From contig SCMV01000010.1 in NCBI GenBank assembly GCA_005502875.1, forward strand, positions 1 through 64,000: a stretch of 64,000 nucleotides of DNA, in the 5' to 3' direction. Position numbers and translations under genes: made by a program. This DNA comes from Comamonadaceae bacterium 2PF. Lineage in GTDB: Bacteria; Pseudomonadota; Gammaproteobacteria; Burkholderiales; Burkholderiaceae_C. The notes under the pieces were generated by a model. The model saw only the letters and a program-made list of their open reading frames with translations. It had not been told where the DNA came from and did no database searches. Below, piece after piece: positions 1 through 64,000 of the stretch (position 1 is the stretch's first letter; the number at the start of each line of letters is the position of its first letter).

Positions 1-553
1 GGTCAGGGGGAGGGTGGGGTGCTTCGGGCGAGCGCCCCGGCGAGGCTGGGCTGCGGAGGGCGCTCACCTTGGGTGGCTCAGGCCATGGGTGGCTGCGCAT
101 GAACGCCTCCCAACTCAGGTGCCAGGTGTCGCGGCTGCGCAGGCGGCGCACCACGCCGAACTGGGGCCACTCCTCGAAGGCGATGCCCCGATCCCGGCAC
201 CACGCCGCCACGGCCAGGTCGCGCTGGTAGGTCAGGGCGTTGCCGGTTTCTTCGTGCGCCAGCAGGGCGTCAAAAGGGGCTTCGGCGTGCAGGCGGGTCA
301 GCACCTCGCAGGCCTCGCCTCGCAGCACCTCGAGTCGGCCACCGTGCGCCAGCACCTGGGCATGCAGGCCTGCCAGGCATTCCATGACAAAGCCCAGCTG
401 GCGCGCCGAGGCGTCGGGTTGGGCCCACAACGAAGGCTCGACGATGTAGACGCCTCGCCAAGGCTGTCGTGGCGCGCGTCGGATCGCTGCGTGGACGGCG
501 GCGTGGTCGTGCACGCGCAGGTCGCGTTTGAACCAGACGAGGGGGGAGGGCAT
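1..553 (-). CDS. Deoxyribodipyrimidine photolyase / cryptochrome family protein, N-terminal part (runs off the left edge)
   Basis: Light-driven flavoprotein of the photolyase/cryptochrome family, expected to repair UV-induced pyrimidine dimers. The reading frame stays open from the ATG at 553 to the window edge, giving about 184 residues. Residues 5-14 read [10 protein letters not shown], the hallmark start of the antenna-chromophore domain, and a segment [15 protein letters not shown] fits the same Rossmann-like domain. The FAD-binding domain lies outside the window. An in-frame ATG 63 bases upstream (616) would add 21 residues unlike the family, so 553 is preferred, although neither start has a clear ribosome binding site. 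It is transcribed divergently from parC across a region holding 10-bp tandem repeats. Repair enzyme versus photoreceptor cannot be decided from this part. Confidence 0.88.
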
Positions 554-623
554 GCGTCGGAGTATCCGCAGGCGAGTCGGGTTCGACGCGGATTTGGCGC
601 GCAAAAGCGGCGTCATGCTGAGG

Positions 624-663
624 TCAATTGGCACCAATCGGGGCCAATTGGGGCCACTGGGGG
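624..663. repeat. Four 10-bp tandem repeats between photolyase and parC
   Basis: Four consecutive 10-base units read TCAATTGGCA, CCAATCGGGG, CCAATTGGGG and CCACTGGGGG. The period equals about one helical turn, so repeated contacts would lie on one DNA face. They sit in the divergent 554-754 gap, just outside the photolyase start. A regulatory role is inferred; the repeat itself is seen directly. Confidence 0.5.
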
Positions 664-754
664 CGCGGCAGGCCCCCGTTGCCTTGCCGCTAAACTCCCG
701 GCGCAAGGTGGCCCGCCCCAGCGGCCGGCCCACAAGAGACACGATTGCCCACCG

Positions 755-3082
<2,328 letters not shown>

Positions 3083-3086
3083 TCAG

Positions 3087-3138
3087 GGGCGGCGCCGTCC
3101 TGGGGGGCACCACCCTTGACTGGGTGGGTGCGCCGCCC
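3087..3138 (+). terminator. Nested GC-rich hairpin after parC
   Basis: Outer arms GGGCGGCGC (3087-3095) and GCGCCGCCC (3130-3138) enclose a second pair, GCACCACCC and GGGTGGGTGC. It starts five bases after the parC stop. No immediate T-tract follows, so intrinsic termination is plausible but not certain. Confidence 0.4.
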
Positions 3139-3208
3139 GGTCGGCGGGTTGTCGGGTTTTCCTCGGGTACGCTCGGCCCCGTCGATTCACCCCATCAAGG
3201 AGAGAGCC

Positions 3209-4210
3209 ATGTCCCGTTCGCCGCTGCGTCCTTCCCGCGCCGCCCACCTCGCTGCCATCTTGGGCACGCTGGTGGTCTCGGCCCATGCAGGCACCGTGCA
3301 GACGCCGGGCGGCTCGGTCACCTTCGCCTGGGGCCTGGATGCCGAAGAGATCGAAACCGGTACCTTCCAGTACGTTTACCCCGACGACGAAGCATCGCCG
3401 CTGAGCACGGGTGGGCAACGCAGCGCCACAGCCGGATCGGTCTCGGCCAGCGTCAACGCCTGGGTGGACCCGTACAGCGGCACCTTCAAGGCCCAGACCA
3501 CCGCCACCACCGGTGACGCCGGCCGGCCCACCAGCATCGCCCAGTCCTACGCCCGCCTGGATCTGACCGACACCGTTCGCATCAGCGGTCCGGGCGCCAC
3601 GACCACCGTCACCTTCCGCATGAGCTACGACAGCCAGTTCAGTGGCCTGGCGCTGTCGTCTTTCGAGCGCGTGGGGCAGATCTCGCACTTCCTGCAAGCC
3701 GATTCCTCGCGCTACGCCACCCTGAGCTACCGCACGCCCAACCCCGCCTACGACCCCGATGCCACCTGCACGGGCGAAGGCGAGATGACCGAATGCGGCG
3801 TCGAGACCATCGAGTACTTCACCACCTCCGAGAGCGCCTCCAAGGACCTCTTTCGCGAGTGGGCCCTGGGTGGCCCCGATGGCGTGTACGGCAACGGCGA
3901 GGTCAACAACGGCCGCTACACCGGTGAGGTGCTGTTGAGCCTGGTCGTGCCGACCGGCGTTGACCTCACGCTGGACTACACCGTGCACCAGGGCGCGCGC
4001 TGCTTCCACCTCTCCAACTGCGACGTGGGCGTCAACGCCATGTTCTCCGATCACATCGGCCTGGAGCTGGCAGACGGCTACACCTTCACCTCGGCCTCTG
4101 GCTTCCGTTACGAAGGCCTGGCGCCCGCCGTGCCAGAACCCGAAACCCTGGCACTCATGCTGGCAGGCCTGACGGGTCTGTTGCTCAGCCGTCGCCGCGT
4201 CCATGCCTGA
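3209..4210 (+). CDS. PEP-CTERM sorting domain-containing exported protein
   Basis: Exported protein of unknown function, 333 residues. The N-terminus is a signal peptide (about residues 1-28, ending SAHA). The C-terminus has the full PEP-CTERM tripartite signal: VPEPETLAL, a hydrophobic helix, then the basic tail SRRRVHA. Family knowledge says such proteins are processed by an exosortase and displayed or released with exopolysaccharide; no exosortase gene is present here. The middle part is Ser/Thr/Gly-rich, beta-like, with a few Cys (CTGEGEMTEC, CFHLSNC) that could form disulfides, and matches no domain I recognise. The start at 3209 is chosen because an AAGGAGAG ribosome site lies just upstream; the longer open frame lacks this. 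It converges on the sbtA-like gene with a 15-base gap. Confidence 0.9.
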   Translation: MSRSPLRPSRAAHLAAILGTLVVSAHAGTVQTPGGSVTFAWGLDAEEIETGTFQYVYPDDEASPLSTGGQRSATAGSVSASVNAWVDPYSGTFKAQTTATTGDAGRPTSIAQSYARLDLTDTVRISGPGATTTVTFRMSYDSQFSGLALSSFERVGQISHFLQADSSRYATLSYRTPNPAYDPDATCTGEGEMTECGVETIEYFTTSESASKDLFREWALGGPDGVYGNGEVNNGRYTGEVLLSLVVPTGVDLTLDYTVHQGARCFHLSNCDVGVNAMFSDHIGLELADGYTFTSASGFRYEGLAPAVPEPETLALMLAGLTGLLLSRRRVHA

Positions 4211-4225
4211 GTCGGCAGCGGGGCC

Positions 4226-5230
4226 TCAGCCCCACACCCGCTGCACCACCCACGCGTACAGCGGGATGCCGATCAGGATGTTGAAGACGAAGGTCACCCC
4301 CAGCGACAGCCCGAGGTAGAGCCCCGGCTGAGCTTCCGGCATGGCGTGCCGCAGCACCGCCGGCACCACGATGTAGGACGAGCTGGCCGCCAGCACCACC
4401 AGCAAGATGGTGTCCCCGGCAGGCAAGCCCAGCAGCGCAGCCAGGCCCATGGCGATCACCCCGTGCGCCAGCGGGCCGACGATGCCGTAGCCGATCAGCG
4501 CCGGGTGCACCTGCCGCAGGGCCGGCAACTGGCGTGCCACCAGCAAACCCAGGTCGAGCAGGAACAGCGCCAGCATGCCCTTGAACAGCGCGCCGGAGAA
4601 CGGCTCCATCATCAGCTTGCCCTGGTCGCCCGTTGCCCAGCCGATCAGCAAACTGCCCAGCAGCAGCAGGTTGGCGCCGTCGGTGAAGGCTTCCCGCACC
4701 ACGTGCCAATGAGACGGGGCTGGTGCCCCGGGGGCCGCGTTGGAGCCCCGGGGCGCCCCCTGTTCGGCCGCCTGCTGACGCCGAGCCCAGGCCGCCAGCG
4801 CCATCGCCATCAGGATGGCGGGCGACTCCATCAGCACCAGGGCCACGGCCATGTGGCCACCAAAAGGCACTTGAAGCTGCGCCAGGTACTGGCTGGCGGC
4901 GATGAAGGTGGTGGCGCTGACCGAACCATACGTGGCCGCCACGGCCGCTGCATCAAAGCGTGACAGCCATTTGCGCAGCAGCAAGTAGCCCAGCGCCGGC
5001 ACCAGCAGGGCGAGCAGCAGCGCGGCCCCCAGGCTGCCGAGCACGTCGGCGCCCAGGCCACTGTGCGCCAGCGAAAAACCGCCCTTCAGGCCCACCGACA
5101 TCAGCAGGTAGAGCGACAGGAAGCGCGCGATTTGCGGCGGCACCTCCAGGTTGGAGCGCAGCAGGCCGGCGGCGACACCGAAGACGAAAAACAGGATGGC
5201 GGGGTCGAGCAGGTTCTGGAGCGGGTTCAT
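4226..5230 (-). CDS. SbtA-family sodium-dependent bicarbonate permease
   Basis: Predicted inner-membrane sodium-dependent bicarbonate transporter of 334 residues. The sequence starts MNPLQNLLDPAILFFVFGVA, carries about ten hydrophobic helices, and includes the family segments AGLLRSNLEVPPQIARFLSLY, VGLKGGFSLA and ATYGSVSATTFIAA. A polar linker (around residues 160-185) splits the two inverted halves, as in the family. The start at 5230 matches the family N-terminus; a longer frame would run into the LysR control region. No SbtB-like PII protein is adjacent. The divergent LysR gene is the probable regulator. Bicarbonate is assigned from the family; substrate specificity is not visible in the sequence. 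Confidence 0.85.
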   Translation of the reverse strand: MNPLQNLLDPAILFFVFGVAAGLLRSNLEVPPQIARFLSLYLLMSVGLKGGFSLAHSGLGADVLGSLGAALLLALLVPALGYLLLRKWLSRFDAAAVAATYGSVSATTFIAASQYLAQLQVPFGGHMAVALVLMESPAILMAMALAAWARRQQAAEQGAPRGSNAAPGAPAPSHWHVVREAFTDGANLLLLGSLLIGWATGDQGKLMMEPFSGALFKGMLALFLLDLGLLVARQLPALRQVHPALIGYGIVGPLAHGVIAMGLAALLGLPAGDTILLVVLAASSSYIVVPAVLRHAMPEAQPGLYLGLSLGVTFVFNILIGIPLYAWVVQRVWG

Positions 5231-5267
5231 GGGACGCCATGCTAGGGTTTTGCCGGTATCATGAAAA

Positions 5268-5295
5268 ATCAAATCTTTTGATCTGATATTTAGAT
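5268..5295. promoter_or_regulatory. Two tandem LysR-type operator boxes (ATC-N9-GAT)
   Basis: ATCAAATCTTTTGAT (5268-5282) and ATCTGATATTTAGAT (5281-5295) both fit ATC-N9-GAT and the LysR-family T-N11-A rule, with centres 13 bp apart. The first has six-base perfect arms. They fill the short divergent gap, ending eight bases before the LysR ATG and about 40 bases from the sbtA-like ATG, suiting both autorepression and control of the transporter. Confidence 0.6.
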
Positions 5296-5303
5296 ATAAA
5301 TCT

Positions 5304-6275
5304 ATGCATGTCACCTGGCGTCAACTTCGCCTTTTCCAGGCGCTGGCCGAAACCGGCTCGGTCACCGGTGCGGCCGAGGCCGAGCACGTCACCCAGCCGA
5401 CGGTGTCCATGCAGTTGCGCCAGCTCTCGGAGGCGGCAGGGGTGCCGCTGTACGAGCCGCTGGGGCGCGGCATCCGCCTGACCGATGCCGGGCAGCGGCT
5501 GGCCCGCGCGTGCCACGACGTCTTGCACCGCTGGGCCGAGTTCGAGATGGAGTTGGCCGACCTGCAAGGCCTCAAGCGGGGGCGGTTGGACGTGGCCGTG
5601 GTCAGCACCGCCAAGTCCTTCATCCCGCGCCTGCTCGGGCCGTTTTCGCAGCGCTACCCCGACATCGACGTGCACCTGGAGGTGGCCAACCGTGACAGCA
5701 TCGTGCGGCGGCTGGAGCAGTCGCTCGACGACCTGGTCATCATGACCACGCCGCCCGATCACGTGGCGGTGCAAGCCGAGTTCCTGCTGGACAACCCGCT
5801 GGTGCTGATCGCATCCAGCGCGCACCCGCTGGCCCGCCGCAGCGGTCTCAAGCTCAAGGCCTTGGCAGGCGAGCGCTTCATCCTGCGCGAGCCGGGCTCG
5901 GGCACGCGCATCAGCTGCGAGCGGCAGTTCGCGAAGTGGGGCTTCAGCCCGCGCGTTCAGATGTCCCTGGGCAGCAACGAGGCCATCAAGCAGGCGGTGG
6001 CCGGGGGGTATGGCCTGGCGGTGCTGTCGCGCCATGCGCTCGACCGAGATCCCGCGCACGAAGGGCTGGCCGTGCTCGACGTGCAGGGCTTTCCGATCGC
6101 CTCGCGCTGGTACCTGGTGCGCCGGCAGGAGCGTCAGCCCACGCCGGTGGCGCGTGCCTTCCTGGATTTTTTGCGCGAAACCCTGAACACGTCCGTCAAC
6201 GGGGCGCTGCCCGCTGCCCTCACACCCGCACCACCGTCACCGAGCACTCGGCCTCGGCGACGACCTGCGCGCTGA
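5304..6275 (+). CDS. LysR-family transcriptional regulator (CbbR/CmpR-like)
   Basis: DNA-binding regulator of 323 residues. The winged helix-turn-helix is at residues 1-62, with VTGAAEAEHVTQPTVSMQLR as the recognition region, followed by a periplasmic-binding-protein-like effector domain. The N-terminus resembles CbbR/CmpR proteins, which govern carbon fixation or bicarbonate uptake genes. This fits its divergent position beside an SbtA-type transporter, though effector and targets are inferred. No good ribosome binding site precedes the ATG; the AT-rich operator region runs almost to it. The last 56 bases overlap the 3' end of the kinase gene on the opposite strand, and the C-terminal tail is a Pro/Arg-rich extension beyond the usual family end. 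Confidence 0.9.
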   Translation: MHVTWRQLRLFQALAETGSVTGAAEAEHVTQPTVSMQLRQLSEAAGVPLYEPLGRGIRLTDAGQRLARACHDVLHRWAEFEMELADLQGLKRGRLDVAVVSTAKSFIPRLLGPFSQRYPDIDVHLEVANRDSIVRRLEQSLDDLVIMTTPPDHVAVQAEFLLDNPLVLIASSAHPLARRSGLKLKALAGERFILREPGSGTRISCERQFAKWGFSPRVQMSLGSNEAIKQAVAGGYGLAVLSRHALDRDPAHEGLAVLDVQGFPIASRWYLVRRQERQPTPVARAFLDFLRETLNTSVNGALPAALTPAPPSPSTRPRRRPAR

Positions 6276-7653
6276 CGCTGCCCAGGTAGCGGCGCAGCGA
6301 TGAGTTGCCCCGCGCGCCCATCACGATGTGGTCCACCTGGTTGCGCGTGGCGAACTCGACGATGGCGCTGGCGGTGTCGGGTGATTCGAGCACGTGGAAG
6401 GTCAGGCGGTGCTCGTCCATCTGCAACTGCTGTTGCAGGGGCCTGGCCCAATGTTTGATGGCCACCAGTTGCTGCACGTGCAGGCTGTTGCCGGCCTCGT
6501 CCACGAGCGTGTCCATGCCGATGCGGTGGGTCTTCATGACGCTGACGCAGGCCAGGCGGGCGCCGGGCTCCATCTGCATGATGCGGCGCACGGTGGCCAG
6601 CAGTTTCTTGTCCAGCTCGGGCGTGCTGTTCTTGATGCCGATGGCCACCATCAGGATGGGGCTGCGCTCGACGTGCTGGCCGCTGGGCACATCCGAGCGC
6701 GGCTCGTGGCCCATGGCCTTGAACCAACGCTTCATGGTGCTGAGCGTGCCGCGCGTGCCAGTGCGCTCGGCGCGTGGGGTCAGCGGGATCTGCTCGGGGT
6801 GCTGCAGGTCCAGCGCGAGCTGGGCGCCCGTCTGGTAGCGCTGCTGAGGGTCGATCTCCAGGCAGCGCAGGACGACCTCCTGCAGCCAGGCGGGTGTGTC
6901 AGCACGGATGTCGCGCGGCGGAACCGGGTCGGTGTAGAGGCGCTTGCGCAGGCCGGGCACGCTGCTGGGGTTGCCGAAGGGGCGCTCGCCCGTGGTCAGG
7001 TGGTAGAGCATCACGCCGAGGGCGAACAGGTCGCTGCGCGGGTCGTTGCGCACGAACTGCACCTGCTCGGGCGAGATGTAGGGGCCGGTGCCCATGGGCA
7101 GCGAGAACTCTTCCTCGAGCAGGTCGGGCAGCTTGTCGTGGCGGCTCAGGCCGAAGTCCACCATCACGGCCTCGCCCGTGGCGCGGAACATGATGTTGCT
7201 GGGTTTGACGTCCAGGTGCACCAGGTGTTGTTTGTGCAAGTCGTGCAGGGCCAGGGCCACGCGCTGGCCGATGTCCGCCACCTCTTCGATCGGCAAGGGG
7301 GCCTGGTCCAGCCGGGGACGCAGCGTGTCGCCCGCGATGTGCTCCATCACGATGTAGGGCATGCGGGTGAAGTCGCCCTTGCCGACGAAGCGGGGCACGT
7401 GCGGGCCTTTGAGCATCGGCATGACCATTTGCTCGACCTCGAAGCCAACGATGGTGGCCGGGTCCTCGCCGCCCTTGATGCGTGGCACCTTCATGATCAG
7501 TTGTGGCTCGCCGGGAGGGTGAACGGCTCGCCCTTGTTCGTCCACGCGCTCGACCGACCACAGCGTGGCCATGCCGCCTTGGTGCAGCTTGGCTTTGAGC
7601 ACGAAGCCATCGACGCGATCGCCTGCCTGCAGTTTGCCGGGAGACATGGTCAT
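6220..7653 (-). CDS. Serine/threonine protein kinase fused to a universal stress protein domain
   Basis: Cytosolic signalling protein of 477 residues. The N-terminal two thirds is a bacterial Hanks-type kinase: glycine loop LHQGGMATLW, Lys55 in LIMKVPR, catalytic loop HLDVKPSN with Asp148, DFG at 166-168 and the APE-equivalent SPEQ. The usual HRD Arg is Leu147, making this a non-RD kinase. From about residue 330 a UspA domain follows, ending with the nucleotide-binding pattern GARGNSSLRRYLGS. The start is the ATG at 7653, nine bases after AGGAG; a second ATG follows two codons later. It lies 31 bases downstream of a metallophosphoesterase gene in the same direction, so kinase and phosphatase are probably co-transcribed. 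Substrates are unknown. Confidence 0.9.
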   Translation of the reverse strand: MTMSPGKLQAGDRVDGFVLKAKLHQGGMATLWSVERVDEQGRAVHPPGEPQLIMKVPRIKGGEDPATIVGFEVEQMVMPMLKGPHVPRFVGKGDFTRMPYIVMEHIAGDTLRPRLDQAPLPIEEVADIGQRVALALHDLHKQHLVHLDVKPSNIMFRATGEAVMVDFGLSRHDKLPDLLEEEFSLPMGTGPYISPEQVQFVRNDPRSDLFALGVMLYHLTTGERPFGNPSSVPGLRKRLYTDPVPPRDIRADTPAWLQEVVLRCLEIDPQQRYQTGAQLALDLQHPEQIPLTPRAERTGTRGTLSTMKRWFKAMGHEPRSDVPSGQHVERSPILMVAIGIKNSTPELDKKLLATVRRIMQMEPGARLACVSVMKTHRIGMDTLVDEAGNSLHVQQLVAIKHWARPLQQQLQMDEHRLTFHVLESPDTASAIVEFATRNQVDHIVMGARGNSSLRRYLGSVSAQVVAEAECSVTVVRV

Positions 7654-7684
7654 CGTGTGGGGCTCCTGTCGGCGATGAGGGGGC

Positions 7685-8428
7685 TCAGCGCCCGTCGCGA
7701 AGGCGCTGGGCCAGCGATTCCGGCAGGCCAGCGTCGAGCACCCGTTGAGCCGCTGCGTCATGGTCGTAGGGCACGCGGTGGAAGGTGAGGGTGGCCGATT
7801 CGGTCTCGAAGGTGGCGTAACAGGCGGCGGGGTTGCCGTCACGCGGTTGCCCGACCGAGCCCGGGATGGCGAGCCAGCGGCGCATGGGCGAGAGCTGGAT
7901 GGGCGTGGCATCGACCGGTTGGAACTCGCCTGACTTGCCGGTGGACGACAGGTGGTAGAGGCAGGGGTCGTGCATGTGGCCGCAAAACACATGCGGTTGC
8001 TGCGAGGCAAACAGGCTGCGCGTGGCCTCCATGCGGCCTTGCACATAGCCCCAGTGCGCCGGGTCGTGCACGTTGGCGTGGGCGAACAGGCAGTCGCCCA
8101 GCACGGCGGTCAGCGGCAGGGACTCGATGAACGCGATGTGCGCCGCGCTCAATTGTTCGCGGGTCCAGGCCAGGGAGGCCAACACGTGGTTGCCCAGGTT
8201 GTGTTGGTCTTCGTGTCGCAAGGCGTCGTCGTGGTTGCCTTTGACGACGATGGCGCCACCCTGGTGCTGGGCCATGACGAAGTCCATGACCCAGGCCGGA
8301 TCGGCGCCGTAGTCCACGAAGTCACCCAGCAGGACGGTTCGCTCGCAGCCCCCCTCGCGCGCGTGTGCCCAGACGGCTTCGACGGCCTGCCGATTGGCGT
8401 GCAGGTCCGAGAGGATGGCGAGTTTCAT
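7685..8428 (-). CDS. Metallophosphoesterase (calcineurin-like, YfcE type)
   Basis: Predicted two-metal phosphoesterase of 247 residues. All signature blocks are present: SDLHANRQA (DxH), GDFVDYG, KGNHD, and CGHMH near residue 151. The compact size and order match YfcE/protein-phosphatase-like members. It lies immediately upstream of the kinase-USP gene with a 31-base gap, suggesting an operon in which it could reverse the kinase or act on a nucleotide signal; the substrate is not deducible. The start at 8428 places the metal-binding Asp near the N-terminus as in the family. Confidence 0.87.
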   Translation of the reverse strand: MKLAILSDLHANRQAVEAVWAHAREGGCERTVLLGDFVDYGADPAWVMDFVMAQHQGGAIVVKGNHDDALRHEDQHNLGNHVLASLAWTREQLSAAHIAFIESLPLTAVLGDCLFAHANVHDPAHWGYVQGRMEATRSLFASQQPHVFCGHMHDPCLYHLSSTGKSGEFQPVDATPIQLSPMRRWLAIPGSVGQPRDGNPAACYATFETESATLTFHRVPYDHDAAAQRVLDAGLPESLAQRLRDGR

Positions 8429-8496
8429 GACGGAGGCAGCTCAGAGCGGGCGCAAGGGGCACAACTGCCCATGCTAGCCCGTCGCCGCCGTGGCCA

Positions 8497-10164
8497 TCAA
8501 GCTGGGGCAGACAGGTCTTGACGACCCGCCTGGCCCTTCATTTCCTTGCGCAAAGCCACCGCATCGTGGCTGTGGGCTGACTTGCCGCCGACCTCGGTGC
8601 GGAACACCTGAACGGCTTCTGCGACGGACTTGGCCCGCTGAGCCAAGCTCATGGACGCGGCGGCGATCTGCTCCACCGCCGCGGCGTTTTGCTGGGTGAT
8701 GCCGTCGAGTTGCGCCACCGCCGAGTTGATCTGCGAGATGCCGCTGAGTTGTTCGCGCGCTCCTCCGCTGATCTGGGTGACCAGGGCGGTGACCTGCTCC
8801 ACCGACTGCACGGCCTCCTGCATGGTGCTTTGTGCCGCATGGGTGAGTTCGCTGCCCGCGCGCACCTTGTCGGCCGAGTCGGTGATGAGCTGTTTGACCT
8901 CTCGGGCGGCGGTGGCGGTGCGGCCGGCGAGGGCGCGCACTTCCGAGGCCACGACCGCGAAACCCCGACCTTGCTCGCCTGCTCTGGCGGCTTCCACGGC
9001 GGCGTTGAGGGCCAGGATGTTGGTCTGAAAGGCGATGCTGTCGATCACCTGGATGATTTCTCCGATCCGCCTGGAGGAGTCCTCGATCTCCTGCATGGTC
9101 TGCGTCACGCTGCTGACCACTTCGCTGCTGCGCTGGGTGATGGCCGTGGTCTGGGTGGCCAGGTCGGAAGCCTGCCCGGCGGTGTCGGAGCTGTGCTTGA
9201 CGGTGCCCGTGATCTCCTCCATCGAGGCGGCCGTTTGCTCAAGGCTGCTGGCCTGCGATTCGGTGCGGCTGGACAGGTCCTGGTTGCCAGCGGCGATCTC
9301 GCGGGTGGCCACCAGCATCTCGTCGACCTGCGTGCGCGCATCCTTGACGATGGAGCGCAGGTTCACATTGAGCTGGTTGAGCGAGCGGGTGAACTGCCCG
9401 ATGAGGTCGTGGCGATCGGAGTGGATGACCTCGGTCAGGTCGCCAGCCGCCATGCGGTTGGCCGAGTCCATCAGGGCCTTGATCGGGCCCATGGTCATGC
9501 CGCGGATCTTCACGCTGGCCAGGGCGATCAAGGCGCCCAGCACCAGCAGGCAACCCATGCTGATCGGCGAAAGCAAGCCTTGACCGCTGCCACCTGCCCA
9601 CATGCCCATGCCGAATCCGATGAGCGCGACGCTGCCGGCGATCATGGCCAGGCGTTCGCTCAAGCCAGGTCTGAGGAACTCGGCCGCCCTGCTTGGCCAC
9701 GTGTTTTTCAGCAAGCGGCCGTTGCGAAGGAAATGGACCACCTGCCCGGAGTCCTTTTCCTGCTGCATCGCGCGGTACAACTCGCCGGCCTGGGCCACGG
9801 CTTGCCGGTCAGGCTCGGTCCGAACGGACATGTAGCCAACCGGCCTGCCGTCCTCCATCAGCGGGGTCACGTTCGCCTGAACCCAGTAGAACGATCCGTC
9901 CTTGCGGCGATTCTTCACCAGCGCCGTCCAGGGCCGACCAGAGGCGATCGTCTCCCACATGTCGCGGAAGGCCTCTTCCGGCATGTCGGGGTGGCGGATC
10001 ATGTTGTGGGGCTGCCCCAGCAGCTCCTCGCGGGTGTAGCCGCTGACGTGAACGAAGGCCGGGTTGCAGTAGGTGATGCGGCCTTTGAGGTCCGTGGTCG
10101 AAACCAGTGTGTCGCCCTTTGGGAAAGCGAATTCCTGTTCGGTCACAGGCAAATTGAGTCTCAT
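8497..10164 (-). CDS. PAS domain methyl-accepting chemotaxis protein (Aer-like)
   Basis: Membrane chemoreceptor of 555 residues. The PAS domain (about residues 10-125, [20 protein letters not shown] and MIRHPDMP) resembles the FAD-binding PAS of Aer. Two membrane helices lie near residues 170-190 and 195-215 with almost no periplasmic loop, then a HAMP-like segment. The signalling domain carries the hairpin tip [20 protein letters not shown] and methylation helices rich in Glu/Gln. This architecture points to sensing of redox or energy state from the cytosol rather than a periplasmic ligand. No CheB/CheR pentapeptide is seen at the C-terminus, and no other chemotaxis gene is nearby. Confidence 0.92.
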
Positions 10165-10390
10165 TTCAAACCTCGTCCGTCTCGGGTTGCGAGTCGACAG
10201 GGTTTGAACGCCATCCTGTCGGGGCGGGCGCCTGCTGGGTTGGATCAGGCGCTTTGTATTTCTTTTCGGGATGGTGCCCGCAAGTTCAAGCTCAGGAGGC
10301 GGGAAAAAGGACGCCGTTCCGCGTCTTACTCGATGGGTTTGTTACCATCTTTGTCGATCGTGCCGGACTTGGCACGCAAGAGGTTCACCC

Positions 10391-10675
10391 ATGAAGACAG
10401 CCGAGCAAGAAGCGGTGCTGCGCGCCGTGCGCAAGCTGGTTGATTTCTGGCAGATCGAGGCCCATGAGCTGGGCGGCATCGAGCCGGCGGTGGTCGCGCC
10501 ACCAGCGGCCGTGGCCGAGCCTGCTCGGCCTTGTTATCGCCACCCGATTTCCGGTGAAACCTGGCGGGGGGAGGGCAGCCAGCCTGAGTGGCTGAAGCTG
10601 GCGCTCACGCGAGAGGGCTACACCGTGCAGGAGCTGCGCGTGTCGATGTCAGACGACCCCGCCACCTCGGCCTGA
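10391..10675 (+). CDS. Short H-NS-family nucleoid protein
   Basis: Small protein of 94 residues. The C-terminal part, YRHPISGETWRGEGSQPEW, matches the H-NS DNA-binding motif (aromatic, G-x-x-W-x-G-x-G, then P-x-W). The N-terminal helix QAVLRAVRKLVDFW-like segment is much shorter than the coiled oligomerisation domain of enteric H-NS, and an Ala/Pro linker joins the two. It may act as a modulator of larger H-NS-like proteins. The frame is open 120 bases upstream, but that part is unlike the family, so the ATG at 10391 is used. It ends two bases before tRNA-Arg on the opposite strand. Confidence 0.72.
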   Translation: MKTAEQEAVLRAVRKLVDFWQIEAHELGGIEPAVVAPPAAVAEPARPCYRHPISGETWRGEGSQPEWLKLALTREGYTVQELRVSMSDDPATSA

Positions 10676-10677
10676 AA

Positions 10678-10752
10678 TGGTCCCTCCGACAGGAATCGAA
10701 CCTGTATTTGCCGCTTAGGAGGCGGCCGTTCTATCCATTGAACTACGGAGAG
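10678..10752 (-). tRNA. tRNA-Arg(CCT)
   Basis: Cloverleaf on the minus strand with the acceptor stem CTCTCCG/CGGAGGG, D-arm containing AGTTCAATGGATAGAAC, anticodon loop CTCCTAA (anticodon CCT, reads AGG), T-arm with GGTTCGATTCC and an encoded 3' CCA. Length is 75 with CCA. Confidence 0.95.
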
Positions 10753-10784
10753 CGGTCGGGGGCCTCGCGAGGCCGCCGAGGGCG

Positions 10785-13700
10785 CTAGTGTAGTGGATTG
10801 ACGCTGGCTTGCCGGCCGATCGGCGACGGCGCCGGGGCGGGCAGCCAAAGCTCGAAGACGCCATCGCGTCCCTTGACGGTCGGCGGCAGGCGTCGTATCC
10901 AGATTTCCGTGGGTGGGGTGTCGTTGCCGACGCCCGATGTCGGCAGCGACAGGTGTGGGCGAAGCCATTCACGCAGTCCCTCGGCGCAAGCCATGTCGCC
11001 CTCTCGGTGCACGACGATGGTCGCTCGAGGCCAGGGAACCGGGCCACGCTGCCCCTGGAGCGCAGATCGCTGCACGACGTTGTCCACCGGGGGCACCATC
11101 CAGGGGCTGGCAGATTGGGCGTTGAGCTTGCGGCGCAGGTCTTCTGCGACGTTGCGAGCGGACTCGCTGTAGATCTGCACGTACAGCAGGGCGGCTGGCG
11201 ATCGCGTCGGGCACGCCTGCGCCAGGAGATCGCCGGGGGCGGGGCCGGCGGCAGGGGTGATGTCGTCTGGCAAGCCCTCTGTTGCGGCCAAGGCAGGCTG
11301 GTCGGTGGCGTTGGGGGCTTCGGTGGACGATGCCTGTGCGAACGCGGTGTCACCGGGTGGCTGCGTGGTCCAGCGGTTGAGCAGCGCCAGGGCGGCAGCG
11401 TATTGCTCCTCGGGGCGTTGGGGCGCCACCCAGTAGTTCATGGCCGTTGCCGTGGCGGGTGGGCGCTGCATGGCGGCGCAGAACACCTGGCGGTCCTGGC
11501 TGGCCTGAGGGGCGCAGCTTTGCCACGCCTCTGCGCTTGGCTGGCAGCTCTCGCGGATGCGGGCGCTCATGCGGTGAACGCTGCTGCGGTCGAGCGGGCT
11601 GAGCGCGTCGCTGCGCACCACGTCCAGCATCAGGCTTTCGGCCTGGTTGACGATGTGCTCGGGGATGGCCTTGCACTGCCGATCAAAGCCCTGCAGCTCG
11701 GTCGAGACCTTGACGAACAGCTCTCGCGCCTGGGCGCGGGCCTCCTTTTGCTGCACGTTCATGCTCTCGATGATCTGCCAGCCCGACAGCAGCAGCGTGC
11801 CCGAGGCGCCCAGGCCCAATGTGGTCTTGAGGGCCGCCGCTTTGGGGCCACGTCGCCAAAGCGGCTCGGGCGCGACCTGTTGCGCTGCGACGGCGGGGTT
11901 GAGCCGCGCCGAGACCCGCACCGCGTGCCGAGCACGGTGGCGCCAGCCTGGCAACTGGGCCAGCCAGGTCTCGGTCAAGGCCTGACCGATGTCTTCGCCC
12001 AGGCGGTGGTAGCTCTCCCATTGGGCTTCGTCGAAGAACTGGTCGGACGTGGCCTCGTGAGGAAAGCTCGGGTTGCGCTCTGCGTAGGACAGCACGTCCA
12101 CGTCCAGCGCGTTGTGCAGGTTGGGTTTGATGACGACCAGGGTGCCCTCAGGGCGGCAGGTCTGGCCGGGGCGGTCCGGGTCCGGGCGTTCGCGGTAGCG
12201 GATGCGGGCCAGCAGCACACCCCGGTTGGAGGTGTTGTCGCGCAGGTCCTCTGGTGAGAGCACCGTCAGGTCGGCACCGCAGAGGGTGAACAGGCGCGAG
12301 GCTTCTTCTCGGGTATAGAAGTCGATTTCTGCGCCAAAGTCGATGCGTGCCTTGCGCACGAGGTTCTCGAGGTCGCTGAACTGAAAGTGCCGGTCAGAGC
12401 TGGCGTCGCACAGCAAGATGAAGTCGAGCTCGCGCTTGATCAGCGGGTACACCCCGGTGTTGTCGAAGTGCCCGCCGTCGGAGACGTACCACCAGGGGCG
12501 CTCCTGGCCCATGAAGGTGGCGGTGGCCTCGCAGGTGAGCATCAAAGGCTTGGGAAACCAGTCCCAGCCGAGCTGGCTCAGCCAGCGCAGGCTGGGCGTG
12601 CGGATCGGGCTGGCGACCCAGAATCCCAGTCGGATGCCCAGGAAGTACAGCAGCAGGGCCAGGCCCCTCGAGGTGTAGGCCCCGGCGCCGGGCGAGGCCG
12701 CCGCGCCCGAGATCGCCACCCACTGACCGACGGTGCCCGCCTGCTCGGCCGACGCATGGCGATGCACCTCGCTCGGGCCGACTTCCATGCCACGCCAGCT
12801 GACCGTCAGCAGCGAGCCTTTGCGGTCGGCGTTGTAGAGGTTGCTGTCGCTGTCGCGGGTTTCGTTCAGGCAGGTGTTGATGAGGTGGATGGGCGCTCCC
12901 TGTTCTTCGGGGCGGTAATGGGCCAGCAGGCCGTCGTCGCCCTCGACCACGTTGCGCACGCTGCGCTCGCGTCCCAGGCCCCGCCAGGGCAGGCGGGCCG
13001 GGTTGCCCACGGCCAGGTAGGCGCGCGTCAGCCTCGCGCGATAGAAGGCGTGCAGCGAGGTGCTGTTGGGCATGTGGGTGTTGGTCGATGTCAGCGCGAT
13101 CCAGGCCACGCAGGCCAGCAGCACCAGGACCGCTCGCATCAGCGGCGGCGCGTTGCTGATGGCCTCGATGCTGTCGGGCGCGAAGACCAGCCATTGCAAG
13201 GTCACCAGCCAGGCCATCACCAGGCCCAGCAGGCCCATGGCGCTGATCGCGCCCAGCAACTTGGGCAGCCACTCTCGGGCGTGGCCTTCGGTGTCGGCGG
13301 CCAGTTGCTGCAAGGGTTGGGCGAACGAGCGCAGCAGCAAAATGCCGACGCCACCGGCGCCGATGCCGCCCCACCAGGCGTTGCTGCCGGTCATGAGCTC
13401 TTGCAGCAACCACCAACTGCCGGCGTCGAGCACACCCAGTGCCAGCAGCAGCGCCGCTGTCACCCCGATGCCGTGCAGGGCCCGGGTCAGCCAGTTGCGC
13501 AGGCGCGCCGCGGCCAGGGCGTTGCCTTGGCGGCGCATGCGCGGGTGAACCAGGGCGGCCCAGCTCAGGGCCTGGCCCAGCAGCGCCGAGCCGATCATCA
13601 GCGAGGTGACGGCGTAGGCGCTCGGGCCCTTGGCGTAGAGGCTGTCGAGCACGGGGGCGCTGGCGTCGCGCTGCATCCACAGCACGAGCGTGACCAGGGC

Positions 13701-14549
13701 GACGGCCATCAGCCACTGCACGGCCTGCACAAGGCGGGCTCGCCAGCTGTGCGCTTCGGGGCGAGGCGTGTCGCGCGTGAACCAGTAGCCCGCGATCAGA
13801 CCGGGGCCCACGGCCATGAGCAGTCCGGCCGACAGGGCCACCCAAGGCGAGTACCAGCCCTTCCATGCGCTCGAGAGCACCTGGGTGCTGTACTGCCACA
13901 GGTGGGGGGCGATGACCAGCAGCCCCCACATCAGGCAAAAGACCATGAACTCCAGGTGGATGGCCAGCAGCGCTCGCAGGTAGGTGACCACGACGATGCC
14001 GATGTCGCGCGAGCCGCCGGGGCTGAGGTAGCGGCCATTGCGACGCAGCCAGCCCAGCACGTTGCCATCGTGGCTGGCCAGTGTGCGCTCGGCTTCGAGC
14101 ATGCCGCAGTCGCCGGTGGGCGTGGGCTCGCCGTCGGCCTTGGCCGCCAGGCGCCCCAGCATGGCGGCCACGTAGCCACCGCCGGAGACGGAGGAGAGGT
14201 AGTCGAAACGCCCGAGCAGGCCTTGGCGGCTGAGCTGTTGCGAAGGGTGTTCGGCGCGTCCGTCGGCGGACTGTGGCGAAGCTGCCGGCGTGGCCGCGCG
14301 GCCACCCTTGGCGAGCCCGCGCAGCAGCCCCAGCGAGAAGGTGGCGCTGCGCACGCCGCCGCCCGACAGGGCCAATCCAGCCAGCGGGATGGTGCGGTCA
14401 TGGCCGCTCGGGTCTGACTGAGCTTCGTGCAGCGCGGGTGCCACACGACGGCGTCGTCGGCCGATGGCCGCCAGCTCGTCTTTGAGCTGCGCGGCCCATG
14501 CCGCGCCCTCACCAGGGTCCTCTCCGGTGGCCTCACCCTGCTTGTTCAT
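10785..14549 (-). CDS. Large patatin-like phospholipase with membrane segments
   Basis: Predicted lipid acyl hydrolase of 1254 residues. The catalytic elements are spread through the chain: oxyanion loop LSGGGVRSATFSLG near residue 60, nucleophile motif SSVSGGGY near residue 120, and the catalytic Asp in VSDGGHFDNTG near residue 690. Between the nucleophile and Asp are roughly eight hydrophobic helices (about residues 190-460), so the hydrolase domain is interrupted by a membrane insert. A further hydrophobic helix lies around residue 880, and the C-terminal 130 residues resemble a LytR-C/SPOR-like fold (LYVQIYSESARNVAEDL). GGAG precedes the ATG by about eight bases. It appears monocistronic, downstream of ureG. 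Substrate and physiological role are unknown. Confidence 0.85.
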   Translation of the reverse strand: MNKQGEATGEDPGEGAAWAAQLKDELAAIGRRRRRVAPALHEAQSDPSGHDRTIPLAGLALSGGGVRSATFSLGLLRGLAKGGRAATPAASPQSADGRAEHPSQQLSRQGLLGRFDYLSSVSGGGYVAAMLGRLAAKADGEPTPTGDCGMLEAERTLASHDGNVLGWLRRNGRYLSPGGSRDIGIVVVTYLRALLAIHLEFMVFCLMWGLLVIAPHLWQYSTQVLSSAWKGWYSPWVALSAGLLMAVGPGLIAGYWFTRDTPRPEAHSWRARLVQAVQWLMAVALVTLVLWMQRDASAPVLDSLYAKGPSAYAVTSLMIGSALLGQALSWAALVHPRMRRQGNALAAARLRNWLTRALHGIGVTAALLLALGVLDAGSWWLLQELMTGSNAWWGGIGAGGVGILLLRSFAQPLQQLAADTEGHAREWLPKLLGAISAMGLLGLVMAWLVTLQWLVFAPDSIEAISNAPPLMRAVLVLLACVAWIALTSTNTHMPNSTSLHAFYRARLTRAYLAVGNPARLPWRGLGRERSVRNVVEGDDGLLAHYRPEEQGAPIHLINTCLNETRDSDSNLYNADRKGSLLTVSWRGMEVGPSEVHRHASAEQAGTVGQWVAISGAAASPGAGAYTSRGLALLLYFLGIRLGFWVASPIRTPSLRWLSQLGWDWFPKPLMLTCEATATFMGQERPWWYVSDGGHFDNTGVYPLIKRELDFILLCDASSDRHFQFSDLENLVRKARIDFGAEIDFYTREEASRLFTLCGADLTVLSPEDLRDNTSNRGVLLARIRYRERPDPDRPGQTCRPEGTLVVIKPNLHNALDVDVLSYAERNPSFPHEATSDQFFDEAQWESYHRLGEDIGQALTETWLAQLPGWRHRARHAVRVSARLNPAVAAQQVAPEPLWRRGPKAAALKTTLGLGASGTLLLSGWQIIESMNVQQKEARAQARELFVKVSTELQGFDRQCKAIPEHIVNQAESLMLDVVRSDALSPLDRSSVHRMSARIRESCQPSAEAWQSCAPQASQDRQVFCAAMQRPPATATAMNYWVAPQRPEEQYAAALALLNRWTTQPPGDTAFAQASSTEAPNATDQPALAATEGLPDDITPAAGPAPGDLLAQACPTRSPAALLYVQIYSESARNVAEDLRRKLNAQSASPWMVPPVDNVVQRSALQGQRGPVPWPRATIVVHREGDMACAEGLREWLRPHLSLPTSGVGNDTPPTEIWIRRLPPTVKGRDGVFELWLPAPAPSPIGRQASVNPLH

Positions 14550-14673
14550 CGCCGACGCTCCAGTCGATCAGACTGGGCGATCATGGCAAAGCGCAGCGGC
14601 CTGGGCAATGGCCCGCAACGGACCTAGGGGTGCGCACCGCCCGCAGCGGCTCGGCAGCGAGCGCCCGGGTGGG

Positions 14674-15321
14674 TCAGGCTGCGCGCAGCAGGCCCTTTGT
14701 CTCGATGAACTCGATCACCTGGTCCAGGCCAGCCTGGGTTTTGAGGTTGGTCATCACGAAGGGCCGCGTCGGGCGCATGCGCTTGGTGTCTGACGCCATG
14801 ATCTCGAGGTTGGCGCCCACGTGCGGGGCCAGGTCCGTCTTGTTGATGACGAACAGGTCGCTCTTGGTGATGCCGGGCCCGCCCTTGCGCGGGATCTTCT
14901 CGCCGGCTGCCACGTCGATCACGTAGATGGTGAGGTCGGACAACTCGGGGCTGAAGGTGGCGGCCAGGTTGTCACCGCCCGATTCGATGAACACGATGTC
15001 GGCGTTGGGGTACTTGGCCAGCATGCGGTCGACGGCCTCGAGGTTGATCGAGGCGTCTTCGCGGATGGCGGTGTGCGGGCAGCCACCGGTCTCCACACCC
15101 ATGATGCGGTCGGGGTCGAGCGCGCCGGCCACGGTCAGCAGGCGCTGGTCTTCTTTCGTGTAGATGTCGTTGGTGATGACGACCAGGTCGTGGTGCTCGC
15201 GCATGGTCTTGCAGAGCATCTCGAGCAAGGTGGTCTTGCCGGAGCCGACGGGGCCGCCCACGCCCACGCGCAGGGGGGGGAGCTTCTTGGTGCGGCCGGG
15301 GATGTTGTGCAGGTTGCTCAT
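14674..15321 (-). CDS. ureG: Urease accessory GTPase UreG
   Basis: GTPase that powers nickel insertion into urease with UreF and UreE; 215 residues, the usual length. The P-loop [13 protein letters not shown] lies near residue 22; the metal-binding [11 protein letters not shown] (Cys-Pro-His) and the [10 protein letters not shown] guanine-specificity motif follow. It is the last gene of the urease operon, its ATG overlapping the ureF stop as ATGA, implying translational coupling. Confidence 0.97.
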
Positions 15322-16112
15322 GATCGGAACAGGCGTGAGTACTGGGTTTCATGCCGGGCGCTCAGGATGGCCAGCATGGGGGTGAAGGCCTGGCGCTGCG
15401 AGTCGGGCAGCGACAAAGCGTGGTCGATGGCCTCGGGGATGGCGTCGATCAGGGACTGGAGGATGCGCTGGCCGGCGCTCTGACCGAAAGGCACGGCCTT
15501 GATGGCGGCCTGCACCATGTTTTCGGCCCAGCCGAAGGTGAAGCTCAGCAGGGCTTCGCGCAGCGCGGGCTCGCCATCCGTCAGCCCGTTGCTCGGGGGC
15601 AGGCACTGGGCCACCGCGAGCGCAAAGGCGATGGGCCAGGTGGGGGCGGGCGGCAGCGCGGCGCATTGGACCAGGCGTGGGTCTGGCTCCGTTGCATGAG
15701 CGGAAACGGACGTTGCAACCACGGGGGTGTCGAGCGGTGCGCGGTCGCCGTTGCGCAGCCATTCGACGAGCGATCGCCCCATCTGCTCGGTTTGCAGCCG
15801 CAACTCGGCGGTCTCGCGGGTCTGCACCACCCAGTCGTTGAGCTCGCGCACGCGGACCAGGTCGTTGCGTTGCCAGGCGGGGACGGCGCGGACCACCACG
15901 GCCAGGTCGCTGCGGGCGACGGCCAGCAGCAATTGGTCGCGCAGCCAGTTGGCGGCATCGGTTTCAGAGCTGACGAGCCCGGCGTCGATGGCCGCCTCGA
16001 GCCCCTCTGAGTAGCTGAAGCCGCCGACGGGCAGGGCGGGAGAGGCCAGCCACATCAGCTTGAGGCGGGCCCCGGCGCTCAGCGGCGTGGGGCGGGGGGC
16101 GATGCGGGGCAT
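15318..16112 (-). CDS. ureF: Urease accessory protein UreF
   Basis: Chaperone that gates GTP hydrolysis by UreG during urease maturation. The product is 264 residues, somewhat longer than typical because of an inserted, low-conservation segment near residues 125-150. Family landmarks are [21 protein letters not shown] near the N-terminus and the C-terminal helices [16 protein letters not shown]. The reading frame is open far upstream through ureE and ureC, but UreF similarity begins at the ATG at 16112. It starts 17 bases after ureE and overlaps ureG by four bases. Confidence 0.95.
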
Positions 16113-16129
16113 GCGCTGGAAGGATTGAA

Positions 16130-16885
16130 TCAGTGGTCGTGACCGTGCCCATGGTCGTGGCCGCATCCGGGGCCATGGACATGGGGCTTGGCTTCGGCCG
16201 CCTTGACGGCGATGCCGATGGGCTTGCCGCGGTTGACCGAGGTCGTGGCGTTGGCCTGGGTGGCGGGTGTCGCGTGGCTGTGGCGGTGATCGTGTCCACA
16301 GCCGGGCCCGTGCACGTGGCCAGGGGCGCCGTGGGGCGGGTTGGCAGCTTGGGCATGGCCGTGCGCATCGTCTCCGTGCGCATGACCGTGGCCATGGTCG
16401 TGATGGGCGTGACCATGCCCACCGTGCCCGCCCGCCGCATAGGCTCCGCCTTCCGGCTCGAAGGCCACGGCCGCATCGCGCACCGTCAGGTGCATGGCGC
16501 GCAGCATGTCGGCCAGCACGTGGTCGGGCTCGATCTTGAGGTGATCCGGCTGCAGCTCGATCTGCACGTGGCGGTTGCCCAGGTGGTAGGCCGCGCGCAC
16601 CAGGTCGAACGGCGTGCCGTGTTGGGCGCAGGGCGTGATCACCAGCACCGGCTGGGGCGCGGCCACCACCCGGATCATGGAGCCGTCTTCGGCCACCAGC
16701 ACGTCGCCACCGCGCACCAGCGTGCCACGGGGCAGGAACACGCCCAGGGTGCGACCCAAGCTGTCGGTGGCGTCGAAGCGGCTTTTCTGGCGCACGTCCC
16801 AGTCGAGTTCGACCTGCGAGGCGCGTTTGAGCAGCACAGGGGCCAAGCCCTGGCCCTGGGGGAGGAGTTTGTTGACGATCAGCAT
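16130..16885 (-). CDS. ureE: Urease accessory nickel chaperone UreE with long His-rich tail
   Basis: Delivers nickel to the urease assembly complex; 251 residues against about 150-170 for ordinary UreE. Residues 1-150 form the peptide-binding and metal-binding domains (ends with [20 protein letters not shown]). From residue 152 an Ala/Gly/His tail of about 100 residues carries 25 histidines, and the motif [11 protein letters not shown] occurs twice. Such tails store nickel in other UreE proteins, and the two Cys add potential ligands. It sits 15 bases after ureC. Confidence 0.95.
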
Positions 16886-16900
16886 GGCCGCCAGTGTGGC

Positions 16901-18628
<1,728 letters not shown>

Positions 18629-18686
18629 CTTGGGGGATTCCTTGTTTGCCTCGGGTGGGCGCTGCAGAAGGGCAGGCCGCTGGGCG

Positions 18687-18992
18687 TCAGAGCGGGCCTT
18701 GCGTCAGGCCGCGGAAGCCGAAGACGATGCGGTCGCCGGCGTAGTCCACCAGCTCCACGGTGCGCTGCTGGCCGGGCTCGAAGCGCACGGCGGTGCCTGA
18801 AGCGATGTTCAGGCGCATGCCTTGCGCGGCCGTGCGGTCGAAGCTGAGCGCGGCGTTGGTTTCGGCAAAGTGGTAGTGCGAGCCGACCTGGATGGGGCGG
18901 TCGCCGCTGTTCTCGACCACCAGGGTGATCGTGCGGCGGCCGGGGTTGAGGACGATGTCCGGCCCGTCGGTGAGCAGTTCGCCGGGCGTCAT
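18687..18992 (-). CDS. ureB: Urease subunit beta
   Basis: Structural subunit of urease, 101 residues. It begins MTPGELL and contains the family segment [18 protein letters not shown] and the end [18 protein letters not shown]. Its ATG shares one base with the stop of the preceding small membrane-protein gene (TGATG), so translation of the two is probably coupled. The frame continues upstream without a stop, but only the part from 18992 is UreB-like. Confidence 0.96.
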
Positions 18993-19171
18993 CACTTGCC
19001 GCCCTTGAACCAGATGACCGCAGCGATCACGGCTGCGATGGCCACGAAGCCGAGCACATCCGAGGCGTGCCAATGGGCGAAGCCGGGCATGCCGTGGCCC
19101 TCGTGGGCCCAGGCGGGCAGGGCGCAGGCCAAAGAAGCCAGGAGCAGGGACAGGGGGCGGAGTTGCTTCAT
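18992..19171 (-). CDS. Small exported membrane protein between ureA and ureB
   Basis: Unrecognised 59-residue protein. Residues 1-22 form a signal-peptide-like segment ending PAWA. A short His-rich stretch follows, [16 protein letters not shown], then one hydrophobic helix (about residues 36-54) and a basic end KGGK. The position is the one occupied by ureJ (HupE/UreJ) in some betaproteobacterial urease operons, but this product is far too short for a HupE permease. The clustered His and Met would suit nickel binding, which is inference. The start at 19171 is chosen because it gives a proper signal peptide; an upstream ATG adds 14 non-signal residues. Stop overlaps the ureB start by one base. 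Confidence 0.65.
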
Positions 19172-19264
19172 GGTGGTGCTGGGTTCGATCTGGGTGATCT
19201 GTTCGAGGCTCACAAAACCTTGTTATTGCACTTGTGTGGTGCATTCATGGTTTTCGGAGTCCTG

Positions 19265-19567
19265 TCATGCAATGGGTTGGTGCACGGTCACCAACTTGGT
19301 GCCATCCGGGAAGGTGGCCTCGACCTGGATCTCCGGGATCAGGTCGGCCACGCCATCCATGACGTCGGCGCGGCTGAGCACCGTCTTGCCTTCGCTCATC
19401 AGCGCTGCCACGGCCTTGCCGTCGCGGGCGCCTTCCATGATGGCGGCGGTGATCAGGGCCACGGCCTCGGGGTGGTTGAGCTTGAGGCCGCGGGCCTTGC
19501 GCCGCTCGGCCAGCAAGGCGGCGGTGAAGATCAGCAGCTTGTCTTTCTCGCGGGGGGTGAGTTCCAT
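19265..19567 (-). CDS. ureA: Urease subunit gamma
   Basis: Smallest urease subunit, 100 residues, opening [20 protein letters not shown] and containing the conserved [24 protein letters not shown]. It is the first gene of the operon here. In most related operons ureD precedes ureA, but here the neighbour is the divergent permease-kinase gene, leaving a 71-base promoter region. Confidence 0.97.
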
Positions 19568-19587
19568 GGTCTGGTCGTGGCAGCAAG

Positions 19588-19604
19588 CGGTGCACGCGGC
19601 ACCG
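19588..19604. promoter_or_regulatory. Palindrome between ureA and the permease-kinase gene
   Basis: CGGTGC-ACGCG-GCACCG is a perfect six-base inverted repeat with a five-base spacer, placed 20 bases from the ureA ATG and 34 bases from the divergent ATG. Arm order is the reverse of an NtrC site (GCACC first), so NtrC is not claimed. It is a natural candidate operator for the nearby LuxR-type regulator. Confidence 0.4.
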
Positions 19605-19638
19605 AACTTGCCTTGTCAGAGGGAGTCAGACCCGCACC

Positions 19639-22600
19639 ATGCAAGAGACAGACCACGCCCGTCAAGCCCAGGACATCCCAGAAGCCGGCACCACGCCGGA
19701 GGCCCGCCAACGCGTCATCAAGGTGCGGCGCGACTACAACAGCTGGGTGGCTACCGAGACCCTGGAGGATTACGCGCTGCGCTTCACGCCGCGCTCGGCC
19801 CGCCGGTGGCGCAAGGCCGGGGTGGCCAACATGGCCTTCGGTGTGGCCTCGTTCCTGGTGCTGGAGGCGGTGGGGGCCACGCTGCTGGTCGACCACGGCT
19901 TCGTCAACGCCTTCTGGGCCATCCTGGCCACGGGCCTGATCATCCTGCTGGCCGGCTGGCCCATCAGCGTTTATGCCGCCCGCTATGGCGTCGACATGGA
20001 CCTGCTGACCCGTGGTGCGGGCTTTGGCTACATCGGCTCGACCATCACCTCGCTCATCTACGCCTGCTTCACCTTCGTGTTCTTCGCGCTGGAGGCGGCG
20101 GTCATGGCCTACGCGCTGGAGCTGGCCTTCGACATCCCGCCGGCCTGGGGTTACCTGATCTCGGCCGGGGTGGTGGTGCCGCTGGTCACCCACGGGGTCA
20201 CGACCATCAGCCGCTTGCAGCTCATCACCCAGCCGATCTGGCTGCTGATGCTGGTGGTGCCGTTTGTCTACGTTTTCAGGGAGCACCCGGGCATCTTGCA
20301 AGACCTGGCTGGCTACGCCGGGCAGGACGGTCAGCACCCGGGGTTCGACCTGATCGGCTTCGGCACGGCGCTGACGGTGGGCATCGCGCTGATCACGCAG
20401 ATGGGCGAGCAAGCCGACTACCTTCGTTTCATGCCGGAGCCCCGATCCAGGGACCGCGGCGACAAGGCGCGCTGGCGCCTGGCGGTGTTCATCGGTGGGC
20501 CGGGCTGGGTGATCCCCGGGGTGCTCAAGATGCTGGGTGGGGCGCTGCTGGCCTTCCTGGCCATCGGCTACTCGGTGCCGGTGGAGCAGGCGCTGGACCC
20601 GAACCAGATGTACCTGATCGCTTGGGAGAAGGTGTTCGCGAACCAGGGTTGGGCCATCGCGGCGGTGGCGCTGTTCGTGGTCATCTCGCAGCTCAAGATC
20701 AACGTGACCAATGCCTACGCTGGCTCGTTGGCGTGGTCGAACTTCTTTGCACGGGTCACGCACAGCCACCCCGGGCGCGTGGTGTGGGTGGGCTTCAACG
20801 CCCTGATCGCGCTGATGCTGATGGAGCTCAACCTGTTTCAGGCGCTGGGCAAGGTGCTGGGGCTGTACGCCAACGTGGCGATCGCCTGGATCATGGCGGT
20901 GGTGGCCGACCTGGTCATCAACAAGCCGATGGGCTGGTCGCCCAAGGGCATCGAGTTCAAGCGGGCGCACCTGTACGACATCAACCCGGTGGGCGTGGGC
21001 GCGATGGTGCTGGCCTCGCTGGTGTCGATCCTGGCGTATGTGGGCTGGATGGGTGAGCTGGCCCAGGCGTTCTCTGCCGTGATCGCGATGCTGGTGGCCT
21101 TCGTCACCTCGCCGGTGATCGCGTGGGCGACGAAGGGGCGCTACTACCTGGCCCGCACGTCGGATCTACCCCATGCGCAGCCCGAGCCCTGCGGGGCGGC
21201 GGATGGCTTGCAAGGCCCCGCGTGCCAGCCTGCGCCGATGGGTGAGAGCGATGCTGGCCGGCCGCTGTCGCGCGTGATCCGGCTCAAGGCCTTGCACCGC
21301 TGCACCGTGTGCGAGCGCGAGTACGAAGCCGAGGACGTGGCCAGCTGTCCGGCCTACCAGGGTTTCATCTGCTCGCTGTGTTGCGCGCTCGATGCGCGCT
21401 GCCAGGACCTGTGCAAGCCCGAGGCGCGCTGGGCGGTGCAGTGGCGAGCCCTGGGGCAGCGGGTGATGCCATTGGCCGTGTGGCGCAGGCTTGACACCGA
21501 GCTGGGGCAGTTCCTGCTCATCATGGCGGTGCTGGCGCCACTGCTGGCGGGCCTGTTCGGCCTGGTCTACCGCCAGCAACTGCAGGAGATCAGCTCGCTG
21601 CACCTGGGCAGCCTGCCCGTGGCCGCCGACATGATGGGTGCGGCCTTGCTCAAGGTGTTCGTGGCGCTGCTGCTGATCGTCGGCGTGGTGGGCTGGTGGG
21701 TGGTGCTCACGCACAAGAGCCGGCTGGTGGCGCAGGAAGAATCGAATCGGCAGACGCACTTGCTGCTGCGCGAGATCGAGCTGCACCGCATCACCGACGA
21801 CAAGCTGCAGCGCGCACGTCAGACGGCCGAGCAGGCCAACCAGGCCAAGAGCCGCTACATCTCGACCATCAGCCACGAGTTGCGCACGCCGCTCAACGGC
21901 ATCCTGGGTTACGCGCAGCTGCTCGACGAGGACGCGAAGCTGCCGGGCCACGCCAAGCACGCGGTCGGTGTCATCAAGCGTGGTGGTGACCACCTGCTCT
22001 CGCTCATCGAGGGCACGCTGGACATCGCCCGCATCGAAAGCGGCAAGCTCACGCTGGACGTCAAGCCCGTGCGCTTCGCCGAGCTGCTGCAGCAGATCAC
22101 CGGCCTGATCGAAAACGAGGCCCACGCCAAGCGCCTGACCTTCGTGGCCGAGCTCGACGCCAACCTGCCCGAGGCCGTGCGCGCCGACGAAAGGCGCGTG
22201 CGCCAGATCCTGCTCAACATCCTGGGCAACGCGGTGAAGTTCACGGCGCAAGGCGAGGTGCGATTCAAGGTGCGCTACGCCCGCGAGATCGCCCACATCG
22301 AGATCACCGACACGGGCCCGGGCATCACCTCTGAAGAGCTGGAGCGCATCTTCGAGCCCTTCGCTCGAGGCGCCTCAGCGGCTGGCGCGGGCGGCACCGG
22401 CCTGGGCCTGACCATCAGCAAGATGCTGACCGACCTCATGGGCGGCGAGATGCGCGTGAGCAGCGAGGTGGGGCGGGGCACGACCTTCCAGATCAGGCTG
22501 TTCCTGCCGCAGGTGCGCGCGGCCGAGGTCGACCGCTTGTTGCGCCCGCGTGGCCTGCGAACCGGCTATGTCGGCGAGCGCCGCCGCATCTGGGTGGTCG

Positions 22601-23247
22601 ACAACGAAGAGGCCGACCGAGGCTTGCTGGTGCGCATCCTGGAGCCACTGGGCTTTGACGTGACTCCGTTGCCCAGCGGCCTGGCCTGCCTGGCGCAACT
22701 GCGGGCCGCGCCGCCCAGCGATCATCCCCACGCCATCTTCATGGACCTGGCCATGCCCGGCCTGGATGGCTGGGCCACCTTGCGCGCCATCCAGGCCGAA
22801 GGGTTGAGCGACGCCCCTGCGGCCATCGTGTCGGCCAATGCCTTCGACAAAGCGCTGGACAACGACGTCGGGATCCGCTCGGAGGACTTCATCGTCAAGC
22901 CGGTGAGGGTGGCGGAGCTGCTCGACTGGCTGGGGCGTCGGCTGGGCCTGCAGTGGATCGAGGTGGAGCGCGGTGCGCCGCAGCAGGCGGGCGCGCCCTT
23001 GGCAGCCCCGGCGCAGCAATCCGGCGCCTTGCCCAAGCTGGAGGCCCTGCGCCAGCTCGAAGAGCAGTTGCACGCGGGTTACATTCGCGGTGTGCACAAG
23101 GTGCTCGACCAGATCGCCGCCGCCCAGCCCGAATGCGATGCCTTCGTGACCCGACTGCGCGAGCTGGCCCGTCAGTTTCAGCTCGACGCGCTGGCCCGCC
23201 AGGTTGAGGGGGCGCTGCAAGCGGCTCAGTCCGGCGCCCAGGCCTGA
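19639..23247 (+). CDS. NCS1-type permease fused to a hybrid sensor histidine kinase
   Basis: Predicted membrane sensor of 1202 residues. Residues 30-505 form a complete-looking NCS1 (purine/cytosine/allantoin-type) transporter with about twelve helices. Residues 555-592 hold eight Cys in a CxxC...C...CxxCC...C...C arrangement, likely a metal site. Two further helices (about 623-645, 668-692) lead to a kinase core: HisKA phospho-acceptor His746 in [11 protein letters not shown], HATPase boxes [18 protein letters not shown] and [11 protein letters not shown] receiver domain has Asp1036 in [12 protein letters not shown] helical C-terminal domain completes it. The architecture parallels CbrA, where an SLC5 transporter is fused to a kinase. 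Divergence from urease and the adjacent response regulator suggest sensing of urea or a purine-derived nitrogen source; the ligand is inferred. Confidence 0.92.
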
Positions 23248-23297
23248 TCCAGCCCTGCATCACCGATTCAATCCCCCGCACTCGCCAGCCTTCCCAG

Positions 23298-24257
23298 ATG
23301 TTTGACCGCCTCGACCGCAGCCGCACCGACGTCGTGCTCATCGTTGACGATGTGCCCGACAACCTGTCGCTGCTGCACGATGCGCTGGACGACGCGGGCT
23401 ACACGGTGCTGGTGGCCACTCACGGCGAAGCGGCCCTGCAGCGCGCCTTGCAGGCCGTCCCCGACGTGATCCTGCTCGATGCCATCATGCCGGGCATGGA
23501 CGGGTTCGAGGTGGCTCGGCGCCTCAAGGCCCAGCAGGAAACCGCCCACATCCCGGTGATCTTCATGACGGGCTTGAGCGAGACCGAGCACGTGGTGGCG
23601 GCCTTTGAGGCCGGTGGGGTGGATTACGTCGTCAAGCCCATCCGCCCGCGCGAGGTGCTGGCGCGCATCGCCAGCCACATCCAGGGGGCCCGTCAGGCCC
23701 GCCAGGCGCGCAACGCGCTCGACGCTTTTGGCCACGCCTCGATCACGGTGCGCATCAGCGATGGCCGCATCCTGTGGCAGACGCCGCTGGCGCGCAAGCT
23801 CTTGCAGTCGCACTTCGATGCGCCCGAAGCGGTGGCGCCGCTGGAGCTGGCAGATTGGTTGAAGCTGACCGCGCCCAAGCTGTCGGCCGAGCTGGCGCGG
23901 GGCCTGGTGCCGACGACGGTGCCCGTGTGGGCCGTCAACCAGGGAGGACGCCGACTGAGCTTCACCTTGCACCAGCCCACCGGCGACGATGAGTGGCTGC
24001 TGGTGATGCAGGAAAGCTCAGACCAGGCCGCGATGGACGCGCTCAGCCAGGAGTTCAAGCTCACCACCCGCGAGGGCGAGGTGCTCTACTGGGTCGTCAA
24101 GGGCAAGACCAACCGCGACATCGGTGACATCCTGGGCAGCAGCCCGGCCACGGTCAAAAAGCAGCTCGAGCACATCTTCGCCAAGCTGGGTGTGGAGACG
24201 CGCACGGCCGCAGCCGGTCTGGCGATGAGCCGGGTGGCGCAGCTCAAGGCCCGGTGA
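23298..24257 (+). CDS. Response regulator with receiver and LuxR-type DNA-binding domains
   Basis: 319-residue regulator. The N-terminal receiver domain has the acidic pair in VDDVPDN, phospho-acceptor Asp in LLDAIMPGMDG and Lys in VDYVVKPIRP. A middle region (about residues 140-240) looks like a degenerate PAS-type domain. The C-terminus is a LuxR/GerE helix-turn-helix, LTTREGEVLYWVVKGKTNRD and SSPATVKKQLEHIFAKLG. It lies 50 bases after the permease-kinase gene and is almost certainly its partner. Urease and its own operon are the obvious candidate targets. Confidence 0.92.
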   Translation: MFDRLDRSRTDVVLIVDDVPDNLSLLHDALDDAGYTVLVATHGEAALQRALQAVPDVILLDAIMPGMDGFEVARRLKAQQETAHIPVIFMTGLSETEHVVAAFEAGGVDYVVKPIRPREVLARIASHIQGARQARQARNALDAFGHASITVRISDGRILWQTPLARKLLQSHFDAPEAVAPLELADWLKLTAPKLSAELARGLVPTTVPVWAVNQGGRRLSFTLHQPTGDDEWLLVMQESSDQAAMDALSQEFKLTTREGEVLYWVVKGKTNRDIGDILGSSPATVKKQLEHIFAKLGVETRTAAAGLAMSRVAQLKAR

Positions 24258-24297
24258 GGCCTTCGGGTCAGGTTCAAGCCAGAGGGCGGGCCACGGC

Positions 24298-24831
24298 TCA
24301 GCTTGGCTTCGCCGGCAACGCCATTTCCTGCGGATCTAGCCCGCGCGAGCGCAGCCAGTCGCGCAGTGCAAGCCCCGTTGCAACGGGCCAATACCTGGCT
24401 TTTTCGGGGGCGATGCGCTTGTATTCGCTGAGCTCCTCGCCCAATGTGATCACGCCCGTGGCGAGCACGTGGTAGGCCAGGATGAGCTGGTTCTGGCGCT
24501 CGAAGCGGTAGTGCCCGATGAAGTGCACCCCTGTGGCGTCCAGGTCGAGTTCTTCCTTGACCTCGCGTGCGACGGCTTCGTCGGGGCTGGGGTCGGTTTT
24601 CTCCAGGAAGCCGGTGATGAGCGCGTAGAACGGCGCCGTCCAGGCCTTGTTGCGAGCCAGGATGAGCGCGCCTTCGTGCTCGACGACGGCGGCCACCACG
24701 GGGACCGGGTTGTCCCAGTGTACGAAGCCGCAGGCCTCATCGGGACAGGTGGGGCGCTGGACGTCGGGCGAGCCGGGATGGGCGCGAAGGCTCAGCGGGC
24801 TGGCGCAGACGGGGCAATGGCGGTAGGTCAC
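24298..24831 (-). CDS. Nudix hydrolase with N-terminal zinc ribbon
   Basis: Predicted pyrophosphohydrolase of 177 residues. A zinc-ribbon-like Cys cluster opens the protein (CPVC and CPDEAC), as in NudC-like enzymes. The Nudix box is GFLEKTDPSPDEAVAREV followed by KEELDL: the catalytic REVKEE core is intact, but one residue is inserted before it and the usual Gly near the end is Asp. The start is GTG at 24831, preceded by AGGGAG at eight bases; no ATG fits the zinc ribbon. It lies 53 bases downstream of the spermidine-synthase-like gene. Substrate unknown. Confidence 0.85.
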   Translation of the reverse strand: MTYRHCPVCASPLSLRAHPGSPDVQRPTCPDEACGFVHWDNPVPVVAAVVEHEGALILARNKAWTAPFYALITGFLEKTDPSPDEAVAREVKEELDLDATGVHFIGHYRFERQNQLILAYHVLATGVITLGEELSEYKRIAPEKARYWPVATGLALRDWLRSRGLDPQEMALPAKPS

Positions 24832-24884
24832 GTGGTGGTCTCCCTGTTGGTGGTGCCGGGTTTGACCGAGCTGGCAAGGCCCGC

Positions 24885-25622
24885 TCAACCCACCGGAAAG
24901 CCCCTGATCAGCGCGCGCTGGATGCGTTGCGAGGCCACGGCCAGCGTGGCCTGGTGGGCCGCGCCGAGGGCCTGCCAGTGTGACTCGAAATCGGCCACGC
25001 ATTGCTCGAACAGGTGGCGCGGGCCTGCCGTGACGAGGTCGTTGCCGCCTTCGTCGGACAGCACCGAGATCATCGAGCCCTCGAACACCTTGAACAGGCG
25101 CTTGCCGATCTCGCGGGTCTGGGCGGTGTCGGCCTGCACATTGGCCACCAGCAGGCCCTCGGCGCTCAGCGCCTTGCGGCAGTGCAGGTAAAAGCTGCGC
25201 GAACACAGCGCCTCGGCGATGCCCTCGCCGGTGAACCCGTCGACCAGGATGAGGTCGTAACTTCTGGGTGGCTTGCGCACGAACTCGGCCCCGTCGGCGC
25301 AGACGATGCGCAGGCGCTCGCTGTCGGGCGGCAGGCAGAACTCGTCGCGCAGGTCGATCACCTCCTGGCTGATCTCGATGGCCGTGAGGTCGGCCTCGGG
25401 CACGTGGCGGTGCAGGTACTTGAGCATCGAGCCGCCGCCCAGGCCGATCATCAGCACGTGGCGCGGGCGAGGGTTCAGCAGCAAGGCCCCCATCATCGTG
25501 CGGGTGTAGTCCAGCACGAGCTCGTCCGGGTCGGCCAGGCTCATGCAGCTCTGGATGAGGGTGGTCGACAGGCTCAGCGAGCGGGTCTGGCGGTTGGTGT
25601 GAACGTGGACGGCATCGGTCAT
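24885..25622 (-). CDS. Spermidine synthase-like methyltransferase-fold protein
   Basis: 245-residue protein with the polyamine aminopropyltransferase fold. The nucleotide motif VLMIGLGGGSMLKYLHR is followed by an acidic residue in AIEISQEVI, then CADGAEF and the DLILVDGF strand. It lacks the full N-terminal beta-domain of SpeE, as do many stand-alone members of uncertain activity. The start at 25622 is used; the longer open frame crosses into the FadR-type regulator. It is divergent from that regulator by about 110 bases and probably co-transcribed with the Nudix gene. Aminopropyl transfer is not assured. Confidence 0.75.
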   Translation of the reverse strand: MTDAVHVHTNRQTRSLSLSTTLIQSCMSLADPDELVLDYTRTMMGALLLNPRPRHVLMIGLGGGSMLKYLHRHVPEADLTAIEISQEVIDLRDEFCLPPDSERLRIVCADGAEFVRKPPRSYDLILVDGFTGEGIAEALCSRSFYLHCRKALSAEGLLVANVQADTAQTREIGKRLFKVFEGSMISVLSDEGGNDLVTAGPRHLFEQCVADFESHWQALGAAHQATLAVASQRIQRALIRGFPVG

Positions 25623-25709
25623 GGGTGGCGCCGAGTCTACGCGCCGCCTCAGGGGAATCCCTGGCTGTCGGGCTGGCGTGCTGACGTGATCCGTCACGAA
25701 CGGGCTCAA

Positions 25710-25730
25710 CTGGTCAGATAAGCTGACCAG
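25710..25730. promoter_or_regulatory. Palindromic operator immediately before the FadR-type gene
   Basis: Arms CTGGTCAG (25710-25717) and CTGACCAG (25723-25730) are perfectly complementary around ATAAG. TGGT...ACCA half-sites are typical of FadR-subfamily operators. The palindrome ends one base before the ATG, covering the ribosome-binding position, so bound protein would block its own transcription or translation start. A weaker repeat, TGACG-N5-CGTCA, lies at 25682-25696. Confidence 0.65.
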
Positions 25731-25731
25731 C

Positions 25732-26454
25732 ATGCAAGCCACCCTCGATCCCATTCAGCGCCAGCCCGTCTCCGAGGCGCTCTACCAGCAGCTCAAGGGC
25801 CGCATCCTGTCGGGCGACTTTCAGCCCGGGGAGCGGCTGCCATCCGAGCGCATGCTCAGCGAGGCATCCGGCATCAACCGGGGGGCTGTTCGCGAGGCGG
25901 TCAAACGCTTGCAGCAGGCGGGCCTGATCGCCGTGCGCCAGGGGGGCAACCACGAGGTGCTGGATTTCCTCCAGGAGGCGGGGCCGGAATTGCTGCCCTC
26001 CCTGCTGATTGGCGGCGAGGGCTTCAACCCCAAGGTCGTGTGCGACCTCATGGCCATGCGCTCGGTGCTGGCGCCCGAGATCGCGGCGACCGCAGCCCGA
26101 CGGGGGTCTGTTGCGCTACACGCCAACCTGTGTGGCCTGTGCGAGGACATGCGCGCGCGCCAGGCCGATCTGCCCGCCTTGCAGCGCCTGGCGTTGGCGT
26201 TCTGGCAGGCCCTCGTGGTGGGCAGCGACAACGTGGCGTTCAGGTTGTCGTTCAACGCCTTGCGCAAGTCCTACCTTCAGGCCTGGGATGCCCTGACGCT
26301 GCCCATGGCCGGTGAGTTCCGCGACATCGCGCGGCTGCAAGGCATCGCCGATGCCGTCGGCAGCCGGGACGCGGCGGCGGCCTTTGCTGCGGCGAAGGCG
26401 CACGTGGGCCTGGGCGAGTCGGCCATCCAACAGCTTTTTGGTCAAACCACATGA
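25732..26454 (+). CDS. GntR-family (FadR subfamily) transcriptional regulator
   Basis: 240-residue regulator with an N-terminal GntR winged helix (LPSERMLSEASGINRGAVRE, residues about 36-60) and an all-helical FCD-type effector domain. The final gene bases overlap the fatty acid hydroxylase start as ATGA, so the two form an operon. The palindrome right before the ATG suggests autoregulation. No Shine-Dalgarno sequence is visible, and the transcript may be nearly leaderless. By analogy with FadR the effector may be a fatty acyl compound, which is inference from family and neighbour. Confidence 0.87.
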   Translation: MQATLDPIQRQPVSEALYQQLKGRILSGDFQPGERLPSERMLSEASGINRGAVREAVKRLQQAGLIAVRQGGNHEVLDFLQEAGPELLPSLLIGGEGFNPKVVCDLMAMRSVLAPEIAATAARRGSVALHANLCGLCEDMRARQADLPALQRLALAFWQALVVGSDNVAFRLSFNALRKSYLQAWDALTLPMAGEFRDIARLQGIADAVGSRDAAAAFAAAKAHVGLGESAIQQLFGQTT

Positions 26455-27179
26455 GCCTCCGCATGCACACCCGCCGCGCCACCGACCGAGACATGCCCAC
26501 CGCGCAGGACACGGTTCAGGCCAACCCGATGCGCCCGCCGGCCGACTCGCCGCGCACGGCCAAAGACGCCTGGCGCGTGTTCCTTTTGCACCCGAGCCCG
26601 CAGATCCTGCTGGCGATCCTGGTGGGGGGCGGTGCCTGGCGCTGGCAGTTGGGGGGCTGGAGCTGGCTCGATGCGGCCATCGCGTTTGGCCTGTGGCTGG
26701 CGTTCCCGTTCATCGAATGGTTGATCCACGTGCACGTGCTGCACTTCAAGCCCATCAGGCTGGGTCGCTTCACGCTGGACTTCTACCTGCCCAAGACCCA
26801 TCGCCGCCACCATGCCGAGCCCTGGAGCCTGCACTGGACGTTCGTGCCGCGCCATGTGCACGCCTGGGTGCTGGTGTCGCTGGCCGCGCTGCTCTGGCTG
26901 GCTGGCCCCTGGCGTGCGCAGGCCTTGAGCGCAGCCCTGGTGTTTTTGCTGCTGGGCCTGCATTACGAATGGGTCCATTACCTGGCGCACATCAGCTGGC
27001 GCCCGCGCATGGCGTACTACGAACGCCGGGTGCTGGAGCACCGCTGGCACCACTTCCGCAACGAGCGGCTTTGGTGGGGCGTCTCGCGCGGCCTTGGCGA
27101 CCGGGTGCTGGGCACCGCGCCCGACGTGAAAGACGTGGCCCGCAGCGACCACACCACCGACCTGGGGATCAAACGCTGA
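26451..27179 (+). CDS. Sterol desaturase / fatty acid hydroxylase superfamily protein
   Basis: Membrane di-iron hydroxylase candidate of 242 residues. Histidine clusters are HVHVLH, KTHRRHH, LHYEWVHYLAH and EHRWHHF, in the order expected for the superfamily. Four hydrophobic helices flank them. The start at 26451 is chosen for the ATGA overlap with the upstream regulator; ATGs 5 and 15 codons later are possible and would remove a polar N-terminus. Coupling to a FadR-type regulator supports action on a fatty acyl or membrane lipid chain. Confidence 0.82.
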   Translation: MSLRMHTRRATDRDMPTAQDTVQANPMRPPADSPRTAKDAWRVFLLHPSPQILLAILVGGGAWRWQLGGWSWLDAAIAFGLWLAFPFIEWLIHVHVLHFKPIRLGRFTLDFYLPKTHRRHHAEPWSLHWTFVPRHVHAWVLVSLAALLWLAGPWRAQALSAALVFLLLGLHYEWVHYLAHISWRPRMAYYERRVLEHRWHHFRNERLWWGVSRGLGDRVLGTAPDVKDVARSDHTTDLGIKR

Positions 27180-27214
27180 CATGGGAACAAAGGGTGTGCC
27201 GCCGGTGCCACCCG

Positions 27215-27232
27215 ATACGCCATGTGGCGTAT
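27215..27232. promoter_or_regulatory. 18-bp perfect palindrome upstream of urtA
   Basis: ATACGCCATGTGGCGTAT has eight-base perfect arms around TG. It lies about 75 bases before the urtA ATG and just upstream of a sigma-54-like element, a good place for an activator or repressor. The binding protein is unknown; spacing differs from the NAC rule ATA-N9-TAT. Confidence 0.45.
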
Positions 27233-27239
27233 TCAAGAG

Positions 27240-27256
27240 TTGGCCCTGGCTGGGCA
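27240..27256 (+). promoter_or_regulatory. Possible sigma-54 promoter for urtA
   Basis: TTGGCCCTGGCTGGGCA carries GG at 27242-27243 and GC at 27254-27255, separated by exactly ten bases as required for sigma-54 promoters, with TGGC at the -24 side and GCA at the -12 side. The TT before GC is GG, a departure from consensus. Nitrogen control of urea uptake genes makes the element plausible. Confidence 0.3.
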
Positions 27257-27305
27257 CACTGAATCCATCGATTCAACCAACCCAGCCCCACAGGAGCAAG
27301 CTCAC

Positions 27306-28583
27306 ATGAACATGTCCCGTCGCAGCGCCGTCCAGTCCTTGTCCGCCGTCGCCCTCGGCGTCGCTGGCCTGGCCTTCAGCACCATGGCCCAAGCCGCCGA
27401 CACCATCAAGGTCGGCGTGCTGCACTCGCTGTCCGGCACCATGGCCATCTCCGAAACGGTTCTCAAGGACACCGTCCTGATGGCCATCGACGAGATCAAT
27501 GCCAAGGGCGGCCTGCTGGGCAAGAAGCTCGAACCCGTGGTGGTCGACCCCGCTTCCAACTGGCCCCTGTTCGCCGAAAAGGCCAAGCAGCTGCTGACGC
27601 AAGACAAGGTCTCGGTCGTGTTCGGCTGCTGGACCTCGGTGTCGCGCAAGTCGGTGCTGCCGGTCTTCAAGGAAAACAACGGCCTGCTGTTCTACCCCGT
27701 GCAATACGAAGGTGAAGAGCTCGAGAAGAACGTGTTCTACACGGGCGCCGCCCCCAACCAGCAAGCCATCCCCGCTGTTGAGTACCTGATGAGCAAGGAC
27801 GGCGGTTCGGCCAAGCGCTTCGTGCTGCTGGGCACCGACTACGTCTACCCCCGCACCACCAACAAGATCCTGCGCGCCTTCCTGAAGTCCAAGGGCATCT
27901 CGGAAGCCGACATCATGGAGGAGTACACCCCCTTCGGTCACTCCGACTACCAAACCATCATCGCCAAGATCAAGAAGTTCTCGTCCGAAGGCAAGAAGAC
28001 CGCCGTCATCTCGACCATCAACGGCGACTCGAACGTGCCCTTCTACAAGGAACTGGGCAACCAGGGCCTGAAGGCCAAGGACGTGCCGGTGGTGGCCTTC
28101 TCGGTGGGTGAAGAAGAGCTGCGTGGCGTGGACACCAAGCCCCTGGTTGGCCACCTGGCTGCCTGGAACTACTTCATGTCCGTCAAGAACCCGACCAACG
28201 ACGAGTTCATCAAGAAGTGGACGGCTTACGCCAAGGCCAAGAACATCGCCGGTCACAAGGACAAGCCCCTGACCAACGACCCGATGGAAGCGACCTACAT
28301 CGGCATCAACATGTGGGCCCAGGCCGTGACCAAGGCCAAGTCCACCGACACCGACAAGGTGATCGCCGCGATGGCCGGCCAGACCTTCAAGGCCCCGGGT
28401 GGTTTCATGTCCAAGATGGACGAGAAGAACCACCACCTGCACAAGCCGGTCTTCATCGGCGAGATCAAGTCCGACGGCCAGTTCAAGGTGGTCTGGAAGA
28501 CCCCTGGCCCCGTCAAGGCCGCTCCTTGGAGCCCCTTCATCGAAGGCAACGACAAGAAGAAGGGTGAGCCCGAAGTCAAGTGA
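27306..28583 (+). CDS. urtA: Urea ABC transporter substrate-binding protein
   Basis: Periplasmic urea receptor of the UrtABCDE importer, 425 residues. Residues 1-31 are an export signal ending AQA; the motif SRRSAVQSL at its start resembles a twin-arginine signal, so Tat export is possible. The mature part has Leu/Ile/Val-binding-protein fold with UrtA landmarks: KVGVLHSLSGTMAISE, GCWTSVSRKSVLPVFKE and NGLLFYPVQYEGEE. The ATG at 27306 follows AGGAG; the longer frame upstream is not used. Strong hairpins after the stop separate it from urtB and should make urtA mRNA more abundant than the membrane genes. Confidence 0.96.
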   Translation: MNMSRRSAVQSLSAVALGVAGLAFSTMAQAADTIKVGVLHSLSGTMAISETVLKDTVLMAIDEINAKGGLLGKKLEPVVVDPASNWPLFAEKAKQLLTQDKVSVVFGCWTSVSRKSVLPVFKENNGLLFYPVQYEGEELEKNVFYTGAAPNQQAIPAVEYLMSKDGGSAKRFVLLGTDYVYPRTTNKILRAFLKSKGISEADIMEEYTPFGHSDYQTIIAKIKKFSSEGKKTAVISTINGDSNVPFYKELGNQGLKAKDVPVVAFSVGEEELRGVDTKPLVGHLAAWNYFMSVKNPTNDEFIKKWTAYAKAKNIAGHKDKPLTNDPMEATYIGINMWAQAVTKAKSTDTDKVIAAMAGQTFKAPGGFMSKMDEKNHHLHKPVFIGEIKSDGQFKVVWKTPGPVKAAPWSPFIEGNDKKKGEPEVK

Positions 28584-28598
28584 TCGGGTTCTCTCCTT

Positions 28599-28648
28599 GT
28601 GACCAGCTTTGAGCTGGTCACCCCGGGCGGGAGTCGCTTTCCGCCCGG
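28599..28648 (+). terminator. Two hairpins after urtA
   Basis: First stem: GTGACCAGCT (28599-28608) and AGCTGGTCAC (28612-28621) with a three-base loop. Second: CCGGGCGG (28623-28630) and CCGCCCGG (28641-28648). No T-tract follows directly; they may stabilise the urtA transcript 3' end. Confidence 0.55.
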
Positions 28649-28679
28649 CCTTGAAAAGTCCAAGTGCAAAGAGCGGTTC

Positions 28680-28716
28680 GCCCCGCTGGGGTCTCCCCAG
28701 GGGGCGTCTTTTTTCT
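28680..28716 (+). terminator. Intrinsic terminator/attenuator just before urtB
   Basis: GCCCCGCTGGGG and CCCCAGGGGGC pair around TCT with one bulged base, followed by GTCTTTTTTC. It ends about four bases before the urtB ATG, so urtB-E expression must depend on read-through. Confidence 0.7.
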
Positions 28717-28720
28717 GGTG

Positions 28721-30388
28721 ATGCCTGTGATCAGCGACATCGATCGAACCTCCATCCATCCTCCCGTTGGCGCCTGGCGTCGGCGTGCCTCGCAACTGGC
28801 CCTGAGCCTCGGGCTCGGCGCAAGCCTCTTCGGCCTGAGCGGCCTGGTCGCCCCGTCGGCCTGGGCCCTGACGGCCGAAGAGGCCTACGCCATCTCGGCC
28901 GGTGACAACGACGACCGCGTGGCCGCGTTGCGTGCTGTCGTGGCCAAGGGCGATCCGGCCCTGCCGGCCTTCCTGCACGCCCTGGCCGACGACACCGTCA
29001 AGGTGGCCGGCAAGCGCGCTTACATCGTGTACGGCGACGACGTGAAAGACGCCGCCACGGGCGAGCCGGCCAAGCTGCCCGAAGGCGCCGAAGACGTCGT
29101 CAACAACAACCGCATGGGCAGCGAGATCGAGGCCGCGCTGGCCATCGGCAAGCTGACATCGGCCGATCGCGACGAGCGGGCTGCTGCCATCGAGGCGCTG
29201 TCCAGCGCGGCCGACGAGTCGCAACTGGCCACCATCGACAAGGCCCTGGCTGCCGAGTCCGATGCGCAGCTGCTCAAGCAGCTCAAGACCGTGCGCTCCA
29301 AGGCCCTCTTGAACTCGCAAGACCCTGGGCGACGCCTCGAAGCCGTCAAGGCCCTGGGTGCCGATGCCTCGCCCGAGTCCCGCTCCTTGCTGATGGAGCG
29401 CATGAACGATGCCGCCGAAACCGACGCCACCGTCAAGGGCGCGCTGCAGACGGCCCTCGACGCCGTCAACCGCAAGCTGGCCTGGGGCGAGCACGCAGGC
29501 GTGCTGTTCACCGGCATCAGCCTGGGATCGATCCTGTTGCTGGCTGCGCTCGGCCTGGCCATCACCTACGGCCTGATGGGCGTCATCAACATGGCGCATG
29601 GCGAGCTGATGATGATCGGCGCCTACGCCACCTTCGCGGTGCAGAACGTTTTTCGCGCCTACTTCCCCGAGGCCTTCGACTGGTACATCCTGCTCGCGGT
29701 GCCGGCGTCCTTCCTGGCTGCGGCCCTGGTGGGCGCGGTGCTCGAGCGCAGCGTGTTCCGCTTCCTGTACGGCCGCCCACTGGAGACGCTGCTGGCTTCC
29801 TGGGGCCTGAGCCTGATCTTGATGCAGGCCGTGCGCACCGTCTTTGGCGCCCAGAACGTGCAGGTCGAGAACCCGAGCTGGATGTCCGGCGGCTTCGATG
29901 TGCTGAGCAACCTCACGCTGCCTTACAACCGCCTGGTCATCATCGCCTTCGCAGCCGCCGTGCTCATCGGCATGACCTTGCTCATCAACAAGACGCGCAT
30001 GGGCCTGTTCGTGCGCAGCGTGACCCAGAACCGCCCGATGGCCTCCTGCATGGGTGTCAACACCGCCCGCGTCGACACCATGGCCTTCTCGCTGGGCGCA
30101 GGCATCGCCGGCCTGGCGGGCTGTGCGCTCTCGCAGATCGGCAACGTGGGCCCCGACCTCGGTCAGAACTACATCGTGGACTCGTTCCTGGTGGTGGTCA
30201 CGGGCGGTGTCGGCCAGATCGCCGGCACGGTGTACGCCGCGCTGGGGCTGGGCATGGTCAACAAGCTGCTCGAAGGCTGGTCGGGGGCCGTGCTGGCCAA
30301 GATCATGGTCCTGGTCATCGTGGTGATCTTCATCCAGAAGCGTCCGCAAGGTCTCTTCGCGATGAAGGGCCGCAGCGCCGAAGCCTGA
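28721..30388 (+). CDS. urtB: Urea ABC transporter permease UrtB
   Basis: Inner-membrane permease of the urea importer, 555 residues. A signal-like hydrophobic segment (about residues 20-50) is followed by a 200-residue soluble extension rich in short helices, as in long proteobacterial UrtB proteins. The LivH-type permease core starts near residue 265 (GITYGLMGVINMAHGELMM-like segment) with seven to eight helices and ends FIQKRPQGLFAMKG. The ATG at 28721 is the only sensible start but has almost no Shine-Dalgarno and abuts the terminator. urtC follows after 12 bases. Confidence 0.94.
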   Translation: MPVISDIDRTSIHPPVGAWRRRASQLALSLGLGASLFGLSGLVAPSAWALTAEEAYAISAGDNDDRVAALRAVVAKGDPALPAFLHALADDTVKVAGKRAYIVYGDDVKDAATGEPAKLPEGAEDVVNNNRMGSEIEAALAIGKLTSADRDERAAAIEALSSAADESQLATIDKALAAESDAQLLKQLKTVRSKALLNSQDPGRRLEAVKALGADASPESRSLLMERMNDAAETDATVKGALQTALDAVNRKLAWGEHAGVLFTGISLGSILLLAALGLAITYGLMGVINMAHGELMMIGAYATFAVQNVFRAYFPEAFDWYILLAVPASFLAAALVGAVLERSVFRFLYGRPLETLLASWGLSLILMQAVRTVFGAQNVQVENPSWMSGGFDVLSNLTLPYNRLVIIAFAAAVLIGMTLLINKTRMGLFVRSVTQNRPMASCMGVNTARVDTMAFSLGAGIAGLAGCALSQIGNVGPDLGQNYIVDSFLVVVTGGVGQIAGTVYAALGLGMVNKLLEGWSGAVLAKIMVLVIVVIFIQKRPQGLFAMKGRSAEA

Positions 30389-30400
30389 GGAAACAACAAC

Positions 30401-31540
30401 ATGAGTGCAGTGATGACTTCGAATCTGCCTGGCACCGGCATCACGGTGCCCCGCAGCGCCCTCGGCCCCCAGGGCTGGACGGCCCTGATGGCCGCCGTGA
30501 TCACCGTGATGGTGCTCGCGCCGGTGCTCAACATGGTGGTGCCGGCCGACTCGGCCTTCCACCTCTCCGATTACGCCGTCGCCTTGATCGGCAAGATCAT
30601 GTGCTACGCCATCTGCGCGCTGGCCATGGACCTGATCTGGGGCTACACCGGCATCCTGTCGCTGGGACACGGCCTGTTCTTCGCCCTCGGTGGCTATGGC
30701 ATGGGCATGTACCTGATGCGCCAGATCGGCCGCGACGGCTCGTATGGCGCCGACATCCCCGACTTCATGGTCTTCCTGGACTGGAAGCAGGTGCCCTGGC
30801 ACTGGACGCTCAGCGAAAGCTTCATCGCCCAGATGCTGTTGGTGGTGCTGGTGCCCGGCTTGCTGGCCTTCGTCTTCGGCTTCTTCGCCTTCCGCTCGCG
30901 CATCAAGGGCGTGTACTTCTCGATCATCACCCAGGCGATGACGTTCGCGGCCATGCTGCTGTTCTTCCGCAATGAAACGGGTTTTGGCGGCAACAACGGC
31001 TTCACCGACTTCAAGCGCATCCTCGATATCCCCATCGCTCAGCAGTCCACCCGCATGGTGCTGTTCGTGCTGACGGGCCTTACGCTGATCGGCTTCTTCC
31101 TGATGGCCCGCTGGTTGGTGGGCACCAAGTTCGGCCGCGTGCTGCAGGCCATCCGCGACGCCGAGAACCGCGTCATGTTCTGCGGCTACAACCCGCTGGC
31201 CTACAAGCTCGCCATCTGGACGCTCTCGGCCGTGATGTGTGCCATCGCCGGTGCCCTGTACGTGCCGCAGGTCGGCATCATCAACCCCAGCGAGATGTCG
31301 GCTGCGGCCTCCATCGAAATCGCCATCTGGACGGCGGTGGGCGGTCGCGCCACGCTGATCGGCCCGATCATTGGCGCCTTCTTCGTCAATGGCGCCAAGA
31401 GCTGGTTCACCGTCGCCTTCCCCGAGTTCTGGCTGTACTTCCTGGGCCTGCTGTTCGTGCTGGTGACCCTGTTCCTGCCCGACGGCATCGTCGGTGGCAT
31501 CAAGAAACTGCTCAACAAGAAGGCTGAGGTGAAGGCATGA
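30401..31540 (+). CDS. urtC: Urea ABC transporter permease UrtC
   Basis: Second permease subunit, 379 residues, LivM-type. It shows about eight to nine membrane helices and the family segment LIWGYTGILSLGHGLFFALG, with the EAA-like loop VLQAIRDAENRVMFCGYN. It is 12 bases from urtB and overlaps urtD as ATGA. Confidence 0.95.
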   Translation: MSAVMTSNLPGTGITVPRSALGPQGWTALMAAVITVMVLAPVLNMVVPADSAFHLSDYAVALIGKIMCYAICALAMDLIWGYTGILSLGHGLFFALGGYGMGMYLMRQIGRDGSYGADIPDFMVFLDWKQVPWHWTLSESFIAQMLLVVLVPGLLAFVFGFFAFRSRIKGVYFSIITQAMTFAAMLLFFRNETGFGGNNGFTDFKRILDIPIAQQSTRMVLFVLTGLTLIGFFLMARWLVGTKFGRVLQAIRDAENRVMFCGYNPLAYKLAIWTLSAVMCAIAGALYVPQVGIINPSEMSAAASIEIAIWTAVGGRATLIGPIIGAFFVNGAKSWFTVAFPEFWLYFLGLLFVLVTLFLPDGIVGGIKKLLNKKAEVKA

Positions 31541-32436
31541 CCCCCGACCTGATGGAAGAAGGCAGCAAGACCCTGCTGCGCGCCCTGAACACGCCCACCA
31601 ACGCGGGCGAATCGGGTGGCCGCGAGGCCAATTACGGCCGCGTGGTGAATGACCCGAACCAGGTCGACCTGACCCACGGCTCCATCCTCTACCTCGACGA
31701 CATCGAGGTCAGCTTCGATGGTTTCAAGGCGCTCAACAAGCTGAGCCTGGACATCGCGGTCGGCGAGATGCGCTGCATCATCGGCCCCAACGGCGCGGGC
31801 AAGACCACGATGATGGACGTCATCACCGGCAAGACCCGACCTGACAGCGGCTCGGCCTTCTTTGGCGCGACCATCGACCTGCTGAAAAAGCGCGAGAACG
31901 AGATCGCCCAGATCGGCATCGGCCGCAAGTTCCAAAAGCCCACCGTTTTCGAGCACCTGAGCGTGTTCGAGAACCTCGAGCTGGCGCTCAAGGCCGACCG
32001 CCGCGCGCGCGCCTCGGTGTTCTTCAAGCTCAGCGGCGAGCAGCTCGACCGCATCGGCGCCATGCTGCAGCTCATCCACTTGAAGGACCAGGCTCAGCGC
32101 ACGGCCGGCTTGCTCTCGCACGGCCAGAAGCAGTGGCTGGAGATCGGCATGCTGCTGATGCAGGACCCCAAGCTGCTGCTGCTCGACGAGCCCGTGGCCG
32201 GCATGACCGACGAAGAGACCGAGCGCACCGCCGAGCTGTTCCTGTCGCTGGAGGGTGCGCACTCGCTGGTGGTGGTCGAGCACGACATGAAGTTCATCCA
32301 CGAGCTCACCACCCAAGGCCCCACCGCTGGCAAGAAGAAGGTCACCGTGCTGCACGAAGGCTCGGTGCTGGCCGAGGGCACGCTGGCCGATGTGCAGGCC
32401 AACGACAAGGTCGTCGAGGTCTACCTCGGTCGCTGA
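31537..32436 (+). CDS. urtD: Urea ABC transporter ATP-binding protein UrtD
   Basis: LivG-type ATPase of the urea importer, 299 residues. Walker A is GPNGAGKTTMM, the signature is LLSHGQKQWLEIG (His replacing the second signature Gly position, common in UrtD), and Walker B is KLLLLDEPVAGM with the switch His in VVVEHDMKF. The first 50 residues are an extension before the ABC domain. Start overlaps the urtC stop by four bases. Confidence 0.95.
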   Translation: MTPDLMEEGSKTLLRALNTPTNAGESGGREANYGRVVNDPNQVDLTHGSILYLDDIEVSFDGFKALNKLSLDIAVGEMRCIIGPNGAGKTTMMDVITGKTRPDSGSAFFGATIDLLKKRENEIAQIGIGRKFQKPTVFEHLSVFENLELALKADRRARASVFFKLSGEQLDRIGAMLQLIHLKDQAQRTAGLLSHGQKQWLEIGMLLMQDPKLLLLDEPVAGMTDEETERTAELFLSLEGAHSLVVVEHDMKFIHELTTQGPTAGKKKVTVLHEGSVLAEGTLADVQANDKVVEVYLGR

Positions 32437-32460
32437 CGCAGGGTTTCAAGAAAGAACAAC

Positions 32461-33165
32461 ATGCTGAAGGTTGAAAGCGTCAATCAGTACTACGGCGGCT
32501 CGCACATCCTGCGCGGCCTGAGCTTCGAGGCCAAGGTCGGCGAAGTGACGGTCGTGCTCGGCCGCAACGGCGTGGGCAAGACCACGCTGCTCAAGAGCCT
32601 GATGGGCCTGGTGCCCATCAAGAGCGGCGACATCCAGCTCGACGGGCGCTCCATCGATGGCACCAAGCCCTACGAGCGCGTGCGCCTGGGCGTGGGCTAC
32701 GTGCCCCAGGGCCGCGAGATCTTCGGCCGCCTCACCGTGGCCGAGAACCTGCAGATGGGCCTGGCCAGCAAGCCCGGCAACACGCCCCTGCCCGAGCAGC
32801 TCTTCGAGCTGTTCCCGGTGCTCAAGCAGATGCTGCACCGCCGTGGCGGCGACCTCTCTGGTGGTCAGCAGCAGCAGCTCGCCATCGCCCGAGCACTGGC
32901 CGCCGGCCCCAAGATCCTGATCCTGGACGAGCCCACCGAGGGCATCCAGCCCAGCATCATCAAGGACATCGGCCGGGCCATCCGCAAGCTGGCCGACGAG
33001 GGCCTCAACGGCCAGAAGATGGCCGTGGTGCTGGTCGAGCAGTTCTACGACTTCGCCGCAGAGCTGGCCGACCAGTACCTGGTCATGGAGCGCGGCGAGA
33101 TCATCCGCCGTGGCCGAGGTGCCGACATGGAAGCCGACGGCGTGCGGCAGCTGATGTCCATCTGA
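32461..33165 (+). CDS. urtE: Urea ABC transporter ATP-binding protein UrtE
   Basis: LivF-type ATPase, 234 residues. Walker A is GRNGVGKTTLLKS, the signature LSGGQQQQLAIARAL, Walker B ILILDEPTEGIQPS and the switch region VVLVEQFYDFA, characteristic of UrtE. It closes the urt operon, 24 bases after urtD. A small hairpin (ACCCGG/CCGGGT, 33185-33202) lies after the stop but lacks a T-tract. Confidence 0.96.
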   Translation: MLKVESVNQYYGGSHILRGLSFEAKVGEVTVVLGRNGVGKTTLLKSLMGLVPIKSGDIQLDGRSIDGTKPYERVRLGVGYVPQGREIFGRLTVAENLQMGLASKPGNTPLPEQLFELFPVLKQMLHRRGGDLSGGQQQQLAIARALAAGPKILILDEPTEGIQPSIIKDIGRAIRKLADEGLNGQKMAVVLVEQFYDFAAELADQYLVMERGEIIRRGRGADMEADGVRQLMSI

Positions 33166-33289
33166 GCAGCTTTGCCGCTCATTGACCCGGTTGACGCCGG
33201 GTGAAATGGGCGCGCATCAGGGCCTCCCAGGGGCGCGCGGTAGACTCGCGGCTCCCATTTTTCTGCCCCCGGCCTTGAAAGGACCCGCC

Positions 33290-33643
33290 ATGCCCGTCGT
33301 CACCACCACCTCCGGCCTCCAGTACGAAGACACCGTCGAAGGCTCCGGCGAAGTCGCCAAGGCTGGCGCCCACGTCACCGTGCACTACACCGGCTGGCTG
33401 TACGAGAACGGCGTCAAGGGCGCCAAGTTCGACTCCAGCAAGGACCGCCGCGACCCGTTCGAGTTCCCCCTGGCCGCCGGTCACGTCATCCGTGGCTGGG
33501 ACGAAGGCGTGCAAGGCATGAAGGTCGGCGGCACCCGCATCCTGGTGATCCCGCCCGCACTGGGCTATGGCGCCCGTGGCGCTGGTGGCGTCATCCCTCC
33601 CAACGCCACCCTGATGTTCGAAGTCGAGCTGCTGGGCGTCTGA
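33290..33643 (+). CDS. FKBP-type peptidyl-prolyl cis-trans isomerase
   Basis: Single-domain FKBP of 117 residues with the full active-site pattern: HVTVHYTGWL, the KFDSS strand, FPLAAGHVIRGWDEGVQGMKVG and IPPALGYGARG. No signal peptide, so it is cytosolic. AAAGGA lies seven bases before the ATG at 33290. The DUF1841 gene starts three bases after its stop, implying co-transcription. Confidence 0.95.
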   Translation: MPVVTTTSGLQYEDTVEGSGEVAKAGAHVTVHYTGWLYENGVKGAKFDSSKDRRDPFEFPLAAGHVIRGWDEGVQGMKVGGTRILVIPPALGYGARGAGGVIPPNATLMFEVELLGV

Positions 33644-33646
33644 GCG

Positions 33647-34078
33647 ATGTTCGCGCCCTCTCAGGAGCAGGTTCGGCGCTTTTTTTGCGGGACCTGGGCC
33701 AAGCACCAGGCCGGCCAGCCCCTGACGCCCCTGGAAACCCAGGCGGCCGACTGGATCGCGCAGCACCCTGAGTACCACGCCGACCTGTCGGACGTGGAGG
33801 CGGCGGTGGCGGCGGTCTTCGAGGTGGAGGAAGGGAGAACCAACCCCTTCTTGCACCTGTCCATGCACCTGTCGATCACCGAGCAGGTGAGCATCGACCA
33901 GCCTCGGGGCATCCGGGCAGCGGTCGAGCTGTTGGCCAACCGGCGCCAGTCGCTGCACGAGGCGCACCACGAGGTGATGGAGTCCCTGGGCGAGATGGTC
34001 TGGGAGTCACAGCGGTTCGGCAAGCCGTTTGACGGCGAACGCTACATCGACCACATCCGTCAGCGCGCGACGCGTTGA
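33647..34078 (+). CDS. DUF1841 family protein
   Basis: Conserved beta/gammaproteobacterial protein of unknown function, 143 residues. Typical landmarks are the opening MFAPSQEQVRRFFCGTW, the NPFLHLSMHLSI block, and the helical C-terminus with HEAHHEVMESLGEMVWESQR. It is probably translated together with the FKBP gene just upstream. The conserved His and Glu could bind metal, but no activity is known to me. Confidence 0.9.
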   Translation: MFAPSQEQVRRFFCGTWAKHQAGQPLTPLETQAADWIAQHPEYHADLSDVEAAVAAVFEVEEGRTNPFLHLSMHLSITEQVSIDQPRGIRAAVELLANRRQSLHEAHHEVMESLGEMVWESQRFGKPFDGERYIDHIRQRATR

Positions 34079-34179
34079 CCTGTGGCAGCCCTTCACACGA
34101 GGGGTTGCTCACCACCCTGCGGCATGGTGGCGCCACATAAACTGTGGACTTGTACCGGTCTTTTTCAACGGACTCGCCC

Positions 34180-37100
34180 ATGCCCATCCTCGCCATGTCC
34201 TCAGGCACCGTCACCGCCATCTGGGGTGCCGCCTTCCTTCGCCTGCCCAACGGGCAGCTCAAGCCCCTGAAGGTGGGTGACAAGGTGCTGGGTGGTCAGC
34301 AGGTGATCACCGAAGACGATGGCCTGGTGCAGATTTCGCCGGACGGCGATGTCACGCCCCTTGCGCGGGCCTCCGCCGAAACCGAACGCGTCATCGCCGA
34401 CCTGGCCCAGCCCGACCCGCTTGAGGCGCCTGCTGCCGGTTTGCAGGGTGCCCCAGGTGCAAGCCTGTCCGATGGCCTGCGCGTTGAGCGCATCAGCGAG
34501 GCCGTCACGCCGCTGTCGTTCACGTACGGCACCGAGCGCGTGCTGCCTCCGCCCATCTTCGCGGTGACCGCACCAGACGACGCTGGCGTCGGCACGCAGC
34601 CCGCTGACCCGGTCAATCCGGCTCCGCCGCCCCCTGCGCCGCTGCCCACCTTGTCGATCGACGACGTCCGTGTCAACGAGGGCGCTGGCTACGCCACCTT
34701 CACCATCACGTTGAGCGAGCCCAGCACCGAGCCCGTGACGGTCAGCTACGTGACGCAGAACGCGCCTTCATCGCTCGGGACCCTTGCCAATGCGGGGCCG
34801 GACTACACCCCCACGCTCACCGCCGGCACCGTCACGATCCCTGCGAATCAAAGCTCGGTGCAGGTGCGCATCCCCATCGCCGACGACGACGTCTACGAGG
34901 GCGACGAGGTGTTCCAGGTGGTCCTGAGCGATGCGGTCAACGCCGACATCGACAGGGGCGTGGGGCTGGGCACGATCGCCGATGACGGCTCCGGCACCTT
35001 TGACGGCTCGCCGAGCCAGCCTCTGCCCGACGACGACCGCCCCGTGGTCAGCGTGCTGGGCGGCCCGACCGTGACCGAAGGTCAGCCCAGCGTCTTCACG
35101 GTGCAACTCAGCCATGCCAGTGCGACCCAATCGGTGGTGTTGAAGCTCGAGCCTCAAGCCGGTGTGGACGCACCTGGCACCAGCGCGGTCGAGTCGGGCG
35201 CCACCCCCGGGGCCGACACAGCCGGGCCCCTGGAATACTGGGATGGTGTCACCCAGCAGTGGCTGCCGCTGACCGATGGCCTGCTGACCTTCGCGCCGGG
35301 CCAAACCGCCATCCAGGTGCGCGTGCCCACCGTCAACGACTCGCCCGCCGAGGGGGCTGAAACCCTGTCTTTGCAAGCCTCGGTGGTCTCTGGCGTGACC
35401 GCCAACACCTCGGCAGCGGCTCAGAACACCTTGCTCGACAACGACTTCGAAGCCCGCGTCTTCGAGTCTGGCCTGGCTGGGCGCACCGACCCGGCGCCGG
35501 CGCGCGTCTCGGGCAGCCTGTCCTTGCTCGACGACGCAGGCCTGCCCACCGAAGCCCGCCTGATCGCCCCGACCGAGCAGGTCCTGGCCACGATCAACCA
35601 GCAGCCGCTGGTCTGGAAAGAGACCGCCCCCAACACCTTGACCGCCTACGCCGGCTCGGCGTCCAATGCGCCCGTGGTGGCCATCGCCCGGCTGGGCTCG
35701 GATGGTGCCTACTCGTTCGAGCTGCAGTCCGCCATCTTCCACCCGGTCACCCGCAACGAGGTCGACCTGGTGTTCGGGCTGCAGCCAGCGGCAGGCGCGA
35801 GTGGCCAGGCCTCCAGCCTGACCATCCATGTGGTGGACGATCAGCCCCGCCTGTCAGCGGCCCACGCCACCCAGGCTTCCATCCAGGACACCAATTTGCT
35901 GTTGGTGATCGACACCTCCTCCAGCATGGCAACGGCCAGTGGCGTGGACGGACTCAGCCGATTGCAGGCCTCGGTGCGCGCGGCCGAGCAACTCCTCGAC
36001 AGCCACGACGACGTCGGCAGCGTGGCCGTGCGCCTGGTCACCTACGGTGCCCAAGCCCAGGCTGCCGGCGATGCCTGGATGACGGTGGCACAAGCGCGCC
36101 AGGCACTGGCCGCCTTGCAACCTGCGGCCACCGACGACGCTCGCCATGACCTGGCCCTGCAGGCCGCCCAATCGGCTTTTGCATCGCCTGGTCGAATCGA
36201 TGGCGCCCAGAACATCGCCTACGTGTTGTCCGACAGCACCCCCTCGGCCCAGGTTGCTCAGGCGCTCGGTCAGCTCGTGCCTGACTGGGTGAGCTTTCTC
36301 AAGCAGAACCACGTTCGCAGCGAGGCCGTGGGCCTGGTGCCAGGTGTGCAGGGCTCCTTGGATGGCCTGGCCTACGACGGCATCGCCCGCTCCGACCTAG
36401 ACGCCAGCTTGGTCAACACCTTCGCACAGCTGCCCGGTTTGCTGACGGGCCTGGCGCCAGATGCCATCGGCGGCAACCTCGTGCGCGATGCTGGCCGTGG
36501 GGTGGCGGGTGGTGCCGACGGTGTTCCTCACCTGGACAGCGTGACCATCGATGGCCAGACCTACCTCTACCAGGCTGGGCAAACCGATTTGAGCGTGACC
36601 ACACAGGCAGGCGGTGTGTTCCACATCGACCTGATCACCTCCGACTTCACCTATGTGCCGGCGGCGGCAACACCTGTGGAGACCATTGCCTTCAGTGTCA
36701 CCGACCGCGATGGTGACGTCGCCTCCTCCAGCCTGACCTTGCGGGTGGACCAAGCCCGCACGCAGCTTGGCACGGAACGCGGTGATGTGCTGACCGTGAC
36801 GACCGGAGCCGGCACCTTGCTGGGCGGTGCTGGTGGCGACTCGTTGACGGGTGGCTCGGGCAACGATGTGCTTTACGGCCACGAGGGCAACGACAGCCTT
36901 GTGGGCGGCGCCGGGTCCGATTGGTTGGTGGGCGGGGCCGGCAACGACCGGCTCACGGGTGGCGCGGGCAGCGACGTGTTCGCCTGGCGCCTGGCGGACA
37001 TCGGCGATGGCTCAGGCGCAATCGACACCATCACCGACTTCAGCACGCGGCAGCTGTCCAGCGGCGGTGACGTGCTCGACCTGCGCGACCTGTTGCAAGG

Positions 37101-37353
37101 CGAGAACCTGGTCAATGTCAGCGGCAACATCGCCGACTACCTGCGGGTGGAGACCTTCGGCAGTGGCGCGTCAACGGGCACACGTATCGACATCAGCAGC
37201 CAGGGCGGCTTTGCCACGGGCACAGCACACATCGACCAGCAAATCATCCTGGAAAAGGCCAACTTGCTGGGGCTGAGCTCGGCTAGCGCCTCCCAGCAAC
37301 AGGTCATCCTCGACCTGATTGCCCAGGGGCGCTTGCTGGTGGACGTGACCTGA
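34180..37353 (+). CDS. RTX-type adhesin-like protein with retention module, Calx-beta and VWA domains
   Basis: Predicted type I-secreted surface protein of 1057 residues. Order: LapA/BapA-type retention module (residues 1-100, TVTAIWGAAFLRLPNGQ), two Calx-beta domains (about 157-267 and 288-417), a VWA domain (about 573-757; MIDAS DTSSSM with Asp578), five or six RTX nonapeptides (about 880-935, GGSGNDVLYGHEGNDSLVGG) and a type I secretion C-terminus. The retention module would hold the protein in the outer membrane during export. It is small for a LapA-class adhesin and lacks long tandem repeats. No LapBCE-like export genes or LapG/LapD are adjacent. The ATG at 34180 fits the module; a GTG 36 bases upstream is less likely. 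Confidence 0.88.
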   Translation: MPILAMSSGTVTAIWGAAFLRLPNGQLKPLKVGDKVLGGQQVITEDDGLVQISPDGDVTPLARASAETERVIADLAQPDPLEAPAAGLQGAPGASLSDGLRVERISEAVTPLSFTYGTERVLPPPIFAVTAPDDAGVGTQPADPVNPAPPPPAPLPTLSIDDVRVNEGAGYATFTITLSEPSTEPVTVSYVTQNAPSSLGTLANAGPDYTPTLTAGTVTIPANQSSVQVRIPIADDDVYEGDEVFQVVLSDAVNADIDRGVGLGTIADDGSGTFDGSPSQPLPDDDRPVVSVLGGPTVTEGQPSVFTVQLSHASATQSVVLKLEPQAGVDAPGTSAVESGATPGADTAGPLEYWDGVTQQWLPLTDGLLTFAPGQTAIQVRVPTVNDSPAEGAETLSLQASVVSGVTANTSAAAQNTLLDNDFEARVFESGLAGRTDPAPARVSGSLSLLDDAGLPTEARLIAPTEQVLATINQQPLVWKETAPNTLTAYAGSASNAPVVAIARLGSDGAYSFELQSAIFHPVTRNEVDLVFGLQPAAGASGQASSLTIHVVDDQPRLSAAHATQASIQDTNLLLVIDTSSSMATASGVDGLSRLQASVRAAEQLLDSHDDVGSVAVRLVTYGAQAQAAGDAWMTVAQARQALAALQPAATDDARHDLALQAAQSAFASPGRIDGAQNIAYVLSDSTPSAQVAQALGQLVPDWVSFLKQNHVRSEAVGLVPGVQGSLDGLAYDGIARSDLDASLVNTFAQLPGLLTGLAPDAIGGNLVRDAGRGVAGGADGVPHLDSVTIDGQTYLYQAGQTDLSVTTQAGGVFHIDLITSDFTYVPAAATPVETIAFSVTDRDGDVASSSLTLRVDQARTQLGTERGDVLTVTTGAGTLLGGAGGDSLTGGSGNDVLYGHEGNDSLVGGAGSDWLVGGAGNDRLTGGAGSDVFAWRLADIGDGSGAIDTITDFSTRQLSSGGDVLDLRDLLQGENLVNVSGNIADYLRVETFGSGASTGTRIDISSQGGFATGTAHIDQQIILEKANLLGLSSASASQQQVILDLIAQGRLLVDVT

Positions 37354-37371
37354 CGCGGGGGCCGCGCTGGC

Positions 37372-38046
37372 TCAGCGCCAGCGTGACTGCGGCACGGTCC
37401 GCAAGTCGCCGGGCAGGGTGGCGATGTAGCCCGCCAACTGCTTGAGCTCTGCCGGGGTGAACATGCGCGCCTGAGTGGCCATGATCGCGTTGCCGCGGCC
37501 GACGGCGGCATTGCCCTCGACCTGGTAAGCCTTCAGCGACACGTACAGGTAGTCGGCGTGCTGGCCGGCCACCTTGGGGTAGCTGCCGTCGATGGGCTTG
37601 TTCATGCCTTCGCCGTGGCAGCTCAGGCAGGCGCCCTTGGTCAGCAAGGCCTGGACCTGTGCCGACGCAGCAGGCGCTGCTTTGGCCGCAGGCGCAGGCA
37701 CGCCCTTGCCGTTGGCTTCGTAGAAGACGGCCAGGTCGGCGATGTCCTGGTCGCTCAGGCTGGCGGCGATGCCGCGCATCGAGGGGTGCTTGCGCTCGCC
37801 CTGGCGATAGGCGGTCAGCGCTGCCGCGATGTATTTGGCGTTTTGCCCCGAAATCATCGGCACCTTGTGCACCTCGGGGAAGCTGGCCTGGTAGCCCGGG
37901 ATGCCGTGGCAGCCGATGCACATGGCGACTTTCTGGCGGGCGTTGTCGGGGTTGCCGACGACGTCCTGGGCGAGGGCGTGGCCCCCAGCGGCTGCGATCA
38001 GGCCGGCGGTGACCAGCGAACGGATCGGGTGGGAAAGTGTTTTCAT
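37372..38046 (-). CDS. Di-heme class I cytochrome c (cytochrome c4-like)
   Basis: Periplasmic electron carrier of 224 residues. Residues 1-26 are a signal peptide ending HALA. Two haem sites, CIGCH and CLSCH, sit in two similar halves, each with a later Met that could serve as axial ligand (MRGIAA, MATQARMF). The Ala-rich linker between halves is typical of cytochrome c4-like proteins, which pass electrons to terminal oxidases. The ATG at 38046 is used because it gives the signal peptide. It converges on the RTX gene. Confidence 0.92.
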   Translation of the reverse strand: MKTLSHPIRSLVTAGLIAAAGGHALAQDVVGNPDNARQKVAMCIGCHGIPGYQASFPEVHKVPMISGQNAKYIAAALTAYRQGERKHPSMRGIAASLSDQDIADLAVFYEANGKGVPAPAAKAAPAASAQVQALLTKGACLSCHGEGMNKPIDGSYPKVAGQHADYLYVSLKAYQVEGNAAVGRGNAIMATQARMFTPAELKQLAGYIATLPGDLRTVPQSRWR

Positions 38047-38152
38047 GGGGCTGTCAGGAGAGAATGACGGGCGGGGAAACACACGGGTGACCAAACCATT
38101 ATTGGGGCCCGCCCTATACTCGAACACAGTAACAACCCGGTTGAGTCAGCGC

Positions 38153-38995
38153 ATGAAATTCCAAGGTACCGATCAATACGTCGCCACCGAAGACCTGAAA
38201 CTGGCGGTCAATGCAGCGCTCAAGCTTCAGCGCCCCCTGCTGGTCAAGGGCGAACCCGGCACGGGCAAGACGATGTTGGCCGAGCAGGTGTCCGAGGCGC
38301 TGGGCTTGCCGTTGTTGCAATGGCACATCAAATCGACCACCAAGGCCCAGCAAGGCCTGTACGAGTACGACGCGGTGTCCCGGTTGCGCGACAGCCAGCT
38401 GGGTGACGAGAAGGTCAAGGACATCCACAACTACATCGTCAAGGGCGTGTTGTGGCAGGCCTTCGACGCCGACCAGCCGGTGGCCCTGCTGATCGACGAG
38501 ATCGACAAGGCCGACATCGAGTTCCCGAACGACCTGCTGCGCGAAATCGACCGCATGGAGTTCTACGTCTACGAGACGCGCCAGCTGGTCAAGGCCAAGC
38601 ACCGCCCGCTGGTGATCATCACCTCCAACAACGAGAAGGACCTGCCGGACGCCTTCCTGCGCCGCTGCTTCTTCCACTACATCCGATTCCCGGATGCGAC
38701 CACGATGAAGCAGATCGTGGAGGTGCACTTCCCCAACATCCGCCAGGAGCTGCTGTCGGCGGCCATGCGTCATTTCTACGAGGTGCGCAACCTGCCGGGC
38801 CTCAAGAAGAAGCCCAGCACCTCCGAACTGATCGACTGGCTCAAGCTGCTGGTGGCCGAAGACATCCCGCTCGAGGCCCTGCAAAGTGCCGACGAGAAGG
38901 TGAGCGTGCCGCCGTTGGTGGGTGCGCTGCTCAAGAACGAGCAGGACCTCAGCCTGTTCGAGCGGCTCGTCAACATGGCGCGTCACAACCGGTGA
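38153..38995 (+). CDS. MoxR-family AAA+ ATPase
   Basis: Cytosolic AAA+ chaperone-like ATPase of 280 residues. Walker A is KGEPGTGKTMLAEQ, Walker B ALLIDEIDKAD, sensor 1 VIITSNNEKDLPDAFLRRC. In other bacteria this subfamily acts with a CoxE-like VWA protein in metal insertion or complex maturation. That partner is present at 40334, but here a diguanylate cyclase gene on the other strand lies between them. The ATG at 38153 gives the family N-terminus; a TATACT element lies at 38115-38120. A strong terminator follows the gene. Confidence 0.93.
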   Translation: MKFQGTDQYVATEDLKLAVNAALKLQRPLLVKGEPGTGKTMLAEQVSEALGLPLLQWHIKSTTKAQQGLYEYDAVSRLRDSQLGDEKVKDIHNYIVKGVLWQAFDADQPVALLIDEIDKADIEFPNDLLREIDRMEFYVYETRQLVKAKHRPLVIITSNNEKDLPDAFLRRCFFHYIRFPDATTMKQIVEVHFPNIRQELLSAAMRHFYEVRNLPGLKKKPSTSELIDWLKLLVAEDIPLEALQSADEKVSVPPLVGALLKNEQDLSLFERLVNMARHNR

Positions 38996-39018
38996 GCGAT
39001 TGACACTTTGAAGCCTGT

Positions 39019-39043
39019 GCCGGCCCTGGTGGCCGGCTTTTTT
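39019..39043 (+). terminator. Rho-independent terminator after the MoxR gene
   Basis: Perfect stem GCCGGCC (39019-39025) and GGCCGGC (39031-39037), loop CTGGT, then six T. It ends five bases before the convergent cyclase gene stop. Confidence 0.85.
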
Positions 39044-39047
39044 GTTT

Positions 39048-40223
39048 TCAGGCCGCTTGGCTGGTGGGGGCCGCGACCACGCGGTTGCGCCCCTCGGTCT
39101 TGGCCCGGTAAAGCGCGTCATCGGCGCGCTTGAGCAGGGCGTGCAGGGGCTCGTCCGGGTCCTGTGCGGTGGCCAGGCCGGTGCTGATGGTCACGCAGAT
39201 CTGCTCGTCCTGCCAGGGGATGTCGGTGCGGTGCACGGCGCTGCGCAGGCGCTCGGCGGCTTGCAAGGCGCCTTCGTGGTCGGTGTGGGGCAGCAGCACG
39301 CAGAACTCCTCGCCACCGTAGCGGGCCACTCGATCCACTTCACGGGCGTGGTCCTTGAGGATGACGGCCACCGCGCGCAGCACCTCGTCGCCCGCAGCGT
39401 GGCCCAGGTTGTCGTTGATGCGCTTGAAGTGGTCGATGTCCACCAGCATCACGGAGTAGACCTCGCCGAAGCGCTGCAGGCGCTGGGCTTCCTTGTCCAG
39501 GCTGTTCTCGATGGCCCGGCGGTTGAGCAGGCCGGTCAGGCTGTCGTGTTGCGACAGGTGCTGGAGGCGGTAAACCAGGCGCATCACCACGATGTAGCCC
39601 AGCACGAAGCTCACGGCGATCGTCAGGCCCGAGGCCGCGATGGCCAGCCAGGTCTGGGTCGTTGCCGGCGAGGGCATCCAGGTGGGCCCAAAGCGCATGC
39701 CCAGGGCCCCGATGGCGATGCCCACGCAAAAGCAGGCCGTCACGCCCAGGACGATGTCGGCGGCCAGGGCCGTGCCGGGTCGGAACTCGCGGGCCAGCAC
39801 CTCGTGGGTGTCGCAGGCCGCTTTGACCATGATGGCAGCGGCCACCAGGCTGGACGAGACGATGCCGGTGGTGAGCAGGCCACTGGGCAGCCAGACCAGC
39901 AGGTTCAGCGTGGATGGCACGAGCACCACCAGCACCTGCCGGGCGATGGCCTGGGGTTGGCGAAAGAACGATTGCAGGCCTCGCCGGGTCGACACCGCCG
40001 AGATCAGCATCAGGCAGGAGGACAGCATCAGGCAGACCTGCCTGGGCAGCCCGGTGTCGAACAGCAGCAGCACCAGGGCCAGGCCACCCGTGAGGTTGGC
40101 TCGCATCCAGTCGGACGCGGCCTTGCGCGACAGGCCCATCCACGTGCCCGCGATGAACCACATCGAGGTGGTGAAGGCGAACGTCAGCAGGACGTAGGCC
40201 AGCAGCAGGTGTCGCAGTTCCAT
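39048..40223 (-). CDS. Membrane diguanylate cyclase (GGDEF domain)
   Basis: Predicted c-di-GMP synthase of 391 residues. Six to seven hydrophobic helices (about residues 5-205) form the sensory part, followed by a GGDEF domain: DSLTGLLNRRAIENSL, DIDHFKRINDNLGHAAGDE, and the active site YGGEEF. No RxxD inhibitory site is obvious before GGEEF. An alternative ATG at 40268 would add 15 residues. The gene interrupts a MoxR-VWA pair on the opposite strand. Signal unknown. Confidence 0.92.
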   Translation of the reverse strand: MELRHLLLAYVLLTFAFTTSMWFIAGTWMGLSRKAASDWMRANLTGGLALVLLLFDTGLPRQVCLMLSSCLMLISAVSTRRGLQSFFRQPQAIARQVLVVLVPSTLNLLVWLPSGLLTTGIVSSSLVAAAIMVKAACDTHEVLAREFRPGTALAADIVLGVTACFCVGIAIGALGMRFGPTWMPSPATTQTWLAIAASGLTIAVSFVLGYIVVMRLVYRLQHLSQHDSLTGLLNRRAIENSLDKEAQRLQRFGEVYSVMLVDIDHFKRINDNLGHAAGDEVLRAVAVILKDHAREVDRVARYGGEEFCVLLPHTDHEGALQAAERLRSAVHRTDIPWQDEQICVTISTGLATAQDPDEPLHALLKRADDALYRAKTEGRNRVVAAPTSQAA

Positions 40224-40333
40224 GTCGGGGCCAGACAACTCAGGAGTCCCCGAAAGCGTCGCACCCATCTGGCCCCGATGTGGCGAGGACGCCGATCAGG
40301 GGCCAAAATAGCGCGAGATTCCCAGGACTGCCT

Positions 40334-41506
40334 ATGCTCATTGACTTCTTCTTCGCGTTGCGTGCGGCACGCTTGCCGGTCACGATCCCGGAGTACCTCA
40401 CGCTGCTGGAAGCCATCAAGCAGGATGTGATCGAACCCTCGGTGGATGAGTTCTACCACCTGGCCCGAACCACATTGGTCAAGAACGAGGCGCATTTCGA
40501 CAAATTCGACCGGGCTTTCTCCACTTATTTCAGGGGGGTGGTCGATGCCGTGGACTTCGGTAAGGACATTCCCTTGGAGTGGCTGCGCAAGCACTTCGAG
40601 CGCGAACTGACGCCGGAAGACCGCGCCAAGATCGAAGCCATGGGCTGGGACAAGCTCATGGACCGCATCCAGGAGCTGCTCAAGGAGCAGAAGGAGCGGC
40701 ACGAGGGCGGCAACAAGTGGATCGGCACGGGCGGCACCTCGCCGTTTGGTGCGCACGGCTACAACCCCGAGGGCATCCGCATCGGGCAGGACAAGTCCCG
40801 CCACCGCAAGGCCGTCAAGGTCTGGGACCAGCGCGAGTTCAAGGACTACGACGACAGCATCGAGCTCGACACGCGCAGCATCAAGGTGGCGCTGCGCCGC
40901 CTGCGCAAGTTCGCGCGCCAGGGCGCGGCCGAGGTGCTCGACCTCGACGACACCATCCACAGCACGGCGGCCAACGCCGGCATGCTCGACATCAAGCTGG
41001 TGCCCGAGCGGCACAACGCGGTCAAGGTGCTGCTGCTGATGGACGTGGGTGGCTCGATGGACGACCACATCCACCGGGTCGAAGAGATGTTCTCGGCCGC
41101 CAAGAGCGAGTTCAAGCACCTGGAGTTCTATTACTTCCACAACTGCGTCTACGACTTCATGTGGAAGAACAACCACCGGCGCTTCACCGAGAAGATCCCG
41201 ACCTGGGACATCATCCGCAAGTACAACAAGGACTACAAGCTGATCTTCGTGGGCGACGCGACCATGAGCCCCTACGAGATCCTGCAGGCGCACGGCAGCG
41301 TCGAGTACAACAACGAAGAGGCCGGTGCGGAGTGGATCGGTCGCCTGACGCACGCCTTCCCGCAGCACGTTTGGATCAACCCGGAGCAGCCTGGCGTGTG
41401 GGAGTACCGCCAGAGCGTGTCGATCATGCGCCAGCTCGTGGGCGGGCGCATGTTCCCGATGAGCCTGCAAGGGCTCGAAAGCGCGATGAGGTTGCTGAGC
41501 AAGTGA
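40334..41506 (+). CDS. VWA domain CoxE-like protein
   Basis: 390-residue protein with a helical N-terminal half and a C-terminal VWA domain carrying a MIDAS motif in LLMDVGGSMDDH. It is the usual partner of the MoxR ATPase found 1.3 kb upstream, the two probably remodelling or loading metal into a target complex. The start at 40334 matches the family opening MLIDFFFALR. Its stop overlaps the TamA start as TGATG, so it may be co-translated with tamA. Confidence 0.92.
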   Translation: MLIDFFFALRAARLPVTIPEYLTLLEAIKQDVIEPSVDEFYHLARTTLVKNEAHFDKFDRAFSTYFRGVVDAVDFGKDIPLEWLRKHFERELTPEDRAKIEAMGWDKLMDRIQELLKEQKERHEGGNKWIGTGGTSPFGAHGYNPEGIRIGQDKSRHRKAVKVWDQREFKDYDDSIELDTRSIKVALRRLRKFARQGAAEVLDLDDTIHSTAANAGMLDIKLVPERHNAVKVLLLMDVGGSMDDHIHRVEEMFSAAKSEFKHLEFYYFHNCVYDFMWKNNHRRFTEKIPTWDIIRKYNKDYKLIFVGDATMSPYEILQAHGSVEYNNEEAGAEWIGRLTHAFPQHVWINPEQPGVWEYRQSVSIMRQLVGGRMFPMSLQGLESAMRLLSK

Positions 41507-43548
41507 TGGTGCGTCTGGCTGGTGTGTTCCTCGCCGGGCTGTTGGGCTCGGTGGCTTGCCTGTCGGGCGGTGCCGTCTGGGCGCAGGATGCGGGGGCGGC
41601 CTTGCCGCCCGCTTCGCCTGTCGCGGCCAGCACGCCCGATGCCGGCGCCCCGGCCGCCACGCTCAGGCGTGCACCCAGGCCAGTCGATTGGCGGTTGACG
41701 GTGCAGGCCCCGGCGCCGCTCGATGACCTGCTGATGGAGAACCTGGACCTGGCGCGTTACCAGCTGGAGGCACAGCGGGCGCAAGACGGTGAACCTGCGT
41801 CTCAGGGCGGCGACGAGCCGGCGACCTCGGCCTTGCGCATCACCCGTGGCGAGTTGCGTCGGCTGTTGGCCGAGGTGCCGGCCCAAGCCCGCGCGCTGCT
41901 GGAGGCCGAGGGCTACTTCTCGGCGCAGGTGCGCATCAAGGTGGAAGACGGCTCGGCAGGCGGCAACGAGGCGGCCCAGCCCGCACCGGCCGCACCGACC
42001 GCACAGCCTGCTTCGTCGCCGCAGGGCCCGGCTCCGGACGCGCAGGCGGCGCCGGTGCTCGTGCACGTGGTGGTCGAGCCCGGGCCGCGCACGGTGATCA
42101 GCCGGGTGCAGTTCGTCTACGAAGGCCAGCTTGACACCCGCTTGTCGGCCGACGACGCCGAGGCGAAGGCGCTCACCGAGGACATCGCGGACAACTGGGC
42201 TCTGCCGCAGGAGGAGCCTTTCCGTCAGGCCGACTGGACCACGGCCAAGAACGCGGCGCTGGCTCGCCTGCGTGCGGACACCTACCCGATGGCGAGCTGG
42301 AGCGGCACATCGGCCACCGTGGATGCGCAGGCGCACACGGCGAGCTTGTTCCTGGTGGCCGACTCCGGTCCTGCGTTCTCGTTCGGCGAGGTCCGCATCG
42401 AGGGGCTGCAGCGCCAGCCTCCTTCAGCGGTCCTCAACCTGGCGCCGTTTCGGCCCGGGCAGCCGTACCGCGAACGCCAGGTCCTGGATTGGCAGGAGCG
42501 CCTGCAGAAGGTCAACTTGTTCGAGAGCGTGTACGTCTCGCCGGCATTGGATGTGAACCACCCCGAGGCCACGCCGTTGATCGTGCAGGTGCGCGAGTCG
42601 CCCATCCAGGAGGCGTCGGTGGGCATTGGCGCGAGCAGCGACAACGGCCCCCGCGTGTCATTCGAGCACCTGCACCGCAACCCCTTCGGTCTGGACTGGC
42701 AGGCTCGCACCAAGGTGCAACTGGGGCTGCGCGTGTCGGACGGCCTGATCGACCTGCTGTCGCACCCCTGGCCGGGTCGCAAGCGAGGCCTGGCCTCCGC
42801 ACAGGTCTCCAGCATCGAGGACAACGACAACGCCGTCACGCGGACGCAGCGCCTGAAGGTGGGCCGCTTGCGTGAAGGCGACCGGCTGGAGCGAACCGAT
42901 TACGTCGAAGCCCTGCGCACGTCGGTGCGTTCGGCCGCTGACCTGCTGGTGTCGGACGCGACCGCGCTGAGCTTCACCTCGCAATGGATCTTCCGCGACG
43001 TGGACAGCCAGGTCCTCCCGACCCGGGGCACGACGACGATGCTGGCGCTCACGGGTGGGCGCTCGATCTCGGCCCTCGACGAGAACGGCTACTTCGGCCG
43101 GGTGCATGGGCGCTTCACGGCCTACCTGCCTCTGCCGGCGTCCTGGCAGCTGCAGTTTCGGGCCGAGGGTGGCCAGGTGCTGGCGCGCGACAACGTCAGC
43201 GTGCCAGATGCCTTGTTGTTCCGCGCGGGCGGCGATGACTCCATCCGGGGCTATGCGTTTCGCTCCATTGGCGTTGAGCGCGACGGCGTGACCACCGGTG
43301 GCCGGGTGCTGGGCACCGGCAGCATCGAGCTGTCGCACCCTTTGTGGCCAGGTGTGCCGAACCTGTTGGGTGCCGTGTTCATGGACGTGGGTGACTCGGC
43401 CGAGCGCATCGATCAATGGGCGCTCAAGCGGGGGCATGGCGTGGGCATCCGCTGGCGCAGCCCGGTGGGGCCGTTTCGCATCGACATCGCGCGTGGGGTG
43501 TCCACCGATGAGTGGCGCTTGCACTTCAGCGTCGGGGTCAGCTTGTGA
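41506..43548 (+). CDS. tamA: Translocation and assembly module outer-membrane protein TamA
   Basis: Outer-membrane Omp85-family protein of 680 residues. A signal peptide (1-26, ending VWAQ) leads to POTRA domains with Ala/Pro-rich linkers (about residues 150-180), then a 16-stranded barrel with the Omp85 lid motif region RAGGDDSIRGYAFRSIG. The last residues, LHFSVGVSL, form the terminal beta-signal. TamA works with TamB in moving lipids or autotransporters to the outer membrane. It is coupled to the VWA gene upstream (TGATG) and to tamB downstream (GTGA). Confidence 0.93.
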   Translation: MVRLAGVFLAGLLGSVACLSGGAVWAQDAGAALPPASPVAASTPDAGAPAATLRRAPRPVDWRLTVQAPAPLDDLLMENLDLARYQLEAQRAQDGEPASQGGDEPATSALRITRGELRRLLAEVPAQARALLEAEGYFSAQVRIKVEDGSAGGNEAAQPAPAAPTAQPASSPQGPAPDAQAAPVLVHVVVEPGPRTVISRVQFVYEGQLDTRLSADDAEAKALTEDIADNWALPQEEPFRQADWTTAKNAALARLRADTYPMASWSGTSATVDAQAHTASLFLVADSGPAFSFGEVRIEGLQRQPPSAVLNLAPFRPGQPYRERQVLDWQERLQKVNLFESVYVSPALDVNHPEATPLIVQVRESPIQEASVGIGASSDNGPRVSFEHLHRNPFGLDWQARTKVQLGLRVSDGLIDLLSHPWPGRKRGLASAQVSSIEDNDNAVTRTQRLKVGRLREGDRLERTDYVEALRTSVRSAADLLVSDATALSFTSQWIFRDVDSQVLPTRGTTTMLALTGGRSISALDENGYFGRVHGRFTAYLPLPASWQLQFRAEGGQVLARDNVSVPDALLFRAGGDDSIRGYAFRSIGVERDGVTTGGRVLGTGSIELSHPLWPGVPNLLGAVFMDVGDSAERIDQWALKRGHGVGIRWRSPVGPFRIDIARGVSTDEWRLHFSVGVSL

Positions 43549-46500
43549 GTGACTTGCACAACGAGCCCGGTCAAGCTCCCGGTGACGACCCAGGCGCAGC
43601 GCCAGGCGATGCCGCCGCCGCAGGGGGGCGTTCGCATGGCATGAAGCAGGGGATGGGCTCGGGCCTTTGGCGCGGGTTACGTTTGTGCTTGTCTTTTGCC
43701 TGGCGCCTGACCTGGGCGCCGCTGTCGCTGCTGCTCCTGGGACTGCTGTTGCTGGCCGCTGTGTGGGCGTTGCTGCACGACGGGTGGCTGTCCGGGCAAG
43801 TGCTGTCGCGCCTGCCCGGCGTGACGGTCGTGGAGCCGCGCGGGGCTTTGCTCGGCGATTTCGAGGCCGCGCGCATCGAGGTGGGGCTGCCACGCGAGGG
43901 CCGCTTGGTCTGGCAGGAGCCGAGCTGGCAAGGCCTGCGTCTGGTGGTGGACCGCAGCGCGCCATGGTGGTTGGGGGTTCAGGCGGACCGCTTGAGCGGG
44001 CGCCGCATCGACCTGAAATGGGTGCCCGATCCACAGGCCAAGCCCAGCCCCCCACCGACCGACCTGAGCTTGCCTTTGAGCCTGACCATCGGCCGGCTTG
44101 AAATCGGTGAGCTGCATGGCTTGAGCGGTGGGCAGCCCCTGCGGGGTCTGGATGCCGAGTTGCGCCTGGGTGCCATGCGTCACGCGGTGCGCCTGCGCAG
44201 CCTGAGCTGGACCGATTGGCGCCTGTCCGGTGAGTTGGGTTTGGGCGGCACCGCAGCCATGCCCCTGGAGGCCGATCTGCAGGCCGAGGGCCGGCGTGAG
44301 GCTTCCTCGACGGGCGACGGCCTGCTGGCGGGCGCCGGGGTGGTGAAGCTGCGAGCGCAGGGGCCGCTCAAGGATTTTGGGTTGAGGCTGGACGTGAGCT
44401 GGCAACCCGAGCGGGGGGCGGTGCAGGCCTTGCGTGCGGACGTGGGTGTGCAGCCCTTCGCGTCCTGGCCCGTCTCCAGGGGGCGCCTGGACATCGACGA
44501 GCTGGACCTGGCGGCGTTGTGGCCGGGGCTGCCTCGCTCGGCGATCCGTGGGCGGGTCGAGTTCGATGACCAAAGCGCACGAGACCTGATCGCCCGGGTG
44601 GACGTGGCCAATGGCCTGGCCGGCGCTTGGGACCAGGGACGTTTGCCGTGGTTGGCGATGAAGGGTCAGCTCTCGGTTGATCGGGCCTGGGTTGCTCAGG
44701 CCGGCTCAGGCAGTTGGCGCGAGGTGCGCACCGACCTGGTGGTGAGCTTGCCCGGCCGCACGGCTCAGCAACCTGCCAGGCTGTTGTTCAACGGGCCCAT
44801 CATGGGGCGTGCGCCGCTGGTGGTGGGGGTGCAGGACCTGGCGCCCCGGGCCCTGCTTGGCAGCCTGCCCGACCTCGCCTTGGCTGGCGAATTGCGCTGG
44901 AAGCCTGATGCGGCTGCCGCAGAGCTGTCGGGGGCGCTGGACCTGCGCCTGAACGGCACGGTGCACGAAGTGGCCGGCCGTTCGCTCAAGACCCCGGTCG
45001 GCATCAACCTGGGCAGCCGGCTCTCGCCTCAGCAGTGGGAAGTCAAGGCCTTGCAGCTGTCTTCCGGCGAGGCTCGGGCACAGCTCGATGACGTCAAGCT
45101 GAGGTGGGGCCTGGGTGCCGAACAAGGCGGATGGGCGGCGCTGGGGCGCATGCGCCTGGATCGGTTCGACCCACGTGCCTGGCTGCCATGGCCGGCGGCG
45201 CTGCAAGGCGAGACCCACCTGACGGGTCAGGGGCAATTCGAGGTGGATGGCAAGCTCGCAGGTGCGATGGCTTGGAGCTTGTCGCCCAGCAGCCTGGCCG
45301 GGGTGCCCCTGTCTGGGCAAGGCAACTGGTCCGCGCCTCGGTCTGCCAACAGCATGACGCTGGGCGCGCAGGCCACGCTGGGCGGCAACCGCCTGTCGCT
45401 CAAGGGGCAGGCCCCCCGTGGCTTGCTCAATGGTGCGCGATCGGGCCCGGCTGGGCGTTGGGAGCTGGACCTGCAGGCGCCTGACATCGCGTCCTTGTCC
45501 CCTTGGGCCGCAGCGATGGGCGCTGAGCGCATGCGTGGCCGCCTGAGCCTGACGGCCCAGGGTGCATGGCCTTTGCAGGGGCTGACTTACCGCGTCAGCG
45601 CGCAAGACATGGCTGCCACCCGCGCAGACCAGGCGATCTGGCAGTTGGCATCCGTCGATGGACAAGGTGAGCTCGACCTCAGTCGGGCTGACGGAAGGAT
45701 GTCCGCGAAGTGGTCCCTGCAGGACGCCCGCCTGAGCAGCTGGCGACTGGCCCGCCTGGCGCTGCAGGTGGATGGCAGCGCGGCCTCGCACCGCATTCGG
45801 CTCGATGGCGAGGGAGCGCCGGTGCGCGATGGCGAGGTGGACACCCTGCGCGCGGTGCGCCTGGCCCTGGGGCTGTCGGGCAGCTGGCGCAGCACCGCCG
45901 CCGAACGAGCTTGGCAGGCGCGCCTGAGCGAGGCCCAGCTCGCGTGGGAGCAGCCGCGCGGCCGGCCACCCCTGTTGCGCCTGGAGCCCACCGACCTCGG
46001 TTGGCGCACCAACGATCGGCAGTCCGAATGGCTGGTGGCGGCCACGCGCCTGCAGGTCATGGGGCTCAATGGGCAGCTCGATCGCCTGGTCTGGCGCACA
46101 CCGGGCGAGCAGCCCGGGGGCGAGGCCTTGCGCGAGGTCTCGCTGGTGTTGCCACCGTTCCCGCTGGCGCCCTGGTTGGCGCTTTGGCTGCCCGATGAGG
46201 GCTGGACGGGCGACCTCGTCTCCGGTGGCGAGTTCAAGCTGCTGCAACGCGGGGCGCAACCGTGGGAAGTGGATGCGCTGGTCTCGCGGCGATCCGGTGA
46301 CCTGAGTTTTTCCGAGCCCGGCATCGAAGGAGGCCGGCCGCAGCGCCTGGGGTTGCGCGAAGCCCGTGTGAGCCTGCGCGCCCGCCAGGGCGTCTGGGTG
46401 GCCGAACAACGCATCGACGGTCGGGTGCTGGGGCTGCTGACAGGCAGGCAGGTGGTGCAGCCCTTGCGCGCCGACGCCTTGCCCGATGCGTCGTCTTCTC

Positions 46501-47810
46501 TGGCTGGCGAGGTCAAGCTGGACGTGACCAACCTGCGCGCACTCGCCACCTGGGTGCCCGCCGGCTGGCGCCTGGGTGGTCGGGCCCTGGTGCAAGCCAG
46601 CCTGGGGGGCACCGTGGGCGCCCCGCAGTTCACCGGGCGCGTCGAAGGCTCGGGATTGAGTGCGTCGCAGGCCTTGTTGGGCATCAGCTTGCACGACGGT
46701 CAACTGGACATGGCGCTCGATGGCGAGCGCATCCGGTTGAAGCGACTGGACGCAACGGGCGGCCCTCAGGGTGGGCGCGTTGGGCTCGAGGGCGAGTTGC
46801 GACTCGACAGCCCTTTGTCCGGGCGCCTGATGTTGACGATGGATCGCTTTGCCGCTTTGCAACGCATCGACCGCCGCTTGGTGGTCAGCGGCCGAGCAGA
46901 AACCACCCTGGCCGACTGGAACATGGTGGTCAAGGGGCAGTTCGGGGTCGACGAAGGCTTCATCGACATCGGCCGGGGCAGCGCGCCGACCATTGGCGAC
47001 GATGTCAACGTCGTCAACCGGCCTGGTGACGTGGACAAGCCCAAGGGCGCGGCCGCATCGAGCGGTGCCCAAAGCCGGCAACTGACGCTGGACACCGACC
47101 TCGCCATCGGCATGGGTGATCGGCTGAGCCTGAAGGGGCATGGCCTGACGGGGCTGCTCAAGGGGCAGTTGCGGATCACGACGCCACGCAACAAACCGGC
47201 CGTCCATGGGGCCATCAGGCTGGAGCAGGCCAAGTTCGCGGCATACGGCCAAAAGCTCGACATCGTTCGCAGCGCCATCACCTTCAACGGGCTGATCGAG
47301 AACCCGCGCCTGGACATCCTGGCCATGCGGCCTCAGACACCGACCGCTCAAGACAGCGATGTCAAGGTGGGTGTGCGCATCACCGGCACGGCCCAGGACC
47401 CTCGCATCCGCTTGTATTCCGAGCCCACGCTGTCCGAGACCGAGCAGCTGTCCTGGCTGGTGCTCGGTCGTGCGCCAACCGGCCTGGGGGGCGCGGACAT
47501 CGGCCTGTTGCAGACGGCGGCGGTGGCCTTGCTGTCTGGCGATGACGGGCCGGGGGTGACCGACCGCGTGATCGGGCTGCTGGGCCTGGACACGCTGTCG
47601 GTGAGCCAGAGCGACGGGGCCGTGCGCGACACCGTGGTCAGCGTCGGCAAACAGATCTCGCGGCACTGGTACATGGGTTACGAGCGCAACCTCAGCGCCA
47701 CGGGCGGCAACTGGCAGCTCATCTACAGCCTGGCGCAACGTTTCAAGGTGCGGGCCCAGGCCGGCGAAGACAACGCCATCGACTTCATCTGGCAGTGGCG
47801 CTGGCGCTGA
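43545..47810 (+). CDS. tamB: Translocation and assembly module inner-membrane protein TamB
   Basis: Very long periplasm-spanning beta-taco protein, 1421 residues, anchored by one helix (about residues 58-80, LSLLLLGLLLLAAVWAL). The C-terminal DUF490/TamB domain is evident (AAYGQKLDIVRSAITFNG, PQTPTAQDSDVKVGVRI, RIRLYSEPTLSETEQLSWLV). The start is the GTG at 43545 overlapping the tamA stop as GTGA; an ATG 32 codons later (MKQGMGSGLW) is an alternative that would drop a polar, Ala/Gly-rich head. Together with TamA it is thought to carry phospholipids to the outer membrane. Confidence 0.93.
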   Translation: MSDLHNEPGQAPGDDPGAAPGDAAAAGGRSHGMKQGMGSGLWRGLRLCLSFAWRLTWAPLSLLLLGLLLLAAVWALLHDGWLSGQVLSRLPGVTVVEPRGALLGDFEAARIEVGLPREGRLVWQEPSWQGLRLVVDRSAPWWLGVQADRLSGRRIDLKWVPDPQAKPSPPPTDLSLPLSLTIGRLEIGELHGLSGGQPLRGLDAELRLGAMRHAVRLRSLSWTDWRLSGELGLGGTAAMPLEADLQAEGRREASSTGDGLLAGAGVVKLRAQGPLKDFGLRLDVSWQPERGAVQALRADVGVQPFASWPVSRGRLDIDELDLAALWPGLPRSAIRGRVEFDDQSARDLIARVDVANGLAGAWDQGRLPWLAMKGQLSVDRAWVAQAGSGSWREVRTDLVVSLPGRTAQQPARLLFNGPIMGRAPLVVGVQDLAPRALLGSLPDLALAGELRWKPDAAAAELSGALDLRLNGTVHEVAGRSLKTPVGINLGSRLSPQQWEVKALQLSSGEARAQLDDVKLRWGLGAEQGGWAALGRMRLDRFDPRAWLPWPAALQGETHLTGQGQFEVDGKLAGAMAWSLSPSSLAGVPLSGQGNWSAPRSANSMTLGAQATLGGNRLSLKGQAPRGLLNGARSGPAGRWELDLQAPDIASLSPWAAAMGAERMRGRLSLTAQGAWPLQGLTYRVSAQDMAATRADQAIWQLASVDGQGELDLSRADGRMSAKWSLQDARLSSWRLARLALQVDGSAASHRIRLDGEGAPVRDGEVDTLRAVRLALGLSGSWRSTAAERAWQARLSEAQLAWEQPRGRPPLLRLEPTDLGWRTNDRQSEWLVAATRLQVMGLNGQLDRLVWRTPGEQPGGEALREVSLVLPPFPLAPWLALWLPDEGWTGDLVSGGEFKLLQRGAQPWEVDALVSRRSGDLSFSEPGIEGGRPQRLGLREARVSLRARQGVWVAEQRIDGRVLGLLTGRQVVQPLRADALPDASSSLAGEVKLDVTNLRALATWVPAGWRLGGRALVQASLGGTVGAPQFTGRVEGSGLSASQALLGISLHDGQLDMALDGERIRLKRLDATGGPQGGRVGLEGELRLDSPLSGRLMLTMDRFAALQRIDRRLVVSGRAETTLADWNMVVKGQFGVDEGFIDIGRGSAPTIGDDVNVVNRPGDVDKPKGAAASSGAQSRQLTLDTDLAIGMGDRLSLKGHGLTGLLKGQLRITTPRNKPAVHGAIRLEQAKFAAYGQKLDIVRSAITFNGLIENPRLDILAMRPQTPTAQDSDVKVGVRITGTAQDPRIRLYSEPTLSETEQLSWLVLGRAPTGLGGADIGLLQTAAVALLSGDDGPGVTDRVIGLLGLDTLSVSQSDGAVRDTVVSVGKQISRHWYMGYERNLSATGGNWQLIYSLAQRFKVRAQAGEDNAIDFIWQWRWR

Positions 47811-47849
47811 CCTGGCCGGTGGCGCCCAGCCAGGGGCCTCAAGCGGGCG

Positions 47850-49175
47850 TCAATGCCCGTCGTCGCGCAGGCGCTTGTGCAACTGCCGGGTGCCCCACCA
47901 GATGGCCGCCAGCACGAAGGGCACGGTGGCGCCGGCCACCAGCTCGGGCTGGATCGGCAGGCCGGCCTGCTTGCCCGCCTTGCCTGCATACAGGATCAGG
48001 CTGACCACGTAGTAGCTGATGGCCGCGATCGACAGGCCTTCCACGGTGCTTTGCAGGCGCAGTTGCAGCTCTTGTCCGCGCGTGAGCTTTTCCAGCAGCA
48101 TCTGGTTCTGTGACTCGGTGGCGATGTCCACGCGCGTGCGCAACAGGGCGCTGGCGCGCTCGATGCGTTGCGACAGCGAGCTCAGGCGCTGGGCCGCAGC
48201 GTGCACCGTGGCCATGGCGGGCGAAACCCGTTTGAGCACGAACTCGCCCACCGATTGCGTGCCCGGGATGGGCGTTTCGCGCAGCTGCTCGATCCGCTGC
48301 TGCACCAGTTGGTGATAAGCCTGGGTCGCGGTGAATCGGTAGAGGTGGGTGGCCGTGGCCCGCTCCACGCGTGCCGCCAGCGCGATGAGCTGGTCGAGCA
48401 GCTCCTGGTCCGAGGTGTCCTTGTTTTCCATGCGCGCCGTGATGGCCGCCAGCGTGGTCTCGGCCTCGCCCAGCATGGGCAACAGGTCCTTGGCCACGGG
48501 CAGGCCGCGCAGGGCCATGAGGCGGTAGGTCTCGAGCTCCAGCAGTCGCTGCGAGATGCGGCCCACGCGCAGCTCGGAGGTCTGGGGCGAGGCCACCACC
48601 AGCAGGCGTTCAAAACCCGATTCGCGCAAACGGAAGTCGGTCATGGCGCAGGCGCGCTTGATGCCCAGCAGCGACGCCAGGGTGTCCTGGCCTTCGAACC
48701 AGTGACGACCCAGCGCTCGCATGGCCACCGGGTCTTCGGCTTCGCCGTGCACCATCGCCATCATGATGGCCGCCACCGTGCGCCCCGGGATGCTGGCCAG
48801 CCAGGCCGGGTCGACCACCAGCTGTTGCATCAGCTCCGCTTCGGAGGCGTCGCGCAGGGCGTTCTCGGGCAACGTTTGCACGATGGAGTAGCGCGTGAAC
48901 TCGGTGTGGCGCTCCCATTTCAAGGTGTGTGAGGCAAAGCGCAGGCGCACGAAATGGCCGCTGAGCGCGGCCATCGGCAAGTCGGCTTGTTCTGGCAGGC
49001 GGCGCAGGTGGTTCCATTCGTCCTCGCGGCTGATGCCTTCGTTGAGCACGGCCACGTAAACCACCAGCGCGGGCAGGCGGATGCGCGCAGGTGGGCGCGC
49101 GTGGAGCTCGTTGTGCAGCAGCTCGCGCTGGGCGTCGTCGCGGGGCAGGGCGCGCGGGGGCAGGTCAGCGGTCAT
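47850..49175 (-). CDS. DUF3422 family membrane protein
   Basis: Conserved proteobacterial protein of 441 residues, function unknown. It opens with the family sequence LLHNELHARPPARI and has two C-terminal helices (about residues 375-395 and 405-425) after a long helical, partly coiled-coil region, giving an inner-membrane protein with a large cytosolic part reminiscent of CorA-like topology. It starts 18 bases after the CsoR/FrmR-type regulator, so metal- or aldehyde-dependent control is conceivable. It converges on tamB. Confidence 0.9.
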   Translation of the reverse strand: MTADLPPRALPRDDAQRELLHNELHARPPARIRLPALVVYVAVLNEGISREDEWNHLRRLPEQADLPMAALSGHFVRLRFASHTLKWERHTEFTRYSIVQTLPENALRDASEAELMQQLVVDPAWLASIPGRTVAAIMMAMVHGEAEDPVAMRALGRHWFEGQDTLASLLGIKRACAMTDFRLRESGFERLLVVASPQTSELRVGRISQRLLELETYRLMALRGLPVAKDLLPMLGEAETTLAAITARMENKDTSDQELLDQLIALAARVERATATHLYRFTATQAYHQLVQQRIEQLRETPIPGTQSVGEFVLKRVSPAMATVHAAAQRLSSLSQRIERASALLRTRVDIATESQNQMLLEKLTRGQELQLRLQSTVEGLSIAAISYYVVSLILYAGKAGKQAGLPIQPELVAGATVPFVLAAIWWGTRQLHKRLRDDGH

Positions 49176-49193
49176 CCGGGGTCCTGGGTGGGG

Positions 49194-49484
49194 TCAGCGC
49201 AGCTTGCCCATCAGGCCTTCCATGTTTTCCAGGAAGGCGGTGATGCGCGCGTCGGCGTCGGGGGTGTCTGCGAGCTGCACTTGCAGGTGTTGTTCCATCT
49301 GGCAGCGCACCATGCGCAGGTAGGTGCTGTCCAGGGCCTTGCGCACGGCGGCCATCTGCATGGCGATGGCTTGGCAGTCCTCGCCTTCTTCGACCATGCG
49401 CTGGATGCCGCGCAACTGGCCTTCGGCCCGTTTGAGGCGGTTGAGGATGTCGGTGCGGTGGCGGTCGTTGTCCAGGGTGTCCAT
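49194..49484 (-). CDS. CsoR/RcnR/FrmR-family transcriptional regulator
   Basis: All-helical repressor of 96 residues (metal-sensing family, DUF156). The DNA-contact region LNRLKRAEGQLRGIQRM and Cys37 in GEDCQ are conserved. At the position of the metal-binding His (CsoR His61, RcnR His60) it has Gln62, preceded by Cys61 and followed by His66. This ligand set fits neither the copper nor the nickel/cobalt pattern exactly, so the inducer is open. It is first in a likely operon with DUF3422. Confidence 0.85.
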   Translation of the reverse strand: MDTLDNDRHRTDILNRLKRAEGQLRGIQRMVEEGEDCQAIAMQMAAVRKALDSTYLRMVRCQMEQHLQVQLADTPDADARITAFLENMEGLMGKLR

Positions 49485-49556
49485 GTTGGCGCGGGGGTGG
49501 CGGACGGTCGGGGAGGGGCTGACTGCCCTGGGGAGGCAGACCGCGCAGTCTAGGGA

Positions 49557-49570
49557 TACCGGGCGGGGTA
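49557..49570. promoter_or_regulatory. Candidate operator for the CsoR/FrmR-type regulator
   Basis: TACC-GGGCGG-GGTA forms an inverted repeat flanking a G-rich tract, the general look of RcnR/FrmR/CsoR operators. It lies 73-86 bases upstream of the regulator ATG. Weak evidence on sequence alone. Confidence 0.3.
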
Positions 49571-49643
49571 AGCAAGCATCGTTCCCCCGTGGGTGCCTTG
49601 GGTCACACGCGGTGAGGCGCTGGCTTGACGGGCGTCAAGCAGC

Positions 49644-50024
49644 TCAGCCGGGGATGAGGACGCTGCTCTGGGGGCGGGCCGGATCGTAGAAGACCTTGAC
49701 ATGGGCGCCCACGCGAAAGGGCGCCAGTTCTTGCTGAACTTCCTCTTTGGTCATGTATCGCCGACCGAACGCTTGCAGCCGATCACCCGTGTAGGACACG
49801 CCGTTGACCATGTAGGCGTAACGCACCTCGGCGACCCAGTCGTGCTTGGCGCTCTCGGGCTCGGCCGGGTTGTCGTGCACGGCGCGGGGTTGGGCGGTCA
49901 GCATGACGCCCTCGACACTCGGCCACTGCGGGCTGTTGCGCTTGACTTCCCAGGCACGCCAGGCAAAGAGGGCGGCGATCAGGACGATGGCCAGCAGCAG
50001 GATTTTTCCGAAGTCGTCGCTCAT
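49644..50024 (-). CDS. DUF3592 domain-containing membrane protein
   Basis: Small protein of 126 residues with one N-terminal helix (residues 6-24) and a beta-rich domain containing the DUF3592 pattern: WPSVEGVMLTAQ, VRYAYMVNGVSYTGDRL and VKVFYDPARPQSSVL. Function unknown. An eight-base inverted repeat (GCTTGACG/CGTCAAGC, 49623-49640) lies directly after the stop and could end transcription, though it lacks a T-tract. Confidence 0.85.
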   Translation of the reverse strand: MSDDFGKILLLAIVLIAALFAWRAWEVKRNSPQWPSVEGVMLTAQPRAVHDNPAEPESAKHDWVAEVRYAYMVNGVSYTGDRLQAFGRRYMTKEEVQQELAPFRVGAHVKVFYDPARPQSSVLIPG

Positions 50025-50188
50025 CGCAGGAGGCCCTCCGTGGGGCAGGCTCGTGTCAGGGTGGGGGTGATTGTGCCGCCTTGCTCGCAGGTGAGGGATG
50101 ATGTCGGCCTGGCTGCCTTCTGATGCCGGGCACCTGCCTGGCAGGCTTGTGCCGATTGTCTTTTCGATCGTTTTTTCCTCGCGCCACC

Positions 50189-50818
50189 ATGTCCGACGCC
50201 CCCGCCTCTCGCCCTGATCAACCCTCCGGGCACAGCCCGTTTTATGCCCACATCGCCCGCCTGCGCCACATCAAGCGCTGGGGCCTGATGCGCAACGCCG
50301 TCGAAGAGGACGTGGCCCAGCACAGCTGGGAGGTGGCGGTGCTGGCCCACGCGCTGGCCGTCATCAGCCGAGATGTGTTCCAGCAGCCTGTCGACCCGAA
50401 CGCGGTGGCGGCCCGGGCGCTCTTTCACGACGCGACCGAGGCCATCACCGGCGACCTGCCGACCCCGGTCAAGTACTCGCCGGCCATGCGCCACGCCACC
50501 GCCAACCTGGAAGGCGAGGTCTGCCGGGAGATGGTGGCGCTGCTGCCGCCCGCGCTGCAGCCGGCCATCGGCGAGATGATGGACCACGAGCAGTGGCCCA
50601 CCCATGAGGCCGCACTGGTCAAGACGGCCGACCGCCTGGCCGCCTGGTTCAAGTGCCGGGCGGAGTTGCGCTACGGCAACCCGGAGTACACGCAGGCCGC
50701 GCAACAAATCGAGGGCAAGCTGAACCAGCACATGACGCCCGAGTTGCGTTACTTCCTCGACACCTTCGGCGCGGCCTTCGACCTCACGCTCGACTCGTTG
50801 ATGCAGCAAGGCGGCTGA
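50189..50818 (+). CDS. YfbR-like 5'-deoxynucleotidase (HD domain)
   Basis: HD-superfamily nucleotidase of 209 residues, expected to release phosphate from deoxynucleoside 5'-monophosphates. Metal ligands are visible in QHSWEVAVLAH, the HD pair in LFHDATEAITGDLPTPVKY, and the later Asp in VKTADRLAAW. The ATG at 50189 is chosen; the longer frame has no family sequence. It converges on putA with a three-base gap. Confidence 0.9.
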   Translation: MSDAPASRPDQPSGHSPFYAHIARLRHIKRWGLMRNAVEEDVAQHSWEVAVLAHALAVISRDVFQQPVDPNAVAARALFHDATEAITGDLPTPVKYSPAMRHATANLEGEVCREMVALLPPALQPAIGEMMDHEQWPTHEAALVKTADRLAAWFKCRAELRYGNPEYTQAAQQIEGKLNQHMTPELRYFLDTFGAAFDLTLDSLMQQGG

Positions 50819-50821
50819 AGC

Positions 50822-53800
50822 TCACCCCGCCAACAACCCGACGTTGCCGCCTGCTGCGGTGGTGTTGATGGTCACCGTCTGCTCGACACAAAAGCGCGGC
50901 AGGTAGTGCGGCCCGCCCGCCTTGGGGCCCGTGCCGCTCAGGCCTTGCCCACCGAATGGCTGCAGGCCCACCACCGCGCCCACCATGTTGCGGTTGACGT
51001 AGACGTTGCCCACGCGGGCCGCGCCCGCCAGCGCCTGAGCGCGGCTGTCGATGCGGGTCTGGATGCCCAGCGTCAGGCCATAGCCCAGTTGGTTGATGTG
51101 CTCGATCACGGCCTGCGGGTCTCCCCGCCAGCGCCAGACCTGCAGCACCGGGCCGAAGATCTCCTGCCCCACGCGCGCCGGCGAATCGACCTCGAAGGCC
51201 TGGGGCGGGAGCAGTGGCGTCAGCGCGGCCCTGCCAGGCGAGAGGTCGCCATGGATGCCTCCCTCCGATCCATCGAGCGTGACATCCCACAGCGGGCGGG
51301 CTTCATGGTGCAGTCGCTCGACCTGGGCTAGCACGTTGGCGTGGGCCTGGGCGTCGATCAACGGCCCCACGTCCGTGTCGATGCGCGCCGGGTCGCCCAC
51401 CCTCAGCTCGCGCACGGCCCCCGAGATCATCTGCAGCACGGGCTCGGCGACGTCCTCGTGCACGCACAGCAGGCGCAACGCAGAGCAGCGCTGGCCGGCC
51501 GAGCGGAAGGCGCTTTGCAGCACCGCGTCGCACACCTGCTCCGGCAAGGCGCTGGGGTCGACCAGCATGGCGTTGAGCCCGCCCGTCTCGGCGATCAGCG
51601 GCACGATGGGGCCGTCTGACGCGGCCAGGGCTCGCTGGATGAGCTTGGCCACTTGCGTCGAGCCCGTGAAAGCCACACCCGCGATGCCCGCCTGGGCCAC
51701 CAGGGCCGCGCCCACCGTTTCGCCTGGGCCGTGCAGGCCTTGCAGCACTTCGGCGGGCACGCCAGCCTCGTGCATCAGCTCGATCGCGGCCATGGCCACC
51801 GCAGGGGTCTGCTCGGCGGGCTTGGCCAGCACGCAGTTGCCCGCCGCCAGCGCCGCCGACACCTGCCCGATGAAGATGGCCAGCGGGAAGTTCCAGGGGC
51901 TGATGCAGACCCAGGTGCCGCGCCCTCGCAGCGTGAGCACATTGGATTCGCCCGTGACGCCTGGGTAGGGCGCGGGCATGGTTTGTGGCGCCATCACGCG
52001 CTCGGCCTCGACCGCGTAGAAGCGCAGGAAGTCGATGGCCTCGCGCACCTCGGCGATGGCGTCTGGCCAGGTCTTGCGGCCCTCTTGCACGAGCAGGGCG
52101 CAGAAGCTGGGCAGTCGCGCTTGCAGGGCTTGTGCGGCGCTTCGCAGGATGCGGGTGCGCTCGCCAACGGGGCGGTCGCGCCACGCCGGGAAGGCGGCTT
52201 GGGCGCGCTCGAATGCGGCGGGCACGCCTTGCGGTGACGCCTCGACCACATGAGGCACCGGCGTCGAGTGCAGCGTGGACAGCAAGGCTTCCCGCTCTGA
52301 CCGCACGTGCAGCGCCGGCCCCGTGCTGTTGAGTCGGGCCGGGCCAAAGATGTCGGCCGGCAAAGGCTGACCCGGTTGTGGCGAGAGGTGCAGGGGCGAG
52401 CGCAGCAGCTCGTCGAACCCGAAGGTCGGGTCGGCCAGCTGGTGCACGAAGGAGCTGTTGGCGCCGTTTTCCAGCAGGCGGCGCACCAGGTAGGCCAGCA
52501 GGTCGCGGTGCGGGCCCACCGGCGCGTAGACGCGACAACTCAGCAGCGGCTCGCGCAGCACCTCGCGGTACAGGCCCTCGCCCATGCCGTGCAGGCGCTG
52601 CAGCTCGAATCGAGCATCGCGCTGACGCGCCATCTGCAGCAAAGCGGCCACCGTGCCGGCGTTGTGCGTGGCGAACTGCGGGTAGAGGGCATCGGGCGCA
52701 TCGAGCATGGCGCGTGCGCAAGCCAGGTAGGCGATGTCGGTGTGGTGCTTGTGCGTGAAGACGGGGTAGTGGGGCAGGCCCTCTTCCTGCGCGCGCTTGA
52801 CCTCGGCGTCCCAGTAAGCACCTTTGACGAGCCGACACATCAGGCGGATGCGGTGCCGGCGCGCCAGCGCGATCACGTGTTCAACCAGCTCCAGCGAGCG
52901 GGTCTGATAGGCCTGCAAGGCCAGGCCGAAGCCCTGCCAGCTTGGGGCTTCGGCGGCGATGCGCGCCATCAGCGCATCGGCCACGTCGAGCGACAGCTCC
53001 AGCCGGTCCACCTCTTCGGCATCCAGCGTGAGGTTGATGTTGGCGGCTGCTGCGCGCTGACAAAGCGCCCACACGCGGGGCACGAGTTCGGCCATCACGC
53101 GCTCGCGCTGGGCGTCTTCGTAGCGCGGGTGCAGGGCGCTGAGCTTGATCGACAGGCCATCGGCCAGCATGGGCGTGTGGGCTTCGCGCTGTGCCTGGGC
53201 AATGCTGTCGAGCGCACCTTCGTAGGCTCGCAGGTAGCGCAGGGCATCGGCTTCGGTGCGCGCGCCTTCGCCCAGCATGTCGAAGCTGAAGCGCACGCCG
53301 GGGTGCTGGCGGTGCACCTGAGCGGCTTCGCGAAGTGCCTGCTCGATGGTCTGGCCGAGCACAAACTGTTGGCCCAGCAACTGCACGGCGCGCACGGCTG
53401 CGGCCACCACTGCCTTGGCGCCCAGTCGAGCGGCGACGCCATCACCACCTTGGCCGCTTTTGCCCGCCCCTGAGCTGGGGTGATGTGCCGCCGGCAGGAA
53501 GTGCTTGGACCAGGCCACCGCCGTGCTGGAGAGGCGAGCGATCGCTGAATCACCGTGTGCGCTGAAGTCGGCGCGGCCCAGTTGGTCGGCGGTCAGCGCG
53601 ATGGCCGTGTCGGCATCGGGCACGCGCAGCAGGGCCTCGGCCAGGCGCATCAGTGCCAGGCCTTCCTGGCTGGAAATCGGGAACTCCTTGAGCAGCGATT
53701 CAAGCGCCCAGAAGGGCGGAGGGTGGTCGCGCACGGCCTGCACCCACGGGCGCGCCTGGCGCATGGCTTCGTCCCAGTTCAGCGCCCCCTCCAGCGTTTG

Positions 53801-53854
53801 CAAACGGTGCCGCACGACATCGGCTTCGGGGCGACACGGGTGGGGCAGGCGCAT
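50822..53854 (-). CDS. putA: Bifunctional proline dehydrogenase / glutamate-semialdehyde dehydrogenase PutA
   Basis: Oxidises proline to glutamate in two steps, using FAD then NAD. Length 1010. The proline dehydrogenase barrel spans about residues 170-460 (LSIKLSALHPRYE, RLVKGAYWDAEVK); the aldehyde dehydrogenase spans about 520-1000 with Glu in AETGGLNAM and catalytic Cys790 in RSAGQRCSALR. It lacks the N-terminal ribbon-helix-helix DNA-binding domain of enteric PutA, so it is an enzyme only. AAGGAG lies seven bases before the ATG at 53854. Following the cyclodeaminase and arginase genes in the same direction, it completes arginine to ornithine to proline to glutamate. Confidence 0.96.
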   Translation of the reverse strand: MRLPHPCRPEADVVRHRLQTLEGALNWDEAMRQARPWVQAVRDHPPPFWALESLLKEFPISSQEGLALMRLAEALLRVPDADTAIALTADQLGRADFSAHGDSAIARLSSTAVAWSKHFLPAAHHPSSGAGKSGQGGDGVAARLGAKAVVAAAVRAVQLLGQQFVLGQTIEQALREAAQVHRQHPGVRFSFDMLGEGARTEADALRYLRAYEGALDSIAQAQREAHTPMLADGLSIKLSALHPRYEDAQRERVMAELVPRVWALCQRAAAANINLTLDAEEVDRLELSLDVADALMARIAAEAPSWQGFGLALQAYQTRSLELVEHVIALARRHRIRLMCRLVKGAYWDAEVKRAQEEGLPHYPVFTHKHHTDIAYLACARAMLDAPDALYPQFATHNAGTVAALLQMARQRDARFELQRLHGMGEGLYREVLREPLLSCRVYAPVGPHRDLLAYLVRRLLENGANSSFVHQLADPTFGFDELLRSPLHLSPQPGQPLPADIFGPARLNSTGPALHVRSEREALLSTLHSTPVPHVVEASPQGVPAAFERAQAAFPAWRDRPVGERTRILRSAAQALQARLPSFCALLVQEGRKTWPDAIAEVREAIDFLRFYAVEAERVMAPQTMPAPYPGVTGESNVLTLRGRGTWVCISPWNFPLAIFIGQVSAALAAGNCVLAKPAEQTPAVAMAAIELMHEAGVPAEVLQGLHGPGETVGAALVAQAGIAGVAFTGSTQVAKLIQRALAASDGPIVPLIAETGGLNAMLVDPSALPEQVCDAVLQSAFRSAGQRCSALRLLCVHEDVAEPVLQMISGAVRELRVGDPARIDTDVGPLIDAQAHANVLAQVERLHHEARPLWDVTLDGSEGGIHGDLSPGRAALTPLLPPQAFEVDSPARVGQEIFGPVLQVWRWRGDPQAVIEHINQLGYGLTLGIQTRIDSRAQALAGAARVGNVYVNRNMVGAVVGLQPFGGQGLSGTGPKAGGPHYLPRFCVEQTVTINTTAAGGNVGLLAG

Positions 53855-53925
53855 GGCGGGCTCCTTGGGTGGCGTGGGACTGGGGCGCGGCTTCGGTTGC
53901 GTTGGTGAGGGCTGCTGCGTTGACC

Positions 53926-54870
53926 TCAACGCGTCGGTGCGCGCATCAGCGTGGTTTTACCGAACAGGCTTTCGATCAGGTCCACGGCGAGCTCGGCCGT
54001 CTGGTTGCGCACGTCCAGCGCGGGGTTGAGCTCGACCACGTCCAGCGAGCCCAGCAGGCCGGTGTCGGCGATCATCTCCATGCACAACTGGGCCTCGCGG
54101 TAGGTGGGGCCGCCGCGCACGGGCGTGCCCACGCCGGGCGCGATGTCGGGGTCGAGGCAATCGACGTCCAGGCTCACGTGCAGGTGGGTGTTCTCGTCCA
54201 GTCCGAGCAGGGCCTGTTCCATGGTCTGGCGCATGCCGTGCTCGTCGATGTGGCGCATGTCGAAGACCTCGATGCCCAGCGCGTGCACCAGGCGCTTTTC
54301 GCCTTCATCCACGCTGCGGATGCCGATCTGGCGCAGCTCGCTGGCCTCGAGCGCCGGCACGTGCCCACCCAGGCCGGTCAGCGCTGTCGGGCCATGGCCG
54401 CACAGGCAGGCCACGGGCATGCCATGCAGGTTGCCGGTGGGCGTGAGTGCTGCCGTGTTGAAGTCCGCGTGCGCGTCGAGCCAGAGCACGCGCAGGCGTT
54501 TGCCCATCGCGCGGCAGTGGCGGGCCACGGCGCTGATCGAGCCGATGGCCAGGCAGTGATCGCCACCCAGCAGGATGGGCAGCCGCCCGCTGGCCAGCTC
54601 GCCATGCACCACCTCGTGCACCTGCTCGTTCCAGGCGGTGACTTCCGGCAGGTGTCGCCAGCCATCGATGGCGGGTTGGCAAGGGTTGTCTGGGCCATGC
54701 AGGTCGCCCAGGTCCTGCACCTGCAGGCCGCAGCGCTGCAACGCTTCAGCCAGGCCAGCCACGCGCAAGGCACCTGGGCCCATGCGGGCGCCGATGCAGC
54801 TGGCGCCGACGTCGGTGGGGGCACCGATCAGGCTGACGTGTCGATGGCGCGTTGGCGTGTGAGGGCTCAT
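53926..54870 (-). CDS. Arginase (ureohydrolase family)
   Basis: Predicted manganese enzyme splitting arginine into ornithine and urea; 314 residues. Metal sites are all present: GGDH, DAHADFN, and SLDVDCLDPDIAPG. The N-terminus SLIGAPTDVGASCIGARMGP is typical of true arginases rather than agmatinases, and the downstream ornithine- and proline-using enzymes support this. Its ATG overlaps the cyclodeaminase stop (ATGA). The urea product links it to the urease and urt genes elsewhere in the window. Agmatinase or another ureohydrolase activity is the alternative. Confidence 0.93.
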   Translation of the reverse strand: MSPHTPTRHRHVSLIGAPTDVGASCIGARMGPGALRVAGLAEALQRCGLQVQDLGDLHGPDNPCQPAIDGWRHLPEVTAWNEQVHEVVHGELASGRLPILLGGDHCLAIGSISAVARHCRAMGKRLRVLWLDAHADFNTAALTPTGNLHGMPVACLCGHGPTALTGLGGHVPALEASELRQIGIRSVDEGEKRLVHALGIEVFDMRHIDEHGMRQTMEQALLGLDENTHLHVSLDVDCLDPDIAPGVGTPVRGGPTYREAQLCMEMIADTGLLGSLDVVELNPALDVRNQTAELAVDLIESLFGKTTLMRAPTR

Positions 54871-55961
54871 GCGGCTTGCCGTGGCTGGGGTTGCCCGGCA
54901 GGTGTCGATGCGGTCGACAGCAGGCCGAGCAGGTCCTTGGGGTTGGCGGGCGCGGGCACCAGCGACAGCGTCTGCAGGATGCCCAGTGCGTCGGCGCAGT
55001 CTCGCATGAACCGCAGCGCGGTGAAATCTTCCAGGGCGAAGCCGACGGAATCGAAGACGGTGATGTCGCCGTCGTGCACGCGGCCTGCGGCCTGGCCGCT
55101 GAGCACGCGCCACAGCTCGGTCACGGGGAAGTCGGCCGGCATCTGCTGGATGTCGCCCTCGACGCGCGTTTGCGGTTCGTACTCGACGAAGACGCGTGCG
55201 GCCCGCAGCACCTCGGCGGCCAGCTCGGTCTTGCCTGGGCAGTCGCCGCCCACGGCGTTGAGGTGCATGCCGGGGCGCAGCATGTCGGCGGTGACGATGG
55301 TGGCGCAGGCCTTGTCGGCCGTCAGCGTGGTGACGATGTCGGCGCCTTGCACGGCTTCGGCGGTGCTGGCGCAGGGTGTGACTTTCAGCGTGCCGTGGGT
55401 GTGTTCGGCGAGGTTGTGCGCCAGCTTGGCGGTGGCCGCCGGGTCGATGTCGAAGAGCCTCACTTCGCGGATGCCCAGCAGGTGGTGAAAGGCCAGGCAC
55501 TGGAAGTCGCTTTGTGCACCGTTGCCGATCACGGCCATCACTCGGCTGCCTGCGCGGGCGAGGGCGCGCGCGGCGAGCACCGAGGTGGCCGCAGTGCGCA
55601 GGGCCGTGGTCAGCGTGAGCTCGGACAGCAGCAGGGGGGCGCCCGTGCTGACCTCGGCCAGCACCCCGAATGCCATCACCGTGGGCAGGTGGTGGCGGTG
55701 GTTGCCGGGGTGGCCGTTGACGTACTTGAAGCTGTAGTGCCGCCCGTCCGAGGTGGGCATGAGCTCGATCACGCCGTCGCGCGAATGGCTGGCCACGCGG
55801 GCGCAGGTGTCGAACTCGGGCCAGCGGCGAAAGTCGGTGTCCAGCGCAGCGACCAGGCCCCCCAGGCAGCGCCTCAGGCCCATGGTGCGCAGGATGCGCG
55901 CCACGTCGTCCACGCTCAGGTAGCGGGTGTGGGTGGTGGGGATGCCGGCAGGTTGTTTCAT
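54867..55961 (-). CDS. Ornithine cyclodeaminase
   Basis: NAD-dependent conversion of ornithine to proline with loss of ammonia; 364 residues, the usual length. Features include LSVDDVARILRTMG, the substrate-binding region RVASHSRDGVIELMPT and KYVNGHPGN, and the dinucleotide-binding AVIGNGAQSDFQCLAF. The ATG at 55961 is preferred for its GGAGG five bases upstream; an ATG five codons earlier is possible. It is first in the arginase-putA run and divergent from an Lrp-family regulator. Confidence 0.95.
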   Translation of the reverse strand: MKQPAGIPTTHTRYLSVDDVARILRTMGLRRCLGGLVAALDTDFRRWPEFDTCARVASHSRDGVIELMPTSDGRHYSFKYVNGHPGNHRHHLPTVMAFGVLAEVSTGAPLLLSELTLTTALRTAATSVLAARALARAGSRVMAVIGNGAQSDFQCLAFHHLLGIREVRLFDIDPAATAKLAHNLAEHTHGTLKVTPCASTAEAVQGADIVTTLTADKACATIVTADMLRPGMHLNAVGGDCPGKTELAAEVLRAARVFVEYEPQTRVEGDIQQMPADFPVTELWRVLSGQAAGRVHDGDITVFDSVGFALEDFTALRFMRDCADALGILQTLSLVPAPANPKDLLGLLSTASTPAGQPQPRQAA

Positions 55962-56046
55962 GGCCGCCTCCGTCATGGCTGGGTTCAGTCTCCCACGGGG
56001 TGGCCACAATGAAAATCGACAGAACTGCACAAGATCCGTCAGAAAC

Positions 56047-56074
56047 TTGCCATTTCGGCAGCCATTTCTGGCAA
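56047..56074. promoter_or_regulatory. Candidate Lrp/AsnC operator
   Basis: TTGCCA (56047-56052) and TGGCAA (56069-56074) form an inverted repeat; inside it GCCATTTC occurs twice, 12 bp apart (56049 and 56061). It lies in the divergent gap, 12 bases before the Lrp-family ATG and about 90 from the cyclodeaminase ATG. Confidence 0.45.
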
Positions 56075-56085
56075 ATTGTTCAACC

Positions 56086-56511
56086 ATGGACTCGGTCGAT
56101 CAGCAACTCATCGCCCTGCTGCGGCAGGACGCCCGCCTGACGGTGGCCACGCTGGCGCAAAAGTTGGGCGTCTCGCGTGGCACCGTCACCAACCGGCTGC
56201 GCAAGCTGGAAGACGAGGGCGTGATCGTGGGCTACACGGTGCGCCTGCGCCCCGATGCGCAGCCCGAGCTCATCAGGGCCTGGATGAGCATCGCGGTGGA
56301 GGGCAACCGGGCACGAGAGGTGATCGCCTCCTTGCTGGGCGAGCCCGGCGTGGCCAGCCTGCACGACACCAATGGGCGATGGGACCTGCTGGCCGAGTTG
56401 CAGGTGGCGCACCTGGGCGAGTTGTCGCAGGTGCTCGAGCGCATCCGCCTGATCAAGGGCATCAGCCACACCGAAACCAGCTTGCACTTGCAGACCCACC
56501 GCGTTGCTTGA
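56086..56511 (+). CDS. Lrp/AsnC-family transcriptional regulator
   Basis: 141-residue regulator with an N-terminal helix-turn-helix (DQQLIALLRQDARLTVATLA, LGVSRGTVTNRLRKLE) and a C-terminal RAM ligand-binding domain. Divergent from ornithine cyclodeaminase, so it probably responds to arginine, ornithine or proline and controls the arginine-to-glutamate genes. The ATG at 56086 gives the standard family N-terminus. Confidence 0.92.
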   Translation: MDSVDQQLIALLRQDARLTVATLAQKLGVSRGTVTNRLRKLEDEGVIVGYTVRLRPDAQPELIRAWMSIAVEGNRAREVIASLLGEPGVASLHDTNGRWDLLAELQVAHLGELSQVLERIRLIKGISHTETSLHLQTHRVA

Positions 56512-56599
56512 GGCGGTGGGTCGAGCGGGTCAGGGGTTGCAAAGGTGCCTCTGGCGGCGCAAGTGCCCGGCGCCAACGTGGCCGGGCACAAAACCCGGC

Positions 56600-56896
56600 T
56601 CAACGGGCGGCGGCCAGCTTGATGCGGCTGACTTCCTGCGCGAAGGCGCTGCCGGCCCGCAGTTCACGGTACTTGGCCTGTGCGGCCGCATAGGCCTCGG
56701 GCATCAGCATCTGGATTTCAGGGTCGTGGAACTGGTCCAGGCCCGCGCGTTTGGCCAGGATGGCGTCGGCCTGCACTTCTTCGCGGCTCAGCTGCCTGGG
56801 GGCATCGGTGGCCTGCTGTGCCAGGGCTGCCTGGGACATCAGGGCGGCGCTCAATGCGGTCAGCACGGCGGCGGTGATGCGGGTGGTGGTCTTCAT
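56600..56896 (-). CDS. DUF4148-like small exported protein
   Basis: 98-residue protein with a signal peptide (1-26, ending AALA) and the short pattern QLSREEVQADAILAKRAGL, typical of DUF4148 proteins common in Burkholderiales. Function unknown, expected in the periplasm. The ATG at 56896 is used because it begins the signal peptide. It is divergent from a LysR gene. Confidence 0.72.
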   Translation of the reverse strand: MKTTTRITAAVLTALSAALMSQAALAQQATDAPRQLSREEVQADAILAKRAGLDQFHDPEIQMLMPEAYAAAQAKYRELRAGSAFAQEVSRIKLAAAR

Positions 56897-57006
56897 GATC
56901 GGGCCTTTCAGTCTCGGGTTGCGGAAGGGGGCGTGTTCGAGTCGCCTTGGGATCAAGTCTGGGTTTTCCCTTAAGATCAAGCAAATCGATTGAAAACATC
57001 TGTCTC

Positions 57007-57969
57007 ATGAATGAAATCGATGTCCGCCACGCCGACTTCCGTCGCATCGACCTGAACCTGCTGGTGGCCCTCGATGCCTTGCTGAGCGAGCGCCAAGTGG
57101 GCCGAGCTGCCGAGCGCCTGTTCATCGGTCAGCCCGCCATGAGCCACGCCCTGGCTCGTTTGCGCGAGCTCTTCGGTGACGAGCTGCTGGTGCGCACAGG
57201 CCGGCAGATGGTGCTGACCGACCTGGCAACCCAGCTGGCCCCCCGCGTGCGAGCCTGGCTGTTGGCCGGCGCGGCCCTTGTGCTGGATGAGCCGCCATTC
57301 GATCCAGCGCAGGCCCAGGGCCTGGTGCGCATGAGCATCCCCGATGGGCTGGAGTCTTTGATCCTGCCGCCCTTGCTGGCCCGCTTGCGTGCCCAGTCAC
57401 CCGGGGTGCGCGTGAAGGTGCAGCTCATCGAGGTCGAGCGCCTGCTCGATGCGTTGGATGCCGATGAGGTCGACATCGTGGTGGTGGGCGTGCCTTTGCC
57501 TGAGCGCAACTGGCACGAGCGCAAGACCCTGCTGACGGCCACGATGCAGTGCGTGCATTCGCGTCAGCAGCTGTCCATCAAGGGCCCGCTGACCCTGCAA
57601 AAGCTCGCCAAGCTGGACCACGTGGTCAGCAGCTACCGCGGTGAAGCCGTGACGGTGGTGGATGCGGCCTTCGCGGCAGAAGGCTTGCAGCGCAACGTGG
57701 TGGCAGCGGTGGCGGGCGTGGCCTCGACGGTGCGCATCTTGCGCAGCGCGCCACTGGTGTCGATCCAGGTGGTGCTCAGTGGGGTGATGGAGTTGCCGGA
57801 TGACCTGGTGGTCACGCCTTTGCACACGCGCGAGCCCTTGCGCATGTCGGTGGACATGCTCTGGCACCGAAGGCACAGCCAGCAAGGTCTGCACCGGCAT
57901 TTGCGGACACTCATCGGTGAGATATCGACCTCGTTGAGCGACTTGCGCCGCACACCGCGAGCGAAGTGA
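57007..57969 (+). CDS. LysR-family transcriptional regulator
   Basis: 320-residue regulator, NodD/LinR-like in the N-terminus (IDLNLLVALDALLSERQVGR, FIGQPAMSHALARLRELFGD), with a LysR effector domain. Upstream, TCAAGCAAATCGATTGA (56976-56992) fits the T-N11-A rule as an operator in the gap shared with the DUF4148 gene. Targets and effector unknown. Confidence 0.9.
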   Translation: MNEIDVRHADFRRIDLNLLVALDALLSERQVGRAAERLFIGQPAMSHALARLRELFGDELLVRTGRQMVLTDLATQLAPRVRAWLLAGAALVLDEPPFDPAQAQGLVRMSIPDGLESLILPPLLARLRAQSPGVRVKVQLIEVERLLDALDADEVDIVVVGVPLPERNWHERKTLLTATMQCVHSRQQLSIKGPLTLQKLAKLDHVVSSYRGEAVTVVDAAFAAEGLQRNVVAAVAGVASTVRILRSAPLVSIQVVLSGVMELPDDLVVTPLHTREPLRMSVDMLWHRRHSQQGLHRHLRTLIGEISTSLSDLRRTPRAK

Positions 57970-58032
57970 TCAATCCAGCCAGAACCCTTTGTTCATCGGG
58001 TTCTCGCTGAGATGTCCCAGCCGGGACCACAG

Positions 58033-58059
58033 GCTTATCCACAGAAACTGTGGATAAGC
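58033..58059. repeat. Inverted pair of consensus DnaA boxes
   Basis: GCTTATCCACAG and CTGTGGATAAGC are perfect 12-base arms around AAA. Each contains a full consensus DnaA box, TTATCCACA, in opposite orientation. The site sits between the convergent LysR and AraC genes, touching the AraC stop. It could bind DnaA or simply form a terminator-like hairpin; no T-tract is present. Confidence 0.65.
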
Positions 58060-59070
58060 TCACCGGCTCTTGAACTGCGCCTCGCGCCACAGCGTGGGCG
58101 TCGTGTCCGTCCAGCGGCGAAACGAGCGATGAAAGCTCGCCACCGAATTGAAGCCAAGGCAGTGCGCCACGTGCTTGATGGGCAGTTGTTCGTCGGCGAG
58201 CAGGCTGCGGGCTTTGAGGAACTGGCACTCCTGCACCAGGGCTTGGTAGCTGGTCTGCAGGTCGGCCAGGTTGCGTCGCAAGGTTCGCTCGCTCATGCCG
58301 AGCTGGCGCGCCGTTGCGGCCATGCTCGGCTGCTGCGGCAACGCAGACAGCAGCCACTGGCGGACTTTTTCTGCGGTGTCGATGCGGTTCATGCGCGCCG
58401 ACAAGGCCTGCGCTGCACGCTCGCGCGCGCCTGCGTAGCCGACCTGGCTGTGGCTCATCATCGGGCGATCCAGCACGGCGCGGTTGAAGATGACGCGGCA
58501 GGCGCGTTGCCCGAACCTGATCTTGTTGCCCCACAGGGCCGTGTAGCGCGGGGTGAGTTCCGGCTCGCATTCGTGAGGCACTTCGATGGCGATCAGCTCG
58601 TCATCGCGCATGCCGCCGAAACGCAGCATCTGCAAGATCGACGTCACCAGGAAGTCGTGCCGGTAGCGCTCGCAACCCTGCTCCAGCAGCCAGGGGTGCA
58701 TCAGCACCTGCGCCTCTTCGTCCCGCTCGACCAGCGTGTACTCGGGCTCCTCGAACAGCAGGGGCGTGAAGTGCTTGACGTCCTCGAAGACGTGCCGCAA
58801 ATCAGGTGAGAACAGGGCCAGTGGCGTCATGATGCTGTAGCGCATGAGCGCCAGGCTCTTGCCGGCGATCAGCCCGAAGGCGGGGTCCGCCGTTTCGGCC
58901 AGGATCACGCGGATCATGTCGGCGAAGTGCTCGGCCGGCACCCACTCGCCATCCTCGTTGAGCAGGCTCGCGGGGTCGAGCTGGCAGCGCTTGACGATGC
59001 GCTCACGGTCGATGCCTTCCACGTCCAGCGTGTGGGCCATGACGATGAGGTTGAGCGGTGAGATGCGCAT
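58060..59070 (-). CDS. AraC-family transcriptional regulator
   Basis: 336-residue regulator with an N-terminal ligand-binding region of the Arabinose_bd type (about residues 20-200) and a C-terminal double helix-turn-helix (AATARQLGMSERTLRRNLAD, IKHVAHCLGFNSVASFHRSF). It has no obvious target next to it; the DnaA-box pair abuts its stop codon and tRNA-Asn lies beyond its start. Effector unknown. Confidence 0.92.
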   Translation of the reverse strand: MRISPLNLIVMAHTLDVEGIDRERIVKRCQLDPASLLNEDGEWVPAEHFADMIRVILAETADPAFGLIAGKSLALMRYSIMTPLALFSPDLRHVFEDVKHFTPLLFEEPEYTLVERDEEAQVLMHPWLLEQGCERYRHDFLVTSILQMLRFGGMRDDELIAIEVPHECEPELTPRYTALWGNKIRFGQRACRVIFNRAVLDRPMMSHSQVGYAGARERAAQALSARMNRIDTAEKVRQWLLSALPQQPSMAATARQLGMSERTLRRNLADLQTSYQALVQECQFLKARSLLADEQLPIKHVAHCLGFNSVASFHRSFRRWTDTTPTLWREAQFKSR

Positions 59071-59280
59071 GGAGCCGGGGGGAAGAGCGAGGAGGTGACG
59101 CAGCGGTGTGGCCGATCGGACAGCCGGCTATTGTCCCCATCTCCGCCTGGACCGCGCGCCGTTCATCGACAGGGTCTTCCCGGGTCGAAGGTGCAACGAT
59201 TTGGCCGCGATCGCCAGTGACACCGAGGCAAGTCGAAGGCAGCGTGGCGAAACCCAATGGCGACACTTCGGGCGCAAAGC

Positions 59281-59305
59281 AAAAAGCCACCGCGTGGGTG
59301 GCTTT
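59281..59305 (-). terminator. Terminator downstream of tRNA-Asn
   Basis: On the minus strand a stem GCCACC/GGTGGC (59286-59291 and 59297-59302), extended by A-T pairs, is followed by a run of T. It lies 34 bases past the tRNA 3' end. Confidence 0.6.
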
Positions 59306-59338
59306 CTTGGCCAAGCGCCTGATGCGCTTGGTCTTGTT

Positions 59339-59414
59339 TGGCTCCCCGACCTGGGCTCGAACCAGGGACCTACGGATTAACAGTCCGGCGCTCTACCGAC
59401 TGAGCTATCGGGGA
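59339..59414 (-). tRNA. tRNA-Asn(GTT)
   Basis: Cloverleaf on the minus strand: acceptor TCCCCGA/TCGGGGA, D-arm AGCTCAGTCGGTAGAGC, anticodon loop CTGTTAA (anticodon GTT), T-arm GGTTCGAGCC and an encoded CCA. Length 76 with CCA. Confidence 0.96.
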
Positions 59415-59574
59415 ATGTGTCGGTTATGTGTTCTCGCTGTTGATTCTGAAGTCATTGACTGCGTCATCAACCGAGAACGCAACTATAGCATCTTTTGATG
59501 TGCTGCCGCAAGTTCCGGCGTTTTTGGTGCAGGTGTTGAAGCTTTGCGACAGCCATGCGCCACAGGCGCATTCA

Positions 59575-61857
59575 TCAGAACGACACGCTGGCCGTTGCGC
59601 TCACGCTGCGGGCCGCCTGTGGCATCAGGTAGACGTGGTCGCTGTAGGTCGGGGCTTCGCGCCAGTTGCGCAGGTTGAACAGGTTGTGCACGTTCAGGCG
59701 CCAGACGACGTTGCTGCCGGCCACCACCGTGGCGGTGCGCAAGCCCAGGTCCGTGCGCGTCCAGGAGGACAGGCGCAGGCTGTTGTCGGCGGTGATGGCG
59801 CGAGGGCCTTCGTGGATGACGTCGGTCTGCAGCCACGCCGATTCAAAACCAGGCAGGCGCCACGCGATCGAGGCCCTGAGCGTGCGATCGGGCACGTTGG
59901 TGGCAGGCTTGCCGTTGACCTTCACGTCGGTGCGTTGGCTGCCCCGGCGCTCGGTGTCGAGCAAGGCCCCGCCCAGCGAGGTTTGCCACGACGTGCCGCG
60001 CCATTGCCACGAGGCCTCGATGCCTCGGTGAACGGCCTCGCCATCGTTGAGGTAGGTGTAGAGGATGCCGCCCAGGCCATCGTCCTGGGTGATGCGGTCG
60101 GCCAAAGGGCGGTGGATCTGGAAGGCGTTGACACCCCATTGGTGGGCGCCCTGCACGGACTTCACGCCGATTTCAAGTTGACGGCTGCGGCGAACTGGCA
60201 GCACCTGGCCTGCGTTGGTGTAGGCGATGAAGGTCGATGGCGCCGGGTTCTGCGCGGCCGTGGCTTCGATGCCCTGGCCCCAGCTGACGTAGGCCTGTGT
60301 CTGCTCGGCCAGTTGGTAGCCGATGGCGGCCCAGCCCGTTGTCAGGCTCTCGTCGAGCGAAGCGCTGCGGTTGGCGCTGGTGTCGGTGAGTTCGGTGTCG
60401 CGTTGCAGTTGGGTGTGGCGCAAGCCCACCCAGGCGCGCCACGGGCCATCGTGGCTGAGCGCATCGACGATGCTGAACTCGGTGCTGCGCTCGCTGCGCA
60501 GGGTGTTGGCGTAATCCAGGGGCAGGGGCTTCTCGGGTGTGGTGAACTGGCCGGTGATGTTGCCGGTGCCTTCTGTCTTGTTGTAGGCGGATTGCTGCAG
60601 ATCGGTGTCATGCCGCGATCGCAGCACGCCAAAGTTCAAGTCATGTCGAACGATGCCGGTCTCGATGCGGCCTTGCAGCGATGCCAACCAGGCGCGCGTG
60701 CGGCGGTGTTCGCCTTGAGACCGGAAGTCATACAGATCGAAGGTGCCGTCGGAGCAATGCGCTGCGTAGTTCCCCTCGGCTTCACAGCCGAAGGTGAATG
60801 CACCCCGGTCCGTGGACTGCAGTCGTTGCTCGCCATAGCTCACCTGGCTGCGCCAGCTGTTGCCCCAGTTCTGCGTCCAGCGCAGGCTGCCCGTGTTGCC
60901 CTGCATCTCGACCGGCCGGCTCCAGGACTGGTTGTTGAAGTTGGTGGTCGGGTCGAGTGCCTTGGCAGAAGGCAGCGCGCTGCCCAGCAGGCTGTAGCCA
61001 GGCACGCTGGGCTGGCTCAGGAAGCTGTGCTCGAACTCGGCTTCCAGGCGGGCGTCGCGCGTGAGTTGCCAGTCGCCGGCCACCGCTGCGAGTCGGCGTC
61101 TGCCATCGGCCGCTTGTGTGGTGGGGCGCATGTCTTCGTGGGCGGCGTTCACGCGCAGGCCGAATTCACGCTGCTGGCCAAAGCGCTCGGACAGGTCGGT
61201 GGCCAACAGCCAACCTCCGCGGTCGTTCAGCCCGAAGGTGACTTCCCTGAGGCTGGCATCGGGTCGCTTGACGATGTAGTTCACCAAGCCTGATGGCGCG
61301 CTGGTGCCCGCCTGCATGCCGCTGGTGCCCTTGAACAATTCGATGCCGGCCTTGTTGTCCAGCGCGATGCGCGTCTCGCCACTGATCGGCAGGCCTTCGC
61401 GGCGGTAGTTCAGCGTGTTGTCCAGCTTGAAGCCGCGCACGTTCATGCTGTCCCAGTAGCCGATGGCGTTGTAGGCGTCGGTGACGCTGGGGTCGAGCTT
61501 GGTGAGGTCGGCCAGGCGGGTGATGCCCGCATCGCGCAAAACTGTCTGGCCAAAAGTTTGTGCCTGCACGGGCGCTTGCCAGCCCGGGGTGTCCCCCAGG
61601 CCGCTGATGCTGGCGCGAGACTGGCGGTTGGCTGGCGCGCTGACGGTGTTGGCCGGCAGCGTGCTTTCAGCCGCTTGGTTGTCTGGTGCGGTCTGGGCAA
61701 CGGCCAACACAACGCCCTGCTTGGCTTGCTGGGCCATGGCTTCGAGGCCCGAGGCGCTCAGCGACGTCAGGCAGCAAGCCTGCAGCGCCGCCATCGCAAG
61801 TGGGCGAGGCGCGGTGTGGAAAGGACGTGACAGGGAAGGCGACAGGCGAGGGCTCAT
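59575..61857 (-). CDS. TonB-dependent outer-membrane receptor under TPP riboswitch control
   Basis: 760-residue receptor. A signal sequence (about residues 1-45) precedes a plug domain (TFGQTVLRDAGITRLADLTK, MNVRGFKLDNTLNYRREGLP, GLVNYIVKRP) and a 22-stranded barrel ending in SVSATASVSF with a terminal Phe. By sequence it resembles siderophore receptors. However, a TPP riboswitch lies in the leader about 155 bases upstream, so the likely cargo is thiamine or a precursor or phosphate of it. The ATG at 61857 has GGAG eight bases upstream. No thiamine genes or TonB-ExbBD follow. Confidence 0.88.
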   Translation of the reverse strand: MSPRLSPSLSRPFHTAPRPLAMAALQACCLTSLSASGLEAMAQQAKQGVVLAVAQTAPDNQAAESTLPANTVSAPANRQSRASISGLGDTPGWQAPVQAQTFGQTVLRDAGITRLADLTKLDPSVTDAYNAIGYWDSMNVRGFKLDNTLNYRREGLPISGETRIALDNKAGIELFKGTSGMQAGTSAPSGLVNYIVKRPDASLREVTFGLNDRGGWLLATDLSERFGQQREFGLRVNAAHEDMRPTTQAADGRRRLAAVAGDWQLTRDARLEAEFEHSFLSQPSVPGYSLLGSALPSAKALDPTTNFNNQSWSRPVEMQGNTGSLRWTQNWGNSWRSQVSYGEQRLQSTDRGAFTFGCEAEGNYAAHCSDGTFDLYDFRSQGEHRRTRAWLASLQGRIETGIVRHDLNFGVLRSRHDTDLQQSAYNKTEGTGNITGQFTTPEKPLPLDYANTLRSERSTEFSIVDALSHDGPWRAWVGLRHTQLQRDTELTDTSANRSASLDESLTTGWAAIGYQLAEQTQAYVSWGQGIEATAAQNPAPSTFIAYTNAGQVLPVRRSRQLEIGVKSVQGAHQWGVNAFQIHRPLADRITQDDGLGGILYTYLNDGEAVHRGIEASWQWRGTSWQTSLGGALLDTERRGSQRTDVKVNGKPATNVPDRTLRASIAWRLPGFESAWLQTDVIHEGPRAITADNSLRLSSWTRTDLGLRTATVVAGSNVVWRLNVHNLFNLRNWREAPTYSDHVYLMPQAARSVSATASVSF

Positions 61858-62011
61858 GCAGACAACTCCATGGCGTGGGAGCACCGGTTGGGGACACGGT
61901 CGCTCGCATGAGGTCTGCCTGGTTGCAGGCGCTGCCTTGGAACTGGCGGCACCTGGTCGTGGCCCGGGTGTGGGCGTGTGCGCCGCATGATGCGGGGCTG
62001 GCACAACGAAC

Positions 62012-62100
62012 TGGCTTCCCTACGCGAGGACGACCTCGATCAGGTTCGAAGGGACTCTCTCAGCGGCGCCACGCAACGCGGGCCGCACCCCTAGCAGGTC
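62012..62100 (-). ncRNA. TPP (THI-box) riboswitch
   Basis: Minus strand shows the conserved thiamine pyrophosphate aptamer: GGGGTGC at the 5' side, GCTGAGAGAGTCCCTT, then GAACCTGATC, a GAGG/CCTC stem, and GCGTAGGGAA at the 3' side. The loop usually reading GTAAT is GTCGT. The TonB receptor gene follows in the same direction with a leader of about 155 bases; a short hairpin (CCGCA/TGCGG, near 61990) lies in that leader. Confidence 0.93.
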
Positions 62101-62117
62101 GAGATTGTAGGCGCGCC

Positions 62118-63263
62118 TCAGCCCTTGACGCCCAGGCGCTGGTGCAGCACCGGGCTCGTCGTGGTGTAGAGCAGGTGGGGCGGCGTATCGGGGTGGAGCG
62201 CCGTGGCGATGGCGTGCGCCGCCAGCGTGGCCTCGTGGAAGCCGCACAGCAGCAGGCGCTTCTTGCCGGGGTAGGTGTTGATGTCGCCAACGGCGTGCAC
62301 ACCCGCCAGCGAGGTCTCGAAGGTGGCGGTGTCCACGCGAACCTGCTTGCGCTCCAGGTCCAGCCCCCATTGCGTCAAGGGACCCAGCTTGGGACTCAGG
62401 CCCAGGCGCACCAGCAGGTGGTCAAGGGGCAAGTCGAACGGCAGGCCATCGGCGCCCAGCAGTTGCAGGGCTTCGATGCTGCTGCCTGGGCCGGTGCTTG
62501 CGCGAGTCAGTCGCGCGCCTTGGGGCACGCCCAGCACCAGTTGCACGTCGCCTGATTGGATGAGCGCGCGCACCGCGGCCTCGGCTTCGGGCTCGGCCTG
62601 GAAGGCGTCGCGGCGGTGAAGCAGGGTGATGCGAGCGGGGCGGTGCGCGGGCGCGGCCCGCGAGGCGCTGAGCACGGCGGCCAGCGCCTCATCACCGCCG
62701 CCCGCGACGACCAGGTGTTGACCTGCCCAGTCGGGGGGCGTCGCACCGAGGTGGCGTTCGCGGCCATCGCCCGGCAGCTCAGCGACGAACTCCCCGGGCA
62801 ATTGGTGGCTGAGGTTGCTGGCACCGTCGAGCGCCGCCACGCCCAGGCCCCTTGGCACGAAAGCGCCAGCGCCGGCCGCGATGACCACCGCGCGCGCCTG
62901 GCAGGCCCAGCCGGTCGAGGTGGTGACCTGCCAGCCCCCATCGGCCTGCGTCAGCGACTCGACCTGTTGTCCGAGGTGCAGGTTCGGGCGCTGGCCTGTG
63001 GCCCCATCGATCGGCAAAAAAGGCGAAGCCTGCTCAAGCAGCAGGCTCGTGAGTTCGCGCCCTGTGCAGCGCGGCACGCCGGGCACGTCGTAGATGGGCT
63101 TGTCGGGGTAGAGGGCCATGCACTGGCCCCCCGCCTGCGGCAACACGTCGACGACTTCGACTTTCAGCCCCAGCAGGCCAAGCTGGAAGGCCTGGAACAG
63201 GCCCACCGGGCCCGCACCGATGACCAGGGCATCGGTTTGGGGCATCGAGGTCACCGATGGCAT
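62118..63263 (-). CDS. NAD(P)H-dependent ferredoxin reductase (thioredoxin reductase-like, type 2 FNR)
   Basis: FAD enzyme of 381 residues expected to exchange electrons between NADPH and ferredoxin. FAD motif DALVIGAGPVGLFQAFQLG; GGQCMALYPDKPIYDVPG is characteristic of the YumC-type reductases; the NADP motif is VVAGGGDEAL, and the final FAD contact is GVHAVGDINTYPG. There is no CxxC redox pair, separating it from thioredoxin reductase. It lies 20 bases after the ferredoxin gene, supplying its partner. ATG 63263 is used; ATG 63245 is possible. Confidence 0.9.
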   Translation of the reverse strand: MPSVTSMPQTDALVIGAGPVGLFQAFQLGLLGLKVEVVDVLPQAGGQCMALYPDKPIYDVPGVPRCTGRELTSLLLEQASPFLPIDGATGQRPNLHLGQQVESLTQADGGWQVTTSTGWACQARAVVIAAGAGAFVPRGLGVAALDGASNLSHQLPGEFVAELPGDGRERHLGATPPDWAGQHLVVAGGGDEALAAVLSASRAAPAHRPARITLLHRRDAFQAEPEAEAAVRALIQSGDVQLVLGVPQGARLTRASTGPGSSIEALQLLGADGLPFDLPLDHLLVRLGLSPKLGPLTQWGLDLERKQVRVDTATFETSLAGVHAVGDINTYPGKKRLLLCGFHEATLAAHAIATALHPDTPPHLLYTTTSPVLHQRLGVKG

Positions 63264-63283
63264 CAAGGCTTGGAGATCGGGTC

Positions 63284-63607
63284 TCAGCGGATCAGTTGAT
63301 CCAGCTTGCCGGTCTTGTCCTTCCACTCGTCGGCTTCAGGCAGCGGCTCTTTGCGCTTGGTGATGCTGGGCCACTTCTTGGCCAGGTCGGCGTTGATCTG
63401 GATGTACTGCTGCTGGTTGCCGGGCACGTCCTCTTCGGGGACGATGGCGTTGACGGGGCACTCGGGGATGCAGACGGCGCAGTCGATGCACTCGTCGGGA
63501 TCGATCACCAGGAAGTTGGGGCCTTCGCGGAAGCAGTCCACCGGGCAAACGTCCACGCAGTCGGTGTATTTGCAGCGGATGCAGGCTTCGGTGACGACGT
63601 GAGTCAT
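63284..63607 (-). CDS. fdxA: Seven-iron ferredoxin FdxA
   Basis: Small electron carrier of 107 residues. Cys residues at 9, 12, 17, 21 and 25 ([17 protein letters not shown]) and 40, 43, 46 and 50 ([12 protein letters not shown]) match FdxA proteins with one [3Fe-4S] and one [4Fe-4S] cluster, and the long C-terminal tail is typical. Upstream of the ferredoxin reductase, likely one transcript. Confidence 0.95.
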
Positions 63608-63660
63608 GACAGGTCTCGGGTGAGGGGGTTGAGGTTGCGGGTGGAGATTTTACCGGGGCA

Positions 63661-64000
63661 TCAGCCCTCGGTGGCCCCTGTGCCTTCGCCGCACAGGGTG
63701 ATGTGAGTCAAGGGTGCGTCAGGGATGACGCTGGCGCCGGCGCCAACGATGACAAGGGTGGGGCGGCCTGCGTGAACGCTGGAGGCGTCGTCGAGCGTGG
63801 CCACGGTGTGCACGGTGTGGCGCATGTCGGGCCAGCCCGCGCGCGAGACCACGCTGACTTCGGTGTCCCCAGGCCAGCCGGCATCGAGCAGGCCCTTGCT
63901 CAGCGGCGCCAGCTGGCGGCCAGCCATGTAGAACACCTCGGTGTCGGCGCGCTGGCCCGGGCCCATGCCGCATTGCAGGTCACCGGTGCGGGTCATGGCC
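63661..64000 (-). CDS. Uroporphyrinogen-III C-methyltransferase-like protein, C-terminal part (runs off the right edge)
   Basis: Last 112 or so residues of a tetrapyrrole methyltransferase-like protein. The segments DTEVFYMAGRQLAPLSKGLL, VSVVSRAGWPD and HAGRPTLVIVGAG match the C-terminal half of the SUMT/CobA family, which methylates uroporphyrinogen III on the way to sirohaem or cobalamin. The N-terminal half lies beyond the window. An ATG at 63996 is probably internal. Other members of the precorrin methyltransferase family cannot be excluded. Confidence 0.72.
   Translation of the reverse strand, partial: AMTRTGDLQCGMGPGQRADTEVFYMAGRQLAPLSKGLLDAGWPGDTEVSVVSRAGWPDMRHTVHTVATLDDASSVHAGRPTLVIVGAGASVIPDAPLTHITLCGEGTGATEG

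Follow-up and report, generated by a model that had tools for sequence, protein, structure and literature searches.

Organization of the locus

The window (the whole 64,000-nucleotide stretch of Comamonadaceae bacterium 2PF that was analysed) contains a gene for a single chain joining an NCS1-like permease domain to a hybrid histidine kinase (P0001), followed by a gene for a response regulator (P0002, hereafter RR). The features are collected in Table 1. The chain is organized as described in the initial annotation: the permease is followed by the eight-Cys segment and a further two helices, then by HisKA, HATPase and receiver domains, and its coordinates, lengths and order are exact; the next gene was rightly read as a receiver-LuxR regulator and the urease operon indeed starts 71 bases away in the other direction. 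In the RR, Pfam recognizes Response_reg (residues 13-124) and GerE (residues 255-308) and the receiver carries the phospho-Asp, which makes it a NarL-type regulator. The ureD gene lies outside the ure block, elsewhere in the genome. UrtA was identified by NCBIfam TIGR03407, above the cut-off, and a start of urtA at 27306 was preferred over 27222. The label patatin-like, considered for a 1254-aa frame at 10785-14549, was dropped, as Pfam gave nothing for this frame at E<=1e-5.

Table 1. Features of the urease, permease-kinase and urtABCDE region (positions in the window)
Feature	Position	Strand	Remarks
ureB-ureG block	14674..18995	-	
ureG	14674..15321	-	
ureF	15318..16112	-	
ureE	16130..16885	-	
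ureC	16901..18628	-	
ureB	18687..18995	-	
ureA	19265..19567	-	
Divergent intergenic region ureA / kinase	19568..19638	not applicable	71 bp
Sigma54-like -24/-12 element CGGCACCGAACTTGCC	19597..19612	+	26 bp before kinase ATG; putative promoter
NCS1-like permease / hybrid histidine kinase (P0001)	19639..23247	+	1202 aa
Permease domain	19765..21159	+	about residues 43-507; best PDB matches Mhp1, CodB
Cys-rich segment	21295..21426	+	about residues 553-596
Two extra helices	21499..21840	+	residues 621-653 and 659-734; predicted structure model
HisKA and HATPase_c	21844..22506	+	residues 736-802 (His746) and 850-956; Pfam, alignment
C-terminal receiver (Response_reg)	22588..22926	+	residues 984-1096; Pfam, alignment
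Receiver-LuxR (GerE) response regulator RR (P0002)	23298..24257	+	319 aa; Pfam
Predicted RR operator TACGCCATGTGGCGTA	27216..27231		palindrome TACGCCA-TG-TGGCGTA, centred 82 bp upstream of preferred urtA start
urtABCDE, urea ABC transporter	27306..33165	+	predicted direct target of RR

The permease domain is NCS1-like

About 12 membrane helices were counted for the permease domain in the predicted model (pLDDT 76.8). The five best PDB chains for this model are all NCS1 transporters (Mhp1, CodB; E 2.3e-9 to 2.0e-7, TMt 0.64-0.73), while weaker matches were obtained with Nramp (best 2.4e-6) and SGLT (best 8.5e-6). As modelled, the domain is of the NCS1-type LeuT fold. It is not of the SLC5 type, since both NCS1 and Nramp structures match better than SGLT and no SLC5 family is found among the Pfam hits. 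PF02133 had no match in the window protein at E<=1 and none in a search of its own genome; it matches one of 23 relatives (E 6.7e-8) and, above the cut-off, a free homologue of 540 aa (L170, E 8.6e-8). The full-length NCS1 transporter of the initial annotation is thus supported by structure and one relative, although PF02133 itself misses the window protein. Searches of the PDB sequences found nothing, whether the query was the protein or a 23-row profile. Comparison of the permease profile with CodB by hhalign gave E 3.9e-4 and a probability of 35 over 202 columns, and with AllW nothing useful (E 0.18 over 46 columns). At E<=1e-5, residues 1-554 have a match in 169 of the 299 family genomes, which is only a weak one in four, so the permease-kinase chain is not due to chance. 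Every match listed sits in an open frame of at least 1040 aa.

Signalling domains and the Cys-rich segment

The catalytic His746 and both N-box Asn are present in all 118 aligned relatives, and the receiver Asp in 117, the remaining one having a gap. With HisKA, HATPase and receiver domains that carry their catalytic residues, the protein is a hybrid histidine kinase. Pfam detects neither a PAS nor another ligand domain in it. In SLC5/STAC kinases the linker, STAC, is a cytosolic four-helix bundle; in the window kinase, by Pfam and the model alone, the region between permease and HisKA has no Pfam domain and consists of predicted short strands, the Cys pattern and long helices, the second extra helix (659-734) continuing into the kinase linker. 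The eight Cys (C555, C558, C570, C578, C581, C582, C588 and C592) are invariant across 61 sequences, and the motif occurs in 118/118 kinases. Searching 150 genomes of the order for this segment gave 28 matches, spread over 27 genomes and each within an open frame longer than 1100 aa; these genomes thus contain no lone Cys domain. The segment may constitute a cytoplasmic metal site.

Conserved linkage to urea and amide genes

Linkage was evaluated on an even sample of 133 listed orthologue rows, from which 55 without a listed ureC row were left out. In the 78 family genomes with both positions, ureC lies within 20 kb of the kinase in 68, and is divergent from it in all 68. Neighbours were also read around 118 kinases (115 loci), a non-random set made of the 80 best GTDB loci, paralogues, chosen exceptions, class hits, plasmid records and near-duplicates. 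The RR is directly downstream of the kinase in 114 of the 118, and the immediate divergent neighbour is ureA or ureB in 69 and a urt/fmd transporter gene in 27. Genes for urease, a urea-type ABC transporter or formamidase were found within 12 kb of 109 kinases; the other nine have no such gene within this distance, some of them being near contig ends. The initial annotation had held that its reading would fail if the architecture occurred mostly away from nitrogen genes, which is not the case for these 118 kinases. The locus is also carried by Acidovorax sp. GW101-3H11 (L057), and relatives exist in Alphaproteobacteria and on Klebsiella plasmids. Annotated plasmid stretches carry urt and formamidase in five genera and urt or urease in five others, with three intervening genes in Sinorhizobium and two in Methylosinus. 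No purine or pyrimidine gene set recurred among the neighbours, as judged by reading them.

A second, paralogous kinase-RR pair of the same genome faces a formamidase (fmd) operon. Seventeen listed rows were set apart as paralogues and 13 were fetched: at these loci of less than 65% identity, 12 kinases face an ABC transporter and FmdA, and the thirteenth (L129) faces ureA. Two free permeases of the family were found, one in a urease cluster beside ureG and the other beside the formamidase FmdA and with an aliphatic amidase; both end in the Cys motif, of which one has the full form and the other a shortened form. The permease sequences fall into urea-linked and formamide-linked clades.

Sigma54-like elements are a recurrent feature of the ureA-kinase regions, and the one preceding the kinase suggests a gate by nitrogen limitation. 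A strict NtrC gate is disfavoured by the growth on urea reported for an ntrC deletion of Acidovorax citrulli (PMC10052978).

A palindrome upstream of urtA co-varies with the regulator

A palindrome, TACGY-N6-RCGTA, was found upstream of urtA or of its formamide-operon counterpart. It is infrequent in the whole genome, with three sites against 16 for the reversed control: one precedes urtA, another the fmd operon (C13:39865) and the third an aliphatic amidase (C27:34443). In 133 partly overlapping loci we counted 75 sites, with about 7 expected from base composition only; for 63 of the 75, urtA or its counterpart follows within 420 bp. Of 20 sites that are distant from the kinase, 15 precede urtA. 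Of the 169 permease-positive genomes, 99 contain the exact form and 70 do not; among the 130 permease-negative genomes it is present in 14. When the stricter form is reversed as a control, it also occurs in many family genomes. Eleven of the 14 permease-negative genomes with the palindrome were read (all except G048, G155 and G184), and the site precedes urtA in seven and not in four. In five genomes (G062, G174, G252, G257 and G179) the RR is retained next to ureA and urtA is preceded by a site, and no permease-kinase was found in them. With two mismatches allowed, TACGT-N6-ACGTA has four matches in the window against 3.6 expected by chance; the urtA site stood out only through comparison.

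The recognition helix of the RR, SPATVKKQ, includes A284 and K287. Among 62 helix-site rows, A/M284-K287 goes with the C-type site in 32, R284-N/T/D287 with the T-type in 22, and eight deviate. Across these rows, two residues of the recognition helix change with the palindrome. The predicted direct target of the RR is the urea ABC transporter urtABCDE, through the site upstream of urtA. The paralogous pair probably does the same for short amides, on the fmd operon and probably also the aliphatic amidase. The paralogous pair facing formamidase, the free permeases, the urtA/fmd palindrome and the co-change of the RR helix are new here.

A probable urea transceptor-kinase

The architecture, conserved linkage, sites and site-regulator co-variation, all read directly in the sequences, point to a urea transceptor-kinase whose RR activates, rather than represses, urea uptake by urtABCDE, a model that we consider probable. 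The NCS1-like permease domain would bind, and perhaps carry, urea, and its state would be relayed by the Cys-rich segment and the two extra helices to HisKA. Phosphate would then reach the LuxR-type regulator, perhaps by way of the receiver within the hybrid kinase itself, and the regulator would bind the TACGCCA palindrome and switch on high-affinity urea uptake, thereby feeding urease. A nitrogen-limitation gate would act on the kinase through the sigma54-like element. The initial annotation had proposed a transceptor for urea, allantoin, a purine or a pyrimidine: the transceptor-like kinase and the urea pathway stand, and the range of candidate ligands is narrowed by the context, which favours urea and short amides.

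NCS1 transporters classically take nucleobases, allantoin and hydantoins as substrates. Given the NCS1 fold, the ligand might be a purine, a pyrimidine, allantoin or another such substrate whose breakdown yields urea. This is very unlikely, as paralogues face formamidase, free permeases lie with urease and with formamidase and aliphatic amidase, and no purine gene set recurs among the neighbours read. Less unlikely, though still improbable, is a permease that serves chiefly for transport or membrane anchoring, the signal being perceived in the cytoplasm, either through the Cys-rich segment or from urea hydrolysis or nitrogen status; the RR targets would be unchanged. The Cys motif, in each of the 118 kinases and at the end of both free permeases, the five genomes that retain the RR without the permease-kinase, and the report that the SLC5 domain of CbrA is not essential for signal perception (PMC9100948) agree with such a scheme; however, neither PAS nor any other ligand domain is recognized by Pfam in the kinase, and the permease sequences themselves divide into urea- and formamide-linked clades.

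The tight, conserved divergence from ureA would also fit an RR that activates ureABC directly, additionally or mainly. Yet the ureA-kinase regions examined yielded no TACGY-N6-RCGTA, their recurrent feature being sigma54-like elements, and the site remains with urtA where this gene is distant from the kinase. Thus, direct control of ureABC lacks support and we regard it as improbable; of the initial proposal that the kinase could switch on ureolysis, the urea pathway context holds and the predicted direct target shifts to urtA. Most loci come from related Burkholderiales, as they would if the adjacency were inherited synteny with no functional tie. That explanation is almost certainly wrong, because the adjacency recurs, with other partner operons, on plasmids and in Alphaproteobacteria, sites precede even distant urtA genes, and RR helix and site co-vary.

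A broader reading, to which we give an even chance, is a second, independent invention of a transporter-kinase. An NCS1-like amide permease, a Cys-rich metal switch and a kinase would have formed a urea/short-amide transceptor family, of which free-permease, plain-kinase and hybrid-kinase forms survive. Since each kinase-regulator pair would have kept its own operator letter, ligand and target specificity would have diverged together, towards urea in one case and formamide in the other. If so, the family would provide a dedicated sensor for urea, and for formamide in the paralogue, and a kinase-transporter fusion outside SLC5. The RR is a candidate regulator of urea uptake throughout Burkholderiales, with its site defined, and the natural forms allow asking how a transporter becomes a receptor.

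Comparison with known systems

The parallel with CbrA drawn in the initial annotation, with a different transporter family, is borne out, the domain being NCS1-like and not SLC5. CbrB is another type of regulator than the LuxR-type RR. CbrA/CbrB of Pseudomonas (histidine) likewise has transporter and kinase in one chain, termed a transceptor (PMC13022988), but CbrA is described as SLC5-STAC-PAS without the C-terminal receiver that the window kinase has (PMC5715377, PMC13022988). The SLC5/STAC systems CrbS/CrbR (acetate) and RpuS/RpuR (pyruvate) also combine a transporter domain fused to a hybrid kinase, a LuxR-type RR and a conserved DNA motif before uptake or utilization genes (PMC5715377, PMC9100948). 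The window kinase differs from CrbS and RpuS by its NCS1-like domain, by the Cys-rich segment and two helices in its linker, by the absence of a detected PAS and by its urea/amide context; the RR palindrome is unlike the printed CrbR sites (PMC5715377). By analogy, the best reading is that the permease-kinase works like CbrA/CrbS, without the SLC5 domain defining those. Compared with Mhp1 and CodB, its best structural matches, the window protein is unrecognized by PF02133 and has an extra Cys segment and kinase.

No NCS1-kinase fusion or comparable urea two-component sensor appeared in the titles and abstract openings of the papers that searches of open-access PMC listed. The fmd cluster of Methylophilus methylotrophus likewise combines formamidase with an amide/urea ABC transporter and is reported to be induced by formamide and urea and repressed by ammonia; a sensor kinase is absent from the published description consulted (PMC10781810). 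The table rows for Dechloromonas aromatica in PMC2907700, which carry no remark on permease or sensing, list 'histidine kinase 1131', 'Che-Y like receiver 308' and 'UrtA'; compared by these rows alone, gene order is the same and sizes are similar.

The kinase, its regulator and the permease domain

The kinase gene is an uninterrupted frame of 1202 codons, and the gene that follows encodes a response regulator of 319 residues. ureA lies on the opposite strand, 71 bp away. Pfam recognises HisKA, HATPase_c and receiver domains in the kinase, and receiver and GerE domains in the regulator. The eight cysteines of the kinase segment are invariant in 61 sequences. Across 118 kinases compared, the Cys motif and the catalytic histidine are always present, and the receiver aspartate is kept in 117. 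The receiver reads D-N in the window kinase versus D-D in its formamidase-linked (fmd-type) relatives; of 101 kinases in which this position was parsed, 78 have N. Downstream of ureG, a frame of 1254 residues, with no Pfam match at E ≤ 1e-5, is found flanking 2 of 80 loci. ureD is separate from the remaining urease cluster.

The first 500 residues of the kinase matched nothing in Pfam or in PDB sequence searches. The five PDB chains that best matched an AlphaFold2 model of residues 1-735, built on 61 sequences (pLDDT 76.8, pTM 0.76), were those of Mhp1 (4d1a, 2jln, 2x79) and CodB (7qoa A and B), with E-values of 2.3e-9 to 2.0e-7, followed by Nramp (best E 2.4e-6) and SGLT (best E 8.5e-6). PF02133 was matched above its cut-off (8.6e-8) by a 540-residue free homologue, 44.8% identical. 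From the modelled fold and this homology, the domain is classed as a divergent NCS1-like permease.

Features of the window, of the bacterium's own genome and of fetched loci (L numbers)
Feature	Coordinates	Remark
Kinase	19639-23247	
Response regulator	23298-24257	next after kinase
ureA	start 19567	opposite strand
Predicted operator	27216-27231	upstream of urtA
1254-residue frame	10785-14549 (-)	downstream of ureG
ureD	own genome C15:7001-7621 (L229)	
Aliphatic amidase gene	L228 7333-8373	NCBIfam 702 bits, cut-off 427
Palindrome TACGTTGTTTGACGTA	L228 8444 (own genome C27:34443)	~70 bp before aliphatic amidase gene
Free NCS1-like permease	L170 9089-10711	directly after ureG, urease cluster
Free NCS1-like permease	L154 11905-13446	just before formamidase and aliphatic amidase, facing a kinase-regulator pair

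Linkage to urea and amide genes

Among 299 family genomes sampled evenly, the permease region was matched in 169 (4 only weakly) and urease alpha in 237. Rows for both the kinase and ureC were listed for 78 genomes; in 68 of these the two genes lie within 20 kb of each other, always divergently, and on common contigs the median spacing between start coordinates is 2.0 kb. The regulator directly follows 114 of the 118 kinases with called neighbours. ureA or ureB is the adjacent divergent gene in 69 cases; 27 have an urt or fmd transporter gene in that place and one has a free permease, and the remaining 21 have another neighbour, which is not divergent in 12. Within 12 kb, gene labels indicate urease for 76 kinases, formamidase for 21, a urea-type ABC transporter only for 12 and none for 9. 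In a permease tree of 117 rows, made by a quick method with a midpoint root and containing several long branches, 82 rows form one clade, with 72 urease-linked and no formamidase-linked members; 13 of the 15 rows of a separate Burkholderiales clade are formamidase-linked. All labels together change 14 times, versus a mean of 39.6 in shuffles. The permease-kinase family keeps company with urea and amide genes.

In 12 loci a second kinase-regulator pair, with a permease 58-61% identical, is divergent from ABC transporter and formamidase genes; FmdB is present in 7 of them and a binding-protein gene was called in 11. NCBIfam confirmed formamidase, FmdB and the UrtA-type binding protein on the members scanned. 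One such pair is in the bacterium's own genome (C13, L157). A thirteenth fetched row, set apart by identity (L129, genome G024), faces ureA and falls with the urease clade. The fmd setting of this paralogue narrows the candidate ligand.

A predicted operator for the regulator

The palindrome TACGT-N6-ACGTA is common to kinase-transporter regions, being exact in 17 of 23 after duplicate removal; in one shuffled set any such pair reached at most 3. A set of 133 loci, some of them overlapping (2.56 Mb), contains the broader TACGY-N6-RCGTA 75 times, with about 7 expected from base composition. Of these occurrences, 63 are upstream of urtA or its fmd/urt counterpart at a distance of no more than 420 bp; for several of the other 12, that gene is uncalled or beyond the stretch end. 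Urease-linked loci usually carry TACGCCA-N3-GGCGTA upstream of urtA. The bacterium's own genome has three broad sites: one at urtA, one between the fmd genes and the kinase, and one ahead of an aliphatic amidase gene, a likely further target of the amide-type regulator. With 16 sites there for the reversed control pattern, the palindrome cannot be called frequent, and it is the position of the three sites that counts. Twenty sites in other genomes were picked for their distance from the kinase (a different contig, or 25 kb or more): 15 of them stand ahead of urtA and 5 lie elsewhere. The strict form is found in 99 of 169 permease-positive versus 14 of 130 permease-negative genomes (Fisher p 2e-18, ignoring kinship); its reversed control is likewise common in family genomes.

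The recognition helix was placed on the general pattern of LuxR-type regulators. Residue 284 is mostly A or M and residue 287 mostly K in urease-linked regulators, while fmd-linked and other urt-linked ones have R284 and mostly N287. Both a site and a parsed helix were available for 62 regulators, grouped into classes drawn after seeing the data: A/M284-K287 goes with C at the fifth base of the site in 32 and R284-N/T/D287 with T in 22. Three of the 8 misfits are in loci with both regulator types (L086, L106, L128); the others are two R-H and one R-T with C, and two mixed sites. The predicted sites fit the regulator of the kinase-regulator pair.

Five permease-negative genomes with a site before urtA, whose regulators were not used for the classes, have a regulator beside ureA with K287 (5/5). 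In these loci (L190, L191, L198, L199, L201) the regulator is divergent from ureA and an orphan, the permease-kinase not being found in the five genomes. Because both are kept there, the site follows the regulator even without the fused kinase, and the regulator can therefore exist with another input or none.

Working model and promoters

As a working model, the kinase is most likely a urea transceptor, which would switch on urea uptake. In the open-access literature we found no account of an NCS1-like permease-kinase fusion. In function the window kinase comes closest to CrbS/CrbR and RpuS/RpuR, SLC5-STAC hybrid kinases that work with LuxR regulators; RpuS/R increases the expression of an operon for a pyruvate symporter (PMC5715377, PMC9100948). 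Lacking the SLC5 domain, the window kinase falls outside that group; its linker appears unlike STAC, as judged from Pfam, the Cys pattern and the predicted structure. The transporter domain of CbrA is reported to be dispensable for sensing (PMC9100948), a caution that applies to the window kinase too.

Sigma54-like elements were scored as GG-N10-GC against shuffles. In 67 ureA-kinase regions, mean scores were 12.8 toward the kinase and 13.0 toward ureA (shuffles 10.1); 23 transporter-kinase regions were weaker, with 11.9 toward the kinase versus 10.6 in shuffles and 10.8 on the opposite side. The window has a clear element toward the kinase (13 of 15), which the best match toward ureA (11.5) overlaps. 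These elements suggest that nitrogen limitation may raise the sensor level. An ntrC mutant of a relative is reported to be still able to grow on urea (PMC10052978).

Plasmid copies and other permease forms

On plasmids, the pair is found by urt-type genes and formamidase in Burkholderia vietnamiensis, Chelatococcus, Methylobacterium, Paraburkholderia and Azospirillum, and by urt or urease genes in Roseomonas, Shinella, Sinorhizobium meliloti (three genes intervening), Methylosinus (two) and Mitsuaria. Existing annotation of the kinase in 11 plasmid stretches is 'ATP-binding protein' and, once, a sensor hybrid kinase. The permease matched 342 Klebsiella records in a plasmid collection, at about 49% identity among the matches listed; one (L176) has urtABCDE, a formamidase gene that is shorter, and insertion sequences close by.

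The free permeases of L170 and L154 are candidate urea/amide transporters; their C-terminal Cys segment is complete in L154 and shortened, with four Cys, in L170. In a Paracoccus protein (L179), the permease, the Cys segment and the helices are fused to a plain kinase that has no receiver. Urease-type and fmd-type kinase-regulator pairs lie close together in L086, L106 and the overlapping L128. No urease gene is within these fetched stretches, ureC being about 20 kb off in the genome of L128 (G145). Downstream of the paired genes, L106 has an allophanate hydrolase gene.
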